Assembly: GCF_001886815.1 (NCBI RefSeq)
Contig: NZ_CP018099.1
Coordinates: 124,001-188,000, forward strand
Source: Caldithrix abyssi DSM 13497
GTDB lineage: Bacteria > Calditrichota > Calditrichia > Calditrichales > Calditrichaceae
Direction of reading: 5' to 3'
Length of the DNA stretch: 64,000 nucleotides
Translations under genes and position numbers: made by a program
In this document: one piece after another, positions 1 to 64,000 of the stretch
Layout: the number at the start of each line of letters is the position of its first letter
How positions within the stretch are numbered: position 1 is the stretch's first letter
The notes under the pieces: model-generated
Databases searched by the model: none
The model's input: the letters and a program-made list of their open reading frames with translations, nothing else
What the model was told of the DNA's origin: nothing

Positions 1-1126
1 GAGATGAATCGGTGGCGGCAATGCGTGTTACGGGAATGTTGTTTAATTTATGGTTTTTGGAACGCTGGATGGCATCGTAGCCGATTTCCATCCAGTTAAA
101 ACCGCGATCGGTGGCAATGAACAGGGTGTTTTTAAAAATGAACAGATCATTAATCTCTTCGGACAGCAGACGGTTGTGCCGCGTAAAGGTTTCCCAGTCT
201 TTCTTTTTCTTGTCGTAGCGTACCAGTCCCTGCTGCGATCCAAAAAAGACAAAACGTCCCTTACCGGCAATGGCTCGAATATTGTGGTCGTAAATACCGG
301 AAATCAGACCGGCTTCAAAGTATTGCCAGGACTCCGGGTTCCCCTTCCATAAACAGATGCCGGAAGGGATGTAGCCGTTGCTCAGGCCCCCGATCCAGAT
401 ATCGTCGCCGTCAAAAAAGACATCGTGGGGGTAAATATTGGGTAGAGATTGCGTCAGGATGCGCAGGGTGTTATCGGTCAGGCTGGCCACCGCCGGGCCG
501 AGGCCGTCTGTGGCCAGCCACAGGCGATTAAACTTATCGGCCACCATCTGAGCTTTAATGTGAAACAGGCGGTTGTAAGGGTCAAGAATTTCGTTAGGCG
601 GCCGGAACAGGTATTGCCTGCCCGTAAAGAAGTCGGGCAGTTCGTTAAATTCGGGCCTGTAGTACGGAGGAAATTGAAAGGATCTCCGGTCTTTTTTGAA
701 TGCGCTCACTTCAACATTCAAAGGCTGGCGCGGAGGGGGCATTGTTCCGTCATAAGGCTGCCAGTAATTAAAGCCGAAGTCAAACACATCAATGCCTGCG
801 GCGTTCCGGGCATAGAGTTTGCGGTTGCGTTCGTCATAACTCAGCTTGAATATGGCATTGCTGCGCAAACCGGAGCTGGTTGTAAAAGGATAATCCCAGT
901 AACCTTCGTAAAGATGGTAGCGCAAAATGCCGCCAAAGCGCGTGCCAAAGTACACGTAATCGTCACCCACTTCCACGGCGGTTATGTCGGTAGCCGGAGC
1001 GTAGGTAATCCAGTCGTCAATGTCGTAATGCGTAAAACGATCAAAGTACATGGTCTGCACGATCTGAGCGGGCAGTATTGTAGCTAACAAAAAGAGGAAA
1101 ATAAAAATTTTGCTGGTCAGGTTCAT
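1..1126 (-). CDS. Secreted beta-propeller-like protein, C-terminus cut by window edge
   Basis: The reverse strand is open from an ATG at 1126 to the window edge, giving about 375 residues without a stop. The first 20 or so residues (MNLTSKIFIFLFLLATILPA) form a signal peptide, so the product is exported. The rest has repeated short blades of the two-component-regulator-propeller kind, such as GLRSNAIFKLSYDERNRKLY, NRLWLATDGLG, DDIWIGGLSNG and GRFVFFGSQQGLVRYD. This suggests a seven-bladed propeller. Whether a sorting tail or signalling domain follows cannot be seen. The start lies only 4 bases after the hflX stop, so the two are probably cotranscribed. No specific function can be assigned. 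Confidence 0.75.
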   Translation of the reverse strand, partial: MNLTSKIFIFLFLLATILPAQIVQTMYFDRFTHYDIDDWITYAPATDITAVEVGDDYVYFGTRFGGILRYHLYEGYWDYPFTTSSGLRSNAIFKLSYDERNRKLYARNAAGIDVFDFGFNYWQPYDGTMPPPRQPLNVEVSAFKKDRRSFQFPPYYRPEFNELPDFFTGRQYLFRPPNEILDPYNRLFHIKAQMVADKFNRLWLATDGLGPAVASLTDNTLRILTQSLPNIYPHDVFFDGDDIWIGGLSNGYIPSGICLWKGNPESWQYFEAGLISGIYDHNIRAIAGKGRFVFFGSQQGLVRYDKKKKDWETFTRHNRLLSEEINDLFIFKNTLFIATDRGFNWMEIGYDAIQRSKNHKLNNIPVTRIAATDSS

Positions 1127-1130
1127 GTTT

Positions 1131-2393
1131 TCACCGATATTTTGCTGTAATCTGATTGATTTTCGATTTATTGGCTTTGTCGTACTTGATGGTCAGGTAC
1201 AGGTACTGTTCGTCCGAAGATTTTTCGAGAATTTTGGCCAGTGGATAGATCAGGTGTTCGGCCGCGCCTCGTTGATAATTTAAACGGATTTGTTCGATCT
1301 CGTACCGTTCTTCCGCTAAGTTCAACAGGCGGTTACGCAAATGTTGCAAGCCGATGTGTCTGGCCGCCGAAATAAACAGAGCCTCCGGATGTAACAACCT
1401 TAACTGGTCAATGAGGTGGTGATTTTTCAGGCGGTCCACCTTGTTAAACACCAGCAGGCGTTTTTTTTCATTTAAATGTAACTCATCCAGAATTTGATTG
1501 ACGGTCTTCACCTGCGCCTCAAAATGAGGATGGGTAACATCCACCACATGGATCAGCAAATCCGCCTCGATGGCCTCGGCCAGAGTTGTCTGGAAGCTAG
1601 CCACCAGATGATGGGGGAGCTTTCGAATAAACCCAACGGTATCGCTTAAAAGAATGGTGGTTGTCGGGTTCAAAGCCAGACGTCGCACCGTGGTATCCAG
1701 CGTGGCAAACAACTGGTCTTCGATCAACACGCGCGCATTGGTCAGGGCGTTCATCAGGGTCGATTTGCCGGCGTTGGTGTAACCGATTAACGCCGCGCGA
1801 AACAATTCCTGGCGTTGCTGACGTTGCACCTCGTTTTGATGGGCGATCTTTTCCAGCTTTTCTTTAAGATGAGAAATTCTTTGACGCACCAGACGACGGT
1901 CTGTTTCCAATTGCGTTTCACCGGGGCCCTTGGTGCCTATGCCGCCCACCTGCCGTGAAAGGTGCTGCCACTGGCGGGTAAGGCGTGGCAGGTAGTAATT
2001 GAGCTGAGCCAGCTCTACCTGCACTTTGGCCATGTTGGTGCGCGCATGCAGGGCAAAGATGTCCAGAATAAGCGCCGTGCGGTCGATAACCTTAATACCG
2101 GTCAAATTTTCAATATTACGCACCTGCGCCGGAGACAATTCATCATCAAAAATGAGTAAATCTATATCGTTAAAAGAAACGTACTCGGCGATTTCTTCGA
2201 TTTTGCCTTTTCCGATGAAGTAGGCAGGATCAGGAGATGGACGTTCCTGAATAAAGGTGTCAATGATATCGGCCCCGGAAGTGCGGGCAAGGGCCGCAAG
2301 CTCGGAAAGATGGTCTTCCACTTCCCAACGGGATTGTCCCCGTTGAATTACCCCGACTAATACACAGCGCTCTGGCTGCTTATCCGTACGAAT
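1131..2393 (-). CDS. hflX: GTPase HflX, apparent AUU (or AUA) start
   Basis: Ribosome-associated GTPase of the HflX family, which in other bacteria splits stalled or hibernating ribosomes. Visible are the HflX N-terminal domain (PDPAYFIGKGKIEEIAEY), the GxGE region (GGIGTKGPGETQLETDRR), P-loop GYTNAGKS, switch region LFATLDTT, G3 DTVGF and G4 NKVD. The first ATG/GTG-type codon in frame is a GTG at 2321, but family-like sequence (ERCVLVGV, then SRWEVEDHLSELAAL) continues upstream to an in-frame TAA near 2417. No ATG, GTG or TTG lies in that stretch. A perfect AGGAGGT at 2406-2412 sits 10 bases before an in-frame ATA (2396) and 13 before an ATT (2393). I therefore place the start at 2393, with 2396 as the alternative. 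The assignment is firm; the exact start codon is inference. Confidence 0.9.
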   Translation of the reverse strand: MRTDKQPERCVLVGVIQRGQSRWEVEDHLSELAALARTSGADIIDTFIQERPSPDPAYFIGKGKIEEIAEYVSFNDIDLLIFDDELSPAQVRNIENLTGIKVIDRTALILDIFALHARTNMAKVQVELAQLNYYLPRLTRQWQHLSRQVGGIGTKGPGETQLETDRRLVRQRISHLKEKLEKIAHQNEVQRQQRQELFRAALIGYTNAGKSTLMNALTNARVLIEDQLFATLDTTVRRLALNPTTTILLSDTVGFIRKLPHHLVASFQTTLAEAIEADLLIHVVDVTHPHFEAQVKTVNQILDELHLNEKKRLLVFNKVDRLKNHHLIDQLRLLHPEALFISAARHIGLQHLRNRLLNLAEERYEIEQIRLNYQRGAAEHLIYPLAKILEKSSDEQYLYLTIKYDKANKSKINQITAKYR

Positions 2394-2708
2394 TATTTTC
2401 TCAATACCTCCTTTTTAAATTTTACTTATTTTAATTAATTTGACAAAAAATGCAAGTGATTTATTCAGCATCACAACATTTAATTCAATCTTTAGCTATT
2501 TGGTTCCGCTTCTTTTCCTTCGCTCCTTTAATTGTTAAACCAATGCAGGCAATTGAATTAACGCCTGTCTATTTCATTTGGAATGGGAAAAAATAAAAAA
2601 TGCCGCCATAAAACAACAAAGATAAATCTTATGGCGGCACGATGCGTTTAATCGTCGGTCATTAACCGCAGAAGGGCTCTAGATATCTGCGACCTACATT
2701 TTTTTCTG
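2394..2708. other. Intergenic: hflX leader and porin terminator
   Basis: No gene is visible. The right-hand end of the hflX transcript leader, with the AGGAGGT ribosome-binding site at 2406-2412, occupies the first bases. A weak promoter candidate for hflX is a TTG at 2444-2446 (reverse strand), then 19 bases, then TAAAATTT. The stretch 2588-2639 holds the porin terminator. The remaining sequence is AT-rich and shows no open frame with a ribosome-binding site. Confidence 0.5.
2588..2639 (-). terminator. Rho-independent terminator after the porin gene
   Basis: An 11-base perfect stem pairs 2601-2611 (TGCCGCCATAA) with 2629-2639 (TTATGGCGGCA) around a 17-base loop. Read on the minus strand it is followed by two T6 runs split by one A. 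It lies about 70 bases beyond the porin stop codon, as expected for an intrinsic terminator of that gene. Confidence 0.85.
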
Positions 2709-3728
2709 CTATTTAAAAGTAAAATAAAACGTAAGGCGACCCATTACATCCGTATTGATTTCATCATTTTCGTACATTACGATTTCCACGTTGGGGATCA
2801 GATGCGCGTTTGAGCTCAGCGAATAATCGACGCCGGCAATGGCAACAGTGGCCGGAGATTGATTGGAGATCGGTAAATAATCGATATCCGGCCCTTCGGG
2901 AATTTTGTCGAATATTTTATCCACTCGCAGGAGCGTCGTCCACTGGTTGTTTATGTTGGCCCTGAAAAAAGCAGAGATGAGCGTTATTCCCACGTCGCTT
3001 TGGTTTGCGTATTGCCGCGTTTGATGTAAATATTGAAGACCGGCCCTGACCGACTGGCTTTTAAAGCCCGCGAATCCCTGATATGTCCATCGCTTCTCGT
3101 CAGTCGAGCGTTGTTCATAGTCTGCGTAGCCTTCAATCAAAATGTTTTCGCTCAAGTTAATACCGGCTGCGGCCATTCCCTTTTTGTATTTGTTCGTTTC
3201 GCTCTTTTGACCGTTACCGTTCCCAAACATAATGTGGTAAAAAAAGCGCTTGTTCTGCCCCACAGCTCCCTTTACGGCCAGGCCGGTTTCGCGCGAGCTG
3301 CTTAATTTGTACAGGTCGGCCGGTGTCTTTTCAACGCTACGATAGCCCCAGATTTTTTCAATAAGCGCAAAGGTGGGCGAAGGAGAAATGCCCAGTAAAA
3401 ATTGCGTTTGTTTAAAACGGTACTTTAAAAAGGCGTCTTTTACAAAAGGTACGGCCGCGCTTTTAGTGGAAAAGTCGCCGGGATGGCCCATTTCTAATCG
3501 TACCCGCATGGAAAGATTTTCTGCCAGTCCCTGATCGTACGTTAAGTAAATTCTTCGAAACCAGAAGCCGTTCATCTCTTCAATCTCAGAACTATGATTA
3601 GAAAACATGTAGTAATAATCGCCGAAAGCAAGGCCGCTGATCGAACCGCGACTTGCTCCATCGGCCAGAGCAATGTTAAAAAATAGGAAAATGAAAAAAA
3701 AGCATCGGATGGCGCTAAATATTTTCAT
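2709..3728 (-). CDS. Outer-membrane porin, phosphate-selective O/P-like
   Basis: A 339-residue exported protein. Residues 1-23 form a signal peptide (basic start, long Phe/Leu core, cleavage near ALADGA). The body alternates short hydrophobic strands with polar turns, and the chain ends in GRLTFYFTFK, an aromatic last strand typical of barrels handled by the BAM machinery. Segments such as FWFRRIYLTYDQGLAENLSM and VPFVKDAFLKYRF resemble the OprO/OprP porin family, which takes up phosphate or pyrophosphate. The gene has its own terminator. Upstream at 3782-3809 are three direct repeats at 11-base period like those before the phosphate transporter at 63 kb. The barrel call is solid; phosphate specificity is inference. 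Confidence 0.75.
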   Translation of the reverse strand: MKIFSAIRCFFFIFLFFNIALADGASRGSISGLAFGDYYYMFSNHSSEIEEMNGFWFRRIYLTYDQGLAENLSMRVRLEMGHPGDFSTKSAAVPFVKDAFLKYRFKQTQFLLGISPSPTFALIEKIWGYRSVEKTPADLYKLSSSRETGLAVKGAVGQNKRFFYHIMFGNGNGQKSETNKYKKGMAAAGINLSENILIEGYADYEQRSTDEKRWTYQGFAGFKSQSVRAGLQYLHQTRQYANQSDVGITLISAFFRANINNQWTTLLRVDKIFDKIPEGPDIDYLPISNQSPATVAIAGVDYSLSSNAHLIPNVEIVMYENDEINTDVMGRLTFYFTFK

Positions 3729-3781
3729 GTTAACCCCTTATTAGATTTACATTAAAAAGATGTTTGAAATTTAATAATAAC

Positions 3782-3809
3782 TATTAGATTTTTGTTAGAT
3801 TATTGTTAA
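3782..3809 (-). promoter_or_regulatory. Triple 11-base direct repeat, putative Pho box before porin
   Basis: Read toward the porin gene, the cores TTAACA, CTAACA and CTAATA start exactly 11 bases apart (3809, 3798 and 3787). PhoB boxes in Proteobacteria and PhoP boxes in Bacillus are also direct repeats with this period. The block ends 53 bases before the porin ATG, a sensible position for an activator site next to a promoter. A degenerate pair, TATTAG and CATTAA (forward strand), again 11 bases apart, lies at 3739-3755. A matching triple is found at 62913-62939. Confidence 0.5.
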
Positions 3810-4074
3810 AAATTGCACAGATGGCCTAAAAAAACCTGAAGTTTCTGCGTTTAAGGTTCGATTATGCAAAAGCGTTAGGCTTACGAACGGCGGCGCGAAA
3901 TCATTTAAAAACAGTAAAAAAGAGAAAGGCGCTCTGTAAAAATGCCTGTTCTGTGAAAAAATAAACAGTAAAATTTTTAAAAAGTGTTTTGGCGTTAAAT
4001 TATATTTTTGAAAACGTGAAAAATTTCTTAAATTAGCATCTTTCATGGGTTAAACGCGAGGAGAGTAGAACGTC
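3810..4074. other. Intergenic: upstream region of the methylmalonyl-CoA operon
   Basis: This is the divergent region between the porin and the mutase gene. It is AT-rich, with scattered ACAGTAAAA and CTGTAAAA words near 3913, 3937 and 3965 but no clear repeat structure. I see no cobalamin-riboswitch B12 box, although the operon encodes a B12 enzyme. A GAGGAG ribosome-binding site lies about 10 bases before the ATG at 4075. Confidence 0.4.
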
Positions 4075-5748
4075 ATGAATAAATTTGATAAAATTGAAGC
4101 GCAGAAACGGAAGTGGGAAGACACCACGCTTAAAAAAGTGATTGATCGTTTTCCCGAACAAAAGGAACAGTTTACCACCGGTTCCTGGCTGCCGGTCGAG
4201 CGGCTGTATTTGCCTCGACCAGTCAGCGAAGAAGAGTATCTTAAACAGGTTGGCTTCCCCGGAGAATTCCCGTTTACACGGGGCGTTCAGCCGACCATGT
4301 ACCGCGGGCGTTTTTGGACCATGCGCCAATATGCCGGTTTCGGTACGGCCGAAGAATCCAATAAGCGTTACAAATATTTGTTAGAGCAGGGCCAAACCGG
4401 CTTGAGCGTGGCCTTTGATCTGCCCACGCAAATCGGTTACGATTCGGACGATCCGCGCAGCGTGGGCGAGGTCGGCAAGGTTGGCGTGGCCATTGACAGT
4501 CTGGAAGACATGGAAATTTTGTTCGATGGCATTCCGCTGGACAAAGTCTCCACTTCTATGACCATCAATGCGCCAGCGGCTGTTTTGCTCGCCTTTTACA
4601 TTGCCGTGGCCGAAAAGCAGGGCGTCGCCAGGGATCAGTTGAGAGGCACCATTCAGAACGATATTTTAAAAGAATACATCGCGCGCGGCACCTACATTTT
4701 TCCGCCCAAACCTTCGTTACGGCTGATCACCAATATTTTTGAATTTTGTTCGCGCGAAGTGCCAAAATGGAATACCATCAGTATTTCCGGTTACCACATT
4801 CGGGAAGCTGGATCCACGGCTGTGCAAGAAGTGGCCTTTACCCTGGCCGACGGAATGGAATATGTTAAAGCGGCCGTAAACGCCGGCCTGGATATTGACC
4901 AGTTTGCCGGACGATTGTCCTTTTTCTTCAATGCCCACAACGATTTGTTTGAAGAGGTGGCCAAGTTTCGCGCCGCCCGAAGAATCTGGGCCAAAATCAT
5001 GAAGGAGCGTTTTGGCGCAAAAAATCCAAAATCGATGATGTTGCGCTTTCATACGCAAACCGGCGGCAGCACCTTAACCGCCCAGCAGCCAGACAACAAC
5101 ATAGTGCGCGTGGCCATTCAGACCCTGGCGGCCGTGCTGGGCGGCACGCAGAGTTTACACACCAATTCCAGGGACGAAGCGCTGGGCCTTCCAACCGAAG
5201 ATTCGGTTCGTATTGCCCTGCGCACGCAGCAGATTGTCGCTTATGAATCGGGCGTTACCAATACGGTCGATCCGCTGGCCGGTTCGTATTTTATTGAATC
5301 TTTAACAGACAAAATTGAAGAAGAGGTGTGGAATTACATAAACAAAATTGAAGAAATGGGCGGCATGGTTTACGCCATCGAAAAAGGTTATGTGCAAAAA
5401 GAAATTCAGGACGCCGCTTACCGGTACCAGCAGGAGGTGGAAAAGGGCGAACGCGTGGTGGTTGGCGTGAACAAATTTACGCTTGATCATGAAGCGCCGA
5501 AAGAAATTTTGCGCGTCAATCCGCAATTGAGAAAAATCCAGTCCGAAAGGCTGGCCCGCCTGCGCAGCAAACGGGACAACCAGGCGGTGAAGCGCGCTCT
5601 GGAAGCGCTGCGTCAGGGCGCCAGAGACGAAACGGTTAATTTGATGCCCTTAATTTTAGATGCGGCTAAAGCTTACGCCACACTGGGCGAAATTTCCAAT
5701 GTTCTGCGAGAGGTGTTCGGAGAATATCAGGAATCGATTGTACTTTAA
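4075..5748 (+). CDS. mcmA1: Methylmalonyl-CoA mutase, catalytic (large) subunit
   Basis: Catalyses the B12-dependent interconversion of succinyl-CoA and (R)-methylmalonyl-CoA in the cytoplasm. The 557 residues cover only the TIM-barrel substrate domain. The signature runs from [20 protein letters not shown] through [19 protein letters not shown], then [32 protein letters not shown] and [14 protein letters not shown]. The cobalamin-binding domain is absent and is supplied by the separate gene at 5871, the split arrangement known from archaea and several bacteria. It is first in an operon with the B12 subunit, MeaB, epimerase and decarboxylase. The ATG at 4075 has a good ribosome-binding site. 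Assignment is confident; the direction of flux is not set by sequence. Confidence 0.95.
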
Positions 5749-5870
5749 GAGCGCAAAAAGTTTATGAGTTCTGGGCGCACTAAACCTGATAGATACTTTA
5801 CTATGAACCAATAAACGCTTAACTTTTGTTTATTAACGTTAAGATTTAAAAAGTTGGCGAGGAGATAAAA

Positions 5871-6275
5871 ATGTCAAAGAAAATAAGAATATTGATTGCC
5901 AAACCGGGGCTTGACGGACACGACCGCGGCGCAAAGTATGTGGCGCGCGCCCTGAAAGACGCCGGTTACGAAGTCATTTACACGGGCATTCGACAATCGC
6001 CGGAGGCAATAGCCAGAACGGCGGTGCAGGAAGACGTGGATTTTGTCGGTTTAAGCCTGCTCTCCGGCGCCCACAACGAATTATTTCCGGAGGTGGTGCG
6101 TTTACTGAGAGAAGAGGGCGCAGACGATGTGATCGTCTTTGGAGGCGGCGTAATTCCGGAAGAAGACATTCCCTTTTTAAAAGAACAGGGCGTTGAAGCG
6201 GTTTTTACCCCGGGAACGCCCATCCAGAAAGTCATCGATTTTATTGAAAGCAAAAAGGAAAAGGTTTTAACTTGA
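5871..6275 (+). CDS. mcmA2: Methylmalonyl-CoA mutase, cobalamin-binding (small) subunit
   Basis: A 134-residue B12-binding Rossmann-type domain that pairs with the catalytic subunit encoded upstream. The DxHxxG motif that supplies the lower axial histidine is D15-x-H17-x-x-G20 (DGHDRG). The other two conserved loops, SLLSG and VFGGG, are present. The ribosome-binding site is GAGGAG before ATG 5871. A 122-base gap separates it from the mutase gene and contains a weak CTTAAC/GTTAAG inverted pair. Its stop overlaps the meaB start (TTGA), implying coupled translation. Confidence 0.95.
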
Positions 6276-7231
6276 TTGAAGAAATCATTAAGCAAATTCG
6301 GGGCGGTGATGTTCGCTCCATTGCCCGGGCCATTAGCTGGATCGAAAATGATTTGCCTGATAAAGAGGCATTGATCGACGGCCTTTTTAAGCATACGGGC
6401 AAAGCCAGAATCCTGGGTATTACCGGTCCGCCGGGATCGGGGAAGAGCAGCCTGTTGAATCATATCATTCAACTGGAGAGGGAAAAGGGCAAAAAGATCG
6501 CGGTGCTGGCCATTGACCCCAGCTCGCCGTTCACTGGCGGAGCTATTCTGGGAGATCGCGTGCGCATGCAAAAACATGCCACCGATTCCAGCGTATTTAT
6601 TCGTTCCATGGCTTCACGCGGTCATCTGGGCGGAGTGGCCGGAGCCACGGCAGACGCTTTAAAGGTTCTGGACGCCGCCGGATTCGATCTGATCATCATC
6701 GAAACGATTGGCGTTGGCCAGACCGAAATCGAAGTGATGAATATTGTGGATCTGGTGATGCTGGTGCTGGTGCCCGGCCTGGGCGATGAAATTCAGGCTT
6801 TGAAGGCCGGGGTGATGGAAATTGGCGATATTTTTGTCATCAATAAATGCGACAAAGACGAGGCCAGCCGGGTTAAGGCCGAAGTGGAGTATGTTCTTCA
6901 TCTTAAAAATGAAGGCGATGAAGAAAAGAGCAATCCGATCTTTATGACATCCGCCACGCAAAATATCGGCCTGCAGGAGCTGGTCGATGGCATTGATGAG
7001 GAATTCAGACGAATGGAAGAGAACGGCCGGTTGAGTCAACGGCGCCTCAAACGTCTGGAACTGGAGTTAAAGCACATTTTAACTTCCAAAATTCAGGCGC
7101 ATGTTAACAAATTTTTAAATACAGACAACAATCTTAGCGATTGGTTGCGCCAGTTGGCCAATCGTCAGGCAACGCCCTATCAGCTGGTTAATCGAAAAGT
7201 CAGTCAGGTTTTAAAGGAGTTAAAAGAATAA
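6272..7231 (+). CDS. meaB: Methylmalonyl-CoA mutase-associated GTPase MeaB
   Basis: G3E-type P-loop GTPase that loads and protects the B12 cofactor of methylmalonyl-CoA mutase (ArgK/MeaB family, 319 residues). The P-loop GPPGSGKS spans residues 52-59. The family motif [20 protein letters not shown] follows, then [11 protein letters not shown] (G3 region) and NKCDKDE (base recognition). It starts with TTG at 6272, overlapping the preceding stop; the next gene begins on the last base of its own TAA. This tight packing next to both mutase subunits fits the chaperone role. Confidence 0.95.
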
Positions 7232-7644
7232 TGATTACACAAATAAATCACATTGGCATTGCGGTCCATTCATTAGAAGAACAGGTTCCGTTTTACCGCG
7301 ATGTGCTGGGATTAAACTATCTTGGCGAAGAGATTGTGGAAGATCAAAAAGTGCGTGTGGCCATGTTTAAAGTGGGCGAAGTAAAGATCGAACTTTTAGA
7401 ACCCACGGATCCTTCCAGCCCCATCGCGGCCTTCCTTTCCAAAAAAGGCGAAGGCATTCACCATGTGGCCTTCCAGACGGACAACATCGAAGAACAATTA
7501 AATGACTTAAAGAACAAGCAAATTCGTTTGATTGACGAGCAGCCGCGCATCGGCGCCCATCAAACGAAGATCGCATTTATCCATCCCAAAGCATCGGGCA
7601 AGGTGTTGATGGAGATTTGTCAGCCCGGAGGAGATGAAAAATGA
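7231..7644 (+). CDS. mce: Methylmalonyl-CoA epimerase
   Basis: A 137-residue vicinal-oxygen-chelate (glyoxalase fold) protein that converts (R)- and (S)-methylmalonyl-CoA, linking mutase to decarboxylase. The N-terminal INHIGIAVHSLEE carries the first metal ligand H7. The second half gives GIHHVAFQTDN (H77/H78), and MEICQP supplies a Glu ligand at E128. The length is normal for the family. Its ATG shares one base with the meaB stop, and its TGA overlaps the next ATG, so it sits in the middle of the coupled operon. Confidence 0.93.
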   Translation: MITQINHIGIAVHSLEEQVPFYRDVLGLNYLGEEIVEDQKVRVAMFKVGEVKIELLEPTDPSSPIAAFLSKKGEGIHHVAFQTDNIEEQLNDLKNKQIRLIDEQPRIGAHQTKIAFIHPKASGKVLMEICQPGGDEK

Positions 7645-9191
7645 GTATTGAACGAAAAATTCTGGAGCTAAAAGAAAAACAGGAGATCGCCCGACTGGGC
7701 GGCGGTCCTAAATCTATTGAAAAACAACACGCCAAGGGCAAACTTACGGCGCGCGAGCGGATCGATCTGCTGCTGGATGAAAACAGCTTTGAAGAGATTG
7801 ATATGTTTCGCATTTCTACGGATAAGAATTTTGGCGATGTGGAACGCAAGGTTTTTGGCGACGGTATTGTTACCGGATACGGCACCATTCACGGAAGGCT
7901 GGTATTCGTCTATTCTTTTGATTTTACGGTGTACGGCGGCTCGCTTTCTCAGGTGGTGGCCGAAAAGGTGGTCAAAATTCAGGAGATGGCTGTCAAAAAC
8001 GGAGCGCCCATCATCGGCATTAACGATTCCGGCGGCGCGCGTATCCAGGAAGGAGTCGATTCTCTGGCCGGCTACACCAGCATCTTTTTGAACAATGTTC
8101 TGCATTCGGGCGTGGTGCCGCAAATCAGCGCGGTGGTCGGTCCGGCTGCCGGCGGCGCGGTTTATTCGCCCGCTTTAACCGATTTTATTTTTATGGTACG
8201 CAATACGTCCTTTATGTTTTTAACCGGCCCCAAAATCGTTAAAACCGTCAACCACGAAGATGTAACCGCCGACGAGTTGGGCGGCGCCGACGTGCATGCC
8301 ACCAAAAGCGGGTTGACTCATTTTACCTTTGACGACGAGCACGCTCTTTTTGCGGCAATTCGTGAATTAATGAACTACTTACCCAATAACAATATGGAAG
8401 AACCGATCATCCTCTCCACCGACGATCCGCCGGAACGTGTGGATGAGCGGCTGAATTACATTGTGCCCGACAATCCACACAAACCCTACGATATGAAAGA
8501 GGTGATTGCCATGGTGCTGGATGACGGGAAGTTTATGGAGGTGCAGGAATTGTATGCGCCTAATATAGTCGTGGGGTTTGGTAGATTAAACGGTCGTTCG
8601 GTGGGTGTGGTGGCCAATCAACCAAAGCATCTGGCCGGCGTGATCGACAGCAACGCATCCGTTAAGGCGGCGCGTTTTGTGCGCTTTTGCGATGCCTTTA
8701 ACATTCCGATCATCACCTTTGAGGACGTGCCGGGTTTTATGCCGGGAACGGTTCAGGAGTACAACGGCATTATTCGCCACGGAGCCAAATTGCTTTACGC
8801 CTACGCCGAAGCGACCGTACCCAAAATAACGGTCATTACGCGCAAGGCGTACGGCGGCGCATTTTGCGTAATGAACTCCAAGCATTTGCGCGGCGACATG
8901 ATCTATGCCTGGCCCACGGCCGAGATCGCTGTCATGGGGCCGGAAGGCGCCAGCGAAATCATTTACGCCAAAGAGATCAAAAATGCGCCGGACCCGCAGG
9001 CTGCTTTACAGGAGAAGATTAAGGAATATCGCGAAAAGTTTGCCAATCCTTACGTGGCAGCCGGTCGGGGAATGATCGACGAAGTGATTGAACCAAAAAT
9101 CACGCGCTACAAATTGATCAAGGCGCTGGAAATGCTTAAAAACAAACGGGATGAAAATCCCCCTAAAAAACACGGCAACATCCCCCTGTAG
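7641..9191 (+). CDS. mmdA: Methylmalonyl-CoA decarboxylase alpha / propionyl-CoA carboxylase beta-type carboxyltransferase
   Basis: A 516-residue biotin-dependent carboxyltransferase with two crotonase-fold halves. Landmarks are GKLTARERIDLLLDE, NDSGGARIQEGVDSL and the first oxyanion loop VGPAAGGAVYSPA. In the second half are FEDVPGFMPGT, RKAYGGAFCVMNSK and AVMGPEGASEII. It moves the carboxyl group between methylmalonyl-CoA and biotin. The same fold serves propionyl-CoA carboxylase, but no biotin carboxylase gene is nearby. OadG-like, biotin-carrier and OadB-like genes follow directly, so the Na+-pumping decarboxylase is the better reading. Confidence 0.92.
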   Translation: MSIERKILELKEKQEIARLGGGPKSIEKQHAKGKLTARERIDLLLDENSFEEIDMFRISTDKNFGDVERKVFGDGIVTGYGTIHGRLVFVYSFDFTVYGGSLSQVVAEKVVKIQEMAVKNGAPIIGINDSGGARIQEGVDSLAGYTSIFLNNVLHSGVVPQISAVVGPAAGGAVYSPALTDFIFMVRNTSFMFLTGPKIVKTVNHEDVTADELGGADVHATKSGLTHFTFDDEHALFAAIRELMNYLPNNNMEEPIILSTDDPPERVDERLNYIVPDNPHKPYDMKEVIAMVLDDGKFMEVQELYAPNIVVGFGRLNGRSVGVVANQPKHLAGVIDSNASVKAARFVRFCDAFNIPIITFEDVPGFMPGTVQEYNGIIRHGAKLLYAYAEATVPKITVITRKAYGGAFCVMNSKHLRGDMIYAWPTAEIAVMGPEGASEIIYAKEIKNAPDPQAALQEKIKEYREKFANPYVAAGRGMIDEVIEPKITRYKLIKALEMLKNKRDENPPKKHGNIPL

Positions 9192-9200
9192 GAGGCGGCA

Positions 9201-9635
9201 ATGAATGCGGATAGTTTAAAAACAGTAGCCGATACGCTATTCCAGGCCAAAGCAAGTTCCGCCGCCTGGGGCTGGGCAAATGTGACGGCCAATCACGGCC
9301 TTTCTATCACCTGGAGCGGCCTGCTGGTCGTTTTTTTGGGATTGAGCCTTATCGCTCTGACCATTTCGGCTTTTAACGGCGTTTCGCTTCTGGCGCAAAA
9401 ATGGAAGGCGCTAAAAGAAGAAAAAGAGGACGCGGTGGTTAAACAGCCGGCGACCGACGGGCCAACCATTCCCGAAGATCATTTGATTGCGATTACCACG
9501 GCTGTGGAATTGTACAGAAGGCTGCATCTGGATCCGATTCGCACCAAAGTAACCTTTGTGCGCGGAGAGATGCACACGCCATGGAAAACAGGATTTAAAT
9601 ATGGACAACGTATTGTACCGGGGAAAAAATCATGA
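9201..9635 (+). CDS. mmdD: OadG-like small membrane subunit of the Na+ decarboxylase
   Basis: A 144-residue protein with one transmembrane segment at about residues 35-58 (LLVVFLGLSLIALTISAFNG) followed by a charged cytoplasmic tail. This is the layout of the OadG/MmdD delta subunit, which anchors the carboxyltransferase to the membrane pump. Sequence conservation in this family is low, so the call leans on topology and position between carboxyltransferase and biotin carrier. The ribosome-binding site is a perfect AGGAGG. The end overlaps the next gene by 4 bases. Confidence 0.75.
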   Translation: MNADSLKTVADTLFQAKASSAAWGWANVTANHGLSITWSGLLVVFLGLSLIALTISAFNGVSLLAQKWKALKEEKEDAVVKQPATDGPTIPEDHLIAITTAVELYRRLHLDPIRTKVTFVRGEMHTPWKTGFKYGQRIVPGKKS

Positions 9636-10111
9636 ACGAAAAAGAAATAACTCTGGAAATAAACGGTAGAGAATACCGCGTAAAAATCCACCGCTTTTCT
9701 GCAGATGTTGCGGAGATCAGCGTGGACGACCAAATGTACCGCGTGGGGCTAAAAGACTTAGGCGTGGAAGAGGTGGCTTATGTTAAGCCAACGCCTGCGC
9801 CGCGTGGCCCGCAGGCAACAGCGCCCAAAACATCGCTAACCGCCAAACCGGAACCGGCTCTCCATCGGCCGGCGGTTGTTTCGGATGGCAGCGCCATTAA
9901 ATCGCCGCTGCCTGGCCTGATTTTAAAAATACTGGTCAAAGAAGGCGATATCGTTAAAGCCGGCCAGCCGGTGATGATCATCGAAGCCATGAAGATGGAG
10001 AATGAAGTCAATGCAACAGCGGATGGCATGGTGATCGATATTCGCTACAAGGAAGGCGATTCGGTTAATCAGGGCGATACCTTGATTCTGCTAAAACCGG
10101 TGGAGGCTTAG
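9632..10111 (+). CDS. mmdC: Biotin carboxyl carrier subunit of methylmalonyl-CoA decarboxylase
   Basis: A 159-residue carrier whose C-terminal lipoyl/biotinyl domain holds the biotinylation motif EAMKMENE, the modified lysine being K121. Ahead of it lies a Pro/Ala/Lys-rich linker (about residues 50-85), the flexible arm that lets biotin swing between the carboxyltransferase and the membrane pump. The N-terminal 45 residues form a small extra beta domain (ITLEINGREYRVKI). No biotin ligase gene is in the window. Confidence 0.93.
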   Translation: MNEKEITLEINGREYRVKIHRFSADVAEISVDDQMYRVGLKDLGVEEVAYVKPTPAPRGPQATAPKTSLTAKPEPALHRPAVVSDGSAIKSPLPGLILKILVKEGDIVKAGQPVMIIEAMKMENEVNATADGMVIDIRYKEGDSVNQGDTLILLKPVEA

Positions 10112-10114
10112 GCT

Positions 10115-11260
10115 ATGCACATTCTGGAAAAAATGGTAATGAATACGGGCTTTGCCAATCTCACGGCAGGCAATATTGTGATGATTGTGGTTGGGTGTAT
10201 TGCCATTTACCTGGCCATTGTTAAAAAATATGAACCGCTTTTACTGCTGCCCATTGGCTTTGGCGTTATTGTGGGAAATATCCCTTATAACCCGGCTCTG
10301 CCGCTGGGCGTTTACGACACGGTGGCCAATGGGGCCAGCCAGAACAGCGTGTTAAGTTACATTTACTGGGGCGTTCAGTCCGGCGTTTTACCGCCCATGA
10401 TATTTTTAGGAATTGGCGCTCTTACCGACTTCTCATCTTTGATTTCCAGTCCTAAATCCGTGTTATTGGGCGCGGCAGCCCAGATAGGTATTTTCGGGAC
10501 CTTTGTGGGCGCTCTGTTTTTAGGATTCGATGCTCTGGAATCGGCGTCTATTGGTATCATTGGCGGCGCGGACGGGCCAACATCCATTTTTCTCTCTTCT
10601 CAATTGGCGCCTCATTTGTTAGGCCCTATCGCCATTGCAGCTTATTCGTACATGGCTCTGGTGCCGGTCATTCAGCCGCCTATTATGAAATTATTGATCA
10701 CCGAGAAAGAGGCGCGTATCCGCATGAAAGCGCCGCGTGCGGTTTCTAAGACGGAAAAAATTCTCTTTCCTATTGTTACGGTTATTGTGGCGGCTTTAAT
10801 AGCGCCGGGTTCGCTGACCCTGGTGGGCATGTTAATGCTGGGCAACCTGTTAAAAGAAAGCGGTGTAACCGATCGGCTGGCGCGCTCGGTGGGCAACGCG
10901 CTGCTGGATATTTGTACGGTGCTGCTGTCTTTTGCAGTAGGGGCAAGCACCCAGGCCAGCGTGTTTTTAACGCCCAAATCGCTGGGCATTTTTGCTCTGG
11001 GATTGACCTCATTCATGATTGCCACGGCAGGCGGTTTGCTGTTTGCCAAGTTTATGAATCTGTTTTTAAAAGAGAAGATCAATCCGTTAATCGGAGCGGC
11101 CGGGGTTTCTGCCGTGCCCGATTCGGCGCGCGTGGTGCAGCATTACGCTTTGAAGTACGACAAAGACAACCATTTGCTCATGCACGCCATGGCGCCCAAT
11201 GTTTCGGGCGTAATTGGTTCGGCCATTGCCGCCGGCGTATTTATTGCGCTGTTTCAGTAG
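10115..11260 (+). CDS. mmdB: Na+-translocating decarboxylase beta subunit
   Basis: A polytopic 381-residue membrane protein of the OadB/MmdB/GcdB family. It decarboxylates carboxybiotin and exports Na+ in the process. Family hallmarks are PLLLLPIGFGVIVGNIP, the re-entrant loop region FLGIGALTDFSSLIS, GIIGGADGPTSIF and the second ADGP-like region SAVPDSARVVQ. About ten hydrophobic segments can be counted. It closes the operon that begins at 4075, so mutase, epimerase and pump are likely produced together to turn succinyl-CoA decarboxylation into a sodium gradient. Confidence 0.95.
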   Translation: MHILEKMVMNTGFANLTAGNIVMIVVGCIAIYLAIVKKYEPLLLLPIGFGVIVGNIPYNPALPLGVYDTVANGASQNSVLSYIYWGVQSGVLPPMIFLGIGALTDFSSLISSPKSVLLGAAAQIGIFGTFVGALFLGFDALESASIGIIGGADGPTSIFLSSQLAPHLLGPIAIAAYSYMALVPVIQPPIMKLLITEKEARIRMKAPRAVSKTEKILFPIVTVIVAALIAPGSLTLVGMLMLGNLLKESGVTDRLARSVGNALLDICTVLLSFAVGASTQASVFLTPKSLGIFALGLTSFMIATAGGLLFAKFMNLFLKEKINPLIGAAGVSAVPDSARVVQHYALKYDKDNHLLMHAMAPNVSGVIGSAIAAGVFIALFQ

Positions 11261-11609
11261 AGCGAGGCGAAAAAACGGGGCTTGAAGCGCAAAAAGCAAT
11301 GGCCAAACAATAAAGGTTTAATATCTCAACCTCCTGAATGCCAGCCTGAACAATTCCGATCTTTTCCTGTGTAAAAGATCGGAATTGTTTGGGTAGAGGA
11401 GGGTTGCGCCGCTGTGCGTGTTGATGCAAAAGGCCATCTTTTGATGAATCGGAATTTGGAATGTCAGGCCTAACTATTCAACAAACCAACTCTTAAATTA
11501 TCTTCCCTGTTAATAACCAAAGCTGCCCCGCTGTTTGCCAGTTGCTTAAATTTGAACGAATTCGTAAATTCTTTTTTTCACCAGAAAAAATCTGAGAGAG
11601 GAATTTGAA
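11261..11609. other. Intergenic with a perfect 17-bp hairpin
   Basis: The 349 bases after the decarboxylase operon have no gene. They hold the hairpin at 11349-11389 and an AACTATTCAAC word at 11472-11482 that recurs at 17745-17755 (inverted) and 29747-29757. A GAGAGAGGA ribosome-binding site precedes the aminotransferase ATG. Confidence 0.45.
11349..11389. repeat. Perfect 17-bp inverted repeat, 7-base loop
   Basis: 11349-11365 (AACAATTCCGATCTTTT) is the exact reverse complement of 11373-11389. It lies about 90 bases beyond the mmdB stop and could end that transcript. However, there is no T-run after the stem on either strand, so it is not a standard intrinsic terminator. It may protect mRNA ends or bind a protein. 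Confidence 0.8.
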
Positions 11610-12809
11610 ATGAAAATTTTATCCAATCGCGGTCAGGCAATGCCACCTTCGCCCATTCGTAAGCTGGCGCCGTTCGCCGATCAGGCCAAAGAACGCGGCC
11701 TTCACGTGTACCATCTGAATATCGGACAGCCTGACATCAAAACCCCGGAAACCTTTTTACAATCCATTAAAAATTTTAACCAGCCGGTTTTAGCTTATGG
11801 CCCTTCGGCCGGTTTACCTTCTTTGCGGAAAAAGTTAGCAGAGTATTACAATCGGTTCGACATTAACGTAACTTACGAAAACATTCTGGTTACCACCGGC
11901 GGCAGCGAGGCCATTATCTTTGCCATGATGGCCATTTGTGATCCGGGCGATGAAATCATCGTTCCTGAGCCCTTTTACACCAACTACAACGGTTTTGCCG
12001 TGGAAGCCGGGGTAAAGATTGTGCCCATCACCTCGAAAATCGAAGATGATTTCCAGCTGCCGCCCATTGAATCCATTGCCGAAAAGATCACCGATCGCAC
12101 GCGCGGTATTTTGATCTGTAATCCGAACAATCCCACCGGCTACGTTTATTCGCGCCAGGAACTGGAAAATCTGAGAGAGATCGTATTAAAGCACGACCTG
12201 TTTTTACTTTCCGACGAAGTTTACCGGGAATTTGTTTACGATGGTTTAACCCACACCTCCATCTTGCAGCTGGAAGGCATCGAGGATCGTACGATCATGA
12301 TGGACAGCGTTTCCAAACGCTATTCGGCCTGTGGGGCGCGGATCGGGATGATCGTCTCTAAAAATCAGGAAGTGATTGAGGCCTGTCTGCGTTTTGGTCA
12401 GGCGCGACTTTGTCCGCCCACCATTGAACAAATTGGCACGGAAGCCGGTATCGATACCCCGCAGGAATACCTTGACGAAGTGATTGCCGAGTACAACGAA
12501 CGGCGTAACGTGATGGTAAATATGCTGCGTCAAATGCCCGGCGTGGTGGCGCCCATGCCTAAAGGCGCGTTTTACCTGGTGGTAAAATTACCGGTGGATG
12601 ACGCCGATAAATTTGCTCAATGGCTGTTGACCGATTTTAATGTGGACAACGAAACCGTAATGATTGCCCCGGCCAACGGTTTTTACTCAACCCCGGGACT
12701 GGGAAAGGACGAAGTGCGTATTGCCTATGTGCTTAACGTGGATGACATTAAAAAATCCATGAACATTCTGGCCCGTGGTTTGCAAGCGTACCCGGGCAGA
12801 ACAATTTAA
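11610..12809 (+). CDS. PLP-dependent class I aminotransferase (aspartate aminotransferase-like)
   Basis: A 399-residue fold-type I aminotransferase. The N-terminal motif NIGQPDIKTP and the NPNNPTGYVYS loop that binds the cofactor carboxylate are clear. The Schiff-base lysine is K236 in SVSKRYSACGARIG. It resembles the subgroup that acts on aspartate, aromatic amino acids or glutamate, but substrate cannot be decided from sequence. The cysteine-containing YSACGAR loop replaces the more usual FAMTGWR. It is a single-gene unit, with its own upstream region and a terminator at 12818. Confidence 0.9.
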   Translation: MKILSNRGQAMPPSPIRKLAPFADQAKERGLHVYHLNIGQPDIKTPETFLQSIKNFNQPVLAYGPSAGLPSLRKKLAEYYNRFDINVTYENILVTTGGSEAIIFAMMAICDPGDEIIVPEPFYTNYNGFAVEAGVKIVPITSKIEDDFQLPPIESIAEKITDRTRGILICNPNNPTGYVYSRQELENLREIVLKHDLFLLSDEVYREFVYDGLTHTSILQLEGIEDRTIMMDSVSKRYSACGARIGMIVSKNQEVIEACLRFGQARLCPPTIEQIGTEAGIDTPQEYLDEVIAEYNERRNVMVNMLRQMPGVVAPMPKGAFYLVVKLPVDDADKFAQWLLTDFNVDNETVMIAPANGFYSTPGLGKDEVRIAYVLNVDDIKKSMNILARGLQAYPGRTI

Positions 12810-12817
12810 ATGCAATG

Positions 12818-12849
12818 AAAAGGTCGGAGCGTTTCTGTTCCGGCCTTTT
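12818..12849 (+). terminator. Intrinsic terminator after the aminotransferase
   Basis: AAAAGGTCGGA (12818-12828) pairs with TCCGGCCTTTT (one G-T pair) around a 10-base loop, and the T-rich arm ends in TTTTT. It starts 8 bases beyond the aminotransferase stop. Because it lies before 12866, it argues against an earlier start for the next gene. Confidence 0.8.
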
Positions 12850-12865
12850 TCAATGGGACCTGACA

Positions 12866-13387
12866 ATGAGCAAAAATATTGAGATTAAAGCCCATTTTGA
12901 TGATCTTGAAGAAGGGCGACGAAAGGCGCAGGCGATCGGAGCCAGGTTTTTCGGAAAAGATCATCAGGTGGACACCTATTTTAACGTAGAACGCGGTCGG
13001 TTAAAATTGCGCGCTTCTTCGCTTTCCGGGAATTTTTTAATCCCCTATTTTCGTCCTGATAAATATACCGCCAGAGAAGCCGATTATCTTTTACTGCCGG
13101 TTAAAGATTCCGCTTCTGCCAGGGATTTGCTGAGCCGCATGTTTGGTATATGGCTGGTGGTGGAAAAAGAAAGAGAGATTTATCTTTGGGAAAATGTACG
13201 CATTCATCTGGATCGCGTAAAAGGTCTCGGAAACTTTTTAGAATTTGAAGCCGTTGTAGATGATGAACATTCGATCGAAACCTGTCAGGAACAGGTGCAA
13301 TGGTTTCTTAAACACTTTGAAATAGACAGGTCTAATTTGATCGGGGAATCCTATTCGGATTTGCTACAAAAGCAGGCGGAAAAATAA
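12866..13387 (+). CDS. CYTH-domain protein (class IV adenylyl cyclase / thiamine-triphosphatase-like)
   Basis: A 173-residue triphosphate-tunnel enzyme. The N-terminal NIEIKAHF carries the metal-binding ExK-type motif. The basic tunnel residues KLRA and YFRPDK, and the acidic ones in LDRVKGLGNFLEFEAVV, follow in the usual order. CyaB-like members make cAMP, others hydrolyse triphosphates; sequence alone does not choose. The frame is open from 12815, but that start would lie in the preceding terminator, so ATG 12866 is preferred. It may be cotranscribed with the next two genes. Confidence 0.85.
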   Translation: MSKNIEIKAHFDDLEEGRRKAQAIGARFFGKDHQVDTYFNVERGRLKLRASSLSGNFLIPYFRPDKYTAREADYLLLPVKDSASARDLLSRMFGIWLVVEKEREIYLWENVRIHLDRVKGLGNFLEFEAVVDDEHSIETCQEQVQWFLKHFEIDRSNLIGESYSDLLQKQAEK

Positions 13388-13409
13388 TTAAGGAAGGTAG
13401 CGCGGCGCA

Positions 13410-13859
13410 ATGATAAAATTTCTTGAGAAACTTATTTCAAAAGAGGCTCATTCAAAAGATATCGATGAACAGGATTTAAAGGTGGCCACGGCCGGTTTGT
13501 TCATCGAAATGGTTTACGCCGACTTCGACGTCCATCCCGAAGAAGAGAAGCAGCTTTTCAAGGCGCTACATACTTTGTTCAACCTCTCTGGCACAGAAGT
13601 TCAGCAATTAATCGATGAAGCCAGAGAAACGCGGGAAGAGCGGCACGACATCTGGCGTTTTGCCTCGGTGTTGAAAGACCATTTGAGCCGGGAACAGCGG
13701 TTAAAAATTTTGACCAATCTCTGGCAGATTGTTTATGCCGACGGACGAATCGATAAATACGAAGACGCGCTGATGCGTAAGATTACCAATCTTTTGGGGT
13801 TGGATCATTCGGACATGATCGAGACGAAATTGGCGGTTAAAAATCGCTTTGAAGAATAA
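13410..13859 (+). CDS. TerB-family protein
   Basis: A 149-residue all-helical protein with the two acidic, metal-binding-type motifs of the TerB/DjlA N-terminal fold: MVYADFDVHPEEEKQLF (about residues 33-49) and IVYADGRIDKYEDALM (about 110-125). TerB domains were first linked to tellurite resistance but occur widely as small cytoplasmic proteins of unclear role. No other ter genes are nearby. It lies 22 bases after the CYTH gene and 46 before the next one, all on the same strand. Confidence 0.85.
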   Translation: MIKFLEKLISKEAHSKDIDEQDLKVATAGLFIEMVYADFDVHPEEEKQLFKALHTLFNLSGTEVQQLIDEARETREERHDIWRFASVLKDHLSREQRLKILTNLWQIVYADGRIDKYEDALMRKITNLLGLDHSDMIETKLAVKNRFEE

Positions 13860-13905
13860 AAGCAAAAACGCTATTAGAAGTCATAAATTTAAAAAGGGAT
13901 GAGCG

Positions 13906-14280
13906 ATGGAGTATAACCCATTAGTAGCCCCGCATCCGGAGGAGTGGCTTGAACTGGATGAAATGGAAAGAAACACCCTGGTGCGGGAGTATCATGAACG
14001 GGCCGGCGTTAAATTGCCGGATCAGACCATGCACGCAACCTTTCATGTTATTGTTGAAAATCAACTGGCCGAAGGTTTGCCAGATGTGGTCGAAGCGCTG
14101 GAGAGATTGCAAAACGAGGGCCTGGATCGACACGAAGCCATTCATGCCATTGGGTCGGTTCTCCTGGAGCATATATGGAAAACGGTCCATGCTCCGGATG
14201 AATTTACAGAGACGGAGTCCTATTTAAAAGCGCTGAGAAAGCTAACAAAAAAATCCTGGCTTAAAAAAATGAAAAAATAG
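13906..14280 (+). CDS. DUF1841-like protein
   Basis: A 124-residue soluble helical protein. The pattern MHATFHVIVENQLAEGLPDVVEALERL followed by GLDRHEAIHAIGSVLLEHIW matches my recollection of the DUF1841 family, with conserved His residues in both halves. The C-terminus is very lysine-rich. No enzymatic function is known to me. It is the last gene of the short run starting at 12866 and is followed by a hairpin with a T-run. Confidence 0.7.
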   Translation: MEYNPLVAPHPEEWLELDEMERNTLVREYHERAGVKLPDQTMHATFHVIVENQLAEGLPDVVEALERLQNEGLDRHEAIHAIGSVLLEHIWKTVHAPDEFTETESYLKALRKLTKKSWLKKMKK

Positions 14281-14401
14281 TTAGTAAACAGCGCCATGCC
14301 GTCCGTTTAAAGGTTGTAAGTTATCCGGAAAGAATGAAGAAGTTTTTGTCTGATTACCGGTTGACGATTCATTCGTACATGTTTTGTCGTCTTTGCATTG
14401 A

Positions 14402-14431
14402 GCAAAGCGGCAAGTCGTTCTTTGCTTTTTT
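14402..14431 (+). terminator. Probable intrinsic terminator after the TerB/DUF1841 run
   Basis: GCAAAG (14402-14407) pairs with CTTTGC (14420-14425), followed by TTTTTT. An alternative partner CTTTGC at 14391-14396 could pair with the same GCAAAG, so two exclusive hairpins are possible. The stem is short, so confidence is moderate. Confidence 0.5.
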
Positions 14432-14560
14432 ATGAATCAGTTCGCTTTCAAAAACGTAGTTCGGCATTTCGAATGAAGAGAGAAATCTTACTTTTAAAGG
14501 ATTTTGTTACTGAAACAGTAAAAAAATCTCAAATTTAAAGTGAACTCATAAATTTTATTC

Positions 14561-14568
14561 TATTTTTG
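14561..14568 (+). promoter_or_regulatory. Bacteroidota-like -7 element (TATTTTTG)
   Basis: TATTTTTG fits the TAnnTTTG -7 consensus of Bacteroidota promoters. It lies 14 bases before the GTG start at 14583, which would give a very short leader. No clear -33 TTG partner is present at the expected distance, so support is weak. Confidence 0.35.
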
Positions 14569-14582
14569 CGAAAGGAAATTTT

Positions 14583-15818
14583 GTGAAGCGTTTAGCTCAA
14601 ATCGTCGTTTTAATTTTAGTTGTTCTGTCAATCGGAACGGCTCAAAATCCAGACTACAAGCCCTATGTTTTAATCGTCTCATTTGACGGTTTTCGCTGGG
14701 ATTATTTAGATCGTGGTATTACGCCCAACTTACAAAAGATGGCCGATGAAGGCGTACGGGCCATTACTTTTGAACCGGCTTTCCCTTCCAAAACCTTTCC
14801 CAATCATTACACCATTGTTACCGGACTTTATCCGGTGAATCATGGATTGATCAACAACAGCTTTTTCGATCCGTTTACCAAACAGAGATACCGCCTGGGC
14901 GATACCTCGGCTGTACGCAACGCCTACTGGTACCGGGGAGAGGCTTTGTGGGAAACGGCCAGACGTCAGGGCGTGTTAAGCGCCAGTTTTTTCTGGCCGG
15001 GCTCCGAAGTTCATCTTTCTTATCGGCATCCGAACTATTTTAAACGATATGACGGCTCCATTCCGCATATTGAAAGGATTAATGGCGTTATTGACTGGTT
15101 ACAACTTCCGGAAGAAAAACGACCGCAGCTTTTGTTTTTGTATTTTAGCGATACGGATACCTATGGCCATCGCTACGGCCCGGAATCAGAAAAGATCAAC
15201 GAAGCCATTAGCCTGGTGGACCGCTATCTCGGCGTTTTACGCAGTAAATTGGATTCGATTGGCATGAAGGACAAAGTAAATCTCATCGTTTTATCGGATC
15301 ATGGCATGACGCAACTGCGGCCGGACGGTCAGATTCTTTTGTACAAACTGTTGAAGGACCAGGCGGTTCGCGTGGATGGTTACGGACCGCTGGTACAAAT
15401 TTTTACCAGATCGCCTGAAGCAAAGGAAGAGATTTTTCAGCGGTTGAATCAAAATCGCATGAATTTCTCAGTTTACAAAAAAGAAGATTTACCAGACTAT
15501 TTTCATTATAAAAACAGTCCATTTGTTGGCGACATCGTTGCGGTAGCGCATCTTGGTTACACATTTGTGCGTAGCCCTGAAGAGCTGGAAAAAGTACGCC
15601 GCCATCCTTCAAAGGGCAATCACGGTTACGACAATCACACGCTGGATATGCAGGGTATTTTTGTGGCCGCCGGCCCGGCCTTTAAAACGGCCTACGCCTG
15701 CCAGACATTACACAACGTCGATGTTTACCCGCTGGTTTGTAAAATTCTGGGCATTGTGCCAAACGGTAAAATTGACGGCAAGTTAGAGCGCATCGAGTTT
15801 ATTTTAAAGGACCATTGA
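14583..15818 (+). CDS. Secreted nucleotide pyrophosphatase/phosphodiesterase (NPP family)
   Basis: A 411-residue exported enzyme of the alkaline-phosphatase superfamily. A signal peptide covers residues 1-20. The zinc site starts at D35 (SFDGFRWDY), the catalytic threonine is T71 (SKTFPNHYT), and the remaining metal ligands lie in SDTDTYGHRYGP, VLSDHGMT and KGNHGYDNH. NPP enzymes cut nucleotide phosphodiester or pyrophosphate bonds outside the cytoplasm. This would feed the nucleoside importer and salvage enzymes at 36-42 kb. Start codon is GTG with AAAGGAAA just upstream. The exact substrate is unknown. Confidence 0.9.
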   Translation: MKRLAQIVVLILVVLSIGTAQNPDYKPYVLIVSFDGFRWDYLDRGITPNLQKMADEGVRAITFEPAFPSKTFPNHYTIVTGLYPVNHGLINNSFFDPFTKQRYRLGDTSAVRNAYWYRGEALWETARRQGVLSASFFWPGSEVHLSYRHPNYFKRYDGSIPHIERINGVIDWLQLPEEKRPQLLFLYFSDTDTYGHRYGPESEKINEAISLVDRYLGVLRSKLDSIGMKDKVNLIVLSDHGMTQLRPDGQILLYKLLKDQAVRVDGYGPLVQIFTRSPEAKEEIFQRLNQNRMNFSVYKKEDLPDYFHYKNSPFVGDIVAVAHLGYTFVRSPEELEKVRRHPSKGNHGYDNHTLDMQGIFVAAGPAFKTAYACQTLHNVDVYPLVCKILGIVPNGKIDGKLERIEFILKDH

Positions 15819-15842
15819 GCCGGACGGATGCTCGCTTTTTTT
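15816..15842 (+). terminator. Weak terminator candidate after the NPP gene
   Basis: GAGC overlapping the stop codon pairs with GCTC at 15830-15833, followed two bases later by seven T. The four-base stem is marginal, but the position between two convergent genes fits. Confidence 0.35.
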
Positions 15843-15910
15843 GAAGCGGTGAAAATTTTGCTCCTTCCGGCCATATTGGGTTTTGGTCGGCAAAACATCG
15901 CCGTTTCTAA

Positions 15911-16279
15911 TCAATCCTCTGGCGCGTTTTCTGCCATTGTTTGCAATTCTTCCAGAACTTCAAAAGCATAGCGTAAATGCGGAATCACAATGGAGCCGCC
16001 GATGATCAGCGCAATGTTCATGGCCTCGTACAATTCTTCCTTTGTTGCCCCTTCCGACACGCAGCGATCCAGATGGTAAAAGATGCAGTCATTACAACGC
16101 AAGACCATGCTGCCCACCAGTCCCATCAACTCTTTGTATTTAACCGGAATGGCGCCCTGCAGATAGGCTTTGTTGTCCAGCGCAAAGAACTTTTTAAAAT
16201 CATTAAAACCGCTGTTCAGAATTTTATCGTTCATATCCAGGCGGTACTTCCGTGTTTTAACGATTTTGCTCGATTTCAT
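15911..16279 (-). CDS. AhpD-like carboxymuconolactone decarboxylase-family protein
   Basis: A 122-residue helical protein of the CMD/AhpD family. The redox motif is C62-N-D-C65 with H69 (CNDCIFYH), the arrangement used for peroxiredoxin-coupled disulfide chemistry in AhpD. The ATG at 16279 has a strong GGGAGG site 7 bases upstream. A longer frame to 16324 lacks one. The start lies inside the last codons of the MATE gene (23-base overlap), so the two are translated from one message. Its physiological partner is unknown; no peroxiredoxin is in the window. Confidence 0.85.
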   Translation of the reverse strand: MKSSKIVKTRKYRLDMNDKILNSGFNDFKKFFALDNKAYLQGAIPVKYKELMGLVGSMVLRCNDCIFYHLDRCVSEGATKEELYEAMNIALIIGGSIVIPHLRYAFEVLEELQTMAENAPED

Positions 16280-17636
16280 GATTAACCTCCCTTTGTAATT
16301 TTCTTTTCCAGATTCCCGTGGCAAATAAGACAGCGTTTAAAAAGCCTTTTAATCCGGTGGTTATGGCAATGGCCCACCAGATGCCATTGGCGCCCAGCCC
16401 CATGTTTACGGCCAGCAAATAAGCCAGCGGAATGCGCGCGGCCGTAATGGGCACGCTGACCAGCATTACCGGCAGGGTGTAACCGGCGCCGCTAAACGCT
16501 CCCTCCATGATCACTTCCAGCGCGAGAAAGATTTCGAACAGGGCAATGATGCGCAAATAGTCTGTTCCTATTTTTTGCACGAGCGGGTCCTGGGTAAAAA
16601 CACCCATCAAAACATCGGGGAAAAAATAGTAAATGGCCGAAACAATCAGCAAAATGGCAACGCCGTAACCGTTTACCAGCCAGGCTGCTTTTGCCGCCTG
16701 TTTAATGCGTCCTGCCCCTACATTTTGCCCCACTAAAGTTGAAGCGGCAACCGAAAAGCCCACACAGGCAAACCAGGCAATGCCTTCGATGCGGTGGCCG
16801 ATGCCGATGGCCGCGATGGCTTCCATGCCAAATTGAGCAATGATGCGTGTCAAAACAACGTAAATAATACTGAAAAAGAAACCGCCAAAGGCCACCGGCG
16901 CGCCAATAGCCATCAGTTTTTTCATCAATGCGCGGTCGATTATCAGGCGCCGGTTGAACGTCGGCAGGTAATGCTTGCGTTTTAAAAGCCACCACAATCC
17001 TACCACCGCTGCCAGTTCGCTAACAACGGTGGCAAACGCCGCGCCGCCTATGCCCATTTCCGGAAAAATCCACCAGCCAAAAATAAAAAAGGGATCGGCA
17101 ATGGCGTTTAAGGTTAGGCCAAAGGCTAAAACGATCATCGGCGTCTTTGTATCTCCCAGGCCGCGAAAAACAGCTTCGAACGCCGTAAACCAGAAAATGA
17201 AAATCATGCCGCTTAAAATGATGGACATGTATTGGCGCGCTAATGATAGAACGCGGGCGTCAAAACCCATCAGGCGGTAGAGGTCGTTTTGAAAAAGGTA
17301 AACCAATCCGCCGGCAAAAACAACGGTTAAGGTGTTTAAAATCAGGCCCTGTCCGGCGGCAACGCGTCCCTCTTCCGCCTTTTGTGCGCCGATATTTTGG
17401 GCTACCAGAGCGGCGATGCCGTTAACGCTAAGCGCGGTTAAGGAAAAAATGGCCCACAAAATAAAAGCGCAACCGCCGATGGCCGCCAGCGCGTCGGCGC
17501 CTAACCTGCCCACCCAGTAAGCGTCAATCAGCTGAAACAGTGTTTCCAGCACCGAGGAAATCATGCCCGGCAGGGAAAGGCGAAAAATCGTGCCGTGAAT
17601 ATTTCGGTAAATAATCGGTTGAAAATCGTTTTTCAT
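16257..17636 (-). CDS. MATE-family multidrug/Na+ antiporter
   Basis: A 459-residue inner-membrane exporter with about 12 hydrophobic segments in two related halves. Family features include LSLPGMISSVLETLFQLIDAYWVGRLG at the N-terminus and FLALEVIMEGAFSGAGYTLP in the second half, where the internal repeat of VFRGLGDTKTPM in the first half is evident. MATE proteins expel drugs or metabolites in exchange for Na+ or H+. A Na+ gradient would be supplied by the decarboxylase at 7.6-11.3 kb. Substrate is unknown. It overlaps the AhpD-like gene. Confidence 0.93.
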   Translation of the reverse strand: MKNDFQPIIYRNIHGTIFRLSLPGMISSVLETLFQLIDAYWVGRLGADALAAIGGCAFILWAIFSLTALSVNGIAALVAQNIGAQKAEEGRVAAGQGLILNTLTVVFAGGLVYLFQNDLYRLMGFDARVLSLARQYMSIILSGMIFIFWFTAFEAVFRGLGDTKTPMIVLAFGLTLNAIADPFFIFGWWIFPEMGIGGAAFATVVSELAAVVGLWWLLKRKHYLPTFNRRLIIDRALMKKLMAIGAPVAFGGFFFSIIYVVLTRIIAQFGMEAIAAIGIGHRIEGIAWFACVGFSVAASTLVGQNVGAGRIKQAAKAAWLVNGYGVAILLIVSAIYYFFPDVLMGVFTQDPLVQKIGTDYLRIIALFEIFLALEVIMEGAFSGAGYTLPVMLVSVPITAARIPLAYLLAVNMGLGANGIWWAIAITTGLKGFLNAVLFATGIWKRKLQREVNHEIEQNR

Positions 17637-18168
17637 GCTTCCGCTTTTCCGACCGTTCGTTGCTACTAAAATCTACAAAAAAAGTGGAAATGGTACACAG
17701 GGTAATTTAGGGGCGGGATTTGAAATTTTTGTGTCGTCAAAATGGTTGAATAGTTAGTCTGTTATTTCAAATTTGTTTCTGCAAATGTGGTGAATTTTTA
17801 CCACCGTTTACGTAGGGACGTATGATTTCCAAGAACAATTCAGCGCTGGTAAACATTAATCATTAGTCATATAAAAAAAGCGCTCTGGATAAAGTGGGGA
17901 TAGAAATCCTTCGCCCTTACAAGTACGGTCATTTCTGAGTTTTTGTCTGGGAGTGAAGGTGCAGGGGACGAAGGCGATTATAGGAAACAAGAAGCCAATT
18001 TTAATTTAAAACATTCTTTCTGCGCTTTGTGACTTTTTTGAGCTCTTTGCGGTTTATTTTTAGTTGTGGTTGCGCTGCTCTGGATCAAAAAACGTTCAAT
18101 TTGAATCCAGTAAAAAAAATGACTAAATTAAACCGCATCTTAAAATAGTGCATACTTTTTTAAGATAG
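17637..18168. other. Intergenic: no gene, possible dispersed-repeat debris
   Basis: The 532 bases between the MATE start and the first insertion sequence have no supported open frame. A stretch around 18020-18085 (CTTTGTGACTTT, GAGCTCTTTGCGG, TTGTGGTTGCGCTGC) looks like degenerate intergenic repeat text I associate with genomes of this kind, but there is only one copy here. GTTGAATAGTT at 17745-17755 is an inverted copy of the word seen at 11472 and 29747. Confidence 0.35.
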
Positions 18169-20200
18169 CCCATCTTGAACACTAAAACGATTTAAGTTAT
18201 TTAAAAACAACATGTCGTTCTTTTTTATTACCACTACAATATTTAAATTCTTATCTTTTTCATACCTAATGGCTTGGGCTTGATCTTAAATGCCTGCGCC
18301 ATTAAATAATGAATCGCCTCCGGTTCGGTCGTATCTCTTATAACTAATAAATCTCCTTTCTGAGTTTTCATCTCCACGCTTACTCGCTGCTGTACGGAAA
18401 GTAATTCACGAATGGTTGTCCAGCGATGATAAACGCCTGCATCATGTAATTGTTTTTGAAGACTTATCAATACATGAAAGGCTAAAATCGAAATGAAAAT
18501 ATGCCCTTCAATGCGTTTATCCTTCTGGTGAAAATTAGGCCTTAAGCCTAATTCACTCTTCAACGAGCGAAATCCATCCTCCACATCCGTTAAACTGATG
18601 TAGAGCTGCCAAATCTCACGATCCGTTAAATCCAGACGACTCGTCCGTAAATAATACGTGCCGGAAAATCGATCATCCATCTTTTGCTCATCTTTTATCT
18701 TCCAGCTGATCTCTGTCACGATACCATTGTGATGCTTAACCGTAATATCATAAAAATAGGCCACTTTTGCATGGCGTTCCTTTATACGGCCAATGCGTTC
18801 TAAAACCTTGGGATATTTCTTCGTGCCTCGTTTCTTGTGCAAACTCTCCGCCGCATATTTCAACCCCGCCTCAAAGCGCTGCTGATGAAATTGTCGAATG
18901 GCTTCCTCTTTCTTTTGCCTTGAGGCGCTGCGACAGTATAAATAAAGCTCTTTATCCTTACGGTAAAGATAGGCTTCCACTTTATGGCGTTGATCGTGAT
19001 TAATCTCTTTAAAAGCATTTTCTTCGATCTCGATTTCCGGTTTACTGCGTGAGACAACCAGATAGTCGTGTCCACGCTTTGTGATCAGTTGCAAGTTCTC
19101 TTCTGTGGCAATCCCGGCATCTAAAATAATCAATTTCCTGACTTTGCCGCCTATCGTATCCAGAATTTTAGACAAAGTCTCTGGTTCGGAAACATTGCCA
19201 GAGAAAAGACGACTCTCCTTGGGGAATCCATCCTCATCCAATACCAGGCCTAAAGTAACCAGGGGCATATCGTGACGCTTATCTTTACTACGTCCGCGAG
19301 CCTTGAGTTCACTGGTACGGCTACTCTCAAAATACGTATTGGTTAAATCGTACAGGATGATCTTTTCCTGCAAGGAAAATAACAGACGCTCTTGCTCTAC
19401 TAAACCATTCTCGATTTTGTCCTTATGTTCTAATAATTGATCCGTAATTCGATAAAGTTTATTGTGAGAAAGTCTTGAAAGGTCTAACTCTAAAAGCTCA
19501 TCGATGGCGCTTTGCTTTTTGACCCAGCGTAAGGTCGCCCATTCGCTTGAGGGGTGCACCAGGCGCCCAACGATCAACAGTTCGGCCAGTTTAATATCCT
19601 TCTCCTTAAAGCCCAGCTTTTTTAAAAGTTCATTGAACTTAAGCTTTCTTAACATCATCAAACTGATGTATTCGCCTCCTATACTGCGAGCATCTCTGAA
19701 TTTGACAGAGCCCGTAAAAATGGTCTCGGTTTCCTGTGGGCTTTCTTTTTTTTCTACCTTTTCTTGTTTTAGTTTGTTTTGAATTAAAAGCGAGGCATAG
19801 CGCTGGGCTAATTGTTCAATTTGCTCATCCACTTCGATCAGTGAAGTTTGTCCGCTTATGATCTCTTCGATGCGATTGGCAAGTGTTTTCCATTGGTCTT
19901 TAGGAATGGTAAGCTTGCCCAGGTTGAGCAATTTTCTTTGTCTTGGGCCTTTTTCAGTACGATAGGATTCGACCAATTGATGGTAAACGAAGGTTTTATC
20001 GTACCCTTTATTCTTTTTTGTGACTTCTTTAATAAACATGTTCAAATATAATCATATCAGTCAATTAAGTCAAGGGGGAAACCAATATAGTATGGGGCAC
20101 TACAACGACATCTCGAAAACTCGATCCAAAAAAACCAATAACTTACAAAAACCGAAGGTGGAAATTTGGTGATTTGGGCTTAAATTTTGTTCAAGATGGG
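18169..20200 (-). mobile_element. Insertion sequence, IS1634/IS4-like
   Basis: A complete-looking insertion sequence. CCCATCTTGAACA at 18169-18181 is the exact inverse of TGTTCAAGATGGG at 20188-20200, giving 13-base terminal repeats around one intact transposase gene. ATAG stands directly outside both ends and may be a 4-base target duplication. The right end lies 12 bases before the broken ATPase gene at 20213, so insertion probably separated that gene from its promoter. Confidence 0.85.
18243..20045 (-). CDS. DDE transposase, IS1634-like
   Basis: A 600-residue transposase, uninterrupted and possibly active. The three catalytic acids can be placed in ILYDLTNTYFESS, LIILDAGIATEENL and SLTDVEDGFRSLKSELGLRP, the last being the Y-R-E type signature of IS4-related enzymes. 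The N-terminus (YHQLVESYRTEKGPRQRKLLNLG) is typical of the IS1634 branch. Codon use is more AT-rich than the metabolic operons. It fills nearly the whole element between the terminal repeats. Confidence 0.92.
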   Translation of the reverse strand: MNMFIKEVTKKNKGYDKTFVYHQLVESYRTEKGPRQRKLLNLGKLTIPKDQWKTLANRIEEIISGQTSLIEVDEQIEQLAQRYASLLIQNKLKQEKVEKKESPQETETIFTGSVKFRDARSIGGEYISLMMLRKLKFNELLKKLGFKEKDIKLAELLIVGRLVHPSSEWATLRWVKKQSAIDELLELDLSRLSHNKLYRITDQLLEHKDKIENGLVEQERLLFSLQEKIILYDLTNTYFESSRTSELKARGRSKDKRHDMPLVTLGLVLDEDGFPKESRLFSGNVSEPETLSKILDTIGGKVRKLIILDAGIATEENLQLITKRGHDYLVVSRSKPEIEIEENAFKEINHDQRHKVEAYLYRKDKELYLYCRSASRQKKEEAIRQFHQQRFEAGLKYAAESLHKKRGTKKYPKVLERIGRIKERHAKVAYFYDITVKHHNGIVTEISWKIKDEQKMDDRFSGTYYLRTSRLDLTDREIWQLYISLTDVEDGFRSLKSELGLRPNFHQKDKRIEGHIFISILAFHVLISLQKQLHDAGVYHRWTTIRELLSVQQRVSVEMKTQKGDLLVIRDTTEPEAIHYLMAQAFKIKPKPLGMKKIRI

Positions 20201-20212
20201 ATAGGGGTAAAA

Positions 20213-20510
20213 ATGGTCAAATACATCCAGCGATATTTAGAAAAGAGCATTAAAGAAGACTTAAAAAAAAATGGTTTTCGTAGCTGGGCCACGGCAGTGC
20301 GGGAAAACCACGCTGGCTAAAAAGATTCTTGAAGAAGCAATGGGCCCAAAAGCCGATAAATTTTATCTGACCTGGGATTCTGCAGAAGATAGAGAAAAGA
20401 TTGTTCGTGAACGTTTTCCGTCTGGGAAAGGTTTACTGGTTCTTGATGAAATTCATAAAAATGGGATTTTAGTCACGAGCGCCGAACGGTTTTTAGAGTC
20501 GTTAATCTGA
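20213..20510 (+). pseudogene. Broken AAA ATPase (AAA_14/DUF4143-type), N-terminal remnant
   Basis: From ATG 20213 the frame reads MVKYIQRYLEKSIKEDLK and then runs out of frame in an A9 tract at 20263-20271. Removing one A joins it to MVFVAGPRQCGKTTLAKKIL, which contains the Walker A motif GPRQCGKTT. Walker B (LLVLDEIHK) follows, but the sequence then jumps to ILVTSAERFLESL and stops at 20510. In intact family members of about 400 residues, a longer segment separates these parts and a DUF4143 domain follows. So there is a homopolymer frameshift, an internal deletion and loss of the C-terminus. Confidence 0.8.
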
Positions 20511-20784
20511 AATGGAAACTTACTTTGCCGTTACCCACCAGTAAAGTTCATCTTTATTAGTTGAGTATTGACCGCTACAATAGAGCTAAATCCGGCGTGA
20601 TCTTTCATTCCACCTGCACGTGAGGAAAGGACAAAGCTCAGGGATTAAGACCTTGCACGTACCTCCAGGAAGTTTTGGTGATCACCGATTATTATCTTGT
20701 CAACAAAATCACAGATCTTTTTGCCTGTAGATTTTTATTGAAAAATTTTAAATTTAACCTAAATTTCTAATGTAAAAAAGATGA
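20511..20784. other. Degenerate sequence between ATPase remnant and second IS
   Basis: No open frame is supported. Short fragments may be eroded ATPase sequence, but none can be aligned with confidence. The left end of the next insertion sequence must lie in or near this stretch; I could not find a convincing terminal repeat. Confidence 0.3.
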
Positions 20785-20852
20785 AAGGTGCTCCAATTAT
20801 TTGTAAATTAAGTTAGTTACAAAAACAAAAAAACAAAAGAAAGGAGCACCTT
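20785..20852 (+). promoter_or_regulatory. Inverted repeat that can hide the transposase ribosome-binding site
   Basis: AAGGTGCTCC (20785-20794) is the exact inverse of GGAGCACCTT (20843-20852). The right arm contains the GGAG ribosome-binding site of the transposase start at 20857. A transcript reading in from outside would carry both arms and fold, blocking translation. A transcript starting between them would not. IS10 and IS50 are known to limit activation by read-through in this way. Confidence 0.65.
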
Positions 20853-20856
20853 GTAG

Positions 20857-22167
20857 ATGAAAATAAAAAATAATCATAAAAGTGTCAAAACTTCTTTTAC
20901 AGGCGGCAATTTAACTAATTATTCCGGCTTATATCCAATTTACAAATTCATGAAAAAGTTAGGGATAGATAAACTAATAGAAACCAAACTTACCATAGAG
21001 GGAAGACATAATCAAAAATATTCATTGGCTCAAATTTTCAATATAATGATTCTTGGTTTACTCGGCGGTATGGATCGTCTTTTAAAAATCGAACATTTTA
21101 GTTTAGACCCTTTAATCCATCACTTATTTGATCTCAATGGGCATTTGGATATTGACACGATCCGATATCGTTTCAAAAAGTTCAGTTTTCGTCAGAATAA
21201 TCAATTAATAGAAGTCATTGGTTTTCTGTCTAATAAGATTCATAGAAGACTTCATACAAAGCGTGATATATTGGATTTGGATTCTACGGTTCAGACGGTC
21301 TATGGCAAACAAGAAGGTGCAAAAAAAGGATTTAATCCCAGGCATAAAGGCAAACGTAGCTACCATCCCTTATTAGCTTTTCTCAACAGTACCAAAGAGT
21401 GTATTGCGGCCTGGCTTCGACCTGGGGATGCCTACACCGCCAATAATGCGGATGCCTTTTTAAAACAGGTGCTTTCTATGATAGTCAAGCAAATAAGATT
21501 TTTAATTGTCCGTGCCGATAGTGGCTTTTTTAATGACAAAGTTCTGAGCCTATTAGAAAGTTACTCCGGCCAGATTCAATATTTAGTCAAAGTCAAGTTA
21601 AAAAATCTGGAACATCTACTAAAGGACCAGGATTGGGAATCAATTCCGGAATTAGAAGGTTGGGAGATGAGCGAATTTTATTATCGTGCGCAAGGTTGGT
21701 CAAAGGCCAGACGTTTTGTAGCGTTACGTAAATTTGAGAAGATAGTAGAAAAAGACAGTTTATTTCCTTACAAACAATATACTTATTTTTGTTATGTCAC
21801 CAATATAGAAGAAAGCCCGCTTTATATACATCATTTATATGGAGATCGTGGAGAGAGCGAGAACTGGATCGAGGCGGTCAAAAATCAATTATATGCTGGT
21901 ATGATTTTGACCAAAGATTTTTGGGTAAATGAAACATTTTTTCTTTTAAGTGTATTGGCTTACAATATAAGTGTTTGGTTTCGGAAATTAACCGATGAGA
22001 AGGCCTGGCGCCAGGAGCCCCATAGTTTTAGACTCTGGTTTATTCAATTAGCCGGAAAGATTACCAAATCGGCCAGACAAGTACACCTAAGAATGTACAG
22101 TTCTTATTATTACAAGAGCTGGTGGTCTAAAATAGATTCAAGAATAGACGCCTTGAGTTTTACGTAA
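20857..22167 (+). CDS. DDE transposase, IS1380/IS4-like
   Basis: A 436-residue intact transposase. Likely catalytic acids lie in DILDLDSTVQTVYG, LIVRADSGFFNDKV and HLYGDRGESENWIEAVKNQL, in the order and spacing of IS1380-type enzymes. The start at 20857 has GGAG 11 bases upstream within a hairpin arm. It is AT-rich like the island that follows. No accessory gene is visible. Confidence 0.9.
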   Translation: MKIKNNHKSVKTSFTGGNLTNYSGLYPIYKFMKKLGIDKLIETKLTIEGRHNQKYSLAQIFNIMILGLLGGMDRLLKIEHFSLDPLIHHLFDLNGHLDIDTIRYRFKKFSFRQNNQLIEVIGFLSNKIHRRLHTKRDILDLDSTVQTVYGKQEGAKKGFNPRHKGKRSYHPLLAFLNSTKECIAAWLRPGDAYTANNADAFLKQVLSMIVKQIRFLIVRADSGFFNDKVLSLLESYSGQIQYLVKVKLKNLEHLLKDQDWESIPELEGWEMSEFYYRAQGWSKARRFVALRKFEKIVEKDSLFPYKQYTYFCYVTNIEESPLYIHHLYGDRGESENWIEAVKNQLYAGMILTKDFWVNETFFLLSVLAYNISVWFRKLTDEKAWRQEPHSFRLWFIQLAGKITKSARQVHLRMYSSYYYKSWWSKIDSRIDALSFT

Positions 22168-22402
22168 GAAATTAACAAAGATTCATAAAAATTTTGTGTC
22201 TGATTTTTTTAAAAAGAATAAAAGGGCGAGGTACGTCCAATTCAATGTTTCGTAACAGGAAAAATCGTCTAATGAAAAAGAATTGAGTAAAATAATGGCA
22301 ATTTTAGGTAGATTTTTCTAAAATTTAGGGGAAATAATTCTCTTAGTAAATACAGGGCAATACTATTTTTTTGTTAAAATTTTTTACTTTAGAAATTTAG
22401 GT

Positions 22403-22846
22403 TTAAGTAAAACTTTTAACCTTTTCTAAATATTTAATCTTTTCGTTTTCCACTGTTTCCAGAAATTCAATAATAGCACTTCTGCTCATGGAGCTTGCTG
22501 GTAATTGAATATTTTGCCCGCCATTCGAAGAAATTATAAAAAAAGCTTTTCGAGTAATAAAATAAATAAATATGAATAAAAGAAACAGTACAAAAGCAAA
22601 TATTTTCCCATCACTTTCAAGCACGAATACACCAAACATAGAAATAAATGCAAGAACTAAAAATACGGGATATGATTTTGTTTCAAGACCACAGGAAGAA
22701 ACAGAGTCCAATGTTATGCTTATAAAATCTGATCCTCCCATTTTTTCATAATCATAACGTATCCGTTTATTTGTCAATGTTAAAATTTTATTATCGGATT
22801 CAAGAATAACTTGTTCGTCTGGTAAAAGATTATATTTGTGATTCAT
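22403..22846 (-). CDS. Small membrane protein with PH-like N-terminus
   Basis: A 147-residue protein. The N-terminal part (LPDEQVILESDNKILTLTNKRIRYDY) resembles bacterial PH-like domains that begin with an element of the form xGExVLxxxxVxLTxxRI. Two hydrophobic segments follow at about residues 59-75 and 81-95. The C-terminal part is a short soluble helix. It follows the YCF48-like gene by 9 bases with a GGAGG ribosome-binding site, so it is the last gene of the island transcript. Function unknown. Confidence 0.6.
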   Translation of the reverse strand: MNHKYNLLPDEQVILESDNKILTLTNKRIRYDYEKMGGSDFISITLDSVSSCGLETKSYPVFLVLAFISMFGVFVLESDGKIFAFVLFLLFIFIYFITRKAFFIISSNGGQNIQLPASSMSRSAIIEFLETVENEKIKYLEKVKSFT

Positions 22847-22855
22847 TTTATCCTC

Positions 22856-24124
22856 CTATCTTATCAAGATCATTTTTTTGCTTTCCACTTTATCGTTAAA
22901 GCGAATCTGATAATAATACACTCCGCTGGAGACTGGCTGTCCATAATCATTGGTACCATCCCATGTTATAGAGTAATTTCCTGGAATATATTTTTTACTC
23001 ACCAATGACCGAATTTTTTGTCCTGAAAAGTTAAAAATATTTATTGTCACATAGGAAACTTTAGTAATTTTATATCTAATTACTGTAGAAGAATTAAATG
23101 GATTTGGGAAATTTTGTTTAAGTAAAAATGTGTTGATATTATTAGAAGGGCTATTTACGACGAAAGTTCCTAATGTGTCTGTGGGAATTGTTTTTAAAAT
23201 TGTTTTATCACCAACAGACCAACCATGTAAGGAATCAACAAAAAAAATATCCTTCAGATAGACAGAGACTTCAATTTCTCTTATCCAACGGTATCCTCCA
23301 TCTGTAGTATGAAATATTTCATTACACCCGCAGGCCCAGCCTGTTTTATGATCCATGAATAAAAAAGAAAAAATTCCACACGGCGTCATGCTTTCTAATA
23401 GAATATCCCAATTTTTGCCACCATCTTTTGTTTGGAGGAAGGCAGCGCTATTTCCTGTAACGCACCATCCCAACTTATTATTTAAAAAATCTATCACTAA
23501 AACTGGCCAATCAATTGGAATTTTTTGATTTATCCAATTATTACCACCATCTACCGATTTATATATATTCCCTTCAGAACAACACACCCAGCCTGTATCT
23601 TCTGAAACAAAATCAAAAGAAAAAATTTTTTTATTAGAACCAATTTTTTTTACTTCCCAATCTTCTCCACCATTATTTGTATAAAAAATAGTGTCTCTTG
23701 CCATGTTATATATCATCCAACCAGAATTTGAATCAAGAAATTGGCATCTTTTAAGGTATACATTATAAGGTAACCTGATCCGTTTCCAGTTAATTCCTCT
23801 GTTTATAGTTTTTAAAACTATTCCTTTATTATAAATCATATCATGTCCGATAGCCCAACCATTATTTTCATCAATAAAATAGATATCATTTAAAACGCCA
23901 TTTATGAAATCAACCAAAATCCAAGTGTATCCACCATCAAATGTTTTAAAAATTTTACCTGTTTGGTTTTCATTACCAACAATCCAACCGCTTGCTGTAT
24001 CAGCAAAAAATACAGCTTGAACATCAATGTCTATTTCTCTAATTTTTATCCATTTATATGAAGAATAAACTTTAATAAACATTAACAAAACTAATAATAC
24101 AATGTATTGAATTTCTTTGTTCAT
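22856..24124 (-). CDS. Secreted YCF48/BNR-repeat protein with type IX-like sorting tail
   Basis: A 422-residue exported protein. After an N-terminal hydrophobic segment come six or so repeats of the form GWxVG...KTxDGGxxW (for example FKTFDGGYTW, LKTINRGINW, YTNNGGEDW, YKSVDGGNNW, LQTKDGGKNW, FHTTDGGYRW), making a propeller of the YCF48/BNR sort. The last 85 residues are a FlgD-Ig/type IX sorting domain: FPNPFNSSTVIRY, GTNDYGQPVSSGVYYYQI and final KKMILIR. The product is probably displayed on or released from the cell surface. Unlike the sorting domain at 26572, this copy is AT-rich throughout. Confidence 0.85.
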   Translation of the reverse strand: MNKEIQYIVLLVLLMFIKVYSSYKWIKIREIDIDVQAVFFADTASGWIVGNENQTGKIFKTFDGGYTWILVDFINGVLNDIYFIDENNGWAIGHDMIYNKGIVLKTINRGINWKRIRLPYNVYLKRCQFLDSNSGWMIYNMARDTIFYTNNGGEDWEVKKIGSNKKIFSFDFVSEDTGWVCCSEGNIYKSVDGGNNWINQKIPIDWPVLVIDFLNNKLGWCVTGNSAAFLQTKDGGKNWDILLESMTPCGIFSFLFMDHKTGWACGCNEIFHTTDGGYRWIREIEVSVYLKDIFFVDSLHGWSVGDKTILKTIPTDTLGTFVVNSPSNNINTFLLKQNFPNPFNSSTVIRYKITKVSYVTINIFNFSGQKIRSLVSKKYIPGNYSITWDGTNDYGQPVSSGVYYYQIRFNDKVESKKMILIR

Positions 24125-24133
24125 AAAAATTTA

Positions 24134-24279
24134 TTAATTTATATTATAAGATTTTAAATAATATTCTGTATCATAATACCAGTTACCATTTTCATCATCT
24201 TCTATTCTTTTGCTTGCTATCCACTCTACATTTATAGAAAAATAAGCTTCTGAATATGGTTTCAAAGATTTATCATTTA
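24134..24279 (-). other. Out-of-frame coding tail downstream of the FlgO/CsgG-like gene
   Basis: After the stop of the preceding gene, the +1 frame stays open for 48 codons and reads convincingly as protein (YSEAYFSINVEWIASKR, then GNWYYDTEYYLKSYNIN) before TAA at 24134. It has no start codon with a ribosome-binding site. It could be reached from the upstream gene by a slip in the A7 run at 24280-24286. It is either a frameshifted C-terminus, a programmed slippage product, or a decayed separate gene. Confidence 0.5.
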
Positions 24280-25226
24280 TTTTTTTCTTTCTTTTTTACG
24301 TCATTAGAATAACCTATAAAAAATCCTAATACAGAGGAAGTTATGATAAGAGATGTAGCACTTACACTGTTATCCTTTTTCAATAAAGCACTACCTCCTC
24401 CAAGCACTATTCCACAAACAATCGCACCAAATATACCGTTTTTTAATCTCATCTCAGTTTCTGATTTTGCTTGAGGCGGACCGATTAGATTGTCAATGCC
24501 TAACCCCCACCTCATTTCTTCACCTCTTTCGTTAATGGGAACATAAATATATTCTTTTGGCTTTACATAATTAGGATCTATTTCTAATGCTTTACTCATG
24601 TGATACTTTAATTTTGCTTTATCTCCGGAATCATATGCCATTAAACCTTGACTAAATTCCTTGAAAGCATTAATTGAAATAGTTTCTCTTTTTCTTAATT
24701 TTGCTTTTTCTGAATCCGTTAAATCTATTGATAATTTAGATAAAATCTGTTCACTTATATTATCTTGGATGTCAAATAAAGTTTCTTCAGTACCCGTTTC
24801 CTTAATACCGACAATTATTTTTCCCGTTTCTGTTTCTATTAAACGAGCATTAACTCTGTATAACGATCCAAACTTTTGCCAATTACCTATTAAAATATAT
24901 TGAGCTCCTAATAATTTCCCCGCTTTTTGTGCTGAATATTCATCAATAACTCCTGATAGATTTAGAGATATTTCTTTCATTACATCAACAATTCTATTCC
25001 TTTCAATCACATCAATTTCATCAATATTTGACAAATCTGTTATAATTGTTTCAGGGGTACCAAGAGATAACATGGCATCTACTTCTTGATATCCAGTGTT
25101 TGCATAGAAATTTAAAACTGCAATAGTTGGTTTTAACTTATATTTTTTATTTTGAGAAAATACTGGGTTAATTTGCAAATATAGCAAACAGAATATTAAT
25201 ACAAATATGTTTATTTTTAAAATCAT
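24273..25226 (-). CDS. Exported FlgO/CsgG-like protein with C-terminal membrane segment
   Basis: A 317-residue protein. The start at 25226 has AAAGGAG spaced 6 bases and is followed by a signal peptide (about residues 1-25). The core, TIAVLNFYANTGYQEVDAMLSLGTPETIITDLSNIDEIDVIERN read in order, then AQKAGKLLGAQYILIGNWQ and YRVNARLIETETGKI, is the curli-assembly/FlgO-like fold found in envelope-associated proteins. A TPR-like helix pair (AYDSGDKAKLKYHMSKALEI) and two C-terminal hydrophobic stretches follow. Frame continues up to 25328 but without a good site. It may really end in the shifted frame at 24134. Confidence 0.75.
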   Translation of the reverse strand: MILKINIFVLIFCLLYLQINPVFSQNKKYKLKPTIAVLNFYANTGYQEVDAMLSLGTPETIITDLSNIDEIDVIERNRIVDVMKEISLNLSGVIDEYSAQKAGKLLGAQYILIGNWQKFGSLYRVNARLIETETGKIIVGIKETGTEETLFDIQDNISEQILSKLSIDLTDSEKAKLRKRETISINAFKEFSQGLMAYDSGDKAKLKYHMSKALEIDPNYVKPKEYIYVPINERGEEMRWGLGIDNLIGPPQAKSETEMRLKNGIFGAIVCGIVLGGGSALLKKDNSVSATSLIITSSVLGFFIGYSNDVKKKEKNK

Positions 25227-25372
25227 TTTAGACTCCTTTAACATAATTTTTTTGCTATAGCTTTTATTTCCGAGTAAGTCTAATAACGTATATAGGCTAC
25301 TCTTAATTCTTAAATAAAGAAACATCACCTCTCAATTCTTTGAATCCATTTGCATATACATAAAGTATCCTG

Positions 25373-25573
25373 CTAAACAACATTGTATTCGTCACTATCT
25401 TTAACTCTAAATTTTATAATTCCTAAGGAGTTTGAATATCCAGAAAAATCACCAAGTCTAACATAAGCACCAGCTATATAATCCCCATTTTCTTTATGAT
25501 TTGGATCCTAACATAAATTTATTAGAAAAGGAAACAAAAAAATAAAAACTAAAAATAAGATTGATTTTGCCAT
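25373..25573 (-). pseudogene. Small exported protein gene interrupted by an amber codon
   Basis: AAAGGAGG lies 6 bases before ATG 25573. The frame reads a signal peptide ending in FPFLINLC, then TAG (25508-25510), then 44 further codons that look like protein (GDYIAGAYVRLGDFSGYSN) to TAG at 25373-25375. The cysteine just before the amber codon would make it a lipoprotein, though LINLC is a poor lipobox. A nonsense mutation is the simple explanation; the sequence downstream has not obviously decayed. Product unknown, 66 codons if read through. Confidence 0.65.
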
Positions 25574-25751
25574 TTTTGCCCTCCTTTCTAAATAATATCA
25601 AGACTTTCTCATTTTTTAACGATTTTATTTTTATATATTTTTGGGGAAATCCCCAATTTTTTAAAATTTAACTCATTAATAATAAAACTATTAAACATAA
25701 ACCTCTGAATTAACCTAGACTCCTTTTGTATTCAAAAAAAGGTTCCTATTT

Positions 25752-26534
25752 CTACTTCCAACCGCCTTCATGATAAAGATAAAGAATCTCCGTTTCTGTC
25801 AATACTCGATTATAAATCCGTACATCGTCAATATTTCCTCTAAAAAACTTCACCAAAGAATCATTGTTATGATGAGCTGTGCCTATATAAACATCATCAT
25901 TATATCTTCCATTAGGAAATTGTGTATATGGTTCTGTTTTTATTAACTCGCCATCAACATATAAATTGCATGTACTCCCATCCCAAGTTGTTACAAGATG
26001 ATGCCACTTATTATCAGCTACAACGACATCGCTTGTCACTCGAACACCGTTAGGAAGATGGCCATATTGATATTCACCGGTTTCGGTTATATATAAATAA
26101 AAATAATAGGCCCCCCAATAAACATTCCCTCTAAAAATAATTGATTGGCTCGTATCGGTAATTGTTGTTTTTGTCCATACCGAAATTGTTCTAGTGTTTC
26201 CTAAATCTATTGGCGGTATTTTTATATAATCATCAATTCCGTCAAATCTATAAGACTTATCTTGTATTCCAAGTCTATTCGTATCAAGTACTGCCCCACT
26301 TACAATGCCGTTGTTGCCATTCCCACTTTCATCATTAGCATTGCCGTTGAAGGGATAGTAGGCAATCAGCCCCTGGGTTGGCGTTTCTCCTACATTAAAG
26401 GTGATGCTATCAATATCCATCAAATTGTAAGAATGCACATTCCCGTCGGTCGTGTGGATGTTTAAAGTTTGGGCTAAGCTTAAGGATGTGCTAAATAAAA
26501 TAAATATGAATGAAAAAAGAAGTTTCCTGTACAT
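25752..26534 (-). CDS. Secreted LamG/concanavalin-like domain protein
   Basis: A 260-residue exported protein. Signal peptide 1-21, then a small module (LNIHTTDGNVHSYNLMDIDSITF read in order) also present in the next upstream gene. A LamG domain follows from about residue 55: GLIAYYPFNGNANDESGNGN, FDGIDDYIKIPP, WHHLVTTWDGSTCNLYVDGE and IDDVRIYNRVLTETEI. LamG domains bind glycans or proteins. No sorting tail follows, which is unusual for this kind of cargo. By eye the first 65-85 codons look like host sequence and the rest is much more AT-rich. Confidence 0.85.
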   Translation of the reverse strand: MYRKLLFSFIFILFSTSLSLAQTLNIHTTDGNVHSYNLMDIDSITFNVGETPTQGLIAYYPFNGNANDESGNGNNGIVSGAVLDTNRLGIQDKSYRFDGIDDYIKIPPIDLGNTRTISVWTKTTITDTSQSIIFRGNVYWGAYYFYLYITETGEYQYGHLPNGVRVTSDVVVADNKWHHLVTTWDGSTCNLYVDGELIKTEPYTQFPNGRYNDDVYIGTAHHNNDSLVKFFRGNIDDVRIYNRVLTETEILYLYHEGGWK

Positions 26535-26571
26535 TATTAGCCTCCTTTGATTGGCCGTTTATTCTTCTGGA

Positions 26572-27036
26572 CTATTTTACTAATATCATCTTTTTGGAAA
26601 TGCGCTCATTACCAAAAGTTACCTGGTAAATGTATAATCCGCTGGCTACTTTATTTCCCTGTTTATCGCGTCCATTCCATTTTACTCTGTGCTTGCCTGC
26701 CCCTTGATTTTCAGAAACAAGAGTTTTTACCAGCTGCCCAACGAGATTATAAATCCTGATTTCCACTTTGCCATTACGGGGTAGTTGGTACTCGATAGTC
26801 GTACTGGGATTGAACGGATTAGGATAGTTTTTCAATACCTTAAACGTTTTTATTGCCTGAACAATTCGCTGCGCGTCTTCAATATCCGTAACGCCTTCAA
26901 AGATGATTTTTTGAATTTCTGCTACCGGAAAGTTAATCACGCTGCCATTGTTTAAATGTAATTCCAGCGTATAATTTTGCGCAAAAAGAGATGGGGCCAG
27001 CAGAAAAAAGATGGATATTAAAATTTTTTTTAACAT
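26572..27036 (-). CDS. Short secreted protein: signal peptide, small module, type IX-like sorting tail
   Basis: A 154-residue protein made almost wholly of export parts. Signal peptide 1-19, then the module YTLELHLNNGSVINFPVAEI (similar to the start of the LamG protein), then a full C-terminal sorting domain with YPNPFNPSTTIEYQLP, VKWNGRDKQGNKVASGLYIY and final KKMILVK. There is no obvious passenger between them. It could be a small surface protein, or the shell of a larger gene that lost its middle. Composition is close to that of core genes, unlike its neighbours. Confidence 0.8.
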   Translation of the reverse strand: MLKKILISIFFLLAPSLFAQNYTLELHLNNGSVINFPVAEIQKIIFEGVTDIEDAQRIVQAIKTFKVLKNYPNPFNPSTTIEYQLPRNGKVEIRIYNLVGQLVKTLVSENQGAGKHRVKWNGRDKQGNKVASGLYIYQVTFGNERISKKMILVK

Positions 27037-27079
27037 ATTGTTTTCTCACAATTAATTTATTCCACTCATAAATAGGTTG

Positions 27080-27847
27080 TTATTTAACTCTGTAAAATTT
27101 TTCATAATTTTTACCTAAGTAAAGTTTATCATTGTAAAAAATGTACATCATATAAGATTTATTTTGAGTTGTTTCATCCCACCAGATATAAAAGGATTTA
27201 GAATCTATTATGTCTATTTTTAATGAATCAACATGGGCCCATTCATTGGGCAAGTTCATTGAAGCTGTCATTGTTTTAGATTTTAATAATAAATTATTTG
27301 TAAAGAGATATTTAAAATGCAAATATTCGGAATCAGATACTGTTATGTAATAATGGAATGCACTATTTATTAGAGTTCCAGATTCCCCTGAAATCTGTGT
27401 TAATTCTGTTGTAGCTTCGCCGATATCTTCCGTACTAAACTCAATGTGATCATCATCTATTTTATTATAGATGATTTTAAGATTAAGATTAATATTTTCA
27501 TGTTTTGTATCATTTCTTTCGAAATAAGTAATAACCAAATCAAATAAATTTTCTGAAATGATAGAATAAGTGCCTTTTATTATTTCAGAATAGGTCTCCT
27601 TATCAGACGGATTATTTATATCATGTCCTTCAAAGTAAAAAGATCTTTCAAAGTTTTCGCCATCAAATTTATAGATATATTTGGATATTGTATAAATCCA
27701 GTCTCCATCGATTTGATTTGTTTTTTCTAATTTCCATTCTCCATTCAAGAAATTATTATTTTTATACCCAAGAGCATTTTTATCCCTAGTGCAGCTTAAA
27801 CTGATGAGAAAAAAGAATAGTAAAAGACTAATTAGAATCCTTTTCAT
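27080..27847 (-). CDS. Lipoprotein of unknown function
   Basis: A 255-residue predicted lipoprotein: basic start, hydrophobic core and lipobox LISLSC with Cys19. The mature part begins with GEWKLEKTNQIDGDW and has repeated strand-like segments, suggesting a lipocalin-like beta barrel, but I do not recognise the family. The ORF is AT-rich with many Asn, Lys and Ile codons. It lies 25 bases after the next gene upstream and 43 before the sorting-tail gene, all in the same direction. Confidence 0.65.
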   Translation of the reverse strand: MKRILISLLLFFFLISLSCTRDKNALGYKNNNFLNGEWKLEKTNQIDGDWIYTISKYIYKFDGENFERSFYFEGHDINNPSDKETYSEIIKGTYSIISENLFDLVITYFERNDTKHENINLNLKIIYNKIDDDHIEFSTEDIGEATTELTQISGESGTLINSAFHYYITVSDSEYLHFKYLFTNNLLLKSKTMTASMNLPNEWAHVDSLKIDIIDSKSFYIWWDETTQNKSYMMYIFYNDKLYLGKNYEKFYRVK

Positions 27848-27872
27848 TGTTTAAACCTTTCTAATGTTATTT

Positions 27873-29330
27873 TTAATTAACAATACTTGTTCCATTTTGA
27901 TCAACCTTCAAAATTAACGGCTTAGGATTTTTATCCCAAGAATCCGCAGGATCAACTACCCCATCACGCTCCTCATGCCAATTGGAAACGGTTACATTAT
28001 CTGCTTGTGTAATTATGGTAATGACTGGTCCAATAAATGACCATACGGAATAAGCATTAAATTCAATTTTATTGGGAATTGTTGAAAAATCAAACTCTTC
28101 CGTGCCACAGCAATATGTTCGTGACACTACTGTTGTTCCATTTATTTTTATAGAACTTGAATTACTATTGTCATTCCAAGCATCTGCAAAGGTACATATT
28201 CTTTTAGGATTTGTAATTTCAATATCAAAATACCGCTTTCCAGAAAAATTAAGATCCCATACATCTTTAGGAGCCATTGAAAAATGTGAATTTCGCCATT
28301 CGGCAAATTTTTTTTCATTTTCCGGAAACCAACTGTAATCTGCTTGTTGATGAATAATTCCAGATAAAACGATAGAAATTGGGAAACTCAGGCCGTTTAA
28401 CAGACTCGAATATTTACTACATAGGTATTTAAAATCTATACTGTGCGAAGGCCCGCCACTAGTACATCCCTGTTCATATAAATATCCATATTCATATTGC
28501 AAAATACGTGTAATAAGAAAATCCCAAAAAAAATACTCTTTCAAGTCTTTAAAATCATAAGGAACATCATTCGTATAATAACTTCCTTTTGTCCACTTAT
28601 CAGAAGGACTTCTTGTATCTATTGCCTTACATCTTTTTCTGAAACTTAATATAGTGAAAAGGTGTTCATAATTTTCCGTGATGCAATAGGCTTTTACAGA
28701 AAACTTACCTTGATTGGATAATTTAAATACTAATTTTACATCTTCAGGGAATTCAGCAGGTTGAATCCAGCTAGCAACTGGCACATTATAAGAAGATAAA
28801 CTTTCTTCCCACTCTACATTGTTATCATTTATCTTCCCATTAACGATACTATTTACACCTTTTAAATCTACCGTAGCTCCCGTTTCCACTTCAAAAAATA
28901 TTGTATTCGGCTCCACCGTTGTACTCCCCCAATTCACTGTCACCCCTAAGTTGCCAGTCAAAAAGGTTACGTTGATGGTCACGTTTACCGTTTGTCCGGC
29001 TTTTACCTCGCCTGTGCCGGAGCCGGTGGCAATGAGCGTGGTGTCTTCATAAACCCAAACCTCAATCTGATAAACGCCCACTTTTAAATCCGTAAATGTG
29101 CCGCTGGCGCTTTCGCCGTTGATGGTTAAATCCATGCTGTCGGTAAATGTGTTACGCGTGATTTTTACATGCACGCGCGTTACGTTGTAGCCATTTTCTG
29201 TGGCCGGCTTTAATAGCATGTTCACTGAAAGGTCGGACGTCTCCTGCGGTTCGGTGGGGCTGCTTTTGTGGGAACAATGAATCAAAAAACTGAGGGTTAC
29301 AAGGCTTAAGATTAAAAGTAAATGACGCAT
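27873..29330 (-). CDS. Lipoprotein with Ig-like N-terminal module and unknown AT-rich body
   Basis: A 485-residue lipoprotein: lipobox LSFLIHC with Cys19, then a Ser/Pro/Thr spacer. Residues about 30-140 form one or two beta-sandwich modules of the carboxypeptidase-regulatory/Ig kind (VGVYQIEVWVYEDTTLIATG, AGQTVNVTINVTF). The remaining 340 residues, Cys- and Trp-containing, are unrecognised. The first 430 bases of coding sequence (28900-29330) have core-like GC content and codons. The remainder is strongly AT-rich, so the gene appears joined from two sources near 28900. It is the first gene of the island transcript. Confidence 0.7.
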   Translation of the reverse strand: MRHLLLILSLVTLSFLIHCSHKSSPTEPQETSDLSVNMLLKPATENGYNVTRVHVKITRNTFTDSMDLTINGESASGTFTDLKVGVYQIEVWVYEDTTLIATGSGTGEVKAGQTVNVTINVTFLTGNLGVTVNWGSTTVEPNTIFFEVETGATVDLKGVNSIVNGKINDNNVEWEESLSSYNVPVASWIQPAEFPEDVKLVFKLSNQGKFSVKAYCITENYEHLFTILSFRKRCKAIDTRSPSDKWTKGSYYTNDVPYDFKDLKEYFFWDFLITRILQYEYGYLYEQGCTSGGPSHSIDFKYLCSKYSSLLNGLSFPISIVLSGIIHQQADYSWFPENEKKFAEWRNSHFSMAPKDVWDLNFSGKRYFDIEITNPKRICTFADAWNDNSNSSSIKINGTTVVSRTYCCGTEEFDFSTIPNKIEFNAYSVWSFIGPVITIITQADNVTVSNWHEERDGVVDPADSWDKNPKPLILKVDQNGTSIVN

Positions 29331-29955
29331 TTTATTCCTCTTTCAAACGAAACGCTTATTAAATATACTCTCAATTTTAATGCCAAAAATTTTAGCCTGT
29401 TGATTTTATTATGGTTACAAAAATAAACGCCTGAAATCGTGCCTTTTTTTGTTTCACCAATGCAACGTTTTGGGGTATTGTTTGTTGCAATTATGAAACG
29501 CAATTGGGTTGTCCGAAAGCTTTATTTGACAGGGAGAATCATATTTCCTCCAGGTAATGCCAGGAAAAATGCGTTGCATTGGTGCAATGCGCAAAGTGCT
29601 TAATGTTTGTAATGCGTAACAAGTGACAGGTTAAAATTAAAGCGTAAACCACTCGCCCCAATTCGTTATTAAACGCCATTTTTTCATTAATTTCGCAGAC
29701 CATCGTAAAAAACCTGTGACACTATCAGCTAACCATTAAACTATTTAACTATTCAACTAATTAACCAACTACCATCTCCCCAGCCTTTTTTCGCCCGGGG
29801 CACAATGCAAGCCGGGCCAATGATTCCCGTCCATGAATCGCGCTTCTCCAGCCGTTATTTTGATTTAAAACATAACCGCTTAATTTAAATTTTCATTAAA
29901 TTACGGATCAATCGGGAAGGAAGGTTCTTTCAAAAATTATTGATTGGAAAACATC
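29331..29955. other. Intergenic: divergent region with a 13-bp inverted repeat
   Basis: The 625 bases hold no supported gene. CACCAATGCAACG (29455-29467) is the exact inverse of CGTTGCATTGGTG (29572-29584), 104 bases apart, and further TTGCAA-type words lie between. At 29735-29770 is a low-complexity run of AACTATT, AACTAATT and AACCAACT words related to 11472 and 17745. Promoters for both the island and the protease gene must lie here, but none is clear. Confidence 0.5.
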
Positions 29956-32900
29956 ATGAAACGATTTACATTATTCATACTACTCATCGGCTTTGTTCTT
30001 CCCCTGAGGGCTCAAACCAGTTTTTTTTATTACCAATACCGGAATCAGCAAATTGAACTCTACCCCTTAAAAGATCAGCTTGCGGTTGAATTTAAATCTT
30101 CCATCAGCCGTCAGCAAATGAAGGCCATCCTGCAAAAGTACCTGTTCCGTTTTGAAATAGACCACCCGGTATGGGAACGAAACATGCCGCTGGTGCGACT
30201 CAATCAAATCATTGATCAACAACAATTGCTCGATCTCATCCAGCGTTTGTCGGCCGATCCACAAATCGTGCTGGCCACGCCTATTTTTCGAAGGGCAGGA
30301 AGCGCCGTACGCCAGGCGGTTAACCGAACGTTTCTGGCGCGTTTTCATCCCGACGTCACTTTAGAACAAATCCAGCGCATCAATCAAGAAAATGGCGTGG
30401 AAATCGTTAAACCCTTGCTGGAGAACACCTATCTTTTACGCACTGTGCCGGAACAAAAATGGAACGGCCTGGAGGCGGCCAATTTTTACACCGATTTACC
30501 AGAAGCGCTCTACGCCCAGCCTAATTTCATCTACCTGAACTGGGAAACCCTCAACTACGATGTGAACGACCCCCTGTGGCCGCAGCAGTGGGCACACAAG
30601 AACACCGGGCAATCGGTAGTAACGGCTACCAAAGACAACAGCCTGCCTGCTTATGTAAACGGTTACCCCGACGCCGACATCGATGCAGACCAGGCCTGGG
30701 ATGTGCTGATGAATCATGGTCTGGCCGCTGGCGGCAGTCCGGATATTCTGGTTGCCATGTTAGATAGCGGCGTCGATTTAGACCACCCCGATCTGGCGGA
30801 CAACCTGTTTAGCAAAGGGGTAGATTACACGCCGGATAACGGCAGCGACGCCAACGACATTCAGGGTCACGGCACCAGCACGGCGGGCATTGTGGCGGCC
30901 ATTGGCGACAACGGTCTGGGCGTGTCCGGCATTGCTTTCCGCTCTAAAATCTTGCCCTTAAAAGTGTTTACCGTTTACGGCAGCGCCGACGATGCGGGCT
31001 ACGCCGAGGCCATGGATTACGCCTGGCAACATGGCGCCGACGTCATTAGCAATAGCTGGAGTGGCTCTTCGCCCAGCCAGGCTCTGGAAGACGCCATTCA
31101 GCGGGCTAAAACACAGGGCCGCAACGGTAAGGGCTGCGTGGTGGTCTTTTCCAGCGGCAATGGCGGCAGCGGCAACGTCAGCTACCCGGCTTACCTTGAC
31201 AACGTTATTGCCGTTGGCGCTTCTAACATGTTCGATGAGAAAAAGAATCCCGGCAGTCAGGATTATCAACGTAGTTGGGGTGGCAATTACGGCCCGGCGC
31301 TCGATCTGGTGGCGCCGACCATTGTTTACACCACGGATATTGCCGGCGTTGATGGCTATGTGGATGGCGATTATTTTGATCACTTTGGCGGCACTTCCGC
31401 AGCCTGCCCACACGTTTCCGGCGTGGCCGCTCTGGTGTTGGCGGCAGACAGCAATTTGACGGCCGCTCAGGTGCAGGACATTTTACAGCGTTCGGCGGAC
31501 AAAATCGACCGCTACGCCTTTGATGAAAACGGCTGGAACGAGCATGTGGGCTACGGACGGGTCAATGCTTACAAGGCGGTTCAACTGGCCTTTAATGAAA
31601 ATGGCGACGGGCCGCTTATTTCGCACACCATGCTTCAGCCGACCTCCAGCGTGGACCCGCCAATCGTTTCGGCCATCATTACCGATGCCGACGGTCTGGC
31701 CAGCGGCGAAAATCAACCGGCCCTGTTTTACCGCACCATTTTTCAGGGCGACACCAGCACCTGGCAAAAAGTCATTGATGAAGACGGTCCCACCGGCAAC
31801 CAGTACGATTTTACCATTCCAGCCCAGAGCTGGGGTAATCTGGTCGAATATTACATCACAGCAACGGACAACGCAGCCCAGCCCCGACAAAACACCTACC
31901 CGTTTAAAGGCGATTTGCTCACTCTGCCGCCCAAATTTCTAAAATTTTACATAGGAGATTTCGCCACTCAGACCTACGCCAGCAGCGACGTACCGGTAAA
32001 CATCAATGACGACAACATCTTTTTTACCTCCACGCTGAACATTCCGGACGACCGCCCAATCGTTGATTTGAACATGACGCTAACCGTTTCGGGTTTCATT
32101 AACGATCTGGCGCTGGCCCTGGAATCGCCAGCGGGAATCGCCAGCGGGCCGGCCAGCCACAACGGCGACGGCCAATCGGAATACCAGAACACCAAATTAG
32201 ACGACGAGGCCGCAACCCCTCTTTACCAGGGCGCCAGTCCCTACACTGGAACCTTTAAACCGGACAACGCCCTGTTCGTCTTCGACGGCTTAAACGCCAA
32301 AGGCGTCTGGACGCTCAAAGCCTTTGACGACACCTACTACAACAACAACTCGACCATCGAAAGCTGGGATTTGGAAGTCACCTATTTAAAACCGATCAAT
32401 CCGCCCGTGGTTTCGGACATCCCTGATCAAACCATTGAAGAAGGGCAGAGCTTTACCTCTTTTGATCTGGACGATTACGTGACAGACGCCGACAACACAG
32501 ACGACGAAATCACCTGGACTTACAGCGGCAATCAGGATTTAATTGTGTCCATCGATCCGGTTACACACGTTTGTACGATTTCTGTGCCCAATGAAGAATG
32601 GAGCGGCTCGGAAACCATTACCTTCACGGCCACCGACCCTTCTTTACTTTCCGATTCCGATTCGGCCACGTTTACGGTAACTCCGGTGAACGACCCGCCG
32701 GTTGTCTCGGACATTCCCGACCAAACCATCGACGAAGGTCAGAGCTTTACGCAAATCCATCTGGACGATTACGTTTCGGATGCGGACAATGCCGACAGCG
32801 AAATGAGCTGGACGTACTCTGGCAACAAGGAACTCATCGTGTCCATTGACGCCAATCGCGTGGCTACCGTCAGTACGCCGGACAGCAACTGGAACGGCAG

Positions 32901-35900
32901 CGAAACCATCACCTTTACGGCCACCGATCCCGGCGGCCTTTCCGACAGCGACCCGGCTACCTTCACGGTTAATCCGGTCAACGATCCACCCGTAGTTTCA
33001 GACATTCCCGATCAGACCATTGATGAAGGACAAAGTTTTACTTCGTTTGATCTGGACGATTATGTGAGCGATGTAGATAATAGCGATGCGGAAATAAACT
33101 GGTCGTACAGCGGAAACGTACAATTAACGGTTTCAATTGATCCCGCAACGCACGTCTGCACGGTTAGCGTGCCCGATTCCGAATGGAATGGCTCGGAAAC
33201 CATAACCTTTACCGCTACCGATCCGGGTGGCCTTTCCGACAGCGACCCGGCTACCTTCACGGTTAACCCTGTAAACGACCCACCGGTGGTTTCGGACATT
33301 CCGGATCAGACCATCGACGAAGGTCAGAGCTTTACGCAAATCAATCTGGACGATTACGTTTCAGATGCGGACAATGCCGATAGCGAAATAAGCTGGACGT
33401 ACTCTGGCAACAAGGAACTCATCGTGTCCATTGACGCCAATCGCGTGGCCACCGTCAGTACGCCGGATTCCAACTGGAACGGCAGCGAAACCATCACCTT
33501 TACGGCTACCGATCCCGGCGGACTGAGCGACTCGGACACGGCCCGTTTTACGGTCAATCCGGTGAACGACGCGCCCAAAATCACTTCCACGCCGGACACC
33601 ATCGCCATTCAGGATCAGCTCTACCAGTACCAGGTAACGGCCGAAGACCCGGATTCCAACGAAACCTTGACCTACAGTCTGCTCACCGCGCCGGCCTTTT
33701 TGAGCATTGACGCCCAGACGGGGCTGATCAGCGGCACGCCGACCAACAGCGACGTTGGCCTTCATCCGGTTTCCGTACAGGTGAAGGACAGCCAGAACGC
33801 CACGGATCAGCAGGATTACAACTTAACGGTCAAAAATCAAAATGACCCGCCGGTGGTTTCGGACATTCCGGATCAAACCATCGACGAAGGTCAGAGTTTT
33901 ACGCAAATCCATCTGGACGATTACGTTTCGGATGCGGACAATGCCGACAGCGAAATGAGCTGGACGTACTCTGGCAACAAGGAACTCATCGTGTCCATTG
34001 ACGCCAATCGCGTGGCTACCGTCAGTACGCCGGATTCCAACTGGAACGGCGCGGAAACCATCACCTTCACGGCCACCGATCCCGGCGGATTGAGCGACTC
34101 GGACACGGCCCGTTTTACGGTCAATTCGGTGAACGACGCGCCCCGAATCACTTCCACGCCGGACACCATTGCCATTCAGGATCAGCTTTACCAGTACCAG
34201 GTAACGGCCGAAGACCCGGATTCCAGCGAAACGTTGATCTACAGCCTGCTCACCGCGCCGGCCTTTTTGAGCATCGACGCCCAGACGGGGCTGATCAGCG
34301 GCACGCCGACCAACAGCGACGTTGGCGTTCATCCGGTTTCGGTGCAGGTGAAGGACAGCCAGAACGCCACGGATCAGCAGGATTACAACTTAACGGTCAA
34401 AAATCAAAATGATCCGCCGGTGGTTTCGGACATTCCGGATCAAACCATCGACGAAGGTCAGAGTTTTACGCAAATCCATCTGGACGATTACGTTTCGGAT
34501 GCGGACAATGCCGACAGCGAAATGAGCTGGACGTACTCTGGCAACAAGGAACTCATCGTGTCCATTGACGCCAATCGCGTGGCTACCGTCAGTACGCCGG
34601 ATTCCAACTGGAACGGCGCGGAAACCATCACCTTCACGGCCACCGATCCCGGCGGATTGAGCGACTCGGACACGGCCCGTTTTACGGTCAATCCGGTGAA
34701 CGACGCACCCAAAATCACTTCAACGCCGGACACCATCGCCATTCAGGATCAGCTTTACCATTACCAGGTAACGGCCGAAGACCCGGATTCCAACGAAACG
34801 TTGACCTACAGCCTGCTCACCGCGCCGGCCTTTTTGAGCATTGACGCCCAGAGTGGTCTGATCAGCGGCACGCCGACCAACAGCGACGTTGGCGTTCATC
34901 CGGTTTCCGTACAGGTGAAGGACAGCCAGAACGCCACGGATCAGCAGGATTACAATTTAACGGTCAAAAATCAAAACGACCCACCGGTGGTTTCGGACAT
35001 TCCGGATCAAACCATCGACGAAGGTCAGAGCTTTACGAAAATCAATCTGGACGATTACGTTTCGGATGCGGACAATGCCGACAGCGAAATGAGCTGGACG
35101 TACTCTGGCAACAAGGAACTCATCGTGTCCATTGACGCCAATCGCGTGGCTACCGTCAGTACGCCGGATTCCAACTGGAACGGCGCGGAAACCATCACCT
35201 TCACGGCCACCGATCCCGGCGGATTGAGCGACTCGGACACGGCCCGTTTTACGGTCAATCCGGTCAACGACGCGCCGCGCATTGTGGACGCGCTGCCCGA
35301 CCTTTTTCTGTCAGAAGATGACAGCCTTTTTGTGCCATTTTCCTTCTGGCATCCATTTGTGGAAGATGCGGACACGCCGGACAGTCTGCTGCAATTTGCG
35401 CTTACCCAGGGAGCGCAGGTCAAAAGTAAAGTGCTGAACGACGGGCACCGCCTTTTTGCCGATGCGGACTGGTTCGGCATCGATTCGCTCTTCTTAAAGG
35501 TCAGCGATGGAGTTAATCTCGATTCCGGCAGGGTTATGGTTCATGTGGCGGCGGTTAACGATCCACCGCAAATTGTGGGTTTCCCGGACAGTCTTACCTT
35601 TTTTAAAGGCGATTCATTAAAACTCCTGCTGACGCCTTTTGCCCGCGACGTCGATTCACCGCTCGAGAAGCTAAGCTGGCAGTTCAGCCTTTCCGATTCG
35701 CAAATTGCCTGGGACTATTCAGCGCAAACGCAAACCCTTACGCTGTGGACAGACACTTTTTCCGGATCTGCCTATTTGTTTGCCAGGCTCATCGATGACA
35801 GCAGCGCTTTTGATCAGGATACGGCCGTGGTGGCGGTGAAAGACACGTTGACCGGCCTGCAAGATCTGGCGCGCAAGCCATTGGATTACCGCCTATTTCA

Positions 35901-36159
35901 AAATTTCCCCAACCCGTTTAATCCTGCAACAACGATTTCATTCTACTTGAAGCAGAGCGCGCTTGTTCGACTTGAGTTTTTTGATGTGCGCGGTCGAAGC
36001 ATTTTGCCAACACACGAAAAATATTTTAGCTCCGGTCAACAAAAAATTAATATTGTAGCCACCTATTTGCCATCGGGTGTGTATTTTTATCGTCTAACGG
36101 TTTTGCAAAATGAGCGCATTCTTTTTCGAAAAATAAAGAAGATGATTTTGCTGAAATAA
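29956..36159 (+). CDS. Giant secreted subtilisin-like protease with tandem Ig/cadherin-like repeats and sorting tail
   Basis: A 2067-residue exported S8 peptidase. Signal peptide 1-20 and a propeptide region to about 190 precede the catalytic domain with D270 (AMLDSGVDLDHP), H305 (GHGTSTAG) and S481 (GGTSAACPHVSG). A proprotein-convertase P domain lies at about 665-810. From about 815 come seven copies of a 97-98 residue module (PPVVSDIPDQTI, LDDYVSD, ETITFTATDPGGLSDSD) and three of a 92-residue putative Ig module (TPDTIAIQDQLY). Two diverged copies follow. The C-terminus is a type IX-like sorting domain (FPNPFNPATTISF, final KKMILLK). ATG 29956 is chosen over an in-frame TTG at 29944. It probably digests external protein while held at the surface. 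Confidence 0.92.
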   Translation: MKRFTLFILLIGFVLPLRAQTSFFYYQYRNQQIELYPLKDQLAVEFKSSISRQQMKAILQKYLFRFEIDHPVWERNMPLVRLNQIIDQQQLLDLIQRLSADPQIVLATPIFRRAGSAVRQAVNRTFLARFHPDVTLEQIQRINQENGVEIVKPLLENTYLLRTVPEQKWNGLEAANFYTDLPEALYAQPNFIYLNWETLNYDVNDPLWPQQWAHKNTGQSVVTATKDNSLPAYVNGYPDADIDADQAWDVLMNHGLAAGGSPDILVAMLDSGVDLDHPDLADNLFSKGVDYTPDNGSDANDIQGHGTSTAGIVAAIGDNGLGVSGIAFRSKILPLKVFTVYGSADDAGYAEAMDYAWQHGADVISNSWSGSSPSQALEDAIQRAKTQGRNGKGCVVVFSSGNGGSGNVSYPAYLDNVIAVGASNMFDEKKNPGSQDYQRSWGGNYGPALDLVAPTIVYTTDIAGVDGYVDGDYFDHFGGTSAACPHVSGVAALVLAADSNLTAAQVQDILQRSADKIDRYAFDENGWNEHVGYGRVNAYKAVQLAFNENGDGPLISHTMLQPTSSVDPPIVSAIITDADGLASGENQPALFYRTIFQGDTSTWQKVIDEDGPTGNQYDFTIPAQSWGNLVEYYITATDNAAQPRQNTYPFKGDLLTLPPKFLKFYIGDFATQTYASSDVPVNINDDNIFFTSTLNIPDDRPIVDLNMTLTVSGFINDLALALESPAGIASGPASHNGDGQSEYQNTKLDDEAATPLYQGASPYTGTFKPDNALFVFDGLNAKGVWTLKAFDDTYYNNNSTIESWDLEVTYLKPINPPVVSDIPDQTIEEGQSFTSFDLDDYVTDADNTDDEITWTYSGNQDLIVSIDPVTHVCTISVPNEEWSGSETITFTATDPSLLSDSDSATFTVTPVNDPPVVSDIPDQTIDEGQSFTQIHLDDYVSDADNADSEMSWTYSGNKELIVSIDANRVATVSTPDSNWNGSETITFTATDPGGLSDSDPATFTVNPVNDPPVVSDIPDQTIDEGQSFTSFDLDDYVSDVDNSDAEINWSYSGNVQLTVSIDPATHVCTVSVPDSEWNGSETITFTATDPGGLSDSDPATFTVNPVNDPPVVSDIPDQTIDEGQSFTQINLDDYVSDADNADSEISWTYSGNKELIVSIDANRVATVSTPDSNWNGSETITFTATDPGGLSDSDTARFTVNPVNDAPKITSTPDTIAIQDQLYQYQVTAEDPDSNETLTYSLLTAPAFLSIDAQTGLISGTPTNSDVGLHPVSVQVKDSQNATDQQDYNLTVKNQNDPPVVSDIPDQTIDEGQSFTQIHLDDYVSDADNADSEMSWTYSGNKELIVSIDANRVATVSTPDSNWNGAETITFTATDPGGLSDSDTARFTVNSVNDAPRITSTPDTIAIQDQLYQYQVTAEDPDSSETLIYSLLTAPAFLSIDAQTGLISGTPTNSDVGVHPVSVQVKDSQNATDQQDYNLTVKNQNDPPVVSDIPDQTIDEGQSFTQIHLDDYVSDADNADSEMSWTYSGNKELIVSIDANRVATVSTPDSNWNGAETITFTATDPGGLSDSDTARFTVNPVNDAPKITSTPDTIAIQDQLYHYQVTAEDPDSNETLTYSLLTAPAFLSIDAQSGLISGTPTNSDVGVHPVSVQVKDSQNATDQQDYNLTVKNQNDPPVVSDIPDQTIDEGQSFTKINLDDYVSDADNADSEMSWTYSGNKELIVSIDANRVATVSTPDSNWNGAETITFTATDPGGLSDSDTARFTVNPVNDAPRIVDALPDLFLSEDDSLFVPFSFWHPFVEDADTPDSLLQFALTQGAQVKSKVLNDGHRLFADADWFGIDSLFLKVSDGVNLDSGRVMVHVAAVNDPPQIVGFPDSLTFFKGDSLKLLLTPFARDVDSPLEKLSWQFSLSDSQIAWDYSAQTQTLTLWTDTFSGSAYLFARLIDDSSAFDQDTAVVAVKDTLTGLQDLARKPLDYRLFQNFPNPFNPATTISFYLKQSALVRLEFFDVRGRSILPTHEKYFSSGQQKINIVATYLPSGVYFYRLTVLQNERILFRKIKKMILLK
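33274..35262 (+). repeat. 567-bp tandem repeat, three units plus a partial fourth
   Basis: Units at 33274, 33841 and 34408 are each exactly 567 bases and nearly identical. A fourth, starting at 34975, covers only the first half. Each unit encodes one module of the PPVVSDIP type and one of the ITSTPDTI type. Long stretches are unchanged even at third codon positions, so the copies are recent or kept alike by gene conversion. Single modules of 291-294 bases lie just before at 32398, 32689 and 32980. Confidence 0.9.
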
Positions 36160-36258
36160 AATGATGGGCGGCGGGCGGTGCTTGCAGGAATCGATCCTGT
36201 TTTAAGGGTTAGAGTGCAAAATTCGGGCGTTAAGCATTAATGAGTTCAGTATAAAAAC

Positions 36259-36284
36259 CACGAATTTCACGAATGGACACGAAT
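36259..36284 (+). repeat. Three spaced CACGAAT words
   Basis: CACGAAT begins at 36259, 36268 and 36278, a spacing of 9 and 10 bases. Similar CCACGAATTTCACGAAT text is, from memory, a common intergenic sequence in Bacteroidota and related genomes; only this copy is in the window. Confidence 0.6.
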
Positions 36285-36398
36285 ATATTTTATGTAATTT
36301 AAATAAAAACAATAGTCCTATTTAAATGAAAGTCGATAATAATTCCTTTTTAGAGTGGACTGATGTATTTTTTTAAAGTTTCTCTTTCCCGCATCCAC

Positions 36399-36450
36399 TT
36401 TAATTCCCCTCTCCCGATTTTCGGAAAAGGGGGCCAGGGGGTGAGGATTA
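36399..36450. repeat. Dispersed CCCTCTCCC palindromic repeat, diverged copy
   Basis: TTTAATTCCCCTCTCCCGA, then CGG and GGGGG, then GGGGGTGAGGATTA matches the better copy at 58811-58870 but has lost the outer left arm and part of the symmetry. Such GC-rich palindromes are scattered between genes in many bacteria. Confidence 0.75.
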
Positions 36451-36535
36451 CGGCACAATCATTTCAAATATTTGTTTTTATTTTATCGAGTTTCTTTTTA
36501 AATTAAAGTAATGTGAAAAAAAAAGAAGATGCGCT

Positions 36536-36925
36536 ATGGAAAAATTAATCAAAGCTGCCCGGGAGGCGCGTAAATTTGCCCGGGCGCGCTACTCAAATTT
36601 TCAGGTCGGCGCCGCCCTGCTCACCAGAGACGGTCAAATCATTACCGGATCTAATGTGGAAAGCAGTTCTTACGGGTTAACCATTTGTGCCGAACGCGTT
36701 GCCTTAACCAAAGCGCTTTCCGAAGGCATTGATCAGTTTGAAGCCATCGCCATTGTGGCTAAGGACGGCTCATTTACTCCGCCTTGCGGCGCATGCAGGC
36801 AGTTGCTCTACGATTACGCTCCGGATATTGAGATCATTTTAAGCAACGGCAAAGATACCCAAAAATATAAATTAAAAGAACTTTTACCCCACGCATTTGA
36901 CGAATCAAATCTTGGAGAGAAATGA
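36536..36925 (+). CDS. cdd: Cytidine deaminase
   Basis: A 129-residue zinc enzyme that deaminates cytidine and deoxycytidine. The catalytic motif is C51-A-E53 (ICAERVAL), and the two other zinc cysteines are C84 and C87 (TPPCGACRQ). The size is that of the tetrameric class. It opens the nucleoside salvage operon, with its stop overlapping the udk start by 4 bases, and converts cytidine to uridine for the next enzyme. Confidence 0.95.
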   Translation: MEKLIKAAREARKFARARYSNFQVGAALLTRDGQIITGSNVESSSYGLTICAERVALTKALSEGIDQFEAIAIVAKDGSFTPPCGACRQLLYDYAPDIEIILSNGKDTQKYKLKELLPHAFDESNLGEK

Positions 36926-37566
36926 AGCGAGGTATTCTGATCGGAATTGCCGGAGCGTCCGGCTCCGGGAAAACGCTGGTGGCCAACACCATTATCGAAC
37001 GGCTGGGCTCCGATAAGGTTGTTTTAATTCAGGAAGATTCTTACTACAAAGACCTGTCAGACATTCCGCTGGATGCGCGGGCAGGGCGCAATTTTGACCA
37101 TCCGGATGCGTTTGATCACGATCTGCTGGCCGAGCATTTAACCAAATTACTGCAGGGTAAAACCGTCGCCCATCCCATTTATGATTATAAAACGCACAGT
37201 CGTTTAAAAGAAACGCGTACGGTCGGCCCGCACACCATTGTCATTTTAGAGGGCATTCTGGTTTTGAATGAGCCCAAATTACGCAACCTGATGGACATCC
37301 GTGTGTTTATTGACACCGCCCTGGATATCTGCTTTATTCGCAGGCTGCAGCGGGATATCGAAGAACGCGGACGGAGTGTGGAATCTGTTATTACCCAGTA
37401 TGAAAACACCGTGCGCCCCATGTATTTTCAATTCATAGAACCATCCAAGCGTTACGCCGATATTATTATTCCGCGCGGTGGAAAGAATCTGGTAGCCATT
37501 GATATTTTAACCACTAAAATCCGTTCTCTGTTGTTACAGCAGGAAAAAATTAATCTGGAGGCCTGA
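36922..37566 (+). CDS. udk: Uridine kinase
   Basis: A 214-residue P-loop kinase that phosphorylates uridine and cytidine. Walker A is GASGSGKT at residues 11-18. The typical QEDSYYKDLSD, NFDHPDAFDHDLL and PIYDYKTHSR stretches for nucleoside binding follow, then the RDIEERGRS lid. The gene overlaps cdd and precedes tdk by 8 bases, so pyrimidine capture is organised as a single unit. Confidence 0.95.
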   Translation: MKRGILIGIAGASGSGKTLVANTIIERLGSDKVVLIQEDSYYKDLSDIPLDARAGRNFDHPDAFDHDLLAEHLTKLLQGKTVAHPIYDYKTHSRLKETRTVGPHTIVILEGILVLNEPKLRNLMDIRVFIDTALDICFIRRLQRDIEERGRSVESVITQYENTVRPMYFQFIEPSKRYADIIIPRGGKNLVAIDILTTKIRSLLLQQEKINLEA

Positions 37567-37574
37567 TTTAATTT

Positions 37575-38156
37575 ATGATGCATGTGGTACACCGGCACAC
37601 GGGCTGGATCGAAGTTATTTGCGGCAGCATGTTCAGCGGCAAAACCGAAGAGTTAATACGCCGCTTAAAACGAGCGATGATTGCCAGGCAAAAAGTGGCT
37701 ATTTTCAAACCGAAGGTAGATACGCGCTACAGCACAACCGAAATCGTATCGCACGACAAACAAAAAATCAAATCGATTGTGGTGGAAAGTCCGCAGGAAA
37801 TTCTGGAAAAAGCATTGGAGGCCCAGGTGGTTGGCATCGACGAAGCGCAGTTTTTTGACGATTCTCTGGTCAACATCTGCCAAAAACTGGCTAACATGGG
37901 CAAACGCGTAATTATTGCCGGTCTGGATCAGGATTACCTGGGCAAACCCTTTGAGCCCATCCCGCAACTGCTGGCCGTTGCCGAATACATTACCAAAACG
38001 CACGCCATTTGCGTTGTTTGTGGCAATCCGGCCAATCACACCTATCGTAAGACCAAACAAAAAGATAAAGTCATTGTAGGCGCTTCGAATATTTACGAAG
38101 CGCGCTGCCGTAACTGTTTTCACGCTCCGGAAGAAGATGAAGAAGAGGAGAAATAA
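37575..38156 (+). CDS. tdk: Thymidine kinase (type II)
   Basis: A 193-residue TK1-like enzyme that makes dTMP from thymidine. P-loop GSMFSGKT spans residues 17-24. The catalytic region VVGIDEAQFFDDSL and a four-cysteine zinc site (CVVCGNP and CRNC) are present. The C-terminus is an acidic tail. With thyX at 60.6 kb this gives the cell both salvage and de novo dTMP. Confidence 0.95.
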   Translation: MMHVVHRHTGWIEVICGSMFSGKTEELIRRLKRAMIARQKVAIFKPKVDTRYSTTEIVSHDKQKIKSIVVESPQEILEKALEAQVVGIDEAQFFDDSLVNICQKLANMGKRVIIAGLDQDYLGKPFEPIPQLLAVAEYITKTHAICVVCGNPANHTYRKTKQKDKVIVGASNIYEARCRNCFHAPEEDEEEEK

Positions 38157-38161
38157 GGGTC

Positions 38162-39487
38162 ATGTTATCAACCATTTATGATATTCTATTTGGTTTTTTC
38201 GGATTAGCTTCTTTAATCGGTATCGCCTTTTTGTTTTCTGCAGACCGTAAACACATCATCTGGAAACAGGTGATTTTGGGCATTTTATTGCAGATTGTTT
38301 TCGCCATGTTCGTTCTCTTGACGCCCTGGGGCGCCTCGGTTTTTAACTGGATTGGCCACTTTTTTGTAAAGATCATTTCCTTTACCAACGAAGGCTCGCG
38401 TTTTGTGTTTGGCGTACTGGCCGATCATAGCACGTTTGAACAGGCTTTTCCCGCGGAGCTCACCGCAAAAGGGGTCGGTTTTATATTTGCTTTTCAGGTT
38501 TTGCCAACCATCATTTTCTTTTCTTCGCTGATGTCCGTTCTTTACTATCTGGGCGTTATGCAAAAAATTGTGCAGGCCATGGCCTGGGTGATGGCTAAAA
38601 CGTTAAATGTGAGCGGCGCCGAATCTATTTCTGTTGCGGCCAATGTTTTTATCGGTCAAACCGAAGCGCCGCTGGTGGTTCGCCCGTATGTGGACCCCAT
38701 GACCAAATCCGAACTATTGACGCTAATGATCGGCGGTATGGCCACCATCGCCGGCGGCGTACTGGCCGCTTATGTGGGCGTGTTGGGCGGAAGCGATCCC
38801 GCGCAACAGTTATTTTACGCCAAGCATCTGCTTTCGGCCAGCATCATGGCCGCGCCGGCGACCATCGTCATTTCCAAAATTCTGATGCCCGAACGCGAAG
38901 AGTCGGTGACCATGGGCAATGTAAAAGTTCCCATTGAACGCACCTCGGTCAACGTCATCGAAGCGGCCGCCACCGGCGCGGCAGACGGTCTGAAATTGGC
39001 GTTGAATGTGGCCGGCATGCTGCTGGCTTTTATCGCTTTAATTGCCATGGTTAACTGGATTCTGAAGGGCGTTTTTACCGATATGTTGGGCCTGACCGTG
39101 CAGGGCGGACAGCCTGTTTCGCTGGAGCTGGTATTGGGTTATCTGCTCAGCCCCATTGCCTGGATTATCGGAGTGCCCTGGCAGGATGCCATTAACGTCG
39201 GTTCGTTAATCGGCGAAAAAGTGGTGTTAAATGAATTCATCGCCTATTTGCATCTTTCCAAATTGATTCCTCAGCAGGTGCTTAGCGAAAAAGCGATTAT
39301 TATCTCCACCTACGCCCTGTGCGGCTTTGCCAACTTTTCTTCGATTGCCATTCAGATTGGCGGCATTGGCGGCATTGCCCCGCGGCGTGTGAGCGACCTG
39401 GCCAAATTTGGCATGAAGGCCGTGCTGGGCGGTACCCTGGCAACATTTATGACGGCAACCATCGCCGGCGTGTTAATTTCTTTGTGA
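38162..39487 (+). CDS. nupC: Concentrative nucleoside transporter (NupC family)
   Basis: A 441-residue inner-membrane symporter of the CNT family. Characteristic stretches are VFIGQTEAPLVVRPYV (nucleoside- and cation-binding loop), TLMIGGMATIAGGVLAAYVG, ILMPERE and YALCGFANFSSIAIQIGGIG near the C-terminus. CNT proteins import nucleosides with Na+ or H+. The neighbouring kinases and phosphorylase would trap and use the imported substrates. It follows tdk by 5 bases. Confidence 0.93.
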   Translation: MLSTIYDILFGFFGLASLIGIAFLFSADRKHIIWKQVILGILLQIVFAMFVLLTPWGASVFNWIGHFFVKIISFTNEGSRFVFGVLADHSTFEQAFPAELTAKGVGFIFAFQVLPTIIFFSSLMSVLYYLGVMQKIVQAMAWVMAKTLNVSGAESISVAANVFIGQTEAPLVVRPYVDPMTKSELLTLMIGGMATIAGGVLAAYVGVLGGSDPAQQLFYAKHLLSASIMAAPATIVISKILMPEREESVTMGNVKVPIERTSVNVIEAAATGAADGLKLALNVAGMLLAFIALIAMVNWILKGVFTDMLGLTVQGGQPVSLELVLGYLLSPIAWIIGVPWQDAINVGSLIGEKVVLNEFIAYLHLSKLIPQQVLSEKAIIISTYALCGFANFSSIAIQIGGIGGIAPRRVSDLAKFGMKAVLGGTLATFMTATIAGVLISL

Positions 39488-39500
39488 TGAGGTTTGGCAA

Positions 39501-41237
39501 ATGAAAACGTTTTTTCAGGTTTTTTTAGCGGTATTTTTAAGTCTTGTAATCATTATTTTTGGCGGACTTTTTTTGTTCAGCGCGGCGTTTGATTCCTCGC
39601 CGGATATCCCGGGGCACGCCTTCCTGGAATTCCAGCTGTCGGGCGATTTACCCGATTATGCGGCTCCGGATCCGATGGAAGAAGCGCTGGGTAAAACCAC
39701 GCTCGACATGAAGAAGTTTCGCGAAAACCTGGAAAAGGCGGCCGTCGATAAACGCGTTCATGCCGTGGTCATCCGCCCCGAACTTTTTAACGGCGGCTTT
39801 GCGCAGATTCAGGAAATGTACGCGCTGATTAAAAAATTTAAGGCCATAAGCGACAAAAAGGTTTACGCCTTTCTGGGAAGCGACTTCTCCTTTACGCGCG
39901 ATTACTACCTGGCCTGCGCCACCGATTCGATTTTCATGCCTGCGGACGCCAGCCTTTTTTTAACGGGCGTGCGCAGCGAAGTAACCTTTTATAAAGACTT
40001 TTTTAAAAAGATTGGCGTTGAAGCGCAGTTTTTGCAAATCGCCGAGTACAAAAACGCCCCCGAAGTTTACACACGCAACACAATGTCGCCCTATCATCGC
40101 CAGGTTTTAAACGAGGTGATCGATCAGTATTTCAGCGATGTTGTTCAGACCATTAGTGAAAGCAGAGATATTCCCGCAGAAAAGGTGGAATACTTGATCA
40201 ACAGGGTAAGCGGATTTTCGGGCAAAGAAGCGCTGGAATATGGGCTGGTAGATGATCTGGCCTATTACAGCGACCTGAAAACACTTTTGAAAAAAAGGCA
40301 AAAACGAATTAAAAAGCTTTCGGCTACCACCTATTCCCGTGTGTCGATCAGTTCATTAAAGATTCGCAACAAAAGCCGGGTGGCGGTGATTAACTGTGTG
40401 GGCACCATTTACAGCGGTTCGGAGAGCGACAATCCGTGGTTGGGCAAATTGTTAGGCGCAAAAACCATTATCGACAATATCCAGCGCGCGGCAAAATCAA
40501 AATCCATTAAAGCCATCATCTTACGTATCGATAGCCCCGGCGGGTCCTTACTACCTTCGGCGGCCATCTGGCGGGCCATTATGGAGGCAAAAAAGAAAAA
40601 ACCGGTTATCGCTACCATTTCCGATTTAGGAGCGTCGGGCGGGTATTTCATTGCCATGGCTGCCGACACCATTGTCGCCAATCCCAACAGCCTGGTTGGC
40701 TCCATCGGAATTTTTGCCGGAAAATTCAACTTTACCGGCACATACGATAAGCTGGGCTTGAATGTGGAAGCCGTGCAAAAAGGCGAAAACGCCGATCTCT
40801 TTTCCATTGTTAGCCCGTGGAGCAAACAGGAGCTGGCCATCATTCAAAAAATTATTAAACAATCCTATCGCGATTTCGTACAAAAAGTAGCCCGGGCCAG
40901 AAAGATGTCTTTTGACGAGGCCGAAAAACTGGCGCGCGGGCGAGTGTGGACCGGCGAACAGGCTTTTTCTCTCGGTTTGATCGACACCGTAGGGACCTTT
41001 TACACCGCCCTGAAAATTGCCAAACAAAGAGCCGGCATACCGGAAGCGGAGTCGGTACGCCTGGTTTATTACCCGAAGCAAAAATCGTTTTTGAATGAAA
41101 TTTTAAGCAACATTGAAACACTGGCAGGTTTAAAGGAACAAAATTTGCTCAAAGGCTTGCAGAACGCCGAACGCATCTTTACGCAATGGCAAAACAAGCC
41201 GCTGGCGTTGTTACCTTTTAGAATTGAGTTTAAATAG
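39501..41237 (+). CDS. sppA: Signal peptide peptidase SppA, 67-kDa type
   Basis: A 578-residue membrane-anchored serine protease of the long, duplicated SppA form. One N-terminal transmembrane segment lies at about residues 8-28. The catalytic Lys in the first half is K184 (EYKNAPEVY), and the Ser in the second half is S379 (GASGGYFIAM). RIDSPGGS and VGSIGIF are also conserved. SppA clears leftover signal peptides. Its place between nupC and punA in a salvage operon is unexpected and may merely reflect cotranscription. Confidence 0.93.
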   Translation: MKTFFQVFLAVFLSLVIIIFGGLFLFSAAFDSSPDIPGHAFLEFQLSGDLPDYAAPDPMEEALGKTTLDMKKFRENLEKAAVDKRVHAVVIRPELFNGGFAQIQEMYALIKKFKAISDKKVYAFLGSDFSFTRDYYLACATDSIFMPADASLFLTGVRSEVTFYKDFFKKIGVEAQFLQIAEYKNAPEVYTRNTMSPYHRQVLNEVIDQYFSDVVQTISESRDIPAEKVEYLINRVSGFSGKEALEYGLVDDLAYYSDLKTLLKKRQKRIKKLSATTYSRVSISSLKIRNKSRVAVINCVGTIYSGSESDNPWLGKLLGAKTIIDNIQRAAKSKSIKAIILRIDSPGGSLLPSAAIWRAIMEAKKKKPVIATISDLGASGGYFIAMAADTIVANPNSLVGSIGIFAGKFNFTGTYDKLGLNVEAVQKGENADLFSIVSPWSKQELAIIQKIIKQSYRDFVQKVARARKMSFDEAEKLARGRVWTGEQAFSLGLIDTVGTFYTALKIAKQRAGIPEAESVRLVYYPKQKSFLNEILSNIETLAGLKEQNLLKGLQNAERIFTQWQNKPLALLPFRIEFK

Positions 41238-41251
41238 AGGCGAGGTATAAA

Positions 41252-42070
41252 TTGAAAAAGAACGTTGAACAGGCAGTCGCTTACATCAGACAACACACCG
41301 ATCTCAAGCCGCAGATCGGCATCATTCTCGGGAGCGGTTTGGGACCTTTTGCCGATACATTGGAAGAGAAGGTGGTCATTCCTACAGAAACCATCCCTCA
41401 TTACCCTAAATCTACGGTTGAAGGCCATGCCGGCGCGCTGGTCTTTGGTAAACACGCCGGCGTAAATGTCATGGCCGTTAAAGGGAGAACCCATTTTTAC
41501 GAAGGATATTCCATCCAGGATGTAACCTTTGTCGTGCGTATTATGCAGATGCTTGGCGTTCCTCTGCTCATAGTCACCAATGCCTCGGGCTCGGTTAATC
41601 CCCGCTTACAGCCCGGCGATTTGATGTTGATTACCGATCACATTAATTTTCTGTTTCAGAATCCTCTGCGCGGTAAATTGGAGTTTGGCGAGCCCCGCTT
41701 TCCGGACATGTCCGACGTTTACACACGGGAATATTTTGACATTGTGGATCAAATTGCGCTGGAACGAGGCATTGCTTTAAAACATGGCGTATTGTGGGTT
41801 ACCACCGGTCCTTCTTACGAAACAGCGGCAGAGGTGAAGATGATTCGTAAGTTCGGCGGAGACTCGGTGAGCATGTCCACCGTTCCGGAGGTGATTGCCG
41901 CCGTACATGCAGGGATGAAGGTTATTGGTATCTCTTGCATCACCAATTTTGCCACCGGCATAACCGACAATAAACTCACGCATGATGAAGTTACGGAAAC
42001 AGCCAATCGTGTAAAAGAGAGGTTTACGAGCCTGGTCAGCGGAATCATTGAGTCCGTTCACTTGTTCTAA
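41252..42070 (+). CDS. punA: Purine nucleoside phosphorylase, trimeric class
   Basis: A 272-residue enzyme that splits inosine, guanosine and their deoxy forms with phosphate. Landmarks are GIILGSGLGPFAD (phosphate loop), TESIPHYP-like TETIPHYPKSTVEGHAG, VVTNASG-like LIVTNASGSV and GPSYETAAEVKMIRKFGGDSVSMSTVPEV. The C-terminal TNFATGITDN supplies the purine-specifying Asn. The start codon is TTG with a GAGG site. It is the last gene of the salvage operon. Confidence 0.94.
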   Translation: MKKNVEQAVAYIRQHTDLKPQIGIILGSGLGPFADTLEEKVVIPTETIPHYPKSTVEGHAGALVFGKHAGVNVMAVKGRTHFYEGYSIQDVTFVVRIMQMLGVPLLIVTNASGSVNPRLQPGDLMLITDHINFLFQNPLRGKLEFGEPRFPDMSDVYTREYFDIVDQIALERGIALKHGVLWVTTGPSYETAAEVKMIRKFGGDSVSMSTVPEVIAAVHAGMKVIGISCITNFATGITDNKLTHDEVTETANRVKERFTSLVSGIIESVHLF

Positions 42071-42101
42071 GTCACTTATTCCCTTTTTTTACGATTACAG
42101 C

Positions 42102-42131
42102 TTGACATGGTTAAATTATTTATTACCTTTA
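42102..42131 (+). promoter_or_regulatory. Bacteroidota-like promoter for the FecR/CHASE2 locus
   Basis: TTG at 42102-42104, a 19-base spacer and TACCTTTA at 42124-42131 closely fit the TTG-N19-TAnnTTTG promoter layout, with the last base differing. It lies 28 bases before the GTG start at 42159, in the short gap after punA. Confidence 0.5.
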
Positions 42132-42158
42132 CGTTAAAGTTTAATCGCCGGAGGTAAG

Positions 42159-43289
42159 GTGAAAAAAATCATAAATATATTTATTGTTTTCTTTTTAATA
42201 ATACATGCTTCGTTAACAGCGCAAACGATTAGCAATGATTTTACGCTGCGGTTGACTATTTTGGATGGCGAACAATTGCAAACGCTTTATCTCTCTGATG
42301 TGGATTTTCAGAATTATGGTACGGCTGAGATGATCTTTGAACTGGAAATCAGAAAAAATACGGACAGGGCGTATGAAAACTGTTACTTTCGCATTCTGTT
42401 GTCCAAAGATAATCAACCTTTAATGTCAACCATTTCGCGGCCTTTTAACATTCCGGCCAGCTTTCAATCGGATGTTCTGAACAATCTGACTCTTTCTGCC
42501 GGTACCTATCGATTTGGCCAAACGGCGGATACGGAAGTTCATTTCGAGCAAACCAATATTGAACCAGAAGCGGATAAATTAAGAGACGAAATTTTGTCTT
42601 CGGGCAAAGCGCCGGTCGGCGTGTACATTCTTACCATTGAACTCATGCAGCTTAATTCCAGCGTACCTCTGGCAAGAGAAGAAAAAATTCTCCTGAAAGC
42701 CGTTAACCCGAGCTATCTGAACCCAGTGGCGCCCGGAGCGCCCGCAGGTTCTTATCAGGTGCCCACTATTTTTAGCCAGTATCCGCTTTTTCAGTGGACC
42801 GGCAACGGCAGCGAGTTTCAGGTAATGGTTTTTGAGAAAAAGGAAATGATGCAATCGGTTGATGACATTATAAACAGCCAGCCAAATTGGATTTCGGAGC
42901 GCACCTCACAGTTCACAATTCAATATCCCCAGGCCGGCAACGCCATCCCGCTGGAATACAGCAAGACCTATTACTGGCTGGTTCGCATGTTTGTCAATAC
43001 CTCTTCCGGCGAAGAGTTTGTAGATAGTGAAATCTGGCAATTCAGACTGGTAAACCCCGAGCAGGGCGCCAACCTGCAAGACCAGTTAGCTCAATCGGAA
43101 CTGTGGATGTTTTTGGAACAATTGTTAGGCGCCCGTGTTGCAGACATCAAAGCCAATTTAAAGGACTTCAGCCTTAAACGTATTGTTTACAATGGCGAAG
43201 AAATTACATTGGACCAATTTTTTAATCTTTTAAGTAGTTATCGGGCCGAAAAAATTGAACTGGTGGATTTTGAGGCCCCCGAGAAATAA
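42159..43289 (+). CDS. Secreted protein of unknown family, first gene of the FecR/CHASE2 locus
   Basis: A 376-residue exported protein with signal peptide 1-21. The first half (LRLTILDGEQLQTLYLSDVDF, then EMIFELEIRKNTDRAY) and the middle (PLFQWTGNGSEFQVMVFEKKE, TYYWLVRMFVNTSSGEEF) have the strand pattern of fibronectin-III/Ig domains. The last 70 residues are helical (DQLAQSELWMFLEQLLGARVADIKANL). I do not recognise the family. Start is GTG with GGAGG at 5 bases. The next three genes follow within 9-15 bases each, so it is likely part of the same envelope device. Confidence 0.65.
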   Translation: MKKIINIFIVFFLIIHASLTAQTISNDFTLRLTILDGEQLQTLYLSDVDFQNYGTAEMIFELEIRKNTDRAYENCYFRILLSKDNQPLMSTISRPFNIPASFQSDVLNNLTLSAGTYRFGQTADTEVHFEQTNIEPEADKLRDEILSSGKAPVGVYILTIELMQLNSSVPLAREEKILLKAVNPSYLNPVAPGAPAGSYQVPTIFSQYPLFQWTGNGSEFQVMVFEKKEMMQSVDDIINSQPNWISERTSQFTIQYPQAGNAIPLEYSKTYYWLVRMFVNTSSGEEFVDSEIWQFRLVNPEQGANLQDQLAQSELWMFLEQLLGARVADIKANLKDFSLKRIVYNGEEITLDQFFNLLSSYRAEKIELVDFEAPEK

Positions 43290-43302
43290 TCCTGGAGTAG
43301 GT

Positions 43303-43995
43303 ATGAAATTGTTGTTTAATCTGAAGTATATTGTTCTAATTATTTTGATATTTCTTTTCAGTTCTTTAACGGCTGCCAACGAGCCTATTGCTATTGTCAT
43401 TAAAGCTAAAGGAAAGGTATTTTTAGTTCATCAGGGAAGTAAAAAAGGAAAACCTGTTCGTCGAGGAACAAGAATTTATCATAATCAAAGTATTTTAACC
43501 AAGCAAAAGAGTTTTGCCATTATTAAGTACATTGATAACGGCGGCGTTGTGCGAATTCAGGCTAACTCTTTCTGCCGTTTTGAAGGGAAAAAACAAAAAA
43601 ACTCGCTATTTAAAAATCTCTATCTGGAAGTAGGCTCCATATTTAACAGAGTCTTTAAAGAGAAAGGAGAATTTCGGGTTACCACCCCAACTTCCGTGGC
43701 CTCGGTTAAAGGTACAAAATTTTGGGTTAAACAAGAATTTAAAGGCGCGACCTACTATTTTGGGGAAGATGGGGTTGTTGAAATTTCTAATGGACGCGGC
43801 GTGGCTCTTCTTAAAGCCGGCATGACCGGCATCGTTAATTCGCCCAACAGCAAGCCCATTGTGCGTAAAACACGCAGCGGGGAAAAACCCGAACTAAAAG
43901 AAGACCAACGCGCCGATGAATTTCGACTCGAATTCGAAGACGCCCGGGGCAATACCAAAACCATAAAGTTTAAAATCCGTAAAGAAAATGAATAG
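43303..43995 (+). CDS. Exported FecR-domain protein
   Basis: A 230-residue protein with signal peptide 1-24 and no other membrane segment, so it is probably periplasmic. A FecR domain covers about residues 25-180: KAKGKVFLVHQGSKKGKPVRRGT, AIIKYIDNGGVVRIQANS and GEFRVTTPTSVASVKGTKFWV. FecR proteins usually pass signals from outer-membrane receptors to an anti-sigma system, but no sigma factor is nearby. The C-terminus is charged. ATG 43303 has GGAG upstream; an earlier start would overlap the previous gene. Location points to a role in sensing with the barrel and cyclase that follow. Confidence 0.85.
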   Translation: MKLLFNLKYIVLIILIFLFSSLTAANEPIAIVIKAKGKVFLVHQGSKKGKPVRRGTRIYHNQSILTKQKSFAIIKYIDNGGVVRIQANSFCRFEGKKQKNSLFKNLYLEVGSIFNRVFKEKGEFRVTTPTSVASVKGTKFWVKQEFKGATYYFGEDGVVEISNGRGVALLKAGMTGIVNSPNSKPIVRKTRSGEKPELKEDQRADEFRLEFEDARGNTKTIKFKIRKENE

Positions 43996-44004
43996 CGATA
44001 AGTC

Positions 44005-46341
44005 ATGAAAAAAATAATTCTTGGTTTTTTAATATTCTGGTTTAATTTCAGTCTTTTACATGCAGGAAGCTTTTATCACCAGCCCCCGTCAACCGTTTTA
44101 CAGGGCGAGAAACTCCGCCTGGAGCTGCAGTCGATGGACTTCGACGGGGCACTCCTCTATCCGACCGTTTATTATCGGAGCCTGGGAGAGTTTGACTTTC
44201 ACGCCCTGCCCATGGAAAATGACGGCTATTTGTTCTATGCAGAAATTCCCACTACCAGATTAAACCCTGGAAAAGTGCAATATTATTTCGCCATGCAGGG
44301 CCCCACCGGACAGCCGTACACCTTTCCCGAAGGCGCGCCGTACAGCAATTATTACGAAATAGAAATTTTGCCTGCCAATCAACGGACTCCGATTAAAAAA
44401 ATAGAAGTTAACTTAATCTCTCCTGAAGAGGATGAGGTTCTTGAACCCGATGAAGTTTTTCTGGCCTTTTCCATCCCTCTGGATATTGAGCATCCGGAAA
44501 AATGGACGTATCGCATCACCATAGACGGGGTGGATCATTCTTCCCGGTTACAGACAGAAGGACACGTTATTTATTTTACGCCCTCTTCGGTACGTAGCGG
44601 CAGCCATACCGTAAGTTTTAAGGTTTACAATCCGGATGGCATTCTGGTTGGCCATAAACAATTTCAATTTAGAATTAGTGATATGCCTTCAAAAAACAAC
44701 GCTTTTTCTTACAAAGGCTCGTTGTTTTTGGACAATCGAACGCAAACCATTGCCCGAAACAATTTAAACTACACGCGCTCGGGGCTGCGTTTAAATTTAA
44801 ATTACAGAAAATTTCAGCTCGATACGCGTTTGATGTTAAACTCTAACGAAAGCGCCGATCGTCAGCCATTAAACATTTATTCCGCCCGTTTAAAATATCA
44901 GTTTTCGTACAAATATTACCTGTATTTGTGGGGCGGCGATGTTTTCCCCAATTATGACCCGCTGGTTTTGCAAGGACGGCGCATTCGCGGTTTAAGCGTT
45001 GGGCTGACCAGTAAGTTTTTTAATTTTGATTACACCCAGGGACAGTCGCTGCGCGCCATTGAAGGGCAGACCGCTGCCGATGATCCTGCCAGAATAATTC
45101 GTCGGGGAACCTACGCGCAAAAGTTTGTAAGCTTAAGGCCCCAGCTTAATTTTGGCAGTCATTTTAGCTGGGCACTTAATCTGGTTAACGGAAGGGACGA
45201 CCCCGCTTCCATTCAATATGGCGGGAATCCCAAAGAGTACCTGGTGGTAGGAAGCTCCTTGGATATCAATTTGCACAATCGCAGAATTGTCATTCATGGC
45301 AGCGCTCAGGCCAGCATCAAAAATGTGGACGCCACGGGAGAAATCGATTTTGACACGCTGGCAACCACTCTGGATCTGAGTGAGTCGGAAAAAAACATGG
45401 CCGAACGCATCATAAATATCTTTACCAAACCGGGCTTTTTGACGCTTACGCCCGGCCTGGCGCCCCTGCCGACCTTTGCCTTTAATGTGGCTGCCCGCTT
45501 TAATTATTTTAATAACAGTTTAAGCATTATGTACAAAAAAATTGACGCCGATTATTACACGCCGGGTAATCCATTCCTCTTAAAAGATATTTCCGGTATT
45601 TTTATTAACGATTACCTGCGCTTTTTTAACAATCGTATTTTCATGAATATCTTTTACAACGTCTATCAAACCAGTGAGTCGCAGGGGATAGCCAAAACTT
45701 CAAGCAAAGACATCGGCGCGTCGATTTCATTAATGCCGCAAAGCAACCTGCCGTCGGTCTCTTTAACCTACATAAACTACAAACGTCAAAATGATGTGAC
45801 CGAAGAAGACTCGCTTTTCATCCCGGAAGATAATGCCACGCAATCTATCGGACTTTCAGGAACCTATCAGTTTTTTGCAGGGAAAATCCGCAACACGGTT
45901 TCGGTCAGCGTAAATCATTTTCTGCGCGACGATGTTTACAAGATTTCGCAATCGCAATACAACCTGTTTACGGTTGGACTGAGGAACTATTTTCCGTTTA
46001 AGTTGGTTTCGCGTTTTACCTATTCTAAAAGCGCCAGCGAATTTGGCGCAATGGATGTAAAAACGACCAATGATATCGTACGCTACACCATAGGCCTGGA
46101 GTACATCATTGATAATTTTGTGGGGAACAGCCAGTTAAAACCTTTTGTGAACGGAAATTTTCAGACGATTGAAAATTCGACCCTTTCCCGTACCTACAAA
46201 AGGCAGAACTTTGCGGCAGGTCTTTATTTAAGAACAAAAAGGCTGGGTAATTTAAGCTTACGATTCGATTACATCAACTATGGTAATTTCCGTGATTACA
46301 AAGACACAATACTTTCAACGCGATATGAATTATTTTTCTAA
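44005..46341 (+). CDS. Outer-membrane beta-barrel protein with N-terminal Ig-like domains
   Basis: A 778-residue exported protein with signal peptide 1-20. Residues about 20-240 contain two beta-sandwich domains (for example LLYPTVYYRSLGEFDFHALP and YRITIDGVDHSSRL). From about 250 onward, alternating strands with aromatic girdles (LRLNLNYRKFQLDTRLMLNSN, FNFDYTQGQSLRAI) run to a final RYELFF, as expected of an outer-membrane barrel. The family is unknown to me; TonB box and plug are not visible. It lies between the FecR and cyclase genes and is the likely surface component of the locus. Confidence 0.75.
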   Translation: MKKIILGFLIFWFNFSLLHAGSFYHQPPSTVLQGEKLRLELQSMDFDGALLYPTVYYRSLGEFDFHALPMENDGYLFYAEIPTTRLNPGKVQYYFAMQGPTGQPYTFPEGAPYSNYYEIEILPANQRTPIKKIEVNLISPEEDEVLEPDEVFLAFSIPLDIEHPEKWTYRITIDGVDHSSRLQTEGHVIYFTPSSVRSGSHTVSFKVYNPDGILVGHKQFQFRISDMPSKNNAFSYKGSLFLDNRTQTIARNNLNYTRSGLRLNLNYRKFQLDTRLMLNSNESADRQPLNIYSARLKYQFSYKYYLYLWGGDVFPNYDPLVLQGRRIRGLSVGLTSKFFNFDYTQGQSLRAIEGQTAADDPARIIRRGTYAQKFVSLRPQLNFGSHFSWALNLVNGRDDPASIQYGGNPKEYLVVGSSLDINLHNRRIVIHGSAQASIKNVDATGEIDFDTLATTLDLSESEKNMAERIINIFTKPGFLTLTPGLAPLPTFAFNVAARFNYFNNSLSIMYKKIDADYYTPGNPFLLKDISGIFINDYLRFFNNRIFMNIFYNVYQTSESQGIAKTSSKDIGASISLMPQSNLPSVSLTYINYKRQNDVTEEDSLFIPEDNATQSIGLSGTYQFFAGKIRNTVSVSVNHFLRDDVYKISQSQYNLFTVGLRNYFPFKLVSRFTYSKSASEFGAMDVKTTNDIVRYTIGLEYIIDNFVGNSQLKPFVNGNFQTIENSTLSRTYKRQNFAAGLYLRTKRLGNLSLRFDYINYGNFRDYKDTILSTRYELFF

Positions 46342-46350
46342 AAATAGCGC

Positions 46351-48501
46351 ATGAAAATTCAAAAACCTGAGCCCAAAAAGAGCATAATATTTCTTTTATT
46401 TTTTCTGTCGCTGTCTGGCGCTTATCTATTGAGCCATACCAGCGTGTTTCAGACCCTTGAGTTAAAATTTCTGGATTTAAAATTTCAATTGCGAGGAGCG
46501 CTGCCGATTGAAAATTCATCGGTGATCATTCTTGCCATAGATGATCAATCGGATCTTTCCACGCCCCATCGCTGGCCCTGGCCCCGCTCTTATTTTGCCC
46601 ATGTTATTGAGAATCTTGAAAAAGCCGGTGCGGCCGTCATTGGCGTTGATGTTATTTTTGATCAACCGGATGTGTCAAATCCTCAAAGCGATGATTCGCT
46701 GGCTCATGTATTAAAGCGATATCCCAACGTGGTATTGGCGGGGAAGCTTCAACATCGCCGCGGCCGAATTTCCACCATCGAAGTGTTGCCTCCCTACCAC
46801 AAGTTTACCGAAGCCAACAATAACTGGGGGCTGGTGTCGCTGGAAGCTGATGTTGACGGTTTTTACCGCCGCTATCCATTGGTGGCTCGCGTTCAGGATT
46901 CGCTATTACCCTCCTTTGCTGCAAAGATCATTCAACTGTATTTGCAAACAGAGACAGAAATTAAGGACCTGGATTCCGAAGTATGGATTGGCGACATTGC
47001 TGTGCCAAAATACGATTCCAGAAACATGTTGATCAATTATTACGGGCCGCCGTTTCATTATCCTTATGTGTCGTTCGATAATGTTCTGGATGATCAGGAG
47101 GTCGATCTGGTCGAAGAATATGATGTGGATGCCTTTGACGACCCTGGCGATTCCACGCTCGGCATCCCGCCCGGGCTGCTCTATTCCGGCGAGTTGAAAG
47201 ATAAAATTGTCTTAATTGGCTCTACCATGCCGGAGCTACATGATAACTTCCCCACACCCTTTCTACAGGAGGCCTTTTCCGGCGCAGAGAAGGCGCGCGT
47301 TGAAATGCCCGGGGTCGAAATCCACGCCAATGCCATTCAATCTATTTTAGACCGCAACTTTATTGATGTCGCCAATCCCTGGTTCATGTTCGTGCTGAAT
47401 ATTTGTCTTGCTTTGCTTATTTTAATCTCTGTGCAAAAGAAAGCCACATTACTAAATTTATTTTTGTTTTTTTTGCTATCTGTGGCTTATGGTCTGATCT
47501 CCATTCTCTTTTTTACCAAAGGACATCTATTAATTCCCATAACCACACCCGTGCTGGTGATTTTATTTAGCTTCATCAGTCAAATTTCCTATCAATACAT
47601 CCTTTCGCAGCAGGAAAAACGGATGTTGCGGGGCGTTTTTTCGCACTACGTTCCTGAAAAATTAATTCAGGAAATTATCGCCCATCCGGAAAAATTAGCT
47701 CTGGGCGGCGAAGAGCGTGAGGTTACGGTGCTGTTTTCCGACATTGCGGGCTTTACCACACTGTCAGAACACATGAAACCGGCTGAGCTGGTTACCCAGT
47801 TGAATGAATACCTTACGGCCATGACCAATGTCATCTTACGGCATGATGGAATCATCGACAAATTTGAAGGCGATGCCATCATGGCTGAATTTGGCGTTCC
47901 TGTCCATTTTGAAGGGCATCAAAAAGCAGCCTGCCTGGCCGCATTGGAAATGCAACAGGAGCTAAAAAAGCTGAATCGTAAATGGCAGCAGGCCCATAAG
48001 CCGCTGTTTGAAGTGCGTATTGGCATCAATACCGGCATAGTGATTGTGGGCAACATGGGCTCGGAAAAGGTGTTCGATTACACGGTGATTGGCGACCACG
48101 TTAACCTGGGCGCGCGCTTAGAAGGAGCAAACAAAGCGTACAAAACCAAAATTATGGTGAGTAATTTTACCTATGAAGCCGTGAAAGAAGATTTTATCTT
48201 TCGCCCATTGGATTTGATCCGCGTCAAAGGCAAAACCAAACCGGTGCAGGTGTACGAGCTTATCGGCTCACGCCAGACGCCATACACCGATCAATTCATG
48301 GAAATGCTCGATCTTTTTAATCAGGGACTGGTCGCCTACCGCCTGCAGCAGTGGGACCTGGCCAGAGAGTTTTTTGAACAATGCTTACGACTGGTGCCAA
48401 ACGACGGTCCCAGTCAGCTTTACGTGGAGCGCTGTCAGTTTTTTGCTCTAAATCCGCCCGAACCCGATTGGGACGGCGTGTGGGACTTTAAAGTAAAGTA
48501 A
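46351..48501 (+). CDS. CHASE2-domain class III adenylate cyclase
   Basis: A 716-residue inner-membrane enzyme. An N-terminal transmembrane helix, a periplasmic CHASE2 sensor (about 35-340; SVIILAIDDQSDL, HRWPWPRSYFAHVI) and three more helices (345-430) precede the cytoplasmic cyclase domain. Metal-binding D464 (FSDIAGFT) and D508 (FEGDAIMAEFG), transition-state N585 and R589 (VNLGAR) are present. The base-selecting pair K504/T578 suits ATP, so cAMP is the probable product. A short TPR-like tail follows. All catalytic residues are intact. It lies last in the locus; the barrel and FecR protein may convey the signal CHASE2 receives. No cAMP receptor is in the window. Confidence 0.92.
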   Translation: MKIQKPEPKKSIIFLLFFLSLSGAYLLSHTSVFQTLELKFLDLKFQLRGALPIENSSVIILAIDDQSDLSTPHRWPWPRSYFAHVIENLEKAGAAVIGVDVIFDQPDVSNPQSDDSLAHVLKRYPNVVLAGKLQHRRGRISTIEVLPPYHKFTEANNNWGLVSLEADVDGFYRRYPLVARVQDSLLPSFAAKIIQLYLQTETEIKDLDSEVWIGDIAVPKYDSRNMLINYYGPPFHYPYVSFDNVLDDQEVDLVEEYDVDAFDDPGDSTLGIPPGLLYSGELKDKIVLIGSTMPELHDNFPTPFLQEAFSGAEKARVEMPGVEIHANAIQSILDRNFIDVANPWFMFVLNICLALLILISVQKKATLLNLFLFFLLSVAYGLISILFFTKGHLLIPITTPVLVILFSFISQISYQYILSQQEKRMLRGVFSHYVPEKLIQEIIAHPEKLALGGEEREVTVLFSDIAGFTTLSEHMKPAELVTQLNEYLTAMTNVILRHDGIIDKFEGDAIMAEFGVPVHFEGHQKAACLAALEMQQELKKLNRKWQQAHKPLFEVRIGINTGIVIVGNMGSEKVFDYTVIGDHVNLGARLEGANKAYKTKIMVSNFTYEAVKEDFIFRPLDLIRVKGKTKPVQVYELIGSRQTPYTDQFMEMLDLFNQGLVAYRLQQWDLAREFFEQCLRLVPNDGPSQLYVERCQFFALNPPEPDWDGVWDFKVK

Positions 48502-48510
48502 CAGCGATTT

Positions 48511-48858
48511 TTAATCTTCGCCTAAAATAGACTGCAAAATCACGCTCACAATACTGATTACCAGCGCGGCTAAGATGGCCACGCCAAACCCCGAAACATA
48601 AAAGCTATCCACAAAAAAGTCCGTTAACTCCAGAATGATCGCATTAATTATTAAGGTAAAAAGTCCCAAGGTCAGTAAATTCAGGGGCAGGGTAAAGATA
48701 AGCAAAATGGGCTTGATAAAGGTGTTTAAAATACCAAAAACAATGGCCGCCCCCACCAGAGCGCCGGTGCTCTCAAAATGAATTCCACTAAATAAAACAT
48801 CCGTAAACCACAGGGCGGCAGCGTTGATAAAAAGCCGGATTAACATGTTTCTAAGCAT
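48511..48858 (-). CDS. Phage-holin-4-type (superfamily IV) small membrane protein
   Basis: A 115-residue protein with four hydrophobic segments. LWFTDVLFSGIHFES, AAIVFGILNTFIKPILLIFTLPLN read in order, and TLGLFTLIINAIILELTDFFV are characteristic of the chromosomal four-helix family named after a phage holin. In bacteria these are common membrane proteins of unknown role, and nothing phage-like is nearby. The gene converges on the cyclase gene with a 9-base gap. Confidence 0.85.
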   Translation of the reverse strand: MLRNMLIRLFINAAALWFTDVLFSGIHFESTGALVGAAIVFGILNTFIKPILLIFTLPLNLLTLGLFTLIINAIILELTDFFVDSFYVSGFGVAILAALVISIVSVILQSILGED

Positions 48859-49191
48859 TCAAGCCTCCTTCCATTTCAGATATTTTAAAGAATAATGGGC
48901 AGATGCGCAATAAAAAAAGAAAGGGTCAGTGTAAGTTTTTGCTTAACACTGACCCTTTGGGAGGAGGAGCTATGCGTTTCACATATTATATTCGGCCTTT
49001 TAAAATCAAACCTTTAATAATATGTCGCTTTTTAACCACGTCTATTATACGGGGAAGCCCCTGCAAAAGTTCAACGAAATTTAAAATTATTTTTGTTTTT
49101 TAACTGGTTAAGTGGATTGGCGTTCGTTTTAAAAGATTATCATGAGTCAGCGTCTCTGAGAGGTGATTAAAGATTTTTTTCATTTCCGGGA
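48859..49191. other. Intergenic with a strong minus-strand terminator
   Basis: These 333 bases contain the hairpin at 48911-48958. On the plus strand GGGAGGAGGAG at 48959-48969 stands 2 bases before an ATG that opens a 43-codon frame (MRFTYYIRPFK start) ending at 49103. Its codon use and composition look random, so it is not called as a gene. A GGGGAAGCCCC hairpin lies near 49050. Confidence 0.45.
48911..48958 (-). terminator. Intrinsic terminator on the minus strand, after the helicase gene
   Basis: AAAGGGTCAGTGT (48920-48932) is the exact inverse of 48946-48958, and read on the minus strand the stem is followed by a T-rich run (TTTCTTTTTTT). It lies about 235 bases beyond the helicase stop at 49192 and 50 before the small membrane protein start, so it should separate these two units. 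Confidence 0.75.
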
Positions 49192-51606
49192 TTAATCGGC
49201 GCGATCCATTTTTTGCCAGAAATTTTTAAGGGCCTTCAGGTAGTCGCTGGTAATTTCCACATCGTCTTCTTTGCGGAACCAATAATCGGGCAGCAGCAGA
49301 TTAAAACGCTCGTCGGCAAAGCGATCGCCAATGAGCAGCACAACGCCTTTGTCCGTCGCAGAGCGAATCAGGCGTCCCACGGCCTGAATAACCTTATTCA
49401 TGCCCGGATAAATGTAAGCGTATTCTTCGCCCATGTGGTAGGTTTCTTCGTAATATTGACGCAGGAGCTCGCGTTCAAAGCTCACCTGGGGGAGGGCCGG
49501 GCCGATTACAATCACGCCAATGGCCATGTTGCCGCTAAAATCTACGCCTTCGCTAAAAATGCCGCCCATCACGGCCATAAGCAGATGGGGCGCTTGGCCG
49601 GCTCGTAACTTATCCAGCGTCTCATCGCGTTCTTTTGCCTTCATGCCCGGTTTCTGGATGATTTTTTCGCCCGGTATCTGATTCAAAAACACATTAACCA
49701 GTTGTAAAAATTCAAAGCTGGGGAAAAAAACCAGATAGTTGCCCGGTTTAACGGAGATGGTATTGCGGATGATCTCAGCGATTTTAGGCGCGTTGCGCAG
49801 GCGGTCTTTATAGCGTGTGGAGATGCCCGGTACAATAATCAGCTTACGGTTTTCCAGAGGAAAGGGAGAATCGAGCTGCAGAAAGCGTGTGCGCACCGCG
49901 GAAAAACCCAGCAGGTTTCGGTAGAATTCCATGGGATCCAGGGTGGCCGACATGGCGATCACGCCATGAAAGCGGTCGATGATCTCGCCCAGGTAGTGGG
50001 AAGGATCGCAGCACTGGATGTGCAGAACGCCGTCGTTCATGGCGTTGAAAAAGGCGACAAAAGCGCGGTCTTCGATATGAGCCACCCGTACGAAACGGCG
50101 CAGTTGATAGAAAATCGCTTCCAGGGGGTCGTCCACAATCAGTTTTTTTGCGCGGATTTTGTAGATCAAATAGCGGATGAAAGCCGCTTCAAATTGTTTA
50201 AAAGCTTCGTCTAATTGCTTAAGATCGAGCTGGGTTAAAAAATACTGCTGATGCTCGTAATTCAGCTCGCCCTCGCGCTGCAGTTGATCGAGCATGGATT
50301 TGAATTCTTTCAGCCCGCTGGTTAAATCCCGGTAAACTCTGGCGCGCTGTTGAGCGGTAAAGGCGATCAATTCGGCCAGTTTGCGGCGTTCAATCTGCGG
50401 AGAAAGGTAGTTCATGCCCCGCTCGTACAGGTTGTGCGCTTCGTCGATGATCAAAATCCAGTCCGAAAAATCTTTGCTCATGAACAACCTACGCAACTGA
50501 GCCGCCGGATCGAAAACGTAATTGTAATCGCCGATGATCAAATCCACATGCGCCAGTAAATCCATGCTGACTTCAAACGGGCAGAGTTGCGCCCCGGCCG
50601 CCGCCGAAGAGATCGCTGCCGGATCAATAAAATCGTTGGCCAGCAAATTGGGCAAAAGATTGCTGGAAAGAAGCCGCTGATTGTAATCTTTAATGTAAGG
50701 ACAAAAAGACGGATGGCAGAAAAAAACATCGTTTAAGCACATCTTTTCGGAAGCGGTAATGACCATGGCCTTTAAAGGCAGGCCCTGGGCAATAAGCGGC
50801 AGAACAGTTTCAACGGCGATGCGCTGCTGCGTTGTTTTGGAGGTGATAAAAAAGATCTTTTTATTGTTCAAATAGGCGTGGCGAATGGCCGGATAGAGCG
50901 CCGCGGCGGTTTTTCCCGTGCCCGTGGGCGCGGAAGCCATTAAATGCGCGCCCGACTCCAGCGCCTGCCGAACTTCGTCCATCATCATTTGTTGCTGAGG
51001 ACGTTCTTCCGGCAGATCGAATTGAATTTTGCGGATTAAAGCCTGACGTTCGGCCAGCTTCTGGCGTTCATCCAGGATGCGCTGTACAATTTCTTCAAAA
51101 CGCACCTGCAGCATGCGCTCTACCTGCATTCGATTGTAAACAATGGGGAACGAGCGCTGTTGATTGTTGATCAAATTAACCAGGATTAAAAAAGTTTGAA
51201 CTTCCAGCCCATCAAAGGAATCTTGCAGCAGGTAGGCGTAAAACAGCAGCTGTTCGCTGAAATGCGGGTAGCGCTCGATCTGCAACCGTTTAAATTCTGC
51301 CGGCCGCAGGATGACCGACTTAATCTCTTCGATTTCCATACGGTCGGACAACTGGTAAACGCCGTCGATTCGCCCCTGAATGTGAAAGGTGAAGTCGCGG
51401 TAGGCGTATGCGCGATTTACCGTAAATTCACGGTGGAACAATCCGAAATGTTTTTGTTTGGATTCCTGCACGCGTCTGTGCGCCTTTTGCCCTAAAACGC
51501 CGCGCTGGGGCAGCGGGAAAGAAGAAATTAGAGGTTGATCTGGCGGGTAATGCACCAGATCGCGAACCGCCAGGTAAATATCGTTGTTTTCAATACGAAT
51601 GGCCAT
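49192..51606 (-). CDS. dinG: DinG/XPD-type helicase with N-terminal PD-(D/E)XK nuclease-like domain
   Basis: An 804-residue superfamily 2 DNA helicase. Residues about 1-180 carry the Cas4/RecB-type nuclease pattern H43, D81 (GRIDGVY), E94-x-K96 (EIEEIKSV) and Q119 (SEQLLFYAYLL). Walker A is APTGTGKT (226-233). The iron-sulfur domain shows four cysteines (MCLND, FFCHPSFCPY, QLCPFE), Walker B is IIDEAHN, and the last motif is AVGRLIRSATDKGVV. It probably unwinds damaged or branched DNA and may also cut it. It follows the TorD-like gene with 3 bases between, so the two are cotranscribed. The fusion is a notable architecture. Confidence 0.88.
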   Translation of the reverse strand: MAIRIENNDIYLAVRDLVHYPPDQPLISSFPLPQRGVLGQKAHRRVQESKQKHFGLFHREFTVNRAYAYRDFTFHIQGRIDGVYQLSDRMEIEEIKSVILRPAEFKRLQIERYPHFSEQLLFYAYLLQDSFDGLEVQTFLILVNLINNQQRSFPIVYNRMQVERMLQVRFEEIVQRILDERQKLAERQALIRKIQFDLPEERPQQQMMMDEVRQALESGAHLMASAPTGTGKTAAALYPAIRHAYLNNKKIFFITSKTTQQRIAVETVLPLIAQGLPLKAMVITASEKMCLNDVFFCHPSFCPYIKDYNQRLLSSNLLPNLLANDFIDPAAISSAAAGAQLCPFEVSMDLLAHVDLIIGDYNYVFDPAAQLRRLFMSKDFSDWILIIDEAHNLYERGMNYLSPQIERRKLAELIAFTAQQRARVYRDLTSGLKEFKSMLDQLQREGELNYEHQQYFLTQLDLKQLDEAFKQFEAAFIRYLIYKIRAKKLIVDDPLEAIFYQLRRFVRVAHIEDRAFVAFFNAMNDGVLHIQCCDPSHYLGEIIDRFHGVIAMSATLDPMEFYRNLLGFSAVRTRFLQLDSPFPLENRKLIIVPGISTRYKDRLRNAPKIAEIIRNTISVKPGNYLVFFPSFEFLQLVNVFLNQIPGEKIIQKPGMKAKERDETLDKLRAGQAPHLLMAVMGGIFSEGVDFSGNMAIGVIVIGPALPQVSFERELLRQYYEETYHMGEEYAYIYPGMNKVIQAVGRLIRSATDKGVVLLIGDRFADERFNLLLPDYWFRKEDDVEITSDYLKALKNFWQKMDRAD

Positions 51607-51609
51607 ATG

Positions 51610-52215
51610 TTATTCTAAATCGATTGAATCAATATCCGGCGCTTCCTGCGCCTCTGCCATCAGGTGAATTAAGTCATGCAGACCTTTGGCAATTTCCTTG
51701 TAAAAAGTGAGCGTGGTTTTCTGGTAAATGGTCGCGCACAATTTGGGAATCGGTTCTTTTAAAAACTTTTCATAAAAATTTAAGATTGATGGCTCTTCTT
51801 CGTAATCCAGCGCCGAAGCAAAATATTCCAGAACATGGGTCACAAAGTCGGGATGCTCGCCGCTGTACTGGGAAACGCCGATATCAAACAGAAGCTCTTC
51901 TAATTCCGAAAGATCGTGCATGGGCGTCCAATCTTGCAGTTGTAAAGAGATGACCGGCGGAATTTCCTTGCGCGGGGTAAACAGGCGCGTGTACTCGGCC
52001 TGCAGAGCTTTCATCTCTTCGCCCTGATAGTGGTTGATGATGTCTAAAATGCGCGCCGTGATGGTGTTGTCAAAGGCGTTTTCGATGTTTTTTTCCATCT
52101 CTCTGAAAATGTGCTGCAACTCGTGCGTCAGCTCGTCATAGGGATAGGTCAGAGTTCTGGCGTAAAAATTAAAGGCATTGGCCAGCACACTGCGGTTAAA
52201 TTGACTGTATTTCAT
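51610..52215 (-). CDS. TorD/NarJ-like redox-enzyme chaperone
   Basis: A 201-residue all-helical protein. The segment ALQAEYTRLFTPRKEIPPV resembles the conserved EYTRLF...P stretch of the TorD/DmsD/NarJ family. The later PDFVTHVLEYFASALDYEEE resembles its second conserved helix. Such chaperones guide molybdenum enzymes for assembly and Tat export. No molybdoenzyme gene is in the window, so its partner is elsewhere. It is directly upstream of the helicase gene, a pairing that seems accidental. Confidence 0.7.
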   Translation of the reverse strand: MKYSQFNRSVLANAFNFYARTLTYPYDELTHELQHIFREMEKNIENAFDNTITARILDIINHYQGEEMKALQAEYTRLFTPRKEIPPVISLQLQDWTPMHDLSELEELLFDIGVSQYSGEHPDFVTHVLEYFASALDYEEEPSILNFYEKFLKEPIPKLCATIYQKTTLTFYKEIAKGLHDLIHLMAEAQEAPDIDSIDLE

Positions 52216-52291
52216 CTTTTACTCTTTCGTTCGTTTTTTTATGTAACATAAACGATGTTTGCTGCAAAACTTGCCTGTCCGCTATTGATTG

Positions 52292-54370
52292 TTATTCCTT
52301 GTCTTCATCCTTAAAGGCCTGATTGCGTAACATTTTAACCATATCGTAAGGCGCGGGTTCCCCGCCCAGAAATTTATGAAACCAGTCCAGATGCGCGTTG
52401 TAGTAAAAAGGCATCGATTTAACGTAATTGGGCCAGTGGCCGTCGTTTTTAAAAACAATCAGACGCGAAGGCACGCCCATTTTCTGCAATCCGGTAAAAA
52501 ATTCAAGGCTTTGTGTGTAAGGCACGCGGTAGTCCTTTTCTCCGGTAATGACCAGACAGGGCGTTTTAAAGTTTTTAACGTAATTATGGGGCGAAGCTTT
52601 GCGGTAGTATTGTGGATTATCCCATGGCGTTCCGCCCAGATCCCATTCGGGGAACCACAGCTCCTCGGTAGCGCCGTACATGGCCGGCAGATTGTAAACG
52701 CCCATCATGGCGGCCAACGCTTTAAAACGCGTGGTGTGGCCCTCCAGCCACATCATCATGTAGCCGCCCCACGACCAGCCCATGGCGCCCATTCTGGCGG
52801 AATCGACAAAAGACAGACGGGCCAGAGAATCGGTTACGGCCATGATGTCCTGATAGACCTTACCCTCCCAGTCCTGCGAAATGGCGCTGGTGAACTCCTG
52901 GCCGTAGCCGGTTGAACCATGGGGGTTGGGAAAGGCCACCACATAGCCCGCGCCGGGGTAAACCTGCCAGTCGCCGCGGAAGGCATCGGCCCACTGGTAC
53001 TGCGGGCCGCCGTGCACGTTTAAAATTAACGGATATTTTTGGGAAGGATCAAAGTTATGCGGCGTAATGACAAAAGTATGGATTTTACGGCCGGTGGGCG
53101 AGGATATCCACAGCTCCATGGCCGGCCGAATATCGACGGAATCTTCGATGGCCTTGTTAAAAAAGGTCAGGCGCTGTGCTTTTTTGTTTTTCGCCGCCCT
53201 TTTGATTTTAATACGCGCCAGTTCCGAAGGCTCGGTAATGCTATTCCGGCTGGCAACAAGCCACTTGTTTTGCGGATCGATGTCGTAGCTCGTAATGGTT
53301 TTAAGATCGGCTATTTTTGCGATTTTGCCGTTTTTTACTTCAACGCGATAAATGGGGTAGCGGCCTTTTTCGTGAACGCGAAAGTAAATGTACCTTGAAT
53401 CGGCCGACCAGCGGTAAGAGTCTGTCCAGTTGTTTAATGACTCGCTTAAGATTTTAACGGTTTTGTTCTTTAAGTCGTAAACGGCCAGGCGTTTTAAATC
53501 GGACTCAAAACCGGGGATTTTTTGCGTTTGAAAGGCAATCCAGCGGCCATCAGGAGAAAAAACAGGCTTGCCGTCGTAGGCCGGATTGTCTTGAGTTAGA
53601 TTTTCTTTTTGCCCGGATTCAAGATCGATCAAAATTAAATCATTATTGGTGGAGCTGGCCGGATCGGGAACCAGCTTTGCTTCCACACAAACAAAGCGGC
53701 CGTCGGGTGAAACGTCGAATCCGCCCCACAAGGGCGGGTAGTCGTAATCGCCGGGCGTGATATCGGTATATTTTTTAGACTTCAAGTCGAAAAGGATCAG
53801 ATGGTTTCGTTTGCCGTCTTTGTAAGATGTCCAGTGCCGGTAGAGCAGGGCGTCGGCCATGTGCGCCTGCAGCGGGCCGTTTTTCATGCTTTGTTCGATT
53901 TCTTCATTGCATTCTGGATCGGCGCCGCATTCCGGGAATACCTCGCTGACAAAGATAATTTGGTCGGCGCTGCGCCATTTTACATCCTGAACGCCCATGG
54001 GAAAATCGGTCAGACGTCGGGCCTCGCCGCCGGAAGCGGAAATAACCCAGGCCTGCGCGCCGTTTTTGCGCGTGGAGACAAAAAGGATTTGCTGACCGTC
54101 CGGCGACCAGCGTGGAGAAAAATCGGAAGCAGGATTGAAGGTCAGGCGTCTTAATTTGCTGCCGTCCATGTTCATCAGGTACAGTTCGGAATTGGAAGCG
54201 CCTTTGTGCAGATTGTAGGAGGTCGCCACAAAAACGATCTGTTTGCCGTCTGGTGAAATCTGCAGTTGAGACACGTTTTTGATTTTGTAAAGAGCCTCAA
54301 TGCTAAAAGGCGCTTTTTGGGCCAGAGCAAAGGCAAAAAAGAAAAGAATTAAAAATAACGTTCGCTTCAT
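52292..54370 (-). CDS. Secreted S9-family prolyl oligopeptidase-like peptidase
   Basis: A 692-residue exported peptidase. Signal peptide 1-18, a WD40-like beta-propeller (repeats such as ISPDGKQIVFVA, WSPDGQQILFVST, FSPDGRWIAFQT) to about residue 400, then an alpha/beta-hydrolase domain. The triad is S533 (GWSWGGYMMMW), D613 (GEKDYRVPY) and H645 (NDGHWPNYV). It resembles dipeptidyl-aminopeptidase/acylaminoacyl-peptidase subfamily S9C. In the periplasm it would trim peptides made by the large exoprotease. It is divergently arranged with the M16 peptidase gene. Confidence 0.93.
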   Translation of the reverse strand: MKRTLFLILFFFAFALAQKAPFSIEALYKIKNVSQLQISPDGKQIVFVATSYNLHKGASNSELYLMNMDGSKLRRLTFNPASDFSPRWSPDGQQILFVSTRKNGAQAWVISASGGEARRLTDFPMGVQDVKWRSADQIIFVSEVFPECGADPECNEEIEQSMKNGPLQAHMADALLYRHWTSYKDGKRNHLILFDLKSKKYTDITPGDYDYPPLWGGFDVSPDGRFVCVEAKLVPDPASSTNNDLILIDLESGQKENLTQDNPAYDGKPVFSPDGRWIAFQTQKIPGFESDLKRLAVYDLKNKTVKILSESLNNWTDSYRWSADSRYIYFRVHEKGRYPIYRVEVKNGKIAKIADLKTITSYDIDPQNKWLVASRNSITEPSELARIKIKRAAKNKKAQRLTFFNKAIEDSVDIRPAMELWISSPTGRKIHTFVITPHNFDPSQKYPLILNVHGGPQYQWADAFRGDWQVYPGAGYVVAFPNPHGSTGYGQEFTSAISQDWEGKVYQDIMAVTDSLARLSFVDSARMGAMGWSWGGYMMMWLEGHTTRFKALAAMMGVYNLPAMYGATEELWFPEWDLGGTPWDNPQYYRKASPHNYVKNFKTPCLVITGEKDYRVPYTQSLEFFTGLQKMGVPSRLIVFKNDGHWPNYVKSMPFYYNAHLDWFHKFLGGEPAPYDMVKMLRNQAFKDEDKE

Positions 54371-54559
54371 GGTAACCTCCTATTTTTTAAGGCCATCAAG
54401 TTAGAAGTTTTTACCGCCTTGCGCAATATTTTTTTAGCGGCGTTCAACCTGCGGTAAGTCTGTTTTTGCTGCATAAAAGTGAACGCCTTTGAATTTTTAT
54501 TTGTCTTAAAATCCGGAAATTTCGTAAAATCAAATATACTTAACAAAGGAGTCGTTTTT
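54371..54559. other. Divergent promoter region of the two peptidase genes
   Basis: A 189-base gap. AAAGGAG lies before ATG 54560 and AGGAGG before the S9 start. Toward M16, TTTG at 54501 is followed 21 bases later by TAAAATCA, a poor fit to the promoter layout seen elsewhere. No repeat or operator is evident. Confidence 0.35.
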
Positions 54560-57406
54560 ATGAAAAAATATTTTCTATTCTGGGCAATCATCTCTTTATT
54601 GGTGATGTCCAGCTGCGCGCATCTAAAGCAAGACTATGCGGCAGAAAAGTCAGAACAACAAAACGCATTTTCCTTAAACACGCCTCTGCCTTTTGACACC
54701 ACCATTATTAAAGGACAGTTGCCGAACGGTTTGACGTATTTAATCAAACAAAACGCCAAGCCCGAAAAACGGTTGTTTTTGCGTCTGGTTGTTAAAATCG
54801 GTTCGGTGGTGGAAGAAGATAATGAGCAGGGCATTGCTCATTTTTGCGAGCACATGGCCTTTAACGGCACAAAGCATTTCAAAAAACAGGAGTTGATCGA
54901 TTTTCTGGAGTCTATTGGCATGCGTTTTGGCGCGGACCTCAACGCTTACACCAGCTTCGATCAAACCGTTTACATGCTGGAAGTGCCCACCGATTCATTG
55001 CCCTTAATTCGTCAGGCCTTTCAGATAGTGGAAGACTGGGCGCACAATGTGCTCTACGATCCGCAAGAAATCGACCGTGAGCGGGGCGTGGTCATTGAAG
55101 AATGGCGCAGAGGGCGCGGCGCGTATCAGCGTGTGCGTGATCAATTTTTGCCCGTTTTATTTAAAGAATCTCGTTACGCAAAACGCCTGCCCATCGGTAA
55201 AAAAGAAATTCTGGAGACTTTTCCGCATGAGGTTCCTCTCAATTTTTACAAAAAGTGGTACCGGCCGGAATTGATGGCCGTTATTGTGGTTGGCGATTTC
55301 GATCCGCAAACACTTAAAGATTTAACGCTGGAACATTTTTCGAACCTGCAGAATCCGCCGAATGCTCCCGAACGCGTCTATTATCCGGTGCCGCCGCAAA
55401 ACCGGACCATTTTTAGCCTGGCTAAAGATCCTGAATTGCCGGTGGCGCAGATTGAGATCGATTACAAAAGAGACCCGGACACGGCGCGCGTTGTGGCAGA
55501 TTACCGCAAAAGTTTGATGGAGAGCATGATCAGCCAGATGCTGAGCAAACGACTGCAGGAATACACCTCCAGGCCGAATCCGCCCTTTAACTATGCGTAC
55601 AGTTCCATGATGCGCCTGGTTCAGACTAAAGAGATTTTTACCATTGCCTGCGCGGCGCGTAGCGAAGATATTCTTTCTGGTTACAAAACGCTGTTAATCG
55701 AGTCCAGACGAGCCCTGGAGCACGGCTTTACGCCTTCTGAGCTGGAACGCCAGAAAAAGTCCATTTTGAGTTATCTAAAAAAAGCATTTAATGAACGAGA
55801 TAAACAAAATTCTAAAAAATTGATTGAAGAATACACGCGCCATGTTCTGTACATGGAATCGGTGCCGGGCATTGAAAAAGAATTTGAGATTGTCAAACAA
55901 ATCCTGCCGGGAATATCCCTTGCCGAGATCAATCAACTGACCGGAGAACTGTTGCAAAACCCCGATCGCGTCATTGCCGTGATGGGGCCGGACAAAGAGG
56001 GCGTGTACTTTCCCACTGAAGATACTTTGAAGACCATTCTGGCCGCGGTGGATACGATGAAGATCGCCCCTTATGTGGATCAAAAGATTGCCAAACAGTT
56101 GGTCGATAAGCAGATTACTCCCGGCAGCGTGGTAAAAGAGATCAATCATTCCGATATTGGCGTTATTGAATGGCGCTTAAGCAACGGAGCGCGTATTCTG
56201 CTAAAACCGACCGATTTTAAAAACGACGAAATTTTGATGAATGGTTTTAGCTTTGGCGGATATTCGCTGGCGCCCGACAGCATTTACGATTCGGCCAGAT
56301 TCAGTTCGGCCATTGCCAGCGCATCGGGACTGGGTAAGTTCAATCGCATTCAATTGCGCAAGTTTCTGGCAGGCAAAGTCGTTCGTTTAAATGCCGGTAT
56401 TTCCAAAGATACGGAGGAATTTAACGGCTCTTCTTCCGTAAAGGATTTTGAGAGCCTGCTGCAAATGGTTTACCTGAATTTTGTATCGCCCCGTTTCGAC
56501 TCCACGGCCTTTCAATCGCTGATAGCTCGCCAGAAAAGCTGGTTAAAAAACAAAGAGCTGGATCCGGAAGCGGTTTACAACGATTCGCTGATTGTGTGGC
56601 TAACTCAGCGCCATCCCCGTTATTTGCCAGTTAACGAACAAACGCTTTCGCGCATCCGGTTGAAGCCGGCGGCAGATTTTTACCGTCAGCGCTTTGATAA
56701 TCCGGGCGATTTTACCTTTATTTTTGTCGGCAGCTTTAAGCCGGAGACGATCCGGCCGTTGCTTGAAACTTACATCGGCGGTATTCCTGGCCATGAGGAA
56801 AGAGAGAAATGGGGCAGCCAGGATTATACCCCGCCCGATCAGGTGGTCGAAAAACGGCTTTACAAGGGCGTTGATCCTAAAAGCGTTAATACCATTATCT
56901 TCAGCGGGCCCTTTAACTGGTCGTTTGAAAATGTGCGCAAAGGACTGTTTATGGCCGACATTTTAGAAATTAAATTGCGCGAGCGAATTCGTGAGGCAGA
57001 AAGCGGCACCTACAGCATTAGCGTACGCGGAAAATTTTACCATATTCCCCGACAGCGCTATGAGCTATTGATCCGCTTTTCCTGTGATCCAAAGCGCGTG
57101 GAAGAGCTGACCGCAGATGTTTTTCAACAGATCGACAGCCTGCTTCAATTTGGCCCGCAGGAAAAGGATTTACAAAAAGTGCGTGAAATGTATTTAAAAG
57201 ATTATGAAGAAGGGTTGAAACAAAACGGTTTCTGGCGTTCACGTTTGCACTATTCATTGTTTCATCAAATTCCGTTCGATCATGTTTTACGGATGGATGA
57301 TATTTACCGCTCGATTACATTGCAAGATGTACACCAGATGGCGAAAGAGTTACTGAATAAAAAACGATATTTACGAGCGGTGCTTTTACCGGAAAAGTTA
57401 AACTAA
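54560..57406 (+). CDS. M16-family zinc metallopeptidase, predicted lipoprotein
   Basis: A 948-residue two-half insulinase/pitrilysin-type peptidase. The start at 54560 has AAAGGAG and yields a lipobox, LVMSSC, with Cys18, so it is probably membrane-anchored in the periplasm. The inverted zinc motif is H94-F-C-E97-H98 (IAHFCEHMAFNG), and ERGVVIEEWRRG carries the third ligand. The second half (about 540 onward) lacks the zinc motif, as usual for the inactive half. The frame opens earlier at 54479 without a site. It likely degrades short peptides. Confidence 0.93.
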   Translation: MKKYFLFWAIISLLVMSSCAHLKQDYAAEKSEQQNAFSLNTPLPFDTTIIKGQLPNGLTYLIKQNAKPEKRLFLRLVVKIGSVVEEDNEQGIAHFCEHMAFNGTKHFKKQELIDFLESIGMRFGADLNAYTSFDQTVYMLEVPTDSLPLIRQAFQIVEDWAHNVLYDPQEIDRERGVVIEEWRRGRGAYQRVRDQFLPVLFKESRYAKRLPIGKKEILETFPHEVPLNFYKKWYRPELMAVIVVGDFDPQTLKDLTLEHFSNLQNPPNAPERVYYPVPPQNRTIFSLAKDPELPVAQIEIDYKRDPDTARVVADYRKSLMESMISQMLSKRLQEYTSRPNPPFNYAYSSMMRLVQTKEIFTIACAARSEDILSGYKTLLIESRRALEHGFTPSELERQKKSILSYLKKAFNERDKQNSKKLIEEYTRHVLYMESVPGIEKEFEIVKQILPGISLAEINQLTGELLQNPDRVIAVMGPDKEGVYFPTEDTLKTILAAVDTMKIAPYVDQKIAKQLVDKQITPGSVVKEINHSDIGVIEWRLSNGARILLKPTDFKNDEILMNGFSFGGYSLAPDSIYDSARFSSAIASASGLGKFNRIQLRKFLAGKVVRLNAGISKDTEEFNGSSSVKDFESLLQMVYLNFVSPRFDSTAFQSLIARQKSWLKNKELDPEAVYNDSLIVWLTQRHPRYLPVNEQTLSRIRLKPAADFYRQRFDNPGDFTFIFVGSFKPETIRPLLETYIGGIPGHEEREKWGSQDYTPPDQVVEKRLYKGVDPKSVNTIIFSGPFNWSFENVRKGLFMADILEIKLRERIREAESGTYSISVRGKFYHIPRQRYELLIRFSCDPKRVEELTADVFQQIDSLLQFGPQEKDLQKVREMYLKDYEEGLKQNGFWRSRLHYSLFHQIPFDHVLRMDDIYRSITLQDVHQMAKELLNKKRYLRAVLLPEKLN

Positions 57407-57421
57407 CATAAAAGGAAAATT

Positions 57422-57901
57422 ATGCGAGCAAGACAGATTTTATTGGTAGGGTTAAGTAGTATCTTCTTTATTTTGTGCGCAAAAAATGAGGATAAATATA
57501 TTCCTCAGGCCATCAAAGAATTTACCCTGGTAAAAAAGATCGATGGAGAGGAAGCGCGGGAGTTTATCAATCGTTTGCATTTAAATCAGGTGGCGCCTCA
57601 AAACAATGAGATTGCCTTTTACAAAAGCGGGCATAAGGAGATGACGCTTTATTTAACGCATTACCAGAGCAGGTCACTGGCCGAAGAAGACTGGCAACGA
57701 ATGGTAAAAAAAATCTCTCCTGAAAATTCCGTTTTTATTGGAGGAGAAGTCATAGAGCTGGATGGACGGCAAGTTTATCGTTGTTATGGCATGGGGCAAA
57801 CGCATTTTGTTTTTGTGGATGAAAATGTTCTGATCTGGTTTTCCACACCGACCGTTGGCTCAGATGATTGGTTTAGGGCTTACAGCAGTTTTTTGAATTG
57901 A
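57422..57901 (+). CDS. Small lipoprotein-like protein of unknown function
   Basis: A 159-residue protein. The N-terminus (SSIFFILCAKNED) has a hydrophobic core and Cys19, a probable lipidation site though the lipobox FILC is not ideal. The mature part is charged and ends near SDDWFRAYSSFLN. No family is recognised. It follows the M16 gene by 15 bases and precedes the EamA gene by 6, so the three probably form an operon. Confidence 0.7.
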   Translation: MRARQILLVGLSSIFFILCAKNEDKYIPQAIKEFTLVKKIDGEEAREFINRLHLNQVAPQNNEIAFYKSGHKEMTLYLTHYQSRSLAEEDWQRMVKKISPENSVFIGGEVIELDGRQVYRCYGMGQTHFVFVDENVLIWFSTPTVGSDDWFRAYSSFLN

Positions 57902-57907
57902 AGAACG

Positions 57908-58750
57908 ATGGCTTATGTTGGGTTAACGATTCTGTGTTCAACCGCTATTGCGCTCATTCTTAAGTGGAATGACGCTTTAAAGGCGTCTGCCATTTATTTA
58001 TTGTTGGGCAACTATCTGGTTGCGGCGGCCATCTCTCTTTTCTTCTGGAAAAACACTCCCGGGCAACCGGCGAGCTGGCAAAGCCTTGTTTTGGGCCTGC
58101 CCCTGGGCGGATTGTTTGTTTTTTCGTTTTTTGCGTTTACAAAAGCCGTGGCAGCTTCTGGGGCTTCGCTTGCGACGGTTAGCGCGCGACTTTCGGTGGC
58201 CATTCCGGTTCTTTTGTCCATGGTTTTATTTGATGAATTGCCTGGTTTTTGGCAGACGGTTGGGCTGGCTTTAGTTGCCCTGACCCTCTGGTTTTTTTAT
58301 CAATCGTTAAAGAATCGGCAAACCAGAGCCATTCATTGGCCCGATTTTTTTTACCTGTTTGTTTTATGGCTGGGTATTGGGATTAATGATTTCAGCCTGA
58401 AAATTTTTCAGAACTGGCGCGGCGTTTCGGAAAAATCGTTCTTTTTGCTGGTCATTTTTGGCAGCGCATTCATTTACACCTTTTTAATCGTTTATGTTCA
58501 AAACATTAAATTAGACCGTGCGGCTTTTACTCTGGGATTGGCGCTGGGCATTCCAAACATGTTCAGCGCATTTTTCATGATCAATGCGCTTCATGCATTG
58601 CCGGGCGTTATCGTTTATCCAACGGTCAACCTGGGTATTATATTGCTGACAACTCTTGGGTCCTACATCATCTGGAATGAGAAATTAAATTCGGCGGGAT
58701 TACAGGCGCTTTTGAGCGGCAGCCTGGCCATTCTGTTTTTAAATCTTTAA
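57908..58750 (+). CDS. EamA-family (drug/metabolite) transporter
   Basis: A 280-residue inner-membrane protein with ten hydrophobic segments and an internal two-fold repeat, the DMT superfamily layout. ARLSVAIPVLLSMVLFDELPGFWQ matches the conserved end of the first EamA half, and VIVYPTVNLGIILLTTLGSYIIWNEKLN that of the second. These proteins move amino acids, purines or sugars; the substrate cannot be told. It is the last gene of the M16 run. Confidence 0.85.
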   Translation: MAYVGLTILCSTAIALILKWNDALKASAIYLLLGNYLVAAAISLFFWKNTPGQPASWQSLVLGLPLGGLFVFSFFAFTKAVAASGASLATVSARLSVAIPVLLSMVLFDELPGFWQTVGLALVALTLWFFYQSLKNRQTRAIHWPDFFYLFVLWLGIGINDFSLKIFQNWRGVSEKSFFLLVIFGSAFIYTFLIVYVQNIKLDRAAFTLGLALGIPNMFSAFFMINALHALPGVIVYPTVNLGIILLTTLGSYIIWNEKLNSAGLQALLSGSLAILFLNL

Positions 58751-58810
58751 GGTAAAAGAAGGGGCTGTCCCAAAAGTCAAAGACAATGTATTTTTATAAA
58801 TTTTTTCTTT

Positions 58811-58870
58811 CCCTCACCCCCTTTAATTCCCCCTCTCCCGACTTCGGGAGAGGGGGAAAGGAGGTGAGGG
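58811..58870. repeat. Dispersed CCCTCTCCC/GGGAGAGGG palindromic repeat
   Basis: An almost perfect palindrome: CCCTCACCCCCTT, TTCCCCCTCTCCCGA, then TCGGGAGAGGGGGAA and GGAGGTGAGGG. A second, eroded copy lies at 36399-36450. It stands between the convergent EamA and pyruvate kinase genes, where such a hairpin could also stop transcription. Confidence 0.85.
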
Positions 58871-58980
58871 TTATTGTTAACTTTTTTCTATATTTCGCAT
58901 ATATATACATTTAATATCGCTTTTGAGACACCCTCTTCGCCTTAAGATTATCCCCCCATTTTTTACCGATCACGTAGCGC

Positions 58981-60405
58981 TTAACTAACCTGGTGCAGAC
59001 GCAAAAGATTTGTGCCGCCCTGCTGCCGGCTGGAACCGGCAATAATAACCAGCCGATCGGAGCGCTTAACCCAGTTGCCGCTTTTTAACATTTGTTCCAG
59101 CTCGGAAAGATCTTCCGTTAAAAAAAGCTCGTTTTCAATGAGTACCGGAACAACGCCCCAGTAAAGACTCATTTTTCGATAGGTATGGGGAGAAGTGGTT
59201 AAGGCCAGAATCGGCGCTTCAGGCCGGAAATTAGACATTTTCAATGCCGTAAACCCGCTGCGTGTCAAAACAACAATAAATCTGGCCTTAATTTCAAAGG
59301 CGCTGTGATAGGCAGAGTGACACACGGAAGTAGGAAAATCCTGTAAAAGATTTTCAATCCGGTCGTCCGGCTTCAGTCTGAAAAACTGTTGGTGCTTTTC
59401 GCTTTCTTTAATGATATTGTTCATTGTTTTAACGGATTCTATAGGGTAGCTGCCAAAAGCGGTTTCACCGGAGAGCATGACGGCGTCGCTGCCATCATAA
59501 ATGGCATTGGCCACGTCGGCAGCCTCGGCGCGGGTGGGGATGGGATGCACCATCATGGAGTCCAGCATTTGCGTGGCGGTGATCACGGGTTTGTTTTTTA
59601 ACATACATTTTTCGATGATCGTTTTTTGCACCGAAGGCACCTTTTCGGTAGAAATTTCCACGCCCAGATCGCCCCGAGCAACCATCACGCCGTCGCTGGC
59701 ATCGATAATGGCCTCTAAATTTTCCAGCGCTTCGGGCTTTTCCAGCTTGGCAATGATGGGGACGGCCCGCTCTCCCATGAATGCCCTGAGTTCGTGAATG
59801 CTTTCGGCGTCCCTTACGAAAGAAAGCGCCACATAATCGATGCCCTGTTGAAGGCCGAACAACACATCTTCTTTGTCTTTATCGGTTAAAGAAGGCTCGG
59901 AAATGTGTACGCCGGGCAGGTTAATGCCGCGCCTGTCGTAAAGGCTGCCGCCATTGACGACCTCGCAAACAACATCTGTGGCGTTTTTAGATTGAACGCG
60001 TAGTTTGATGAGACCATCGTTTACAAGAATAACATCGCCGGGCTTAACGTCATTTGGCAAATTCTGGTAGGTGGTGCTCACCTGGCTCTGGTCGCCTAAA
60101 ATCGGGCGTGTGGTAATGGTAAAGGTGTTACCCGGCTTCAGGTTGACCGGCGGATTTTTAAAACGGCCAATGCGAATCTTGGGGCCCTGCAAGTCCTGCA
60201 TAATGGCCACTGGCTTGCCCAGAGCTGCCGCGACTTTGCGGATGCGTTCGATTTTTTGGCGGTGTTCTTCATGCGTACCGTGCGAAAAGTTTAAGCGGGC
60301 CACGTCCATTCCGGCCTGGATGATCTTTCTTAGCGTATCTTCATCTTCGCTGGCTGGCCCGATGGTGCAAATGATTTTTGCCTTGTGATCAAAAAATGCC
60401 TGCAT
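58981..60405 (-). CDS. pyk: Pyruvate kinase
   Basis: A 474-residue glycolytic enzyme converting phosphoenolpyruvate and ADP into pyruvate and ATP. It begins AKIICTIGPASEDEDTLRKII, with ARLNFSHGTHEEH (phosphate-binding Arg/Asn), the catalytic lysine region PIIAKLEKPEALENLE, VMVARGDLGVEI (metal-binding) and KPVITATQMLDSM. The C-terminal domain ends in a short GGTNLLRLHQV tail. Preceded by AAGGGAAGG before ATG 60405, it appears to be a single-gene unit. Confidence 0.96.
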   Translation of the reverse strand: MQAFFDHKAKIICTIGPASEDEDTLRKIIQAGMDVARLNFSHGTHEEHRQKIERIRKVAAALGKPVAIMQDLQGPKIRIGRFKNPPVNLKPGNTFTITTRPILGDQSQVSTTYQNLPNDVKPGDVILVNDGLIKLRVQSKNATDVVCEVVNGGSLYDRRGINLPGVHISEPSLTDKDKEDVLFGLQQGIDYVALSFVRDAESIHELRAFMGERAVPIIAKLEKPEALENLEAIIDASDGVMVARGDLGVEISTEKVPSVQKTIIEKCMLKNKPVITATQMLDSMMVHPIPTRAEAADVANAIYDGSDAVMLSGETAFGSYPIESVKTMNNIIKESEKHQQFFRLKPDDRIENLLQDFPTSVCHSAYHSAFEIKARFIVVLTRSGFTALKMSNFRPEAPILALTTSPHTYRKMSLYWGVVPVLIENELFLTEDLSELEQMLKSGNWVKRSDRLVIIAGSSRQQGGTNLLRLHQVS

Positions 60406-60571
60406 GACCTTCCCTTTTTTGTAATGGTAATTTACTACGATCGGATTGACTGGCCAAAACTTGATGAATGCCTTTGCTTATGTTGCATTCGGTGCGCACA
60501 TTAAACTAAAAGTCTATGAATCCCTGAGTTCGACGTTTAAGGATTGATGTGGAGCGCCAACCTAAAGTAAA

Positions 60572-61498
60572 TCACTCGCTCCATGGAGGCGTAATGCCCA
60601 TTTCTGCCAATTTCTTTTCAAATTCCAGACGCTCAATGTGTCCGCTTAATTTACCGTCTTTGTAAACAAGCCAGCCAAAATCGGCGGCCAGAGCCACGGC
60701 TTTTTCGCTTTGTCCCTGGAACATTGCGCTTAAAATTTGTTTTTCAAGATGAGAAAACGTGGTGGCGTTGACCACGTAATCCAGAAAAGCCTCCCAGGTT
60801 AACGGCACCCAGCGGGCTACAATTTGTTCGCCAATGGTTCTGGCATATTGGCGGATTTCGTATTGGGCGTGTTCATCCATGCGCAGGTGTAAAAAGTGCA
60901 GAAGGTTGTGTAAATCTATTTTCCAGTAGGCTTCGGTGTAGGTGCAAAGCGGAAGATCTTTACGAGCCTGTTCCCTTGCAACTCCCAGTTGCAAGCGTTC
61001 TTCGTAAATTTTTCTGCTTAATTGATGCAATTCGCGTTCTCTGGCGCTAAGTTTTTCCCCCTGTTCTGCATCCAGCGTACCTTCGCTGCCCTGGCGATTG
61101 ACCGTGGCCTGCAATCTCCAGGCGTCCGGTGCCGTTTGGTAGGCGGCGTCAATGGCGATGGAATAACGCGTGGAATACTCGTTTACGTTTGCCGTACGAT
61201 GGCGAATCCATTGCCGCCAGGTATCCATGGGAACGCGTACGTGCAATTTGATTTCGCACATTTCAAAAGGCGTGGTGTGCTGATGACGGATGAGGTAACG
61301 GATCAGTCCCCGATCCTGATGCCGTTTTTTTGTGCCCTTGCCGTAAGAAACGCGCGCTGCCTGAACGATGGAATCGTCGCTGCCCATGTAGTCGACCACG
61401 CGCACAAAACCATCATCTAAAATTTTAAAGGGCTTGCCCAAAATTTCTTCCATTTCTGGCACTACAGGTCGTTCAATTTTTTCAAACTTTTCTTCCAA
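60572..61498 (-). CDS. thyX: FAD-dependent thymidylate synthase
   Basis: A 308-residue ThyX. The signature region is RHRTANVNEYSTRYS, with Asn where some homologues have Ser, and it is preceded by TPFEMCEIKLHVRVPM, a stretch shared by the family. LHNLLHFLHLRMDEHAQYEIR forms the flavin- and dUMP-binding part. It makes dTMP from dUMP using methylene-tetrahydrofolate, NADPH and FAD. At about 300 residues it is somewhat longer than average. The start is TTG with GGACGG upstream. Confidence 0.94.
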   Translation of the reverse strand: MEEKFEKIERPVVPEMEEILGKPFKILDDGFVRVVDYMGSDDSIVQAARVSYGKGTKKRHQDRGLIRYLIRHQHTTPFEMCEIKLHVRVPMDTWRQWIRHRTANVNEYSTRYSIAIDAAYQTAPDAWRLQATVNRQGSEGTLDAEQGEKLSARERELHQLSRKIYEERLQLGVAREQARKDLPLCTYTEAYWKIDLHNLLHFLHLRMDEHAQYEIRQYARTIGEQIVARWVPLTWEAFLDYVVNATTFSHLEKQILSAMFQGQSEKAVALAADFGWLVYKDGKLSGHIERLEFEKKLAEMGITPPWSE

Positions 61499-61573
61499 TT
61501 ATCCGTCCTTCCATTTTTTCTTTGAATTTATTGATCGCCGTTCAAATACTCAAATTTTTTAAAAAAATTTCAC

Positions 61574-61604
61574 TTTGAAATTTTAAAAAGTTTAAGTATC
61601 TTTG
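61574..61604 (+). promoter_or_regulatory. Bacteroidota-like promoter before 61637
   Basis: TTTG at 61574-61577, then exactly 19 bases, then TATCTTTG at 61597-61604, a full match to TTTG-N19-TAnnTTTG. Transcription would start near 61610, about 27 bases before ATG 61637. This is the best promoter in the window. Confidence 0.65.
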
Positions 61605-61636
61605 TGTTCGCTGTAAACTATTATCAAAGAAAAACT

Positions 61637-62137
61637 ATGTACAAAATATTGTTGGTGGAACCCGAAAATTCAGGTCATACGCTTATTCTTCATGAATTTC
61701 TGGAAAACTTATCTCCCTTACTGAACATTAAGGGCTTCCGAACAACCACACTTGAAAAGCCCGGTCACATTAAAATGAGTCTTTTATCTCAGCCATCTGT
61801 TAATATAGAACTCGATTTATCACAACAAGCGGCAGATATTGAAAAACAAATCGAGCCTTACATTGAAAAATTCATTTCGGAGTTGAGTGTTTTTCAGGTG
61901 GTCGATCTTTTTTTGCTGGATCGATTAGGCGGTGTGGAGCAAAGCGTGTTCCGCTTAAAGCAACAGATTATTACCGTATTCAGTTCGCGTATCCCGGTTA
62001 TCGGGGCAGTGCAAGCCCATGAGGTTAAGAAATTAAACTACCTTCTCCACAAAATTCCCATTAAGTTAATTAAACTGGAAGATGTTAAGGAAAGTGATGT
62101 TTCGTTACAGTTGATAAAGGAATTGTATGACTTATAA
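61637..62137 (+). CDS. Conserved-looking cytoplasmic protein of unknown function
   Basis: A 166-residue soluble protein beginning MYKILLVEPENSGHTLILHE. The later part, FLLDRLGGVEQSVFRLKQQI followed by IPVIGAVQAHEVKKLNYLLH, recalls the second half of THEP1-type nucleoside-triphosphatases, but no P-loop is present, so that activity is unlikely. A start at 61604 would lie in the promoter element, so 61637 is taken. It overlaps nth by 11 bases, implying one transcript; the functional link is unknown. Confidence 0.7.
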   Translation: MYKILLVEPENSGHTLILHEFLENLSPLLNIKGFRTTTLEKPGHIKMSLLSQPSVNIELDLSQQAADIEKQIEPYIEKFISELSVFQVVDLFLLDRLGGVEQSVFRLKQQIITVFSSRIPVIGAVQAHEVKKLNYLLHKIPIKLIKLEDVKESDVSLQLIKELYDL

Positions 62138-62822
62138 CAAGCTCACAGGTAAGGAGCTCAGCAGACGGCAAATTAATGAAATACTGAAGATTCTGGAAGA
62201 AACATACAACGGGGCGGAGACGGCGTTAAAATATAAAACGCCCTTTCAATTGTTAATTTCGACCATGCTGGCCGCGCAAAGCACGGACAAACGCGTAAAT
62301 ATTGTGACAGAAAAGTTGTTTAAAGATTACCCAGACGCGGCTTCCATGCGGCGCATGAGCGAAGAGCAGATACGAGAATACATAAAAACCGTGGGGCTTT
62401 ACAAAGCAAAAGCTAAAAATATTTTAAACGTAAGTGAGATCCTGGATGAGAAATACGGCGGCGACATCCCCGCCACGCGTGAAGAATTGATGGCTCTGCC
62501 GGGCGTAGGGCGAAAAACAGCCAACGTAGTTTTGAGCATTGCCAAAAACGTGCCGGCCATTGCGGTGGATACGCACGTGTTCCGCGTCAGCAACCGAATT
62601 GGACTGGCGCGAGCCAAAGACGTTTTGAACACGGAAAAACAATTGATGGAAAGCATTCCCAAAGAAAAATGGTCGCAGGCTCATCACTGGCTGATCTGGC
62701 ACGGGCGAAAAATTTGCCGGGCGCGCAATCCTCTTTGCACGGAATGCCCGCTCAATCGAATCTGCTTGTATTACCGGCAAAATGAAAAAGAGGACGAAGG
62801 GGCGGCAATCGCTGAAAAATGA
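62127..62822 (+). CDS. nth: Endonuclease III (DNA glycosylase/AP lyase)
   Basis: A 231-residue base-excision repair enzyme that removes oxidised pyrimidines and cuts at abasic sites. The helix-hairpin-helix LPGVGRKTANVVLS includes catalytic K130, and the catalytic Asp is D148 (AVDTHVFRV). The iron-sulfur cluster ligands C197, C204, C207 and C213 show the canonical C-x6-C-x2-C-x5-C spacing. Compared with E. coli Nth it has about 20 extra residues, mostly a charged C-terminal tail. Confidence 0.95.
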   Translation: MTYNKLTGKELSRRQINEILKILEETYNGAETALKYKTPFQLLISTMLAAQSTDKRVNIVTEKLFKDYPDAASMRRMSEEQIREYIKTVGLYKAKAKNILNVSEILDEKYGGDIPATREELMALPGVGRKTANVVLSIAKNVPAIAVDTHVFRVSNRIGLARAKDVLNTEKQLMESIPKEKWSQAHHWLIWHGRKICRARNPLCTECPLNRICLYYRQNEKEDEGAAIAEK

Positions 62823-63139
62823 TCCTCAGCTCTTTTTAGGCTATTTGAAGTCCCCGGACCTTTTTAAAAAGTACCGCCAGTTTTGTAAAAAACAAAGAAG
62901 AATATTTTTTTTCTAACCTTTTTTTAACGTTAGTCTTACCGCAGCTAAAAAAGAAGTTGATTAATAGCCTTTTACGCGGTTTTTCTCCACCATTCTAAAG
63001 ACAATGGGCCGCGGCCGATCAAAAAAGCCAGGTTAAGAATTATTTTTTGAAAAATACTTTACCGTTTGTTAATTTCAAATTTGTGAATTTAGGGATAATC
63101 GTTGAAATAGAAACTGAAAGCAAAAAAAAGGAATGATAA
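62823..63139. other. Intergenic: leader region of the phosphate transporter
   Basis: The 317 bases contain no gene. The direct-repeat block at 62913-62939 lies about 200 bases before the transporter start. A GGCCGCGGCC palindrome is found at 63007-63016. AAAAGG occurs 8 bases before ATG 63140. Confidence 0.45.
62913..62939 (+). promoter_or_regulatory. Triple 11-base direct repeat, putative Pho box before Pit
   Basis: CTAAC at 62913, TTAAC at 62924 and CTTAC at 62935 are each 11 bases apart and read toward the phosphate transporter. A further CTAAA starts at 62945. Core and period match the block before the porin at 3782-3809. The distance of about 200 bases to the start codon implies a long leader. 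Confidence 0.5.
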
Positions 63140-64000
63140 ATGGGAATTGAGTTTTACTACTATGCAGTTTTGATTCTGGCCATGTTTGCCGTTTTCGACA
63201 TCGTTGTTGGCGTTAGTAATGATGCCGTTAACTTTCTGAATTCTGCCATTGGCTCGAGGGTTGCTCCTTTTTATGTGATTATGATCATTGCAGGTCTTGG
63301 TCTTGTTTCGGGCGTAGTTTTTTCCAGCGGCATGATGGAGGTAGCCCGTAAGGGAATCTTCCATCCGCAATTTTTTACCATGCCCCAGTTAATTGTGCTT
63401 TTTCTGGCTGTAATGATTAGCGACGTTATTTTGCTGGACGTCTTTAACAGTTACGGTCTTCCTACTTCCACCACGGTTTCGGTTGTATTCGAGCTGCTGG
63501 GCGCGGCCGTTGCTATTTCTTTAATAAAAATATTTTCTGAAAGTCAGTCTATCGCCATGCTGGCTGAGTACATCAACACCAGCAAAGCGTTGATTATTAT
63601 ACTTGGTATTTTACTCAGCGTGGGCATTGCTTTTATTGTAGGAGCGATTGTTCAGTTCTTAACGCGTCTGCTTTTTACATTTGATTTTAGCAAACGGCTG
63701 AAAAAGTATGGCGCCCTGTGGGGGGGGCTGGCCCTGGCTTTTATCACCTATTTCATTTTGATTAAAGGCGCTAAAGGCGCTGCTTTCATTACGCCGGAAA
63801 TGTTAAAATGGATTCAAACGCACGCCTTTAGTATGCTGGCTATCATCTTTGCGGTTTCGGCCATATTTTTGCAGATATTGATCTTTTTAAATATTAATAT
63901 TCTCAAACCCATTGTATTGATTGGAACGTTTGCTCTGGCCATGGCCTTTGCCGCCAACGATCTGGTTAACTTCATCGGTGTGCCCATGGCTGGCTATCAC
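63140..64000 (+). CDS. pit: Inorganic phosphate transporter, Pit family, cut by window edge
   Basis: The frame is open from ATG 63140 to the window end (287 residues). The Pit signature occurs in both halves: DIVVGVSNDAVNFLNSAIGSR (about 20-40) and ALAMAFAANDLVNFIGVPMAG near the edge, with many hydrophobic segments between. Pit proteins import phosphate with H+ or Na+. SYGLPTSTTVSVVFEL is the conserved loop after the fourth segment. The C-terminal part lies outside the window. The upstream direct repeats suggest phosphate-dependent control. Confidence 0.92.
   Translation, partial: MGIEFYYYAVLILAMFAVFDIVVGVSNDAVNFLNSAIGSRVAPFYVIMIIAGLGLVSGVVFSSGMMEVARKGIFHPQFFTMPQLIVLFLAVMISDVILLDVFNSYGLPTSTTVSVVFELLGAAVAISLIKIFSESQSIAMLAEYINTSKALIIILGILLSVGIAFIVGAIVQFLTRLLFTFDFSKRLKKYGALWGGLALAFITYFILIKGAKGAAFITPEMLKWIQTHAFSMLAIIFAVSAIFLQILIFLNINILKPIVLIGTFALAMAFAANDLVNFIGVPMAGYH

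Follow-up and report, generated by a model that had tools for sequence, protein, structure and literature searches.

The window (the whole 64,000-nucleotide stretch of Caldithrix abyssi DSM 13497 DNA analysed here) carries near one end a gene for an outer-membrane porin of 339 aa with a predicted 16-strand barrel (positions 2709–3728, minus strand), and a gene for a 752 aa Pit-type phosphate transporter (Pfam PHO4; plus strand) that starts at 63140 and continues beyond the window end at 64000. Upstream of the porin gene and on its strand lies an array of three six-base boxes, TTAACA-ataat-CTAACA-aaaat-CTAATA (3782–3809), in which TTAACA (3809–3804), CTAACA (3798–3793) and CTAATA (3787–3782) succeed one another at exact 11-base steps, with 53 bp between the array and the ATG at 3728. 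A preliminary description of the window had reported repeats of this period aimed at the porin, and others of the same step before the Pit gene (62913–62939); letters and spacing were confirmed in both places, as was the orientation of the porin array. A second, weaker cluster, CAAACA-TCTTT-TTAATG-TAAAT-CTAATA (3739–3766, minus strand), scores 15.0 bits, the second best in the window, and may be a secondary binding site. Weaker clusters between main array and porin start codon were seen in three genomes (window 3739–3766, L100 near 8980 and L105:6542–6613), and secondary boxes are similarly placed before the porins of G002 and G006. The divergent neighbour of the porin, a methylmalonyl-CoA mutase gene (4075–5748, plus strand; assigned by Pfam), keeps its synteny with the porin in both congeneric genomes, G001 and G002. 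We rejected this gene as a target of the array, which points to and sits near the porin in all three congeneric genomes.

A scan of the genome for the triple repeat, as had been proposed in the preliminary description, bore the pattern out. In the single contig of 4,978,541 bp (4.98 Mb) there are three exact matches to YTAAYA-N5-YTAAYA-N5-YTAAYA and none in the reversed control, and the three precede the porin, pstS (the only one found in this genome) and a TonB-dependent receptor. A loose pattern allowing up to two mismatches was not enriched (25 matches vs. 40 in the control), hence only exact or profile-scored sites were used. A one-mismatch match (L012, 2423548) was not aimed at a nearby gene start and was treated as chance. 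Under a weight matrix trained on 16 sites, with porin sites excluded, the window porin site scores 34.0 bits; under the same matrix 10 Mb of simulated AT-rich intergenic sequence yielded no position of at least 25 bits and one of at least 20. The site also outscored all 5000 dinucleotide shuffles of the porin's own intergenic region. Chance does not come near to accounting for the porin block.

The exact triple box at pstS stands 60 bp before the PstS gene heading pstSCAB-phoU, that at the SusC-like TonB receptor 68 bp before its gene, and the best one-mismatch match elsewhere in the genome is found 58 bp before a two-gene operon encoding an OmpR-family regulator and a kinase. A genome-wide scan with a sequence-only profile built from 19 sites ranked the same four at the top (pstS 21.6, porin 19.0, phoB-type regulator 16.7 and TonB receptor 16.4 bits), the fifth site scoring 13.0. 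All four are in coding orientation, at 60, 53, 58 and 68 bp from their start codons, a narrow range of 53–68 bp in this genome, and no common −10 element at a fixed distance was demonstrated amongst them. The response regulator of the two-gene operon, encoded at G000 C1 3916066–3916758 on the minus strand, has PhoB (TIGR02154) as its best NCBIfam match, at 248 bits and below the cut-off of 296, as expected for a divergent phylum, whilst its partner kinase exceeds the cut-off of the PnpS phosphate sensor (NF046044; 414 vs. 400 bits), and PstS, PstC, PstA, PstB and PhoU each exceed an NCBIfam cut-off. Four leading sites at porin, pstS, phoB-type pair and TonB receptor, all coding-oriented, are what one sees in a Pho regulon that is small and controls its own regulator.

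The porin is assigned to no family by Pfam or NCBIfam. It has no match to Porin_O_P (PF07396), to which 29 of the 43 aligned members of its family give weak matches, with E values no higher than 0.1 and 1.9e-06 at best, and a sequence search of the PDB with the porin profile gave spurious matches only. Its AlphaFold2 model (pLDDT 92.6) is a barrel of 16 strands. Porins of 16 strands match this structure best, and the leading group, whose members are tied within about 1 Z unit, includes the anion-selective Omp32 as well as the phosphate porins OprP/OprO. Several Arg/Lys residues are invariant in the family. We traced the family through GTDB genomes, with 80 loci available for gene context and 79 for the box search. 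The porin gene stands directly upstream of pstS in 22 of the 80 loci, across many phyla and often with phoBR upstream, and it has a link to pst or pho genes in 29 of them; the adjacency to pstS suggests a phosphate porin, and the window porin is therefore probably a phosphate/anion porin of the Pho regulon from an uncatalogued family. The phosphate role rests on this gene context, not on the fold. The same genome encodes a paralogue (G000:C1:3037446-3038450; L106:7444-8457) which lacks Pho boxes and sits beside a multihaem cytochrome gene, so that a different role is likely for it.

Conservation amongst relatives separates the boxes from the DNA around them. Both congeners found to carry the porin gene retain its boxes (18/18 letters in G001, 17/18 in G002) with changed spacers, and before pstS the triple box is kept, again with changed spacers, in the congener G001, in another genus (G008) and in another family (G018). 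Boxes also precede the phoB-type gene in seven genomes (G001, G002, G008 and G015–G018). Across genera the letters within the boxes are conserved whilst the spacers diverge, and several related boxes sit in GC-rich surroundings. A stricter pattern applied to 40 Calditrichota genomes gave 16 matches against one in the control, 14 of them before genes for PstS (4), PhoB-type regulators (5), porins (2), TonB receptors (2) and a Na/Pi cotransporter (1). As some of the sites used to train the profile had come from the pattern search, the independent evidence is the identity of the genes and not the score, and the fairer test is provided by profile matches outside the training set (E ≤ 0.1): 8 of these 11 precede OmpR/PhoB-type regulators (4), TonB receptors (2), Pit (1) and PstS (1). 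In G008 the genes phoB, phoR, a Porin_O_P porin, pstS, pstC, pstA, pstB and phoU are consecutive, and in G006 a boxed porin is followed by pstS and then, judging by sequence, by more transport genes. No box was found before porin homologues in several other Calditrichota families. The porin array has three marks of a Pho box, namely 11-bp direct repeats, sharing with pst and phosphate two-component genes, and conservation at orthologous genes.

Some boxes in these relatives have other settings. Strong triple boxes are inverted relative to porin-like genes in G014 (L099:7695-7843) and G013 (L200:1501-1528), with no evident gene opposite; simple activation does not explain these arrays, which possibly mark repression or a small transcript that is missing from the annotation. 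In G019 an acetyl-CoA synthetase gene has a perfect triple box 46 bp upstream (L095:1501-1528), and the boxed pstS of G018 has a similar acs gene as its divergent neighbour (L046:515-2416 and 2671-2698), which may reflect either a link between phosphate and acetate or chance. In G005 (L205:880-902), two perfect boxes stand 12 bp before the gene of a 208-aa protein without a Pfam match.

The block before the Pit gene is of another order. Its boxes, CTAAC (62913–62917), TTAAC (62924–62928) and CTTAC (62935–62939), follow one another every 11 bases exactly, 200 bp upstream of the Pit start codon at 63140, and as a full candidate, CTAACC-TTTTT-TTAACG-TTAGT-CTTACC (62913–62940, plus strand), they match the consensus at 14 of 18 letters. 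The block scores 5.6 bits, against 21–38 for accepted sites, a score that was matched in 47 of 5000 shuffles of Pit's own region (p about 0.01) and reached about 990 times per 10 Mb of simulated intergenic sequence, and it is absent from the genome-wide profile matches. The preliminary description had allowed that chance might explain each block alone; this holds for the Pit block, which alone is not beyond chance, and fails for the porin block. That the block is a genuine Pho box of low affinity, or one that represses Pit, is a doubtful reading, somewhat favoured by the block's rank as the sixth best position (third best place) in the 64 kb and by good boxes at two Pit orthologues in other genera, and disfavoured by the low score, the missing profile match and the closest orthologue, in G001, whose upstream sequence of only 111 bp holds no box. 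The boxed orthologues are those of G014, with CTAACA-N5-CTAATA-N5-CTAACC at −46 (17/18 letters, 17.6 bits), so near the start codon that it would also suit repression, and of G005, with two perfect boxes at −136 that the profile also found blind (E 0.037). More distant Pit-family relatives in the phylum (L071–L082) have no clear boxes. Pit is plausibly a regulon member in some relatives, and in this genome is at most a weak or uncertain one.

We consider it very probable, on the evidence of sequence comparisons, that 3782–3809 is an operator of this bacterium's phosphate-starvation (Pho) regulon. The porin repeats are read as phosphate-regulator sites because the same rare pattern stands before pstS and before the regulator's own genes, and recurs in relatives. 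The two shared repeats from which such a regulon was originally proposed have parted company: the porin repeat is strongly supported as a Pho operator by the same triple repeat before pstS, the phoB/phoR-type pair and the TonB receptor, whilst the Pit repeat falls below any accepted site. Both regions are AT-rich and the Pit block is within the reach of chance, which invites the view that the repeat arose by chance, or is a phased A/T-rich bend, in promoter DNA rich in A and T; we give this almost no credence for the porin, whose score went unreached in the 5000 shuffles and the 10 Mb of simulated sequence, and whose box letters persist whilst spacers change, with several related boxes in GC-rich DNA. 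A regulator of the same broad family with another purpose deserves slightly more weight, and is still very unlikely. Direct repeats of 11 bp are general to the OmpR/PhoB family, WalR-type boxes look similar to these when the other strand is read, and the kinase also matches the WalK model, at 378 bits far under its cut-off of 725, so that the boxes might bind a WalR-like protein controlling envelope genes rather than phosphate uptake. The targets speak against this, being pstSCAB-phoU, the phoBR-like pair itself, a Na/Pi cotransporter, Pit and PstS-linked porins, as does the kinase's score above the PnpS (phosphate) cut-off.

In a Pho regulon of this kind, scarcity of phosphate would lead the PhoR/PnpS-like kinase to phosphorylate the PhoB-like regulator that shares its operon at another chromosomal locus. 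Three regulator molecules would then bind head-to-tail through their winged-helix domains, one per 11-bp repeat, lined up on the same side of the helix immediately upstream of the core promoter. Once bound, the regulator would recruit RNA polymerase, so that porin, PstSCAB-PhoU, TonB receptor and phoBR would be switched on together. The site, its rarity, position and orientation, the gene set sharing it, its cross-genus conservation despite divergence of the spacers and the existence of the two-component pair were all computed; beyond these we infer which protein binds, that phosphate is the signal, and that binding activates the genes and does not repress them.

The boxes are not confined to this phylum. 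Upstream of porin-family genes, boxes with at least 16 of 18 letters occur in 20 of 79 loci, where the antisense strand gives 1 and reversed sequence gives 2. They span several phyla, Aminicenantes, WOR-3 and Acidobacteriota among them. The preliminary description had suggested a variant box for this phylum, which stands only in part: TTAACA-type boxes, of the Bacillus PhoP kind, are also found upstream of this porin in other phyla, and Calditrichota are set apart by a preference for C as the first letter. Amongst 60 Calditrichota boxes 44 begin with C and 16 with T, whereas other phyla show 1 C and 40 T in the promoters of their pst-linked porins; the sequences compared are related, and the p-value of the comparison is therefore not a true probability. 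A T at the head of each hexamer, as in the Bacillus-type PhoP box, is not seen at the window site, where the first box begins with T and the other two with C. The recognition helix of the Calditrichota regulators reads VDVQIVGLRKKL or VDVQVVGLRKKL, and that of other phyla mostly VDVHIKHLREKL. We hypothesise that the change in box letters and the change in recognition helix belong together. A fuller proposal, to which we would commit ourselves only halfway, is that a Calditrichota CTAACA-type Pho box co-evolved with a changed PhoB recognition helix (VDVQIVGLRKKL in place of the VDVHIKHLREKL found elsewhere), in a regulon led by a widespread, uncatalogued phosphate porin family that adjoins pstSCAB and phoBR in many phyla.

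Our literature search found no paper joining Calditrichaeota and the Pho regulon, and the C. abyssi genome paper mentions neither Pst nor PhoB nor any Pho regulon. The predicted operators would thus supply a testable Pho regulon for a phylum for which the searched literature names none, assign a likely phosphate role to a porin family unnamed by Pfam and NCBIfam, and present a clean example of an operator and a recognition helix that may have changed in concert.

Several known systems resemble this one in part. The Bacillus subtilis PhoP box, as given in PMC12404567 (citing Liu and Hulett 1998), is TT(A/T/C)ACA-N4-6-TT(A/T/C)ACA. Like it, the Calditrichota boxes are directly repeated TTAACA-type hexamers, spaced by 5 bp and placed upstream of pst and phoPR-type genes, but they differ in their preference for C at position 1 (44/60), their tolerance of T at position 5, their three repeats, and their place before outer-membrane porin and TonB receptor genes. 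The cyanobacterial SphR Pho box consists of three or more tandem CTTAACCT (PMC1906773), and is alike in its three tandem repeats and TTAAC core; it differs in its letters (CTTAACCT there, YTAAYA here) and in its gene set. PhoB-type regulators bind 11-nucleotide direct repeat units head-to-tail, and the E. coli PhoB Pho box is composed of CTGTCAT 11-bp repeats (PMC4415409). The likeness here lies in the 11-bp direct repeats, an OmpR-family regulator (whose binding in Calditrichota is predicted), autoregulated phoBR and pstSCAB-phoU, whereas the letters differ and there are three repeats rather than two. The window porin resembles the Pseudomonas phosphate/polyphosphate porins OprP/OprO (PF07396) in its 16-strand fold (Z about 24.5) and phosphate regulon context, but has 339 aa compared with 411 and more, no PF07396 match and a sequence identity of 10–12%. 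Finally, SusC/TonB receptors of Flavobacterium are induced by phosphate depletion (PMC8115612). In the present genome a TonB receptor with CarbopepD_reg_2 and Plug domains is similarly placed in the predicted phosphate regulon, the link being the operator sequence only, and by analogy its apparent membership fits the low-phosphate induction seen in Flavobacterium.

Follow-up and report, generated by a model that had tools for sequence, protein, structure and literature searches.

In the ferric citrate system FecA-FecR-FecI, an outer-membrane barrel and the periplasmic domain of FecR relay a surface signal, FecR being an inner-membrane-spanning protein whose target is a sigma factor. A route from the surface to cAMP was genetically shown in Sinorhizobium meliloti for the outer-membrane barrel NsrA and the CHASE2 cyclases CyaK and CyaD1/D2, a system that also includes Clr (available text of PMC7529298 and PMC13001267). 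NsrA carries a FecR domain, TPRs and a barrel in one protein of 1219 amino acids, its ligand is the ribosomal protein uL2, and its gene lies immediately upstream of the CHASE2 cyclase gene, so that the two genes touch. In the assay of PMC5498481, according to its available text, the S. meliloti FecR protein SMc02177 was dispensable for perceiving the signal. In Campylobacterota, one gene cluster encodes a CHASE2 adenylate cyclase and an outer-membrane protein with a FecR domain, along with a phosphodiesterase and a TPR protein, and it is reported to have moved horizontally; the accessible part of that report describes no P1-like or separate barrel gene (PMC9239204; P1 is introduced below). In the Burkholderia BiofilmReg operon and its P. 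aeruginosa relative, a periplasmic FecR-domain gene adjoins a CHASE2 receptor gene; BiofilmReg comprises a LysM-FecR protein, a CHASE2 histidine kinase and a response regulator, with neither barrel nor cyclase in the accessible description, and what CHASE2 domains recognise was stated there, in 2016, as not known (PMC5192318).

Here we looked at a window of 64,000 nucleotides from Caldithrix abyssi DSM 13497, which holds a clean four-gene operon on the forward strand (42159-48501) encoding a secreted protein (P1), a FecR-domain protein, an outer-membrane barrel and a CHASE2 cyclase. FecR and CHASE2 genes occur together here as in the Campylobacterota and Burkholderia loci, and the barrel gene stands next to the cyclase gene as in S. 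meliloti. CyaK and the C. abyssi cyclase share 30% identity over 631 columns, and the N-terminal FecR domain of NsrA (residues 72-199) is found by a profile of the Calditrichota FecR family with 51.3 bits and an E value of 2e-17 in a five-sequence set. In contrast to NsrA, however, FecR and barrel are separate genes in C. abyssi with no TPR linker, and the S. meliloti pair has no P1 gene beside it. No homology between the two barrels was detected (hhalign probability 0.2, with NsrA as a single sequence, so that remote homology could escape). Unlike the FecR of the ferric citrate system, the C. abyssi protein is predicted to be soluble, and its proposed partner is a cyclase. The sequence-only reading of this DNA had taken a complete surface-to-cAMP path to be uncharacterised; the NsrA-CyaK route was already published, and what is new is a version divided among separate genes, which has P1 and a barrel family of its own, plus a specific link to porX.

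Layout of the operon and its products

The gaps between the four genes are 13, 9 and 9 bases, in agreement with the 9-13 bases first read, and the products are predicted to cover all envelope layers, from outer membrane and periplasm to inner membrane and cytoplasm, as was also claimed. As to the promoter, a candidate site lies upstream of P1 (Table 1) and follows the TTG-N19-TAnnTTT consensus, which we take to be the Bacteroidetes/FCB-type promoter, but no sigma-70-like site of 9/12 is present at the promoter position. Across the whole window, the pattern used in the search was found 20 times, where 8.0 +/- 2.6 occurrences are expected.

Table 1. Positions of features in the window, with the basis of each assignment
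Feature	Position	Strand	Basis
Promoter-like site TTGACA...TACCTTT (TTG-N19-TAnnTTT, FCB type), putative role	42102..42130	+	pattern and sequence
Ribosome-binding-like GGAGG before the P1 GTG start	42150..42154	+	direct reading of sequence
P1, secreted, Ig/Fn3-like sandwiches and C-terminal helices, 376 aa, GTG start	42159..43289	+	ORF, predicted structure
Periplasmic FecR-domain protein, 230 aa, no second transmembrane segment	43303..43995	+	Pfam, hydrophobicity
FecR domain (PF04773), residues 64-146	43492..43740	+	Pfam
Outer-membrane barrel protein, 778 aa, ends in F	44005..46341	+	sequence, family alignment, predicted structure
Ig-like region of barrel protein, residues 23-225	44071..44679	+	secondary structure of model
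About 26-stranded barrel, residues 235-778	44707..46338	+	model; strands counted from DSSP
CHASE2 adenylate cyclase, 716 aa	46351..48501	+	Pfam, catalytic residues, tree
CHASE2 domain, residues 25-357	46423..47421	+	Pfam
Class III cyclase catalytic domain, residues 456-635	47716..48255	+	Pfam; catalytic residues
TPR-like repeat, residues 655-685	48313..48405	+	TPR_2 26.8 bits, cut-off 27

The predicted structure of P1 consists of Ig/Fn3-like sandwiches (pLDDT 82.4), and its single hydrophobic segment is N-terminal. Homologues are present in 35 of the 40 Calditrichota genomes; a Pfam search gave no family above cut-off and a fold search gave generic Ig/Fn3-type matches only. One weak match to DUF928 (E 0.045; 2 of 30 P1 members) is not claimed as an assignment. 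P1 and FecR form one open frame of 613 amino acids in locus L159, which we do not take as evidence of a fusion since the frame retains an internal signal peptide, making a lost stop or an assembly error equally likely.

The FecR protein scores 32.6 bits against the Pfam FecR family (cut-off 24), which is matched by all 35 family members. An alternative TTG start at 43255 in the ORF list was discarded; it would overlap P1. The only hydrophobic segment of the FecR protein is N-terminal and signal-like, so that the protein has no cytoplasmic anti-sigma part. This anatomy contradicts a surface-signalling system of the FecA-FecR-FecI type whose sigma factor is missing, even though a FecR domain does adjoin an outer-membrane barrel here. 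A Pfam search, moreover, covering the eleven genes that lie between 37575 and 52215 found no sigma factor gene, as the first reading had said of the neighbourhood, and the barrel falls outside the Pfam TonB-receptor families; we regard such a system as very improbable, and classical FecIR signalling is rejected for want of both a sigma factor and a membrane-spanning FecR.

The barrel model shows two Ig-like domains and then ~26 strands, which extend between residue 235 and the C-terminal F778 (pLDDT 82.7), its single hydrophobic segment is N-terminal, and no Pfam family was found above cut-off. Its best structural match is MtrB, the 26-strand barrel of an electron conduit (6r2q_B, Z 18.5, rmsd 4.3, 444 aligned; the next match has 16.4); Pfam gave no match to an MtrB family for 30 barrel members. 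One possible option is a transport or surface-assembly complex made up of barrel, P1 and FecR, whose assembly the cyclase would sense via CHASE2; this would be a quality control that involves no external ligand. The MtrB match points this way, and the near-universal, mostly single-copy conservation of the barrel in a free-living phylum suits a core envelope task over the sensing of one ligand. However, structural matches of barrels track strand number and reveal no function, no transport partner gene is linked, the cytochrome partners of MtrB are missing from the operon, and none of the eleven genes at 37575-52215 encodes a multihaem cytochrome. We find this option rather unlikely. A second "barrel" match in genome G039 (L094, 267 bits) is by its anatomy a T9SS-sorted repeat protein and was dropped.

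The cyclase matches CHASE2 with 214.6 bits and Guanylate_cyc with 100 bits, and has one N-terminal hydrophobic segment and a cluster of them at 343-419. Residues D464, K504, D508, D576, N585 and R589 are all present and are invariant in 31 aligned cyclases; these presumably are the class III positions, namely two metal-binding Asp, a Lys/Asp substrate pair and an Asn/Arg transition-state pair. The enzyme is therefore intact, as it had been called. The NCBIfam matches to TOMM_kin_cyc, Lsa33 and LipL45 are far under their cut-offs.

Conservation of the linkage and the proposed relay

When co-occurrence of the four families was checked in other genomes, as the sequence-only reading had proposed, they were found to form one conserved unit, far above chance. 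In Calditrichota the barrel is present in 38 of 40 genomes (with a weak row in G004 left out), FecR lies directly upstream of it in 35 of 36 testable cases, P1 is upstream of FecR in 34 of 34 and the cyclase is downstream of the barrel in 35 of 37 testable cases. The remaining CHASE2 cyclases encoded in these genomes stand without FecR and without barrel, and none of these 53 matches has a FecR gene within 6 kb on the same strand. In the tree, operon-linked and unlinked cyclases form separate clades, and the unlinked clade serves as an internal control. This comparison used 39 barrel rows (the main rows, the two pieces in G035 merged and the piece G028:C580 added; other minor, N-terminal-piece or weak rows and G004 omitted), with which the count of FecR beside barrel falls to 32.

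Beyond the 33 FecR loci of Calditrichota, 47 further loci have P1 in 45 cases and the barrel in 42; the cyclase is found at 33 of these 42, and 4 of the remaining 9 stop at a contig edge. In Neomarinimicrobiota, sampled without using FecR as 120 genomes (the tool's even draw from a larger group), CHASE2 adjoins the barrel in 80 of the 84 barrel genomes among the matches listed, and these counts are not independent events since the genomes share ancestry. The barrel set held 94 rows of at least 190 bits, and the CHASE2 set held 150 rows among the matches listed, covering 93 of 94 positive genomes. The four-gene operon was also found in a few other FCB lineages, and this distribution suggests that it is ancient in the FCB group. 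Mirror-tree distance correlations do not separate linked from unlinked CHASE2: the raw r with FecR is 0.855 for linked and 0.838 for unlinked, and the partial values for linked and unlinked are 0.62 and 0.43 with FecR, 0.50 and 0.50 with P1, and 0.59 and 0.52 with the barrel.

Exceptions exist, and they can be read in favour of genes that are co-transcribed yet independent, with a cyclase that responds to its own signal. G034, G039 and five other loci have the barrel operon without an adjacent cyclase, and the unlinked CHASE2 cyclases of the same genomes do without FecR or barrel. Yet the linkage lasts across two phyla, the unlinked paralogues gain no such partners in Calditrichota, and four related MAGs with a broken operon keep both halves, P1-FecR and barrel-cyclase, so we consider independence decidedly improbable. 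Three genomes with a cyclase-less barrel operon carry another cyclase with its own FecR-like gene, and G012 has the barrel-cyclase pair without P1-FecR.

The conserved side-by-side linkage, together with the layers occupied from surface to cytoplasm, makes the operon look like one signalling device, and we lean towards a single trans-envelope receptor that ends in cAMP synthesis. The 26-stranded barrel would be the surface-exposed part, and its Ig-like domains, with periplasmic P1 and FecR, may relay the state of the barrel across the periplasm. Binding of FecR, alone or in a complex, to the CHASE2 domain that the inner-membrane cyclase exposes in the periplasm would set cAMP synthesis, with FecR as a soluble adaptor and not as an anti-sigma factor; the cAMP would then be read by cNMP-binding regulators. 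Every contact in this relay, the way in which the signal flows, its ligand, its product cAMP and its target are inferred. The S. meliloti case, in which a homologous FecR domain shares one chain with a barrel next to CyaK, favours this receptor; the undetected homology between the two barrels, the dispensable SMc02177, the undiscriminating distance correlations and the loci that lack part of the operon weigh against it. The C. abyssi genome has 7 matches to cNMP-binding genes, and such a gene directly follows the cyclase in loci L131 and L159. In the open-access literature we found no paper linking C. abyssi with adenylate cyclase.

The porX neighbourhood and type IX secretion

Another question is what the receptor may act on. 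In the 120 Neomarinimicrobiota genomes, and among the matches listed, porX (NCBIfam NF052313), the gene of the master regulator of type IX secretion, lies directly downstream of 61 of the 80 barrel-linked CHASE2 genes (60 over cut-off and one fragment, a 191-bit contig-end piece in G143) against 1 of the 70 other CHASE2 genes. That lone case (G151:C19) begins 13 bases from a contig end, which hides the gene upstream of it. The same position is taken by porX in the Calditrichota genomes G022 and G023.

In a special case of the trans-envelope receptor, one with a named target, the operon would serve to regulate type IX secretion: its cyclase product would act on or with PorX, and barrel, P1 and FecR would signal the state of the secretion channel or of cargo at the surface. 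Besides the porX linkage, this is supported by PorX of P. gingivalis, which hydrolyses cyclic and linear oligoadenylates, yet cAMP itself is not named among its substrates in the available text (PMC11320123). C. abyssi has both porX (711 bits, at G000:C1:4623687) and, within the 64-kb window, T9SS sorting domains; however, its porX is not linked to the operon, and nearly all Calditrichota carry porX elsewhere. The linkage may also reflect an inherited neighbourhood rather than function, as the genomes share ancestry, and porX occurs without the operon too (over cut-off in 104 of the 120 Neomarinimicrobiota genomes, against 84 with the barrel). This special case is possible, although on the unlikely side.

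Slightly more tentatively still, the operon may provide the control of type IX secretion in FCB bacteria with its outer-membrane input: the barrel would report the state of the surface or of secretion via FecR to the cyclase, PorX would bind or cleave the adenine-nucleotide product, and Calditrichota would keep the circuit with porX unlinked. We know of no established partner enzyme for the phosphodiesterase domain of PorX. The role of this activity is called unclear in the available text of PMC10951265. No paper joining PorX with CHASE2 was found in the open-access literature, and the adenylate cyclase in the accessible text of one PorX paper is a component of a two-hybrid assay. The porX linkage offers a specific hypothesis as to why phosphodiesterase activity should reside in a regulator of secretion.

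For the trans-envelope receptor itself, the only bench-studied route from a barrel to CHASE2 that we found in the open-access literature is that of the plant symbiont. The split, vertically kept and mostly single-copy version in environmental phyla offers separable parts for asking which component touches CHASE2, and its conservation suggests that the device is ancient and performs a core envelope task.

The four-gene unit and its products

The genome that holds the window is a single contig of 4.98 Mb from the phylum Calditrichota. The operon encodes, in order, P1 (a secreted Ig-like protein), a FecR protein, an outer-membrane barrel protein and a CHASE2 cyclase, and since the next gene reads the other way the unit consists of four genes (Table). 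The run upstream encodes a thymidine kinase, a nucleoside transporter, an SppA-type peptidase and a purine nucleoside phosphorylase; genes of the last two types also lie ahead of the operon in related pieces, 12 and 15 of them, respectively. The promoter-like pattern TTGA-N16-20-TAnnTTT occurs at 20 sites in the window versus 8.0 expected, an enrichment that suggests an FCB-type promoter in Calditrichota.

Pfam assigns gene 2 to FecR and gene 4 to CHASE2 with a class III cyclase domain, and gives no family above cut-off for genes 1 and 3. In AlphaFold models built on 30-member alignments, P1 is predicted to form Ig/Fn3-like sandwiches (pLDDT 82.4) and the gene 3 product two Ig-like domains and, after them, ~26 strands that end near F778 (pLDDT 82.7). 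The gene 3 model resembles outer-membrane barrels (Foldseek, VIA-align 2); the top VIA-align 2 row is the 26-strand MtrB (6r2q_B, Z 18.5, two units over the next, rmsd 4.3, 444 aligned), which we read as a similar predicted size and not as kinship. The FecR protein has a single hydrophobic segment, at its N-terminal, and no second one; it is thus a secreted periplasmic protein, and a role as a classical-type anti-sigma factor is excluded. The cyclase retains all six positions that we take to be the class III catalytic residues, and these are invariant across 31 aligned sequences.

Features in the window, in its genome (G000, L051, L214) and in related loci
Feature	Location	Strand	Remark
Four-gene operon	42159-48501	+	intergenic gaps 13, 9, 9 bases
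Gene next after cyclase	48511-48858	-	
Run upstream of operon	37575-42070		nucleoside-related and peptidase genes
T9SS-type sorting domain frame	29944-36156	+	TIGR04183, 27.1 bits
T9SS-type sorting domain frame	22859-24130	-	TIGR04183, 32.6 bits
T9SS-type sorting domain frame	26575-27045	-	TIGR04183, 47.1 bits
Second CHASE2 cyclase	L051:7065-9215		without FecR or barrel
porX	G000:C1:4623687		711 bits
Genes after porX	L214:6682-10354		TonB-C, ExbB, ExbD type
cNMP-binding gene after cyclase	L131:13713-14309		candidate cAMP receptor, 74 bits
cNMP-binding gene after cyclase	L159:7690-8250		candidate cAMP receptor, 61 bits
FecR-like gene 5' of other cyclase	L211:3033-3794		no barrel match
FecR-like gene 5' of other cyclase	L212:191-928		no barrel match
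FecR-like gene 5' of other cyclase	L213:4295-5038		no barrel match
Gene 3' of cyclase	L170:13340-14260		resembles lipid A acyltransferase (our reading of the sequence)
Gene 3' of cyclase	L171:9195-10085		resembles lipid A acyltransferase (our reading of the sequence)

Linkage of the four genes in Calditrichota and beyond

The sequence-only reading took the four genes to be one signalling locus and proposed a gene-neighbourhood analysis, the outcome of which settles that the four families co-occur. FecR is present in all 40 Calditrichota genomes searched, CHASE2 in 39 and P1 in 35. The barrel is counted in 38; the tool gave 39, one of which (G004) is a 24% match that spans 131 residues and was left out. 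Where the contig permits a neighbourhood to be judged, P1 lies immediately 5' of FecR in 34/34 cases, FecR immediately 5' of the barrel in 35/36 (exception G012) and the cyclase immediately 3' of the barrel in 35/37. The last two exceptions are G034 and G039, the latter with an operon-type cyclase that is retained but relocated. In 27 of the 40 genomes a single contig carries all four genes consecutively, and in most of the others the run is broken by contig ends, as in G002, whose contig stops within the barrel. None of the 53 further CHASE2 matches in these genomes has a same-strand FecR within 6 kb, and the operon cyclases cluster apart from a clade of 21 unlinked CHASE2 cyclases (support 99), which is phylum-wide and includes the second cyclase of the window's genome. 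The linkage is therefore specific to one cyclase lineage. A mirror-tree test on the operon proteins did not tell linked and unlinked CHASE2 apart.

An FecR-alignment scan of GTDB species genomes confirmed 218 relatives, the best 80 of which comprise 33 Calditrichota loci and 47 others: 29 labelled Fidelibacterota (Neomarinimicrobiota), the remainder LCP-89, Cloacimonadota, Bacteroidota-labelled, three more labelled Calditrichota, and further MAGs. Of these 47, 45 have P1 upstream and 42 the barrel downstream; in 33 of the 42 the barrel is in turn followed by a cyclase, and ten of ten cyclases checked are CHASE2 plus Guanylate_cyc. Of the nine loci with no cyclase after the barrel, L133, L143, L149 and L166 stop at a contig edge, and L134, L135, L153, L160 and L162 do not. 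Ten of ten genomes picked for an operon without an adjacent barrel or cyclase carry CHASE2 genes elsewhere. Four related MAGs have the operon in two pieces, both kept, with P1-FecR at one site and barrel-cyclase at another (L128, L129, L132 and L136 with L205-L208); by our reading of gene names, P1-FecR is close to glyA-type genes in 3/4 and barrel-cyclase adjoins a GAPDH-type gene. In three Neomarinimicrobiota-type genomes the cyclase has a FecR-like gene of its own instead.

To avoid selection on FecR, 120 Neomarinimicrobiota genomes were searched with CHASE2 (found in 94) and the barrel (91 at E <=0.001, 84 at at least 190 bits). Among the matches listed, a same-strand CHASE2 adjoins the barrel in 80 of these 84, and Calditrichota and Neomarinimicrobiota barrels align full length (766 columns, probability 100).

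A likely mechanism and its closest known relative

We consider it probable that the four genes form one signalling device. In the most likely mechanism, the barrel, P1 and FecR would set the state of the CHASE2 domain, which in turn would set cAMP synthesis. cAMP is plausible as the messenger, since the window's genome has seven cNMP-binding domain matches and a cNMP-binding protein gene lies immediately 3' of the cyclase in two related loci (L131, L159).

The closest published likeness is in Sinorhizobium meliloti, where uL2 perception requires NsrA, an outer-membrane barrel, together with CyaK, a CHASE2 cyclase; CyaD1/D2 serve a second signal, and Clr is then activated by cAMP (PMC7529298, PMC13001267). 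The claim that no complete surface-to-cAMP path had been characterised was thus half right, as this route is published. The pSymB gene 5' of cyaK encodes a 1219-aa protein which, judged by position, size and domain layout, we take to be NsrA. The Calditrichota FecR profile matches its residues 72-199 (51.3 bits) and the operon cyclase profile matches CyaK (338.5 bits), whereas the operon barrel profile does not match NsrA (hhalign probability 0.2, with NsrA as a single sequence, so that remote homology is possible); two of three modules are therefore homologous and the barrel is at most analogous. NsrA has FecR and barrel in one chain, unlike the two separate genes of the operon, which argues by analogy that the operon's FecR and barrel would act together. 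The direction of the signal, outside-in sensing versus assembly control, is likewise read by analogy with NsrA. The co-occurrence of FecR and CHASE2 genes in other bacteria, which the sequence-only reading mentions, is borne out by two papers: Campylobacterota clusters hold a CHASE2 cyclase, a phosphodiesterase, a FecR-domain outer-membrane protein and a TPR protein (PMC9239204), and LysM-FecR adjoins CHASE2 histidine kinases (PMC5192318).

PorX and type IX secretion as a possible target

A gene for a response regulator like PorX, the type IX secretion (T9SS) regulator, is immediately 3' of the cyclase in 19 loci, and the four examined are all PorX above the NCBIfam cut-off. Across the 120 Neomarinimicrobiota genomes, 61 of 80 CHASE2 genes linked to a barrel are followed directly by porX (60 above cut-off, one a contig-end fragment), against only 1 of the 70 other CHASE2 genes among the matches listed, that one cut at a contig start. 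G022 and G023, Calditrichota of another family, have the same cyclase-porX order. These genomes share ancestry, and the adjacency may have been inherited. In the window's own genome, porX lies away from the operon, with genes of TonB-C, ExbB and ExbD type after it. Within the window, three open frames carry a T9SS-type domain at the C-terminal end (TIGR04183, cut-off 23), one of them a 2070-aa subtilase with Ig repeats. We put forward PorX and the T9SS as the target of the operon only tentatively, as a rather unlikely option. No paper linking PorX with CHASE2 was found in the open-access library searched. According to PMC11320123, PorX of P. gingivalis cleaves oligoadenylates, both cyclic and linear, and in F. 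johnsoniae the effector domain of PorX is a phosphodiesterase that depends on zinc. A cyclase whose operon supplies its own outer-membrane partner genes, adjacent to a regulator of secretion that has an adenine-nucleotide phosphodiesterase domain, makes up a circuit open to testing.
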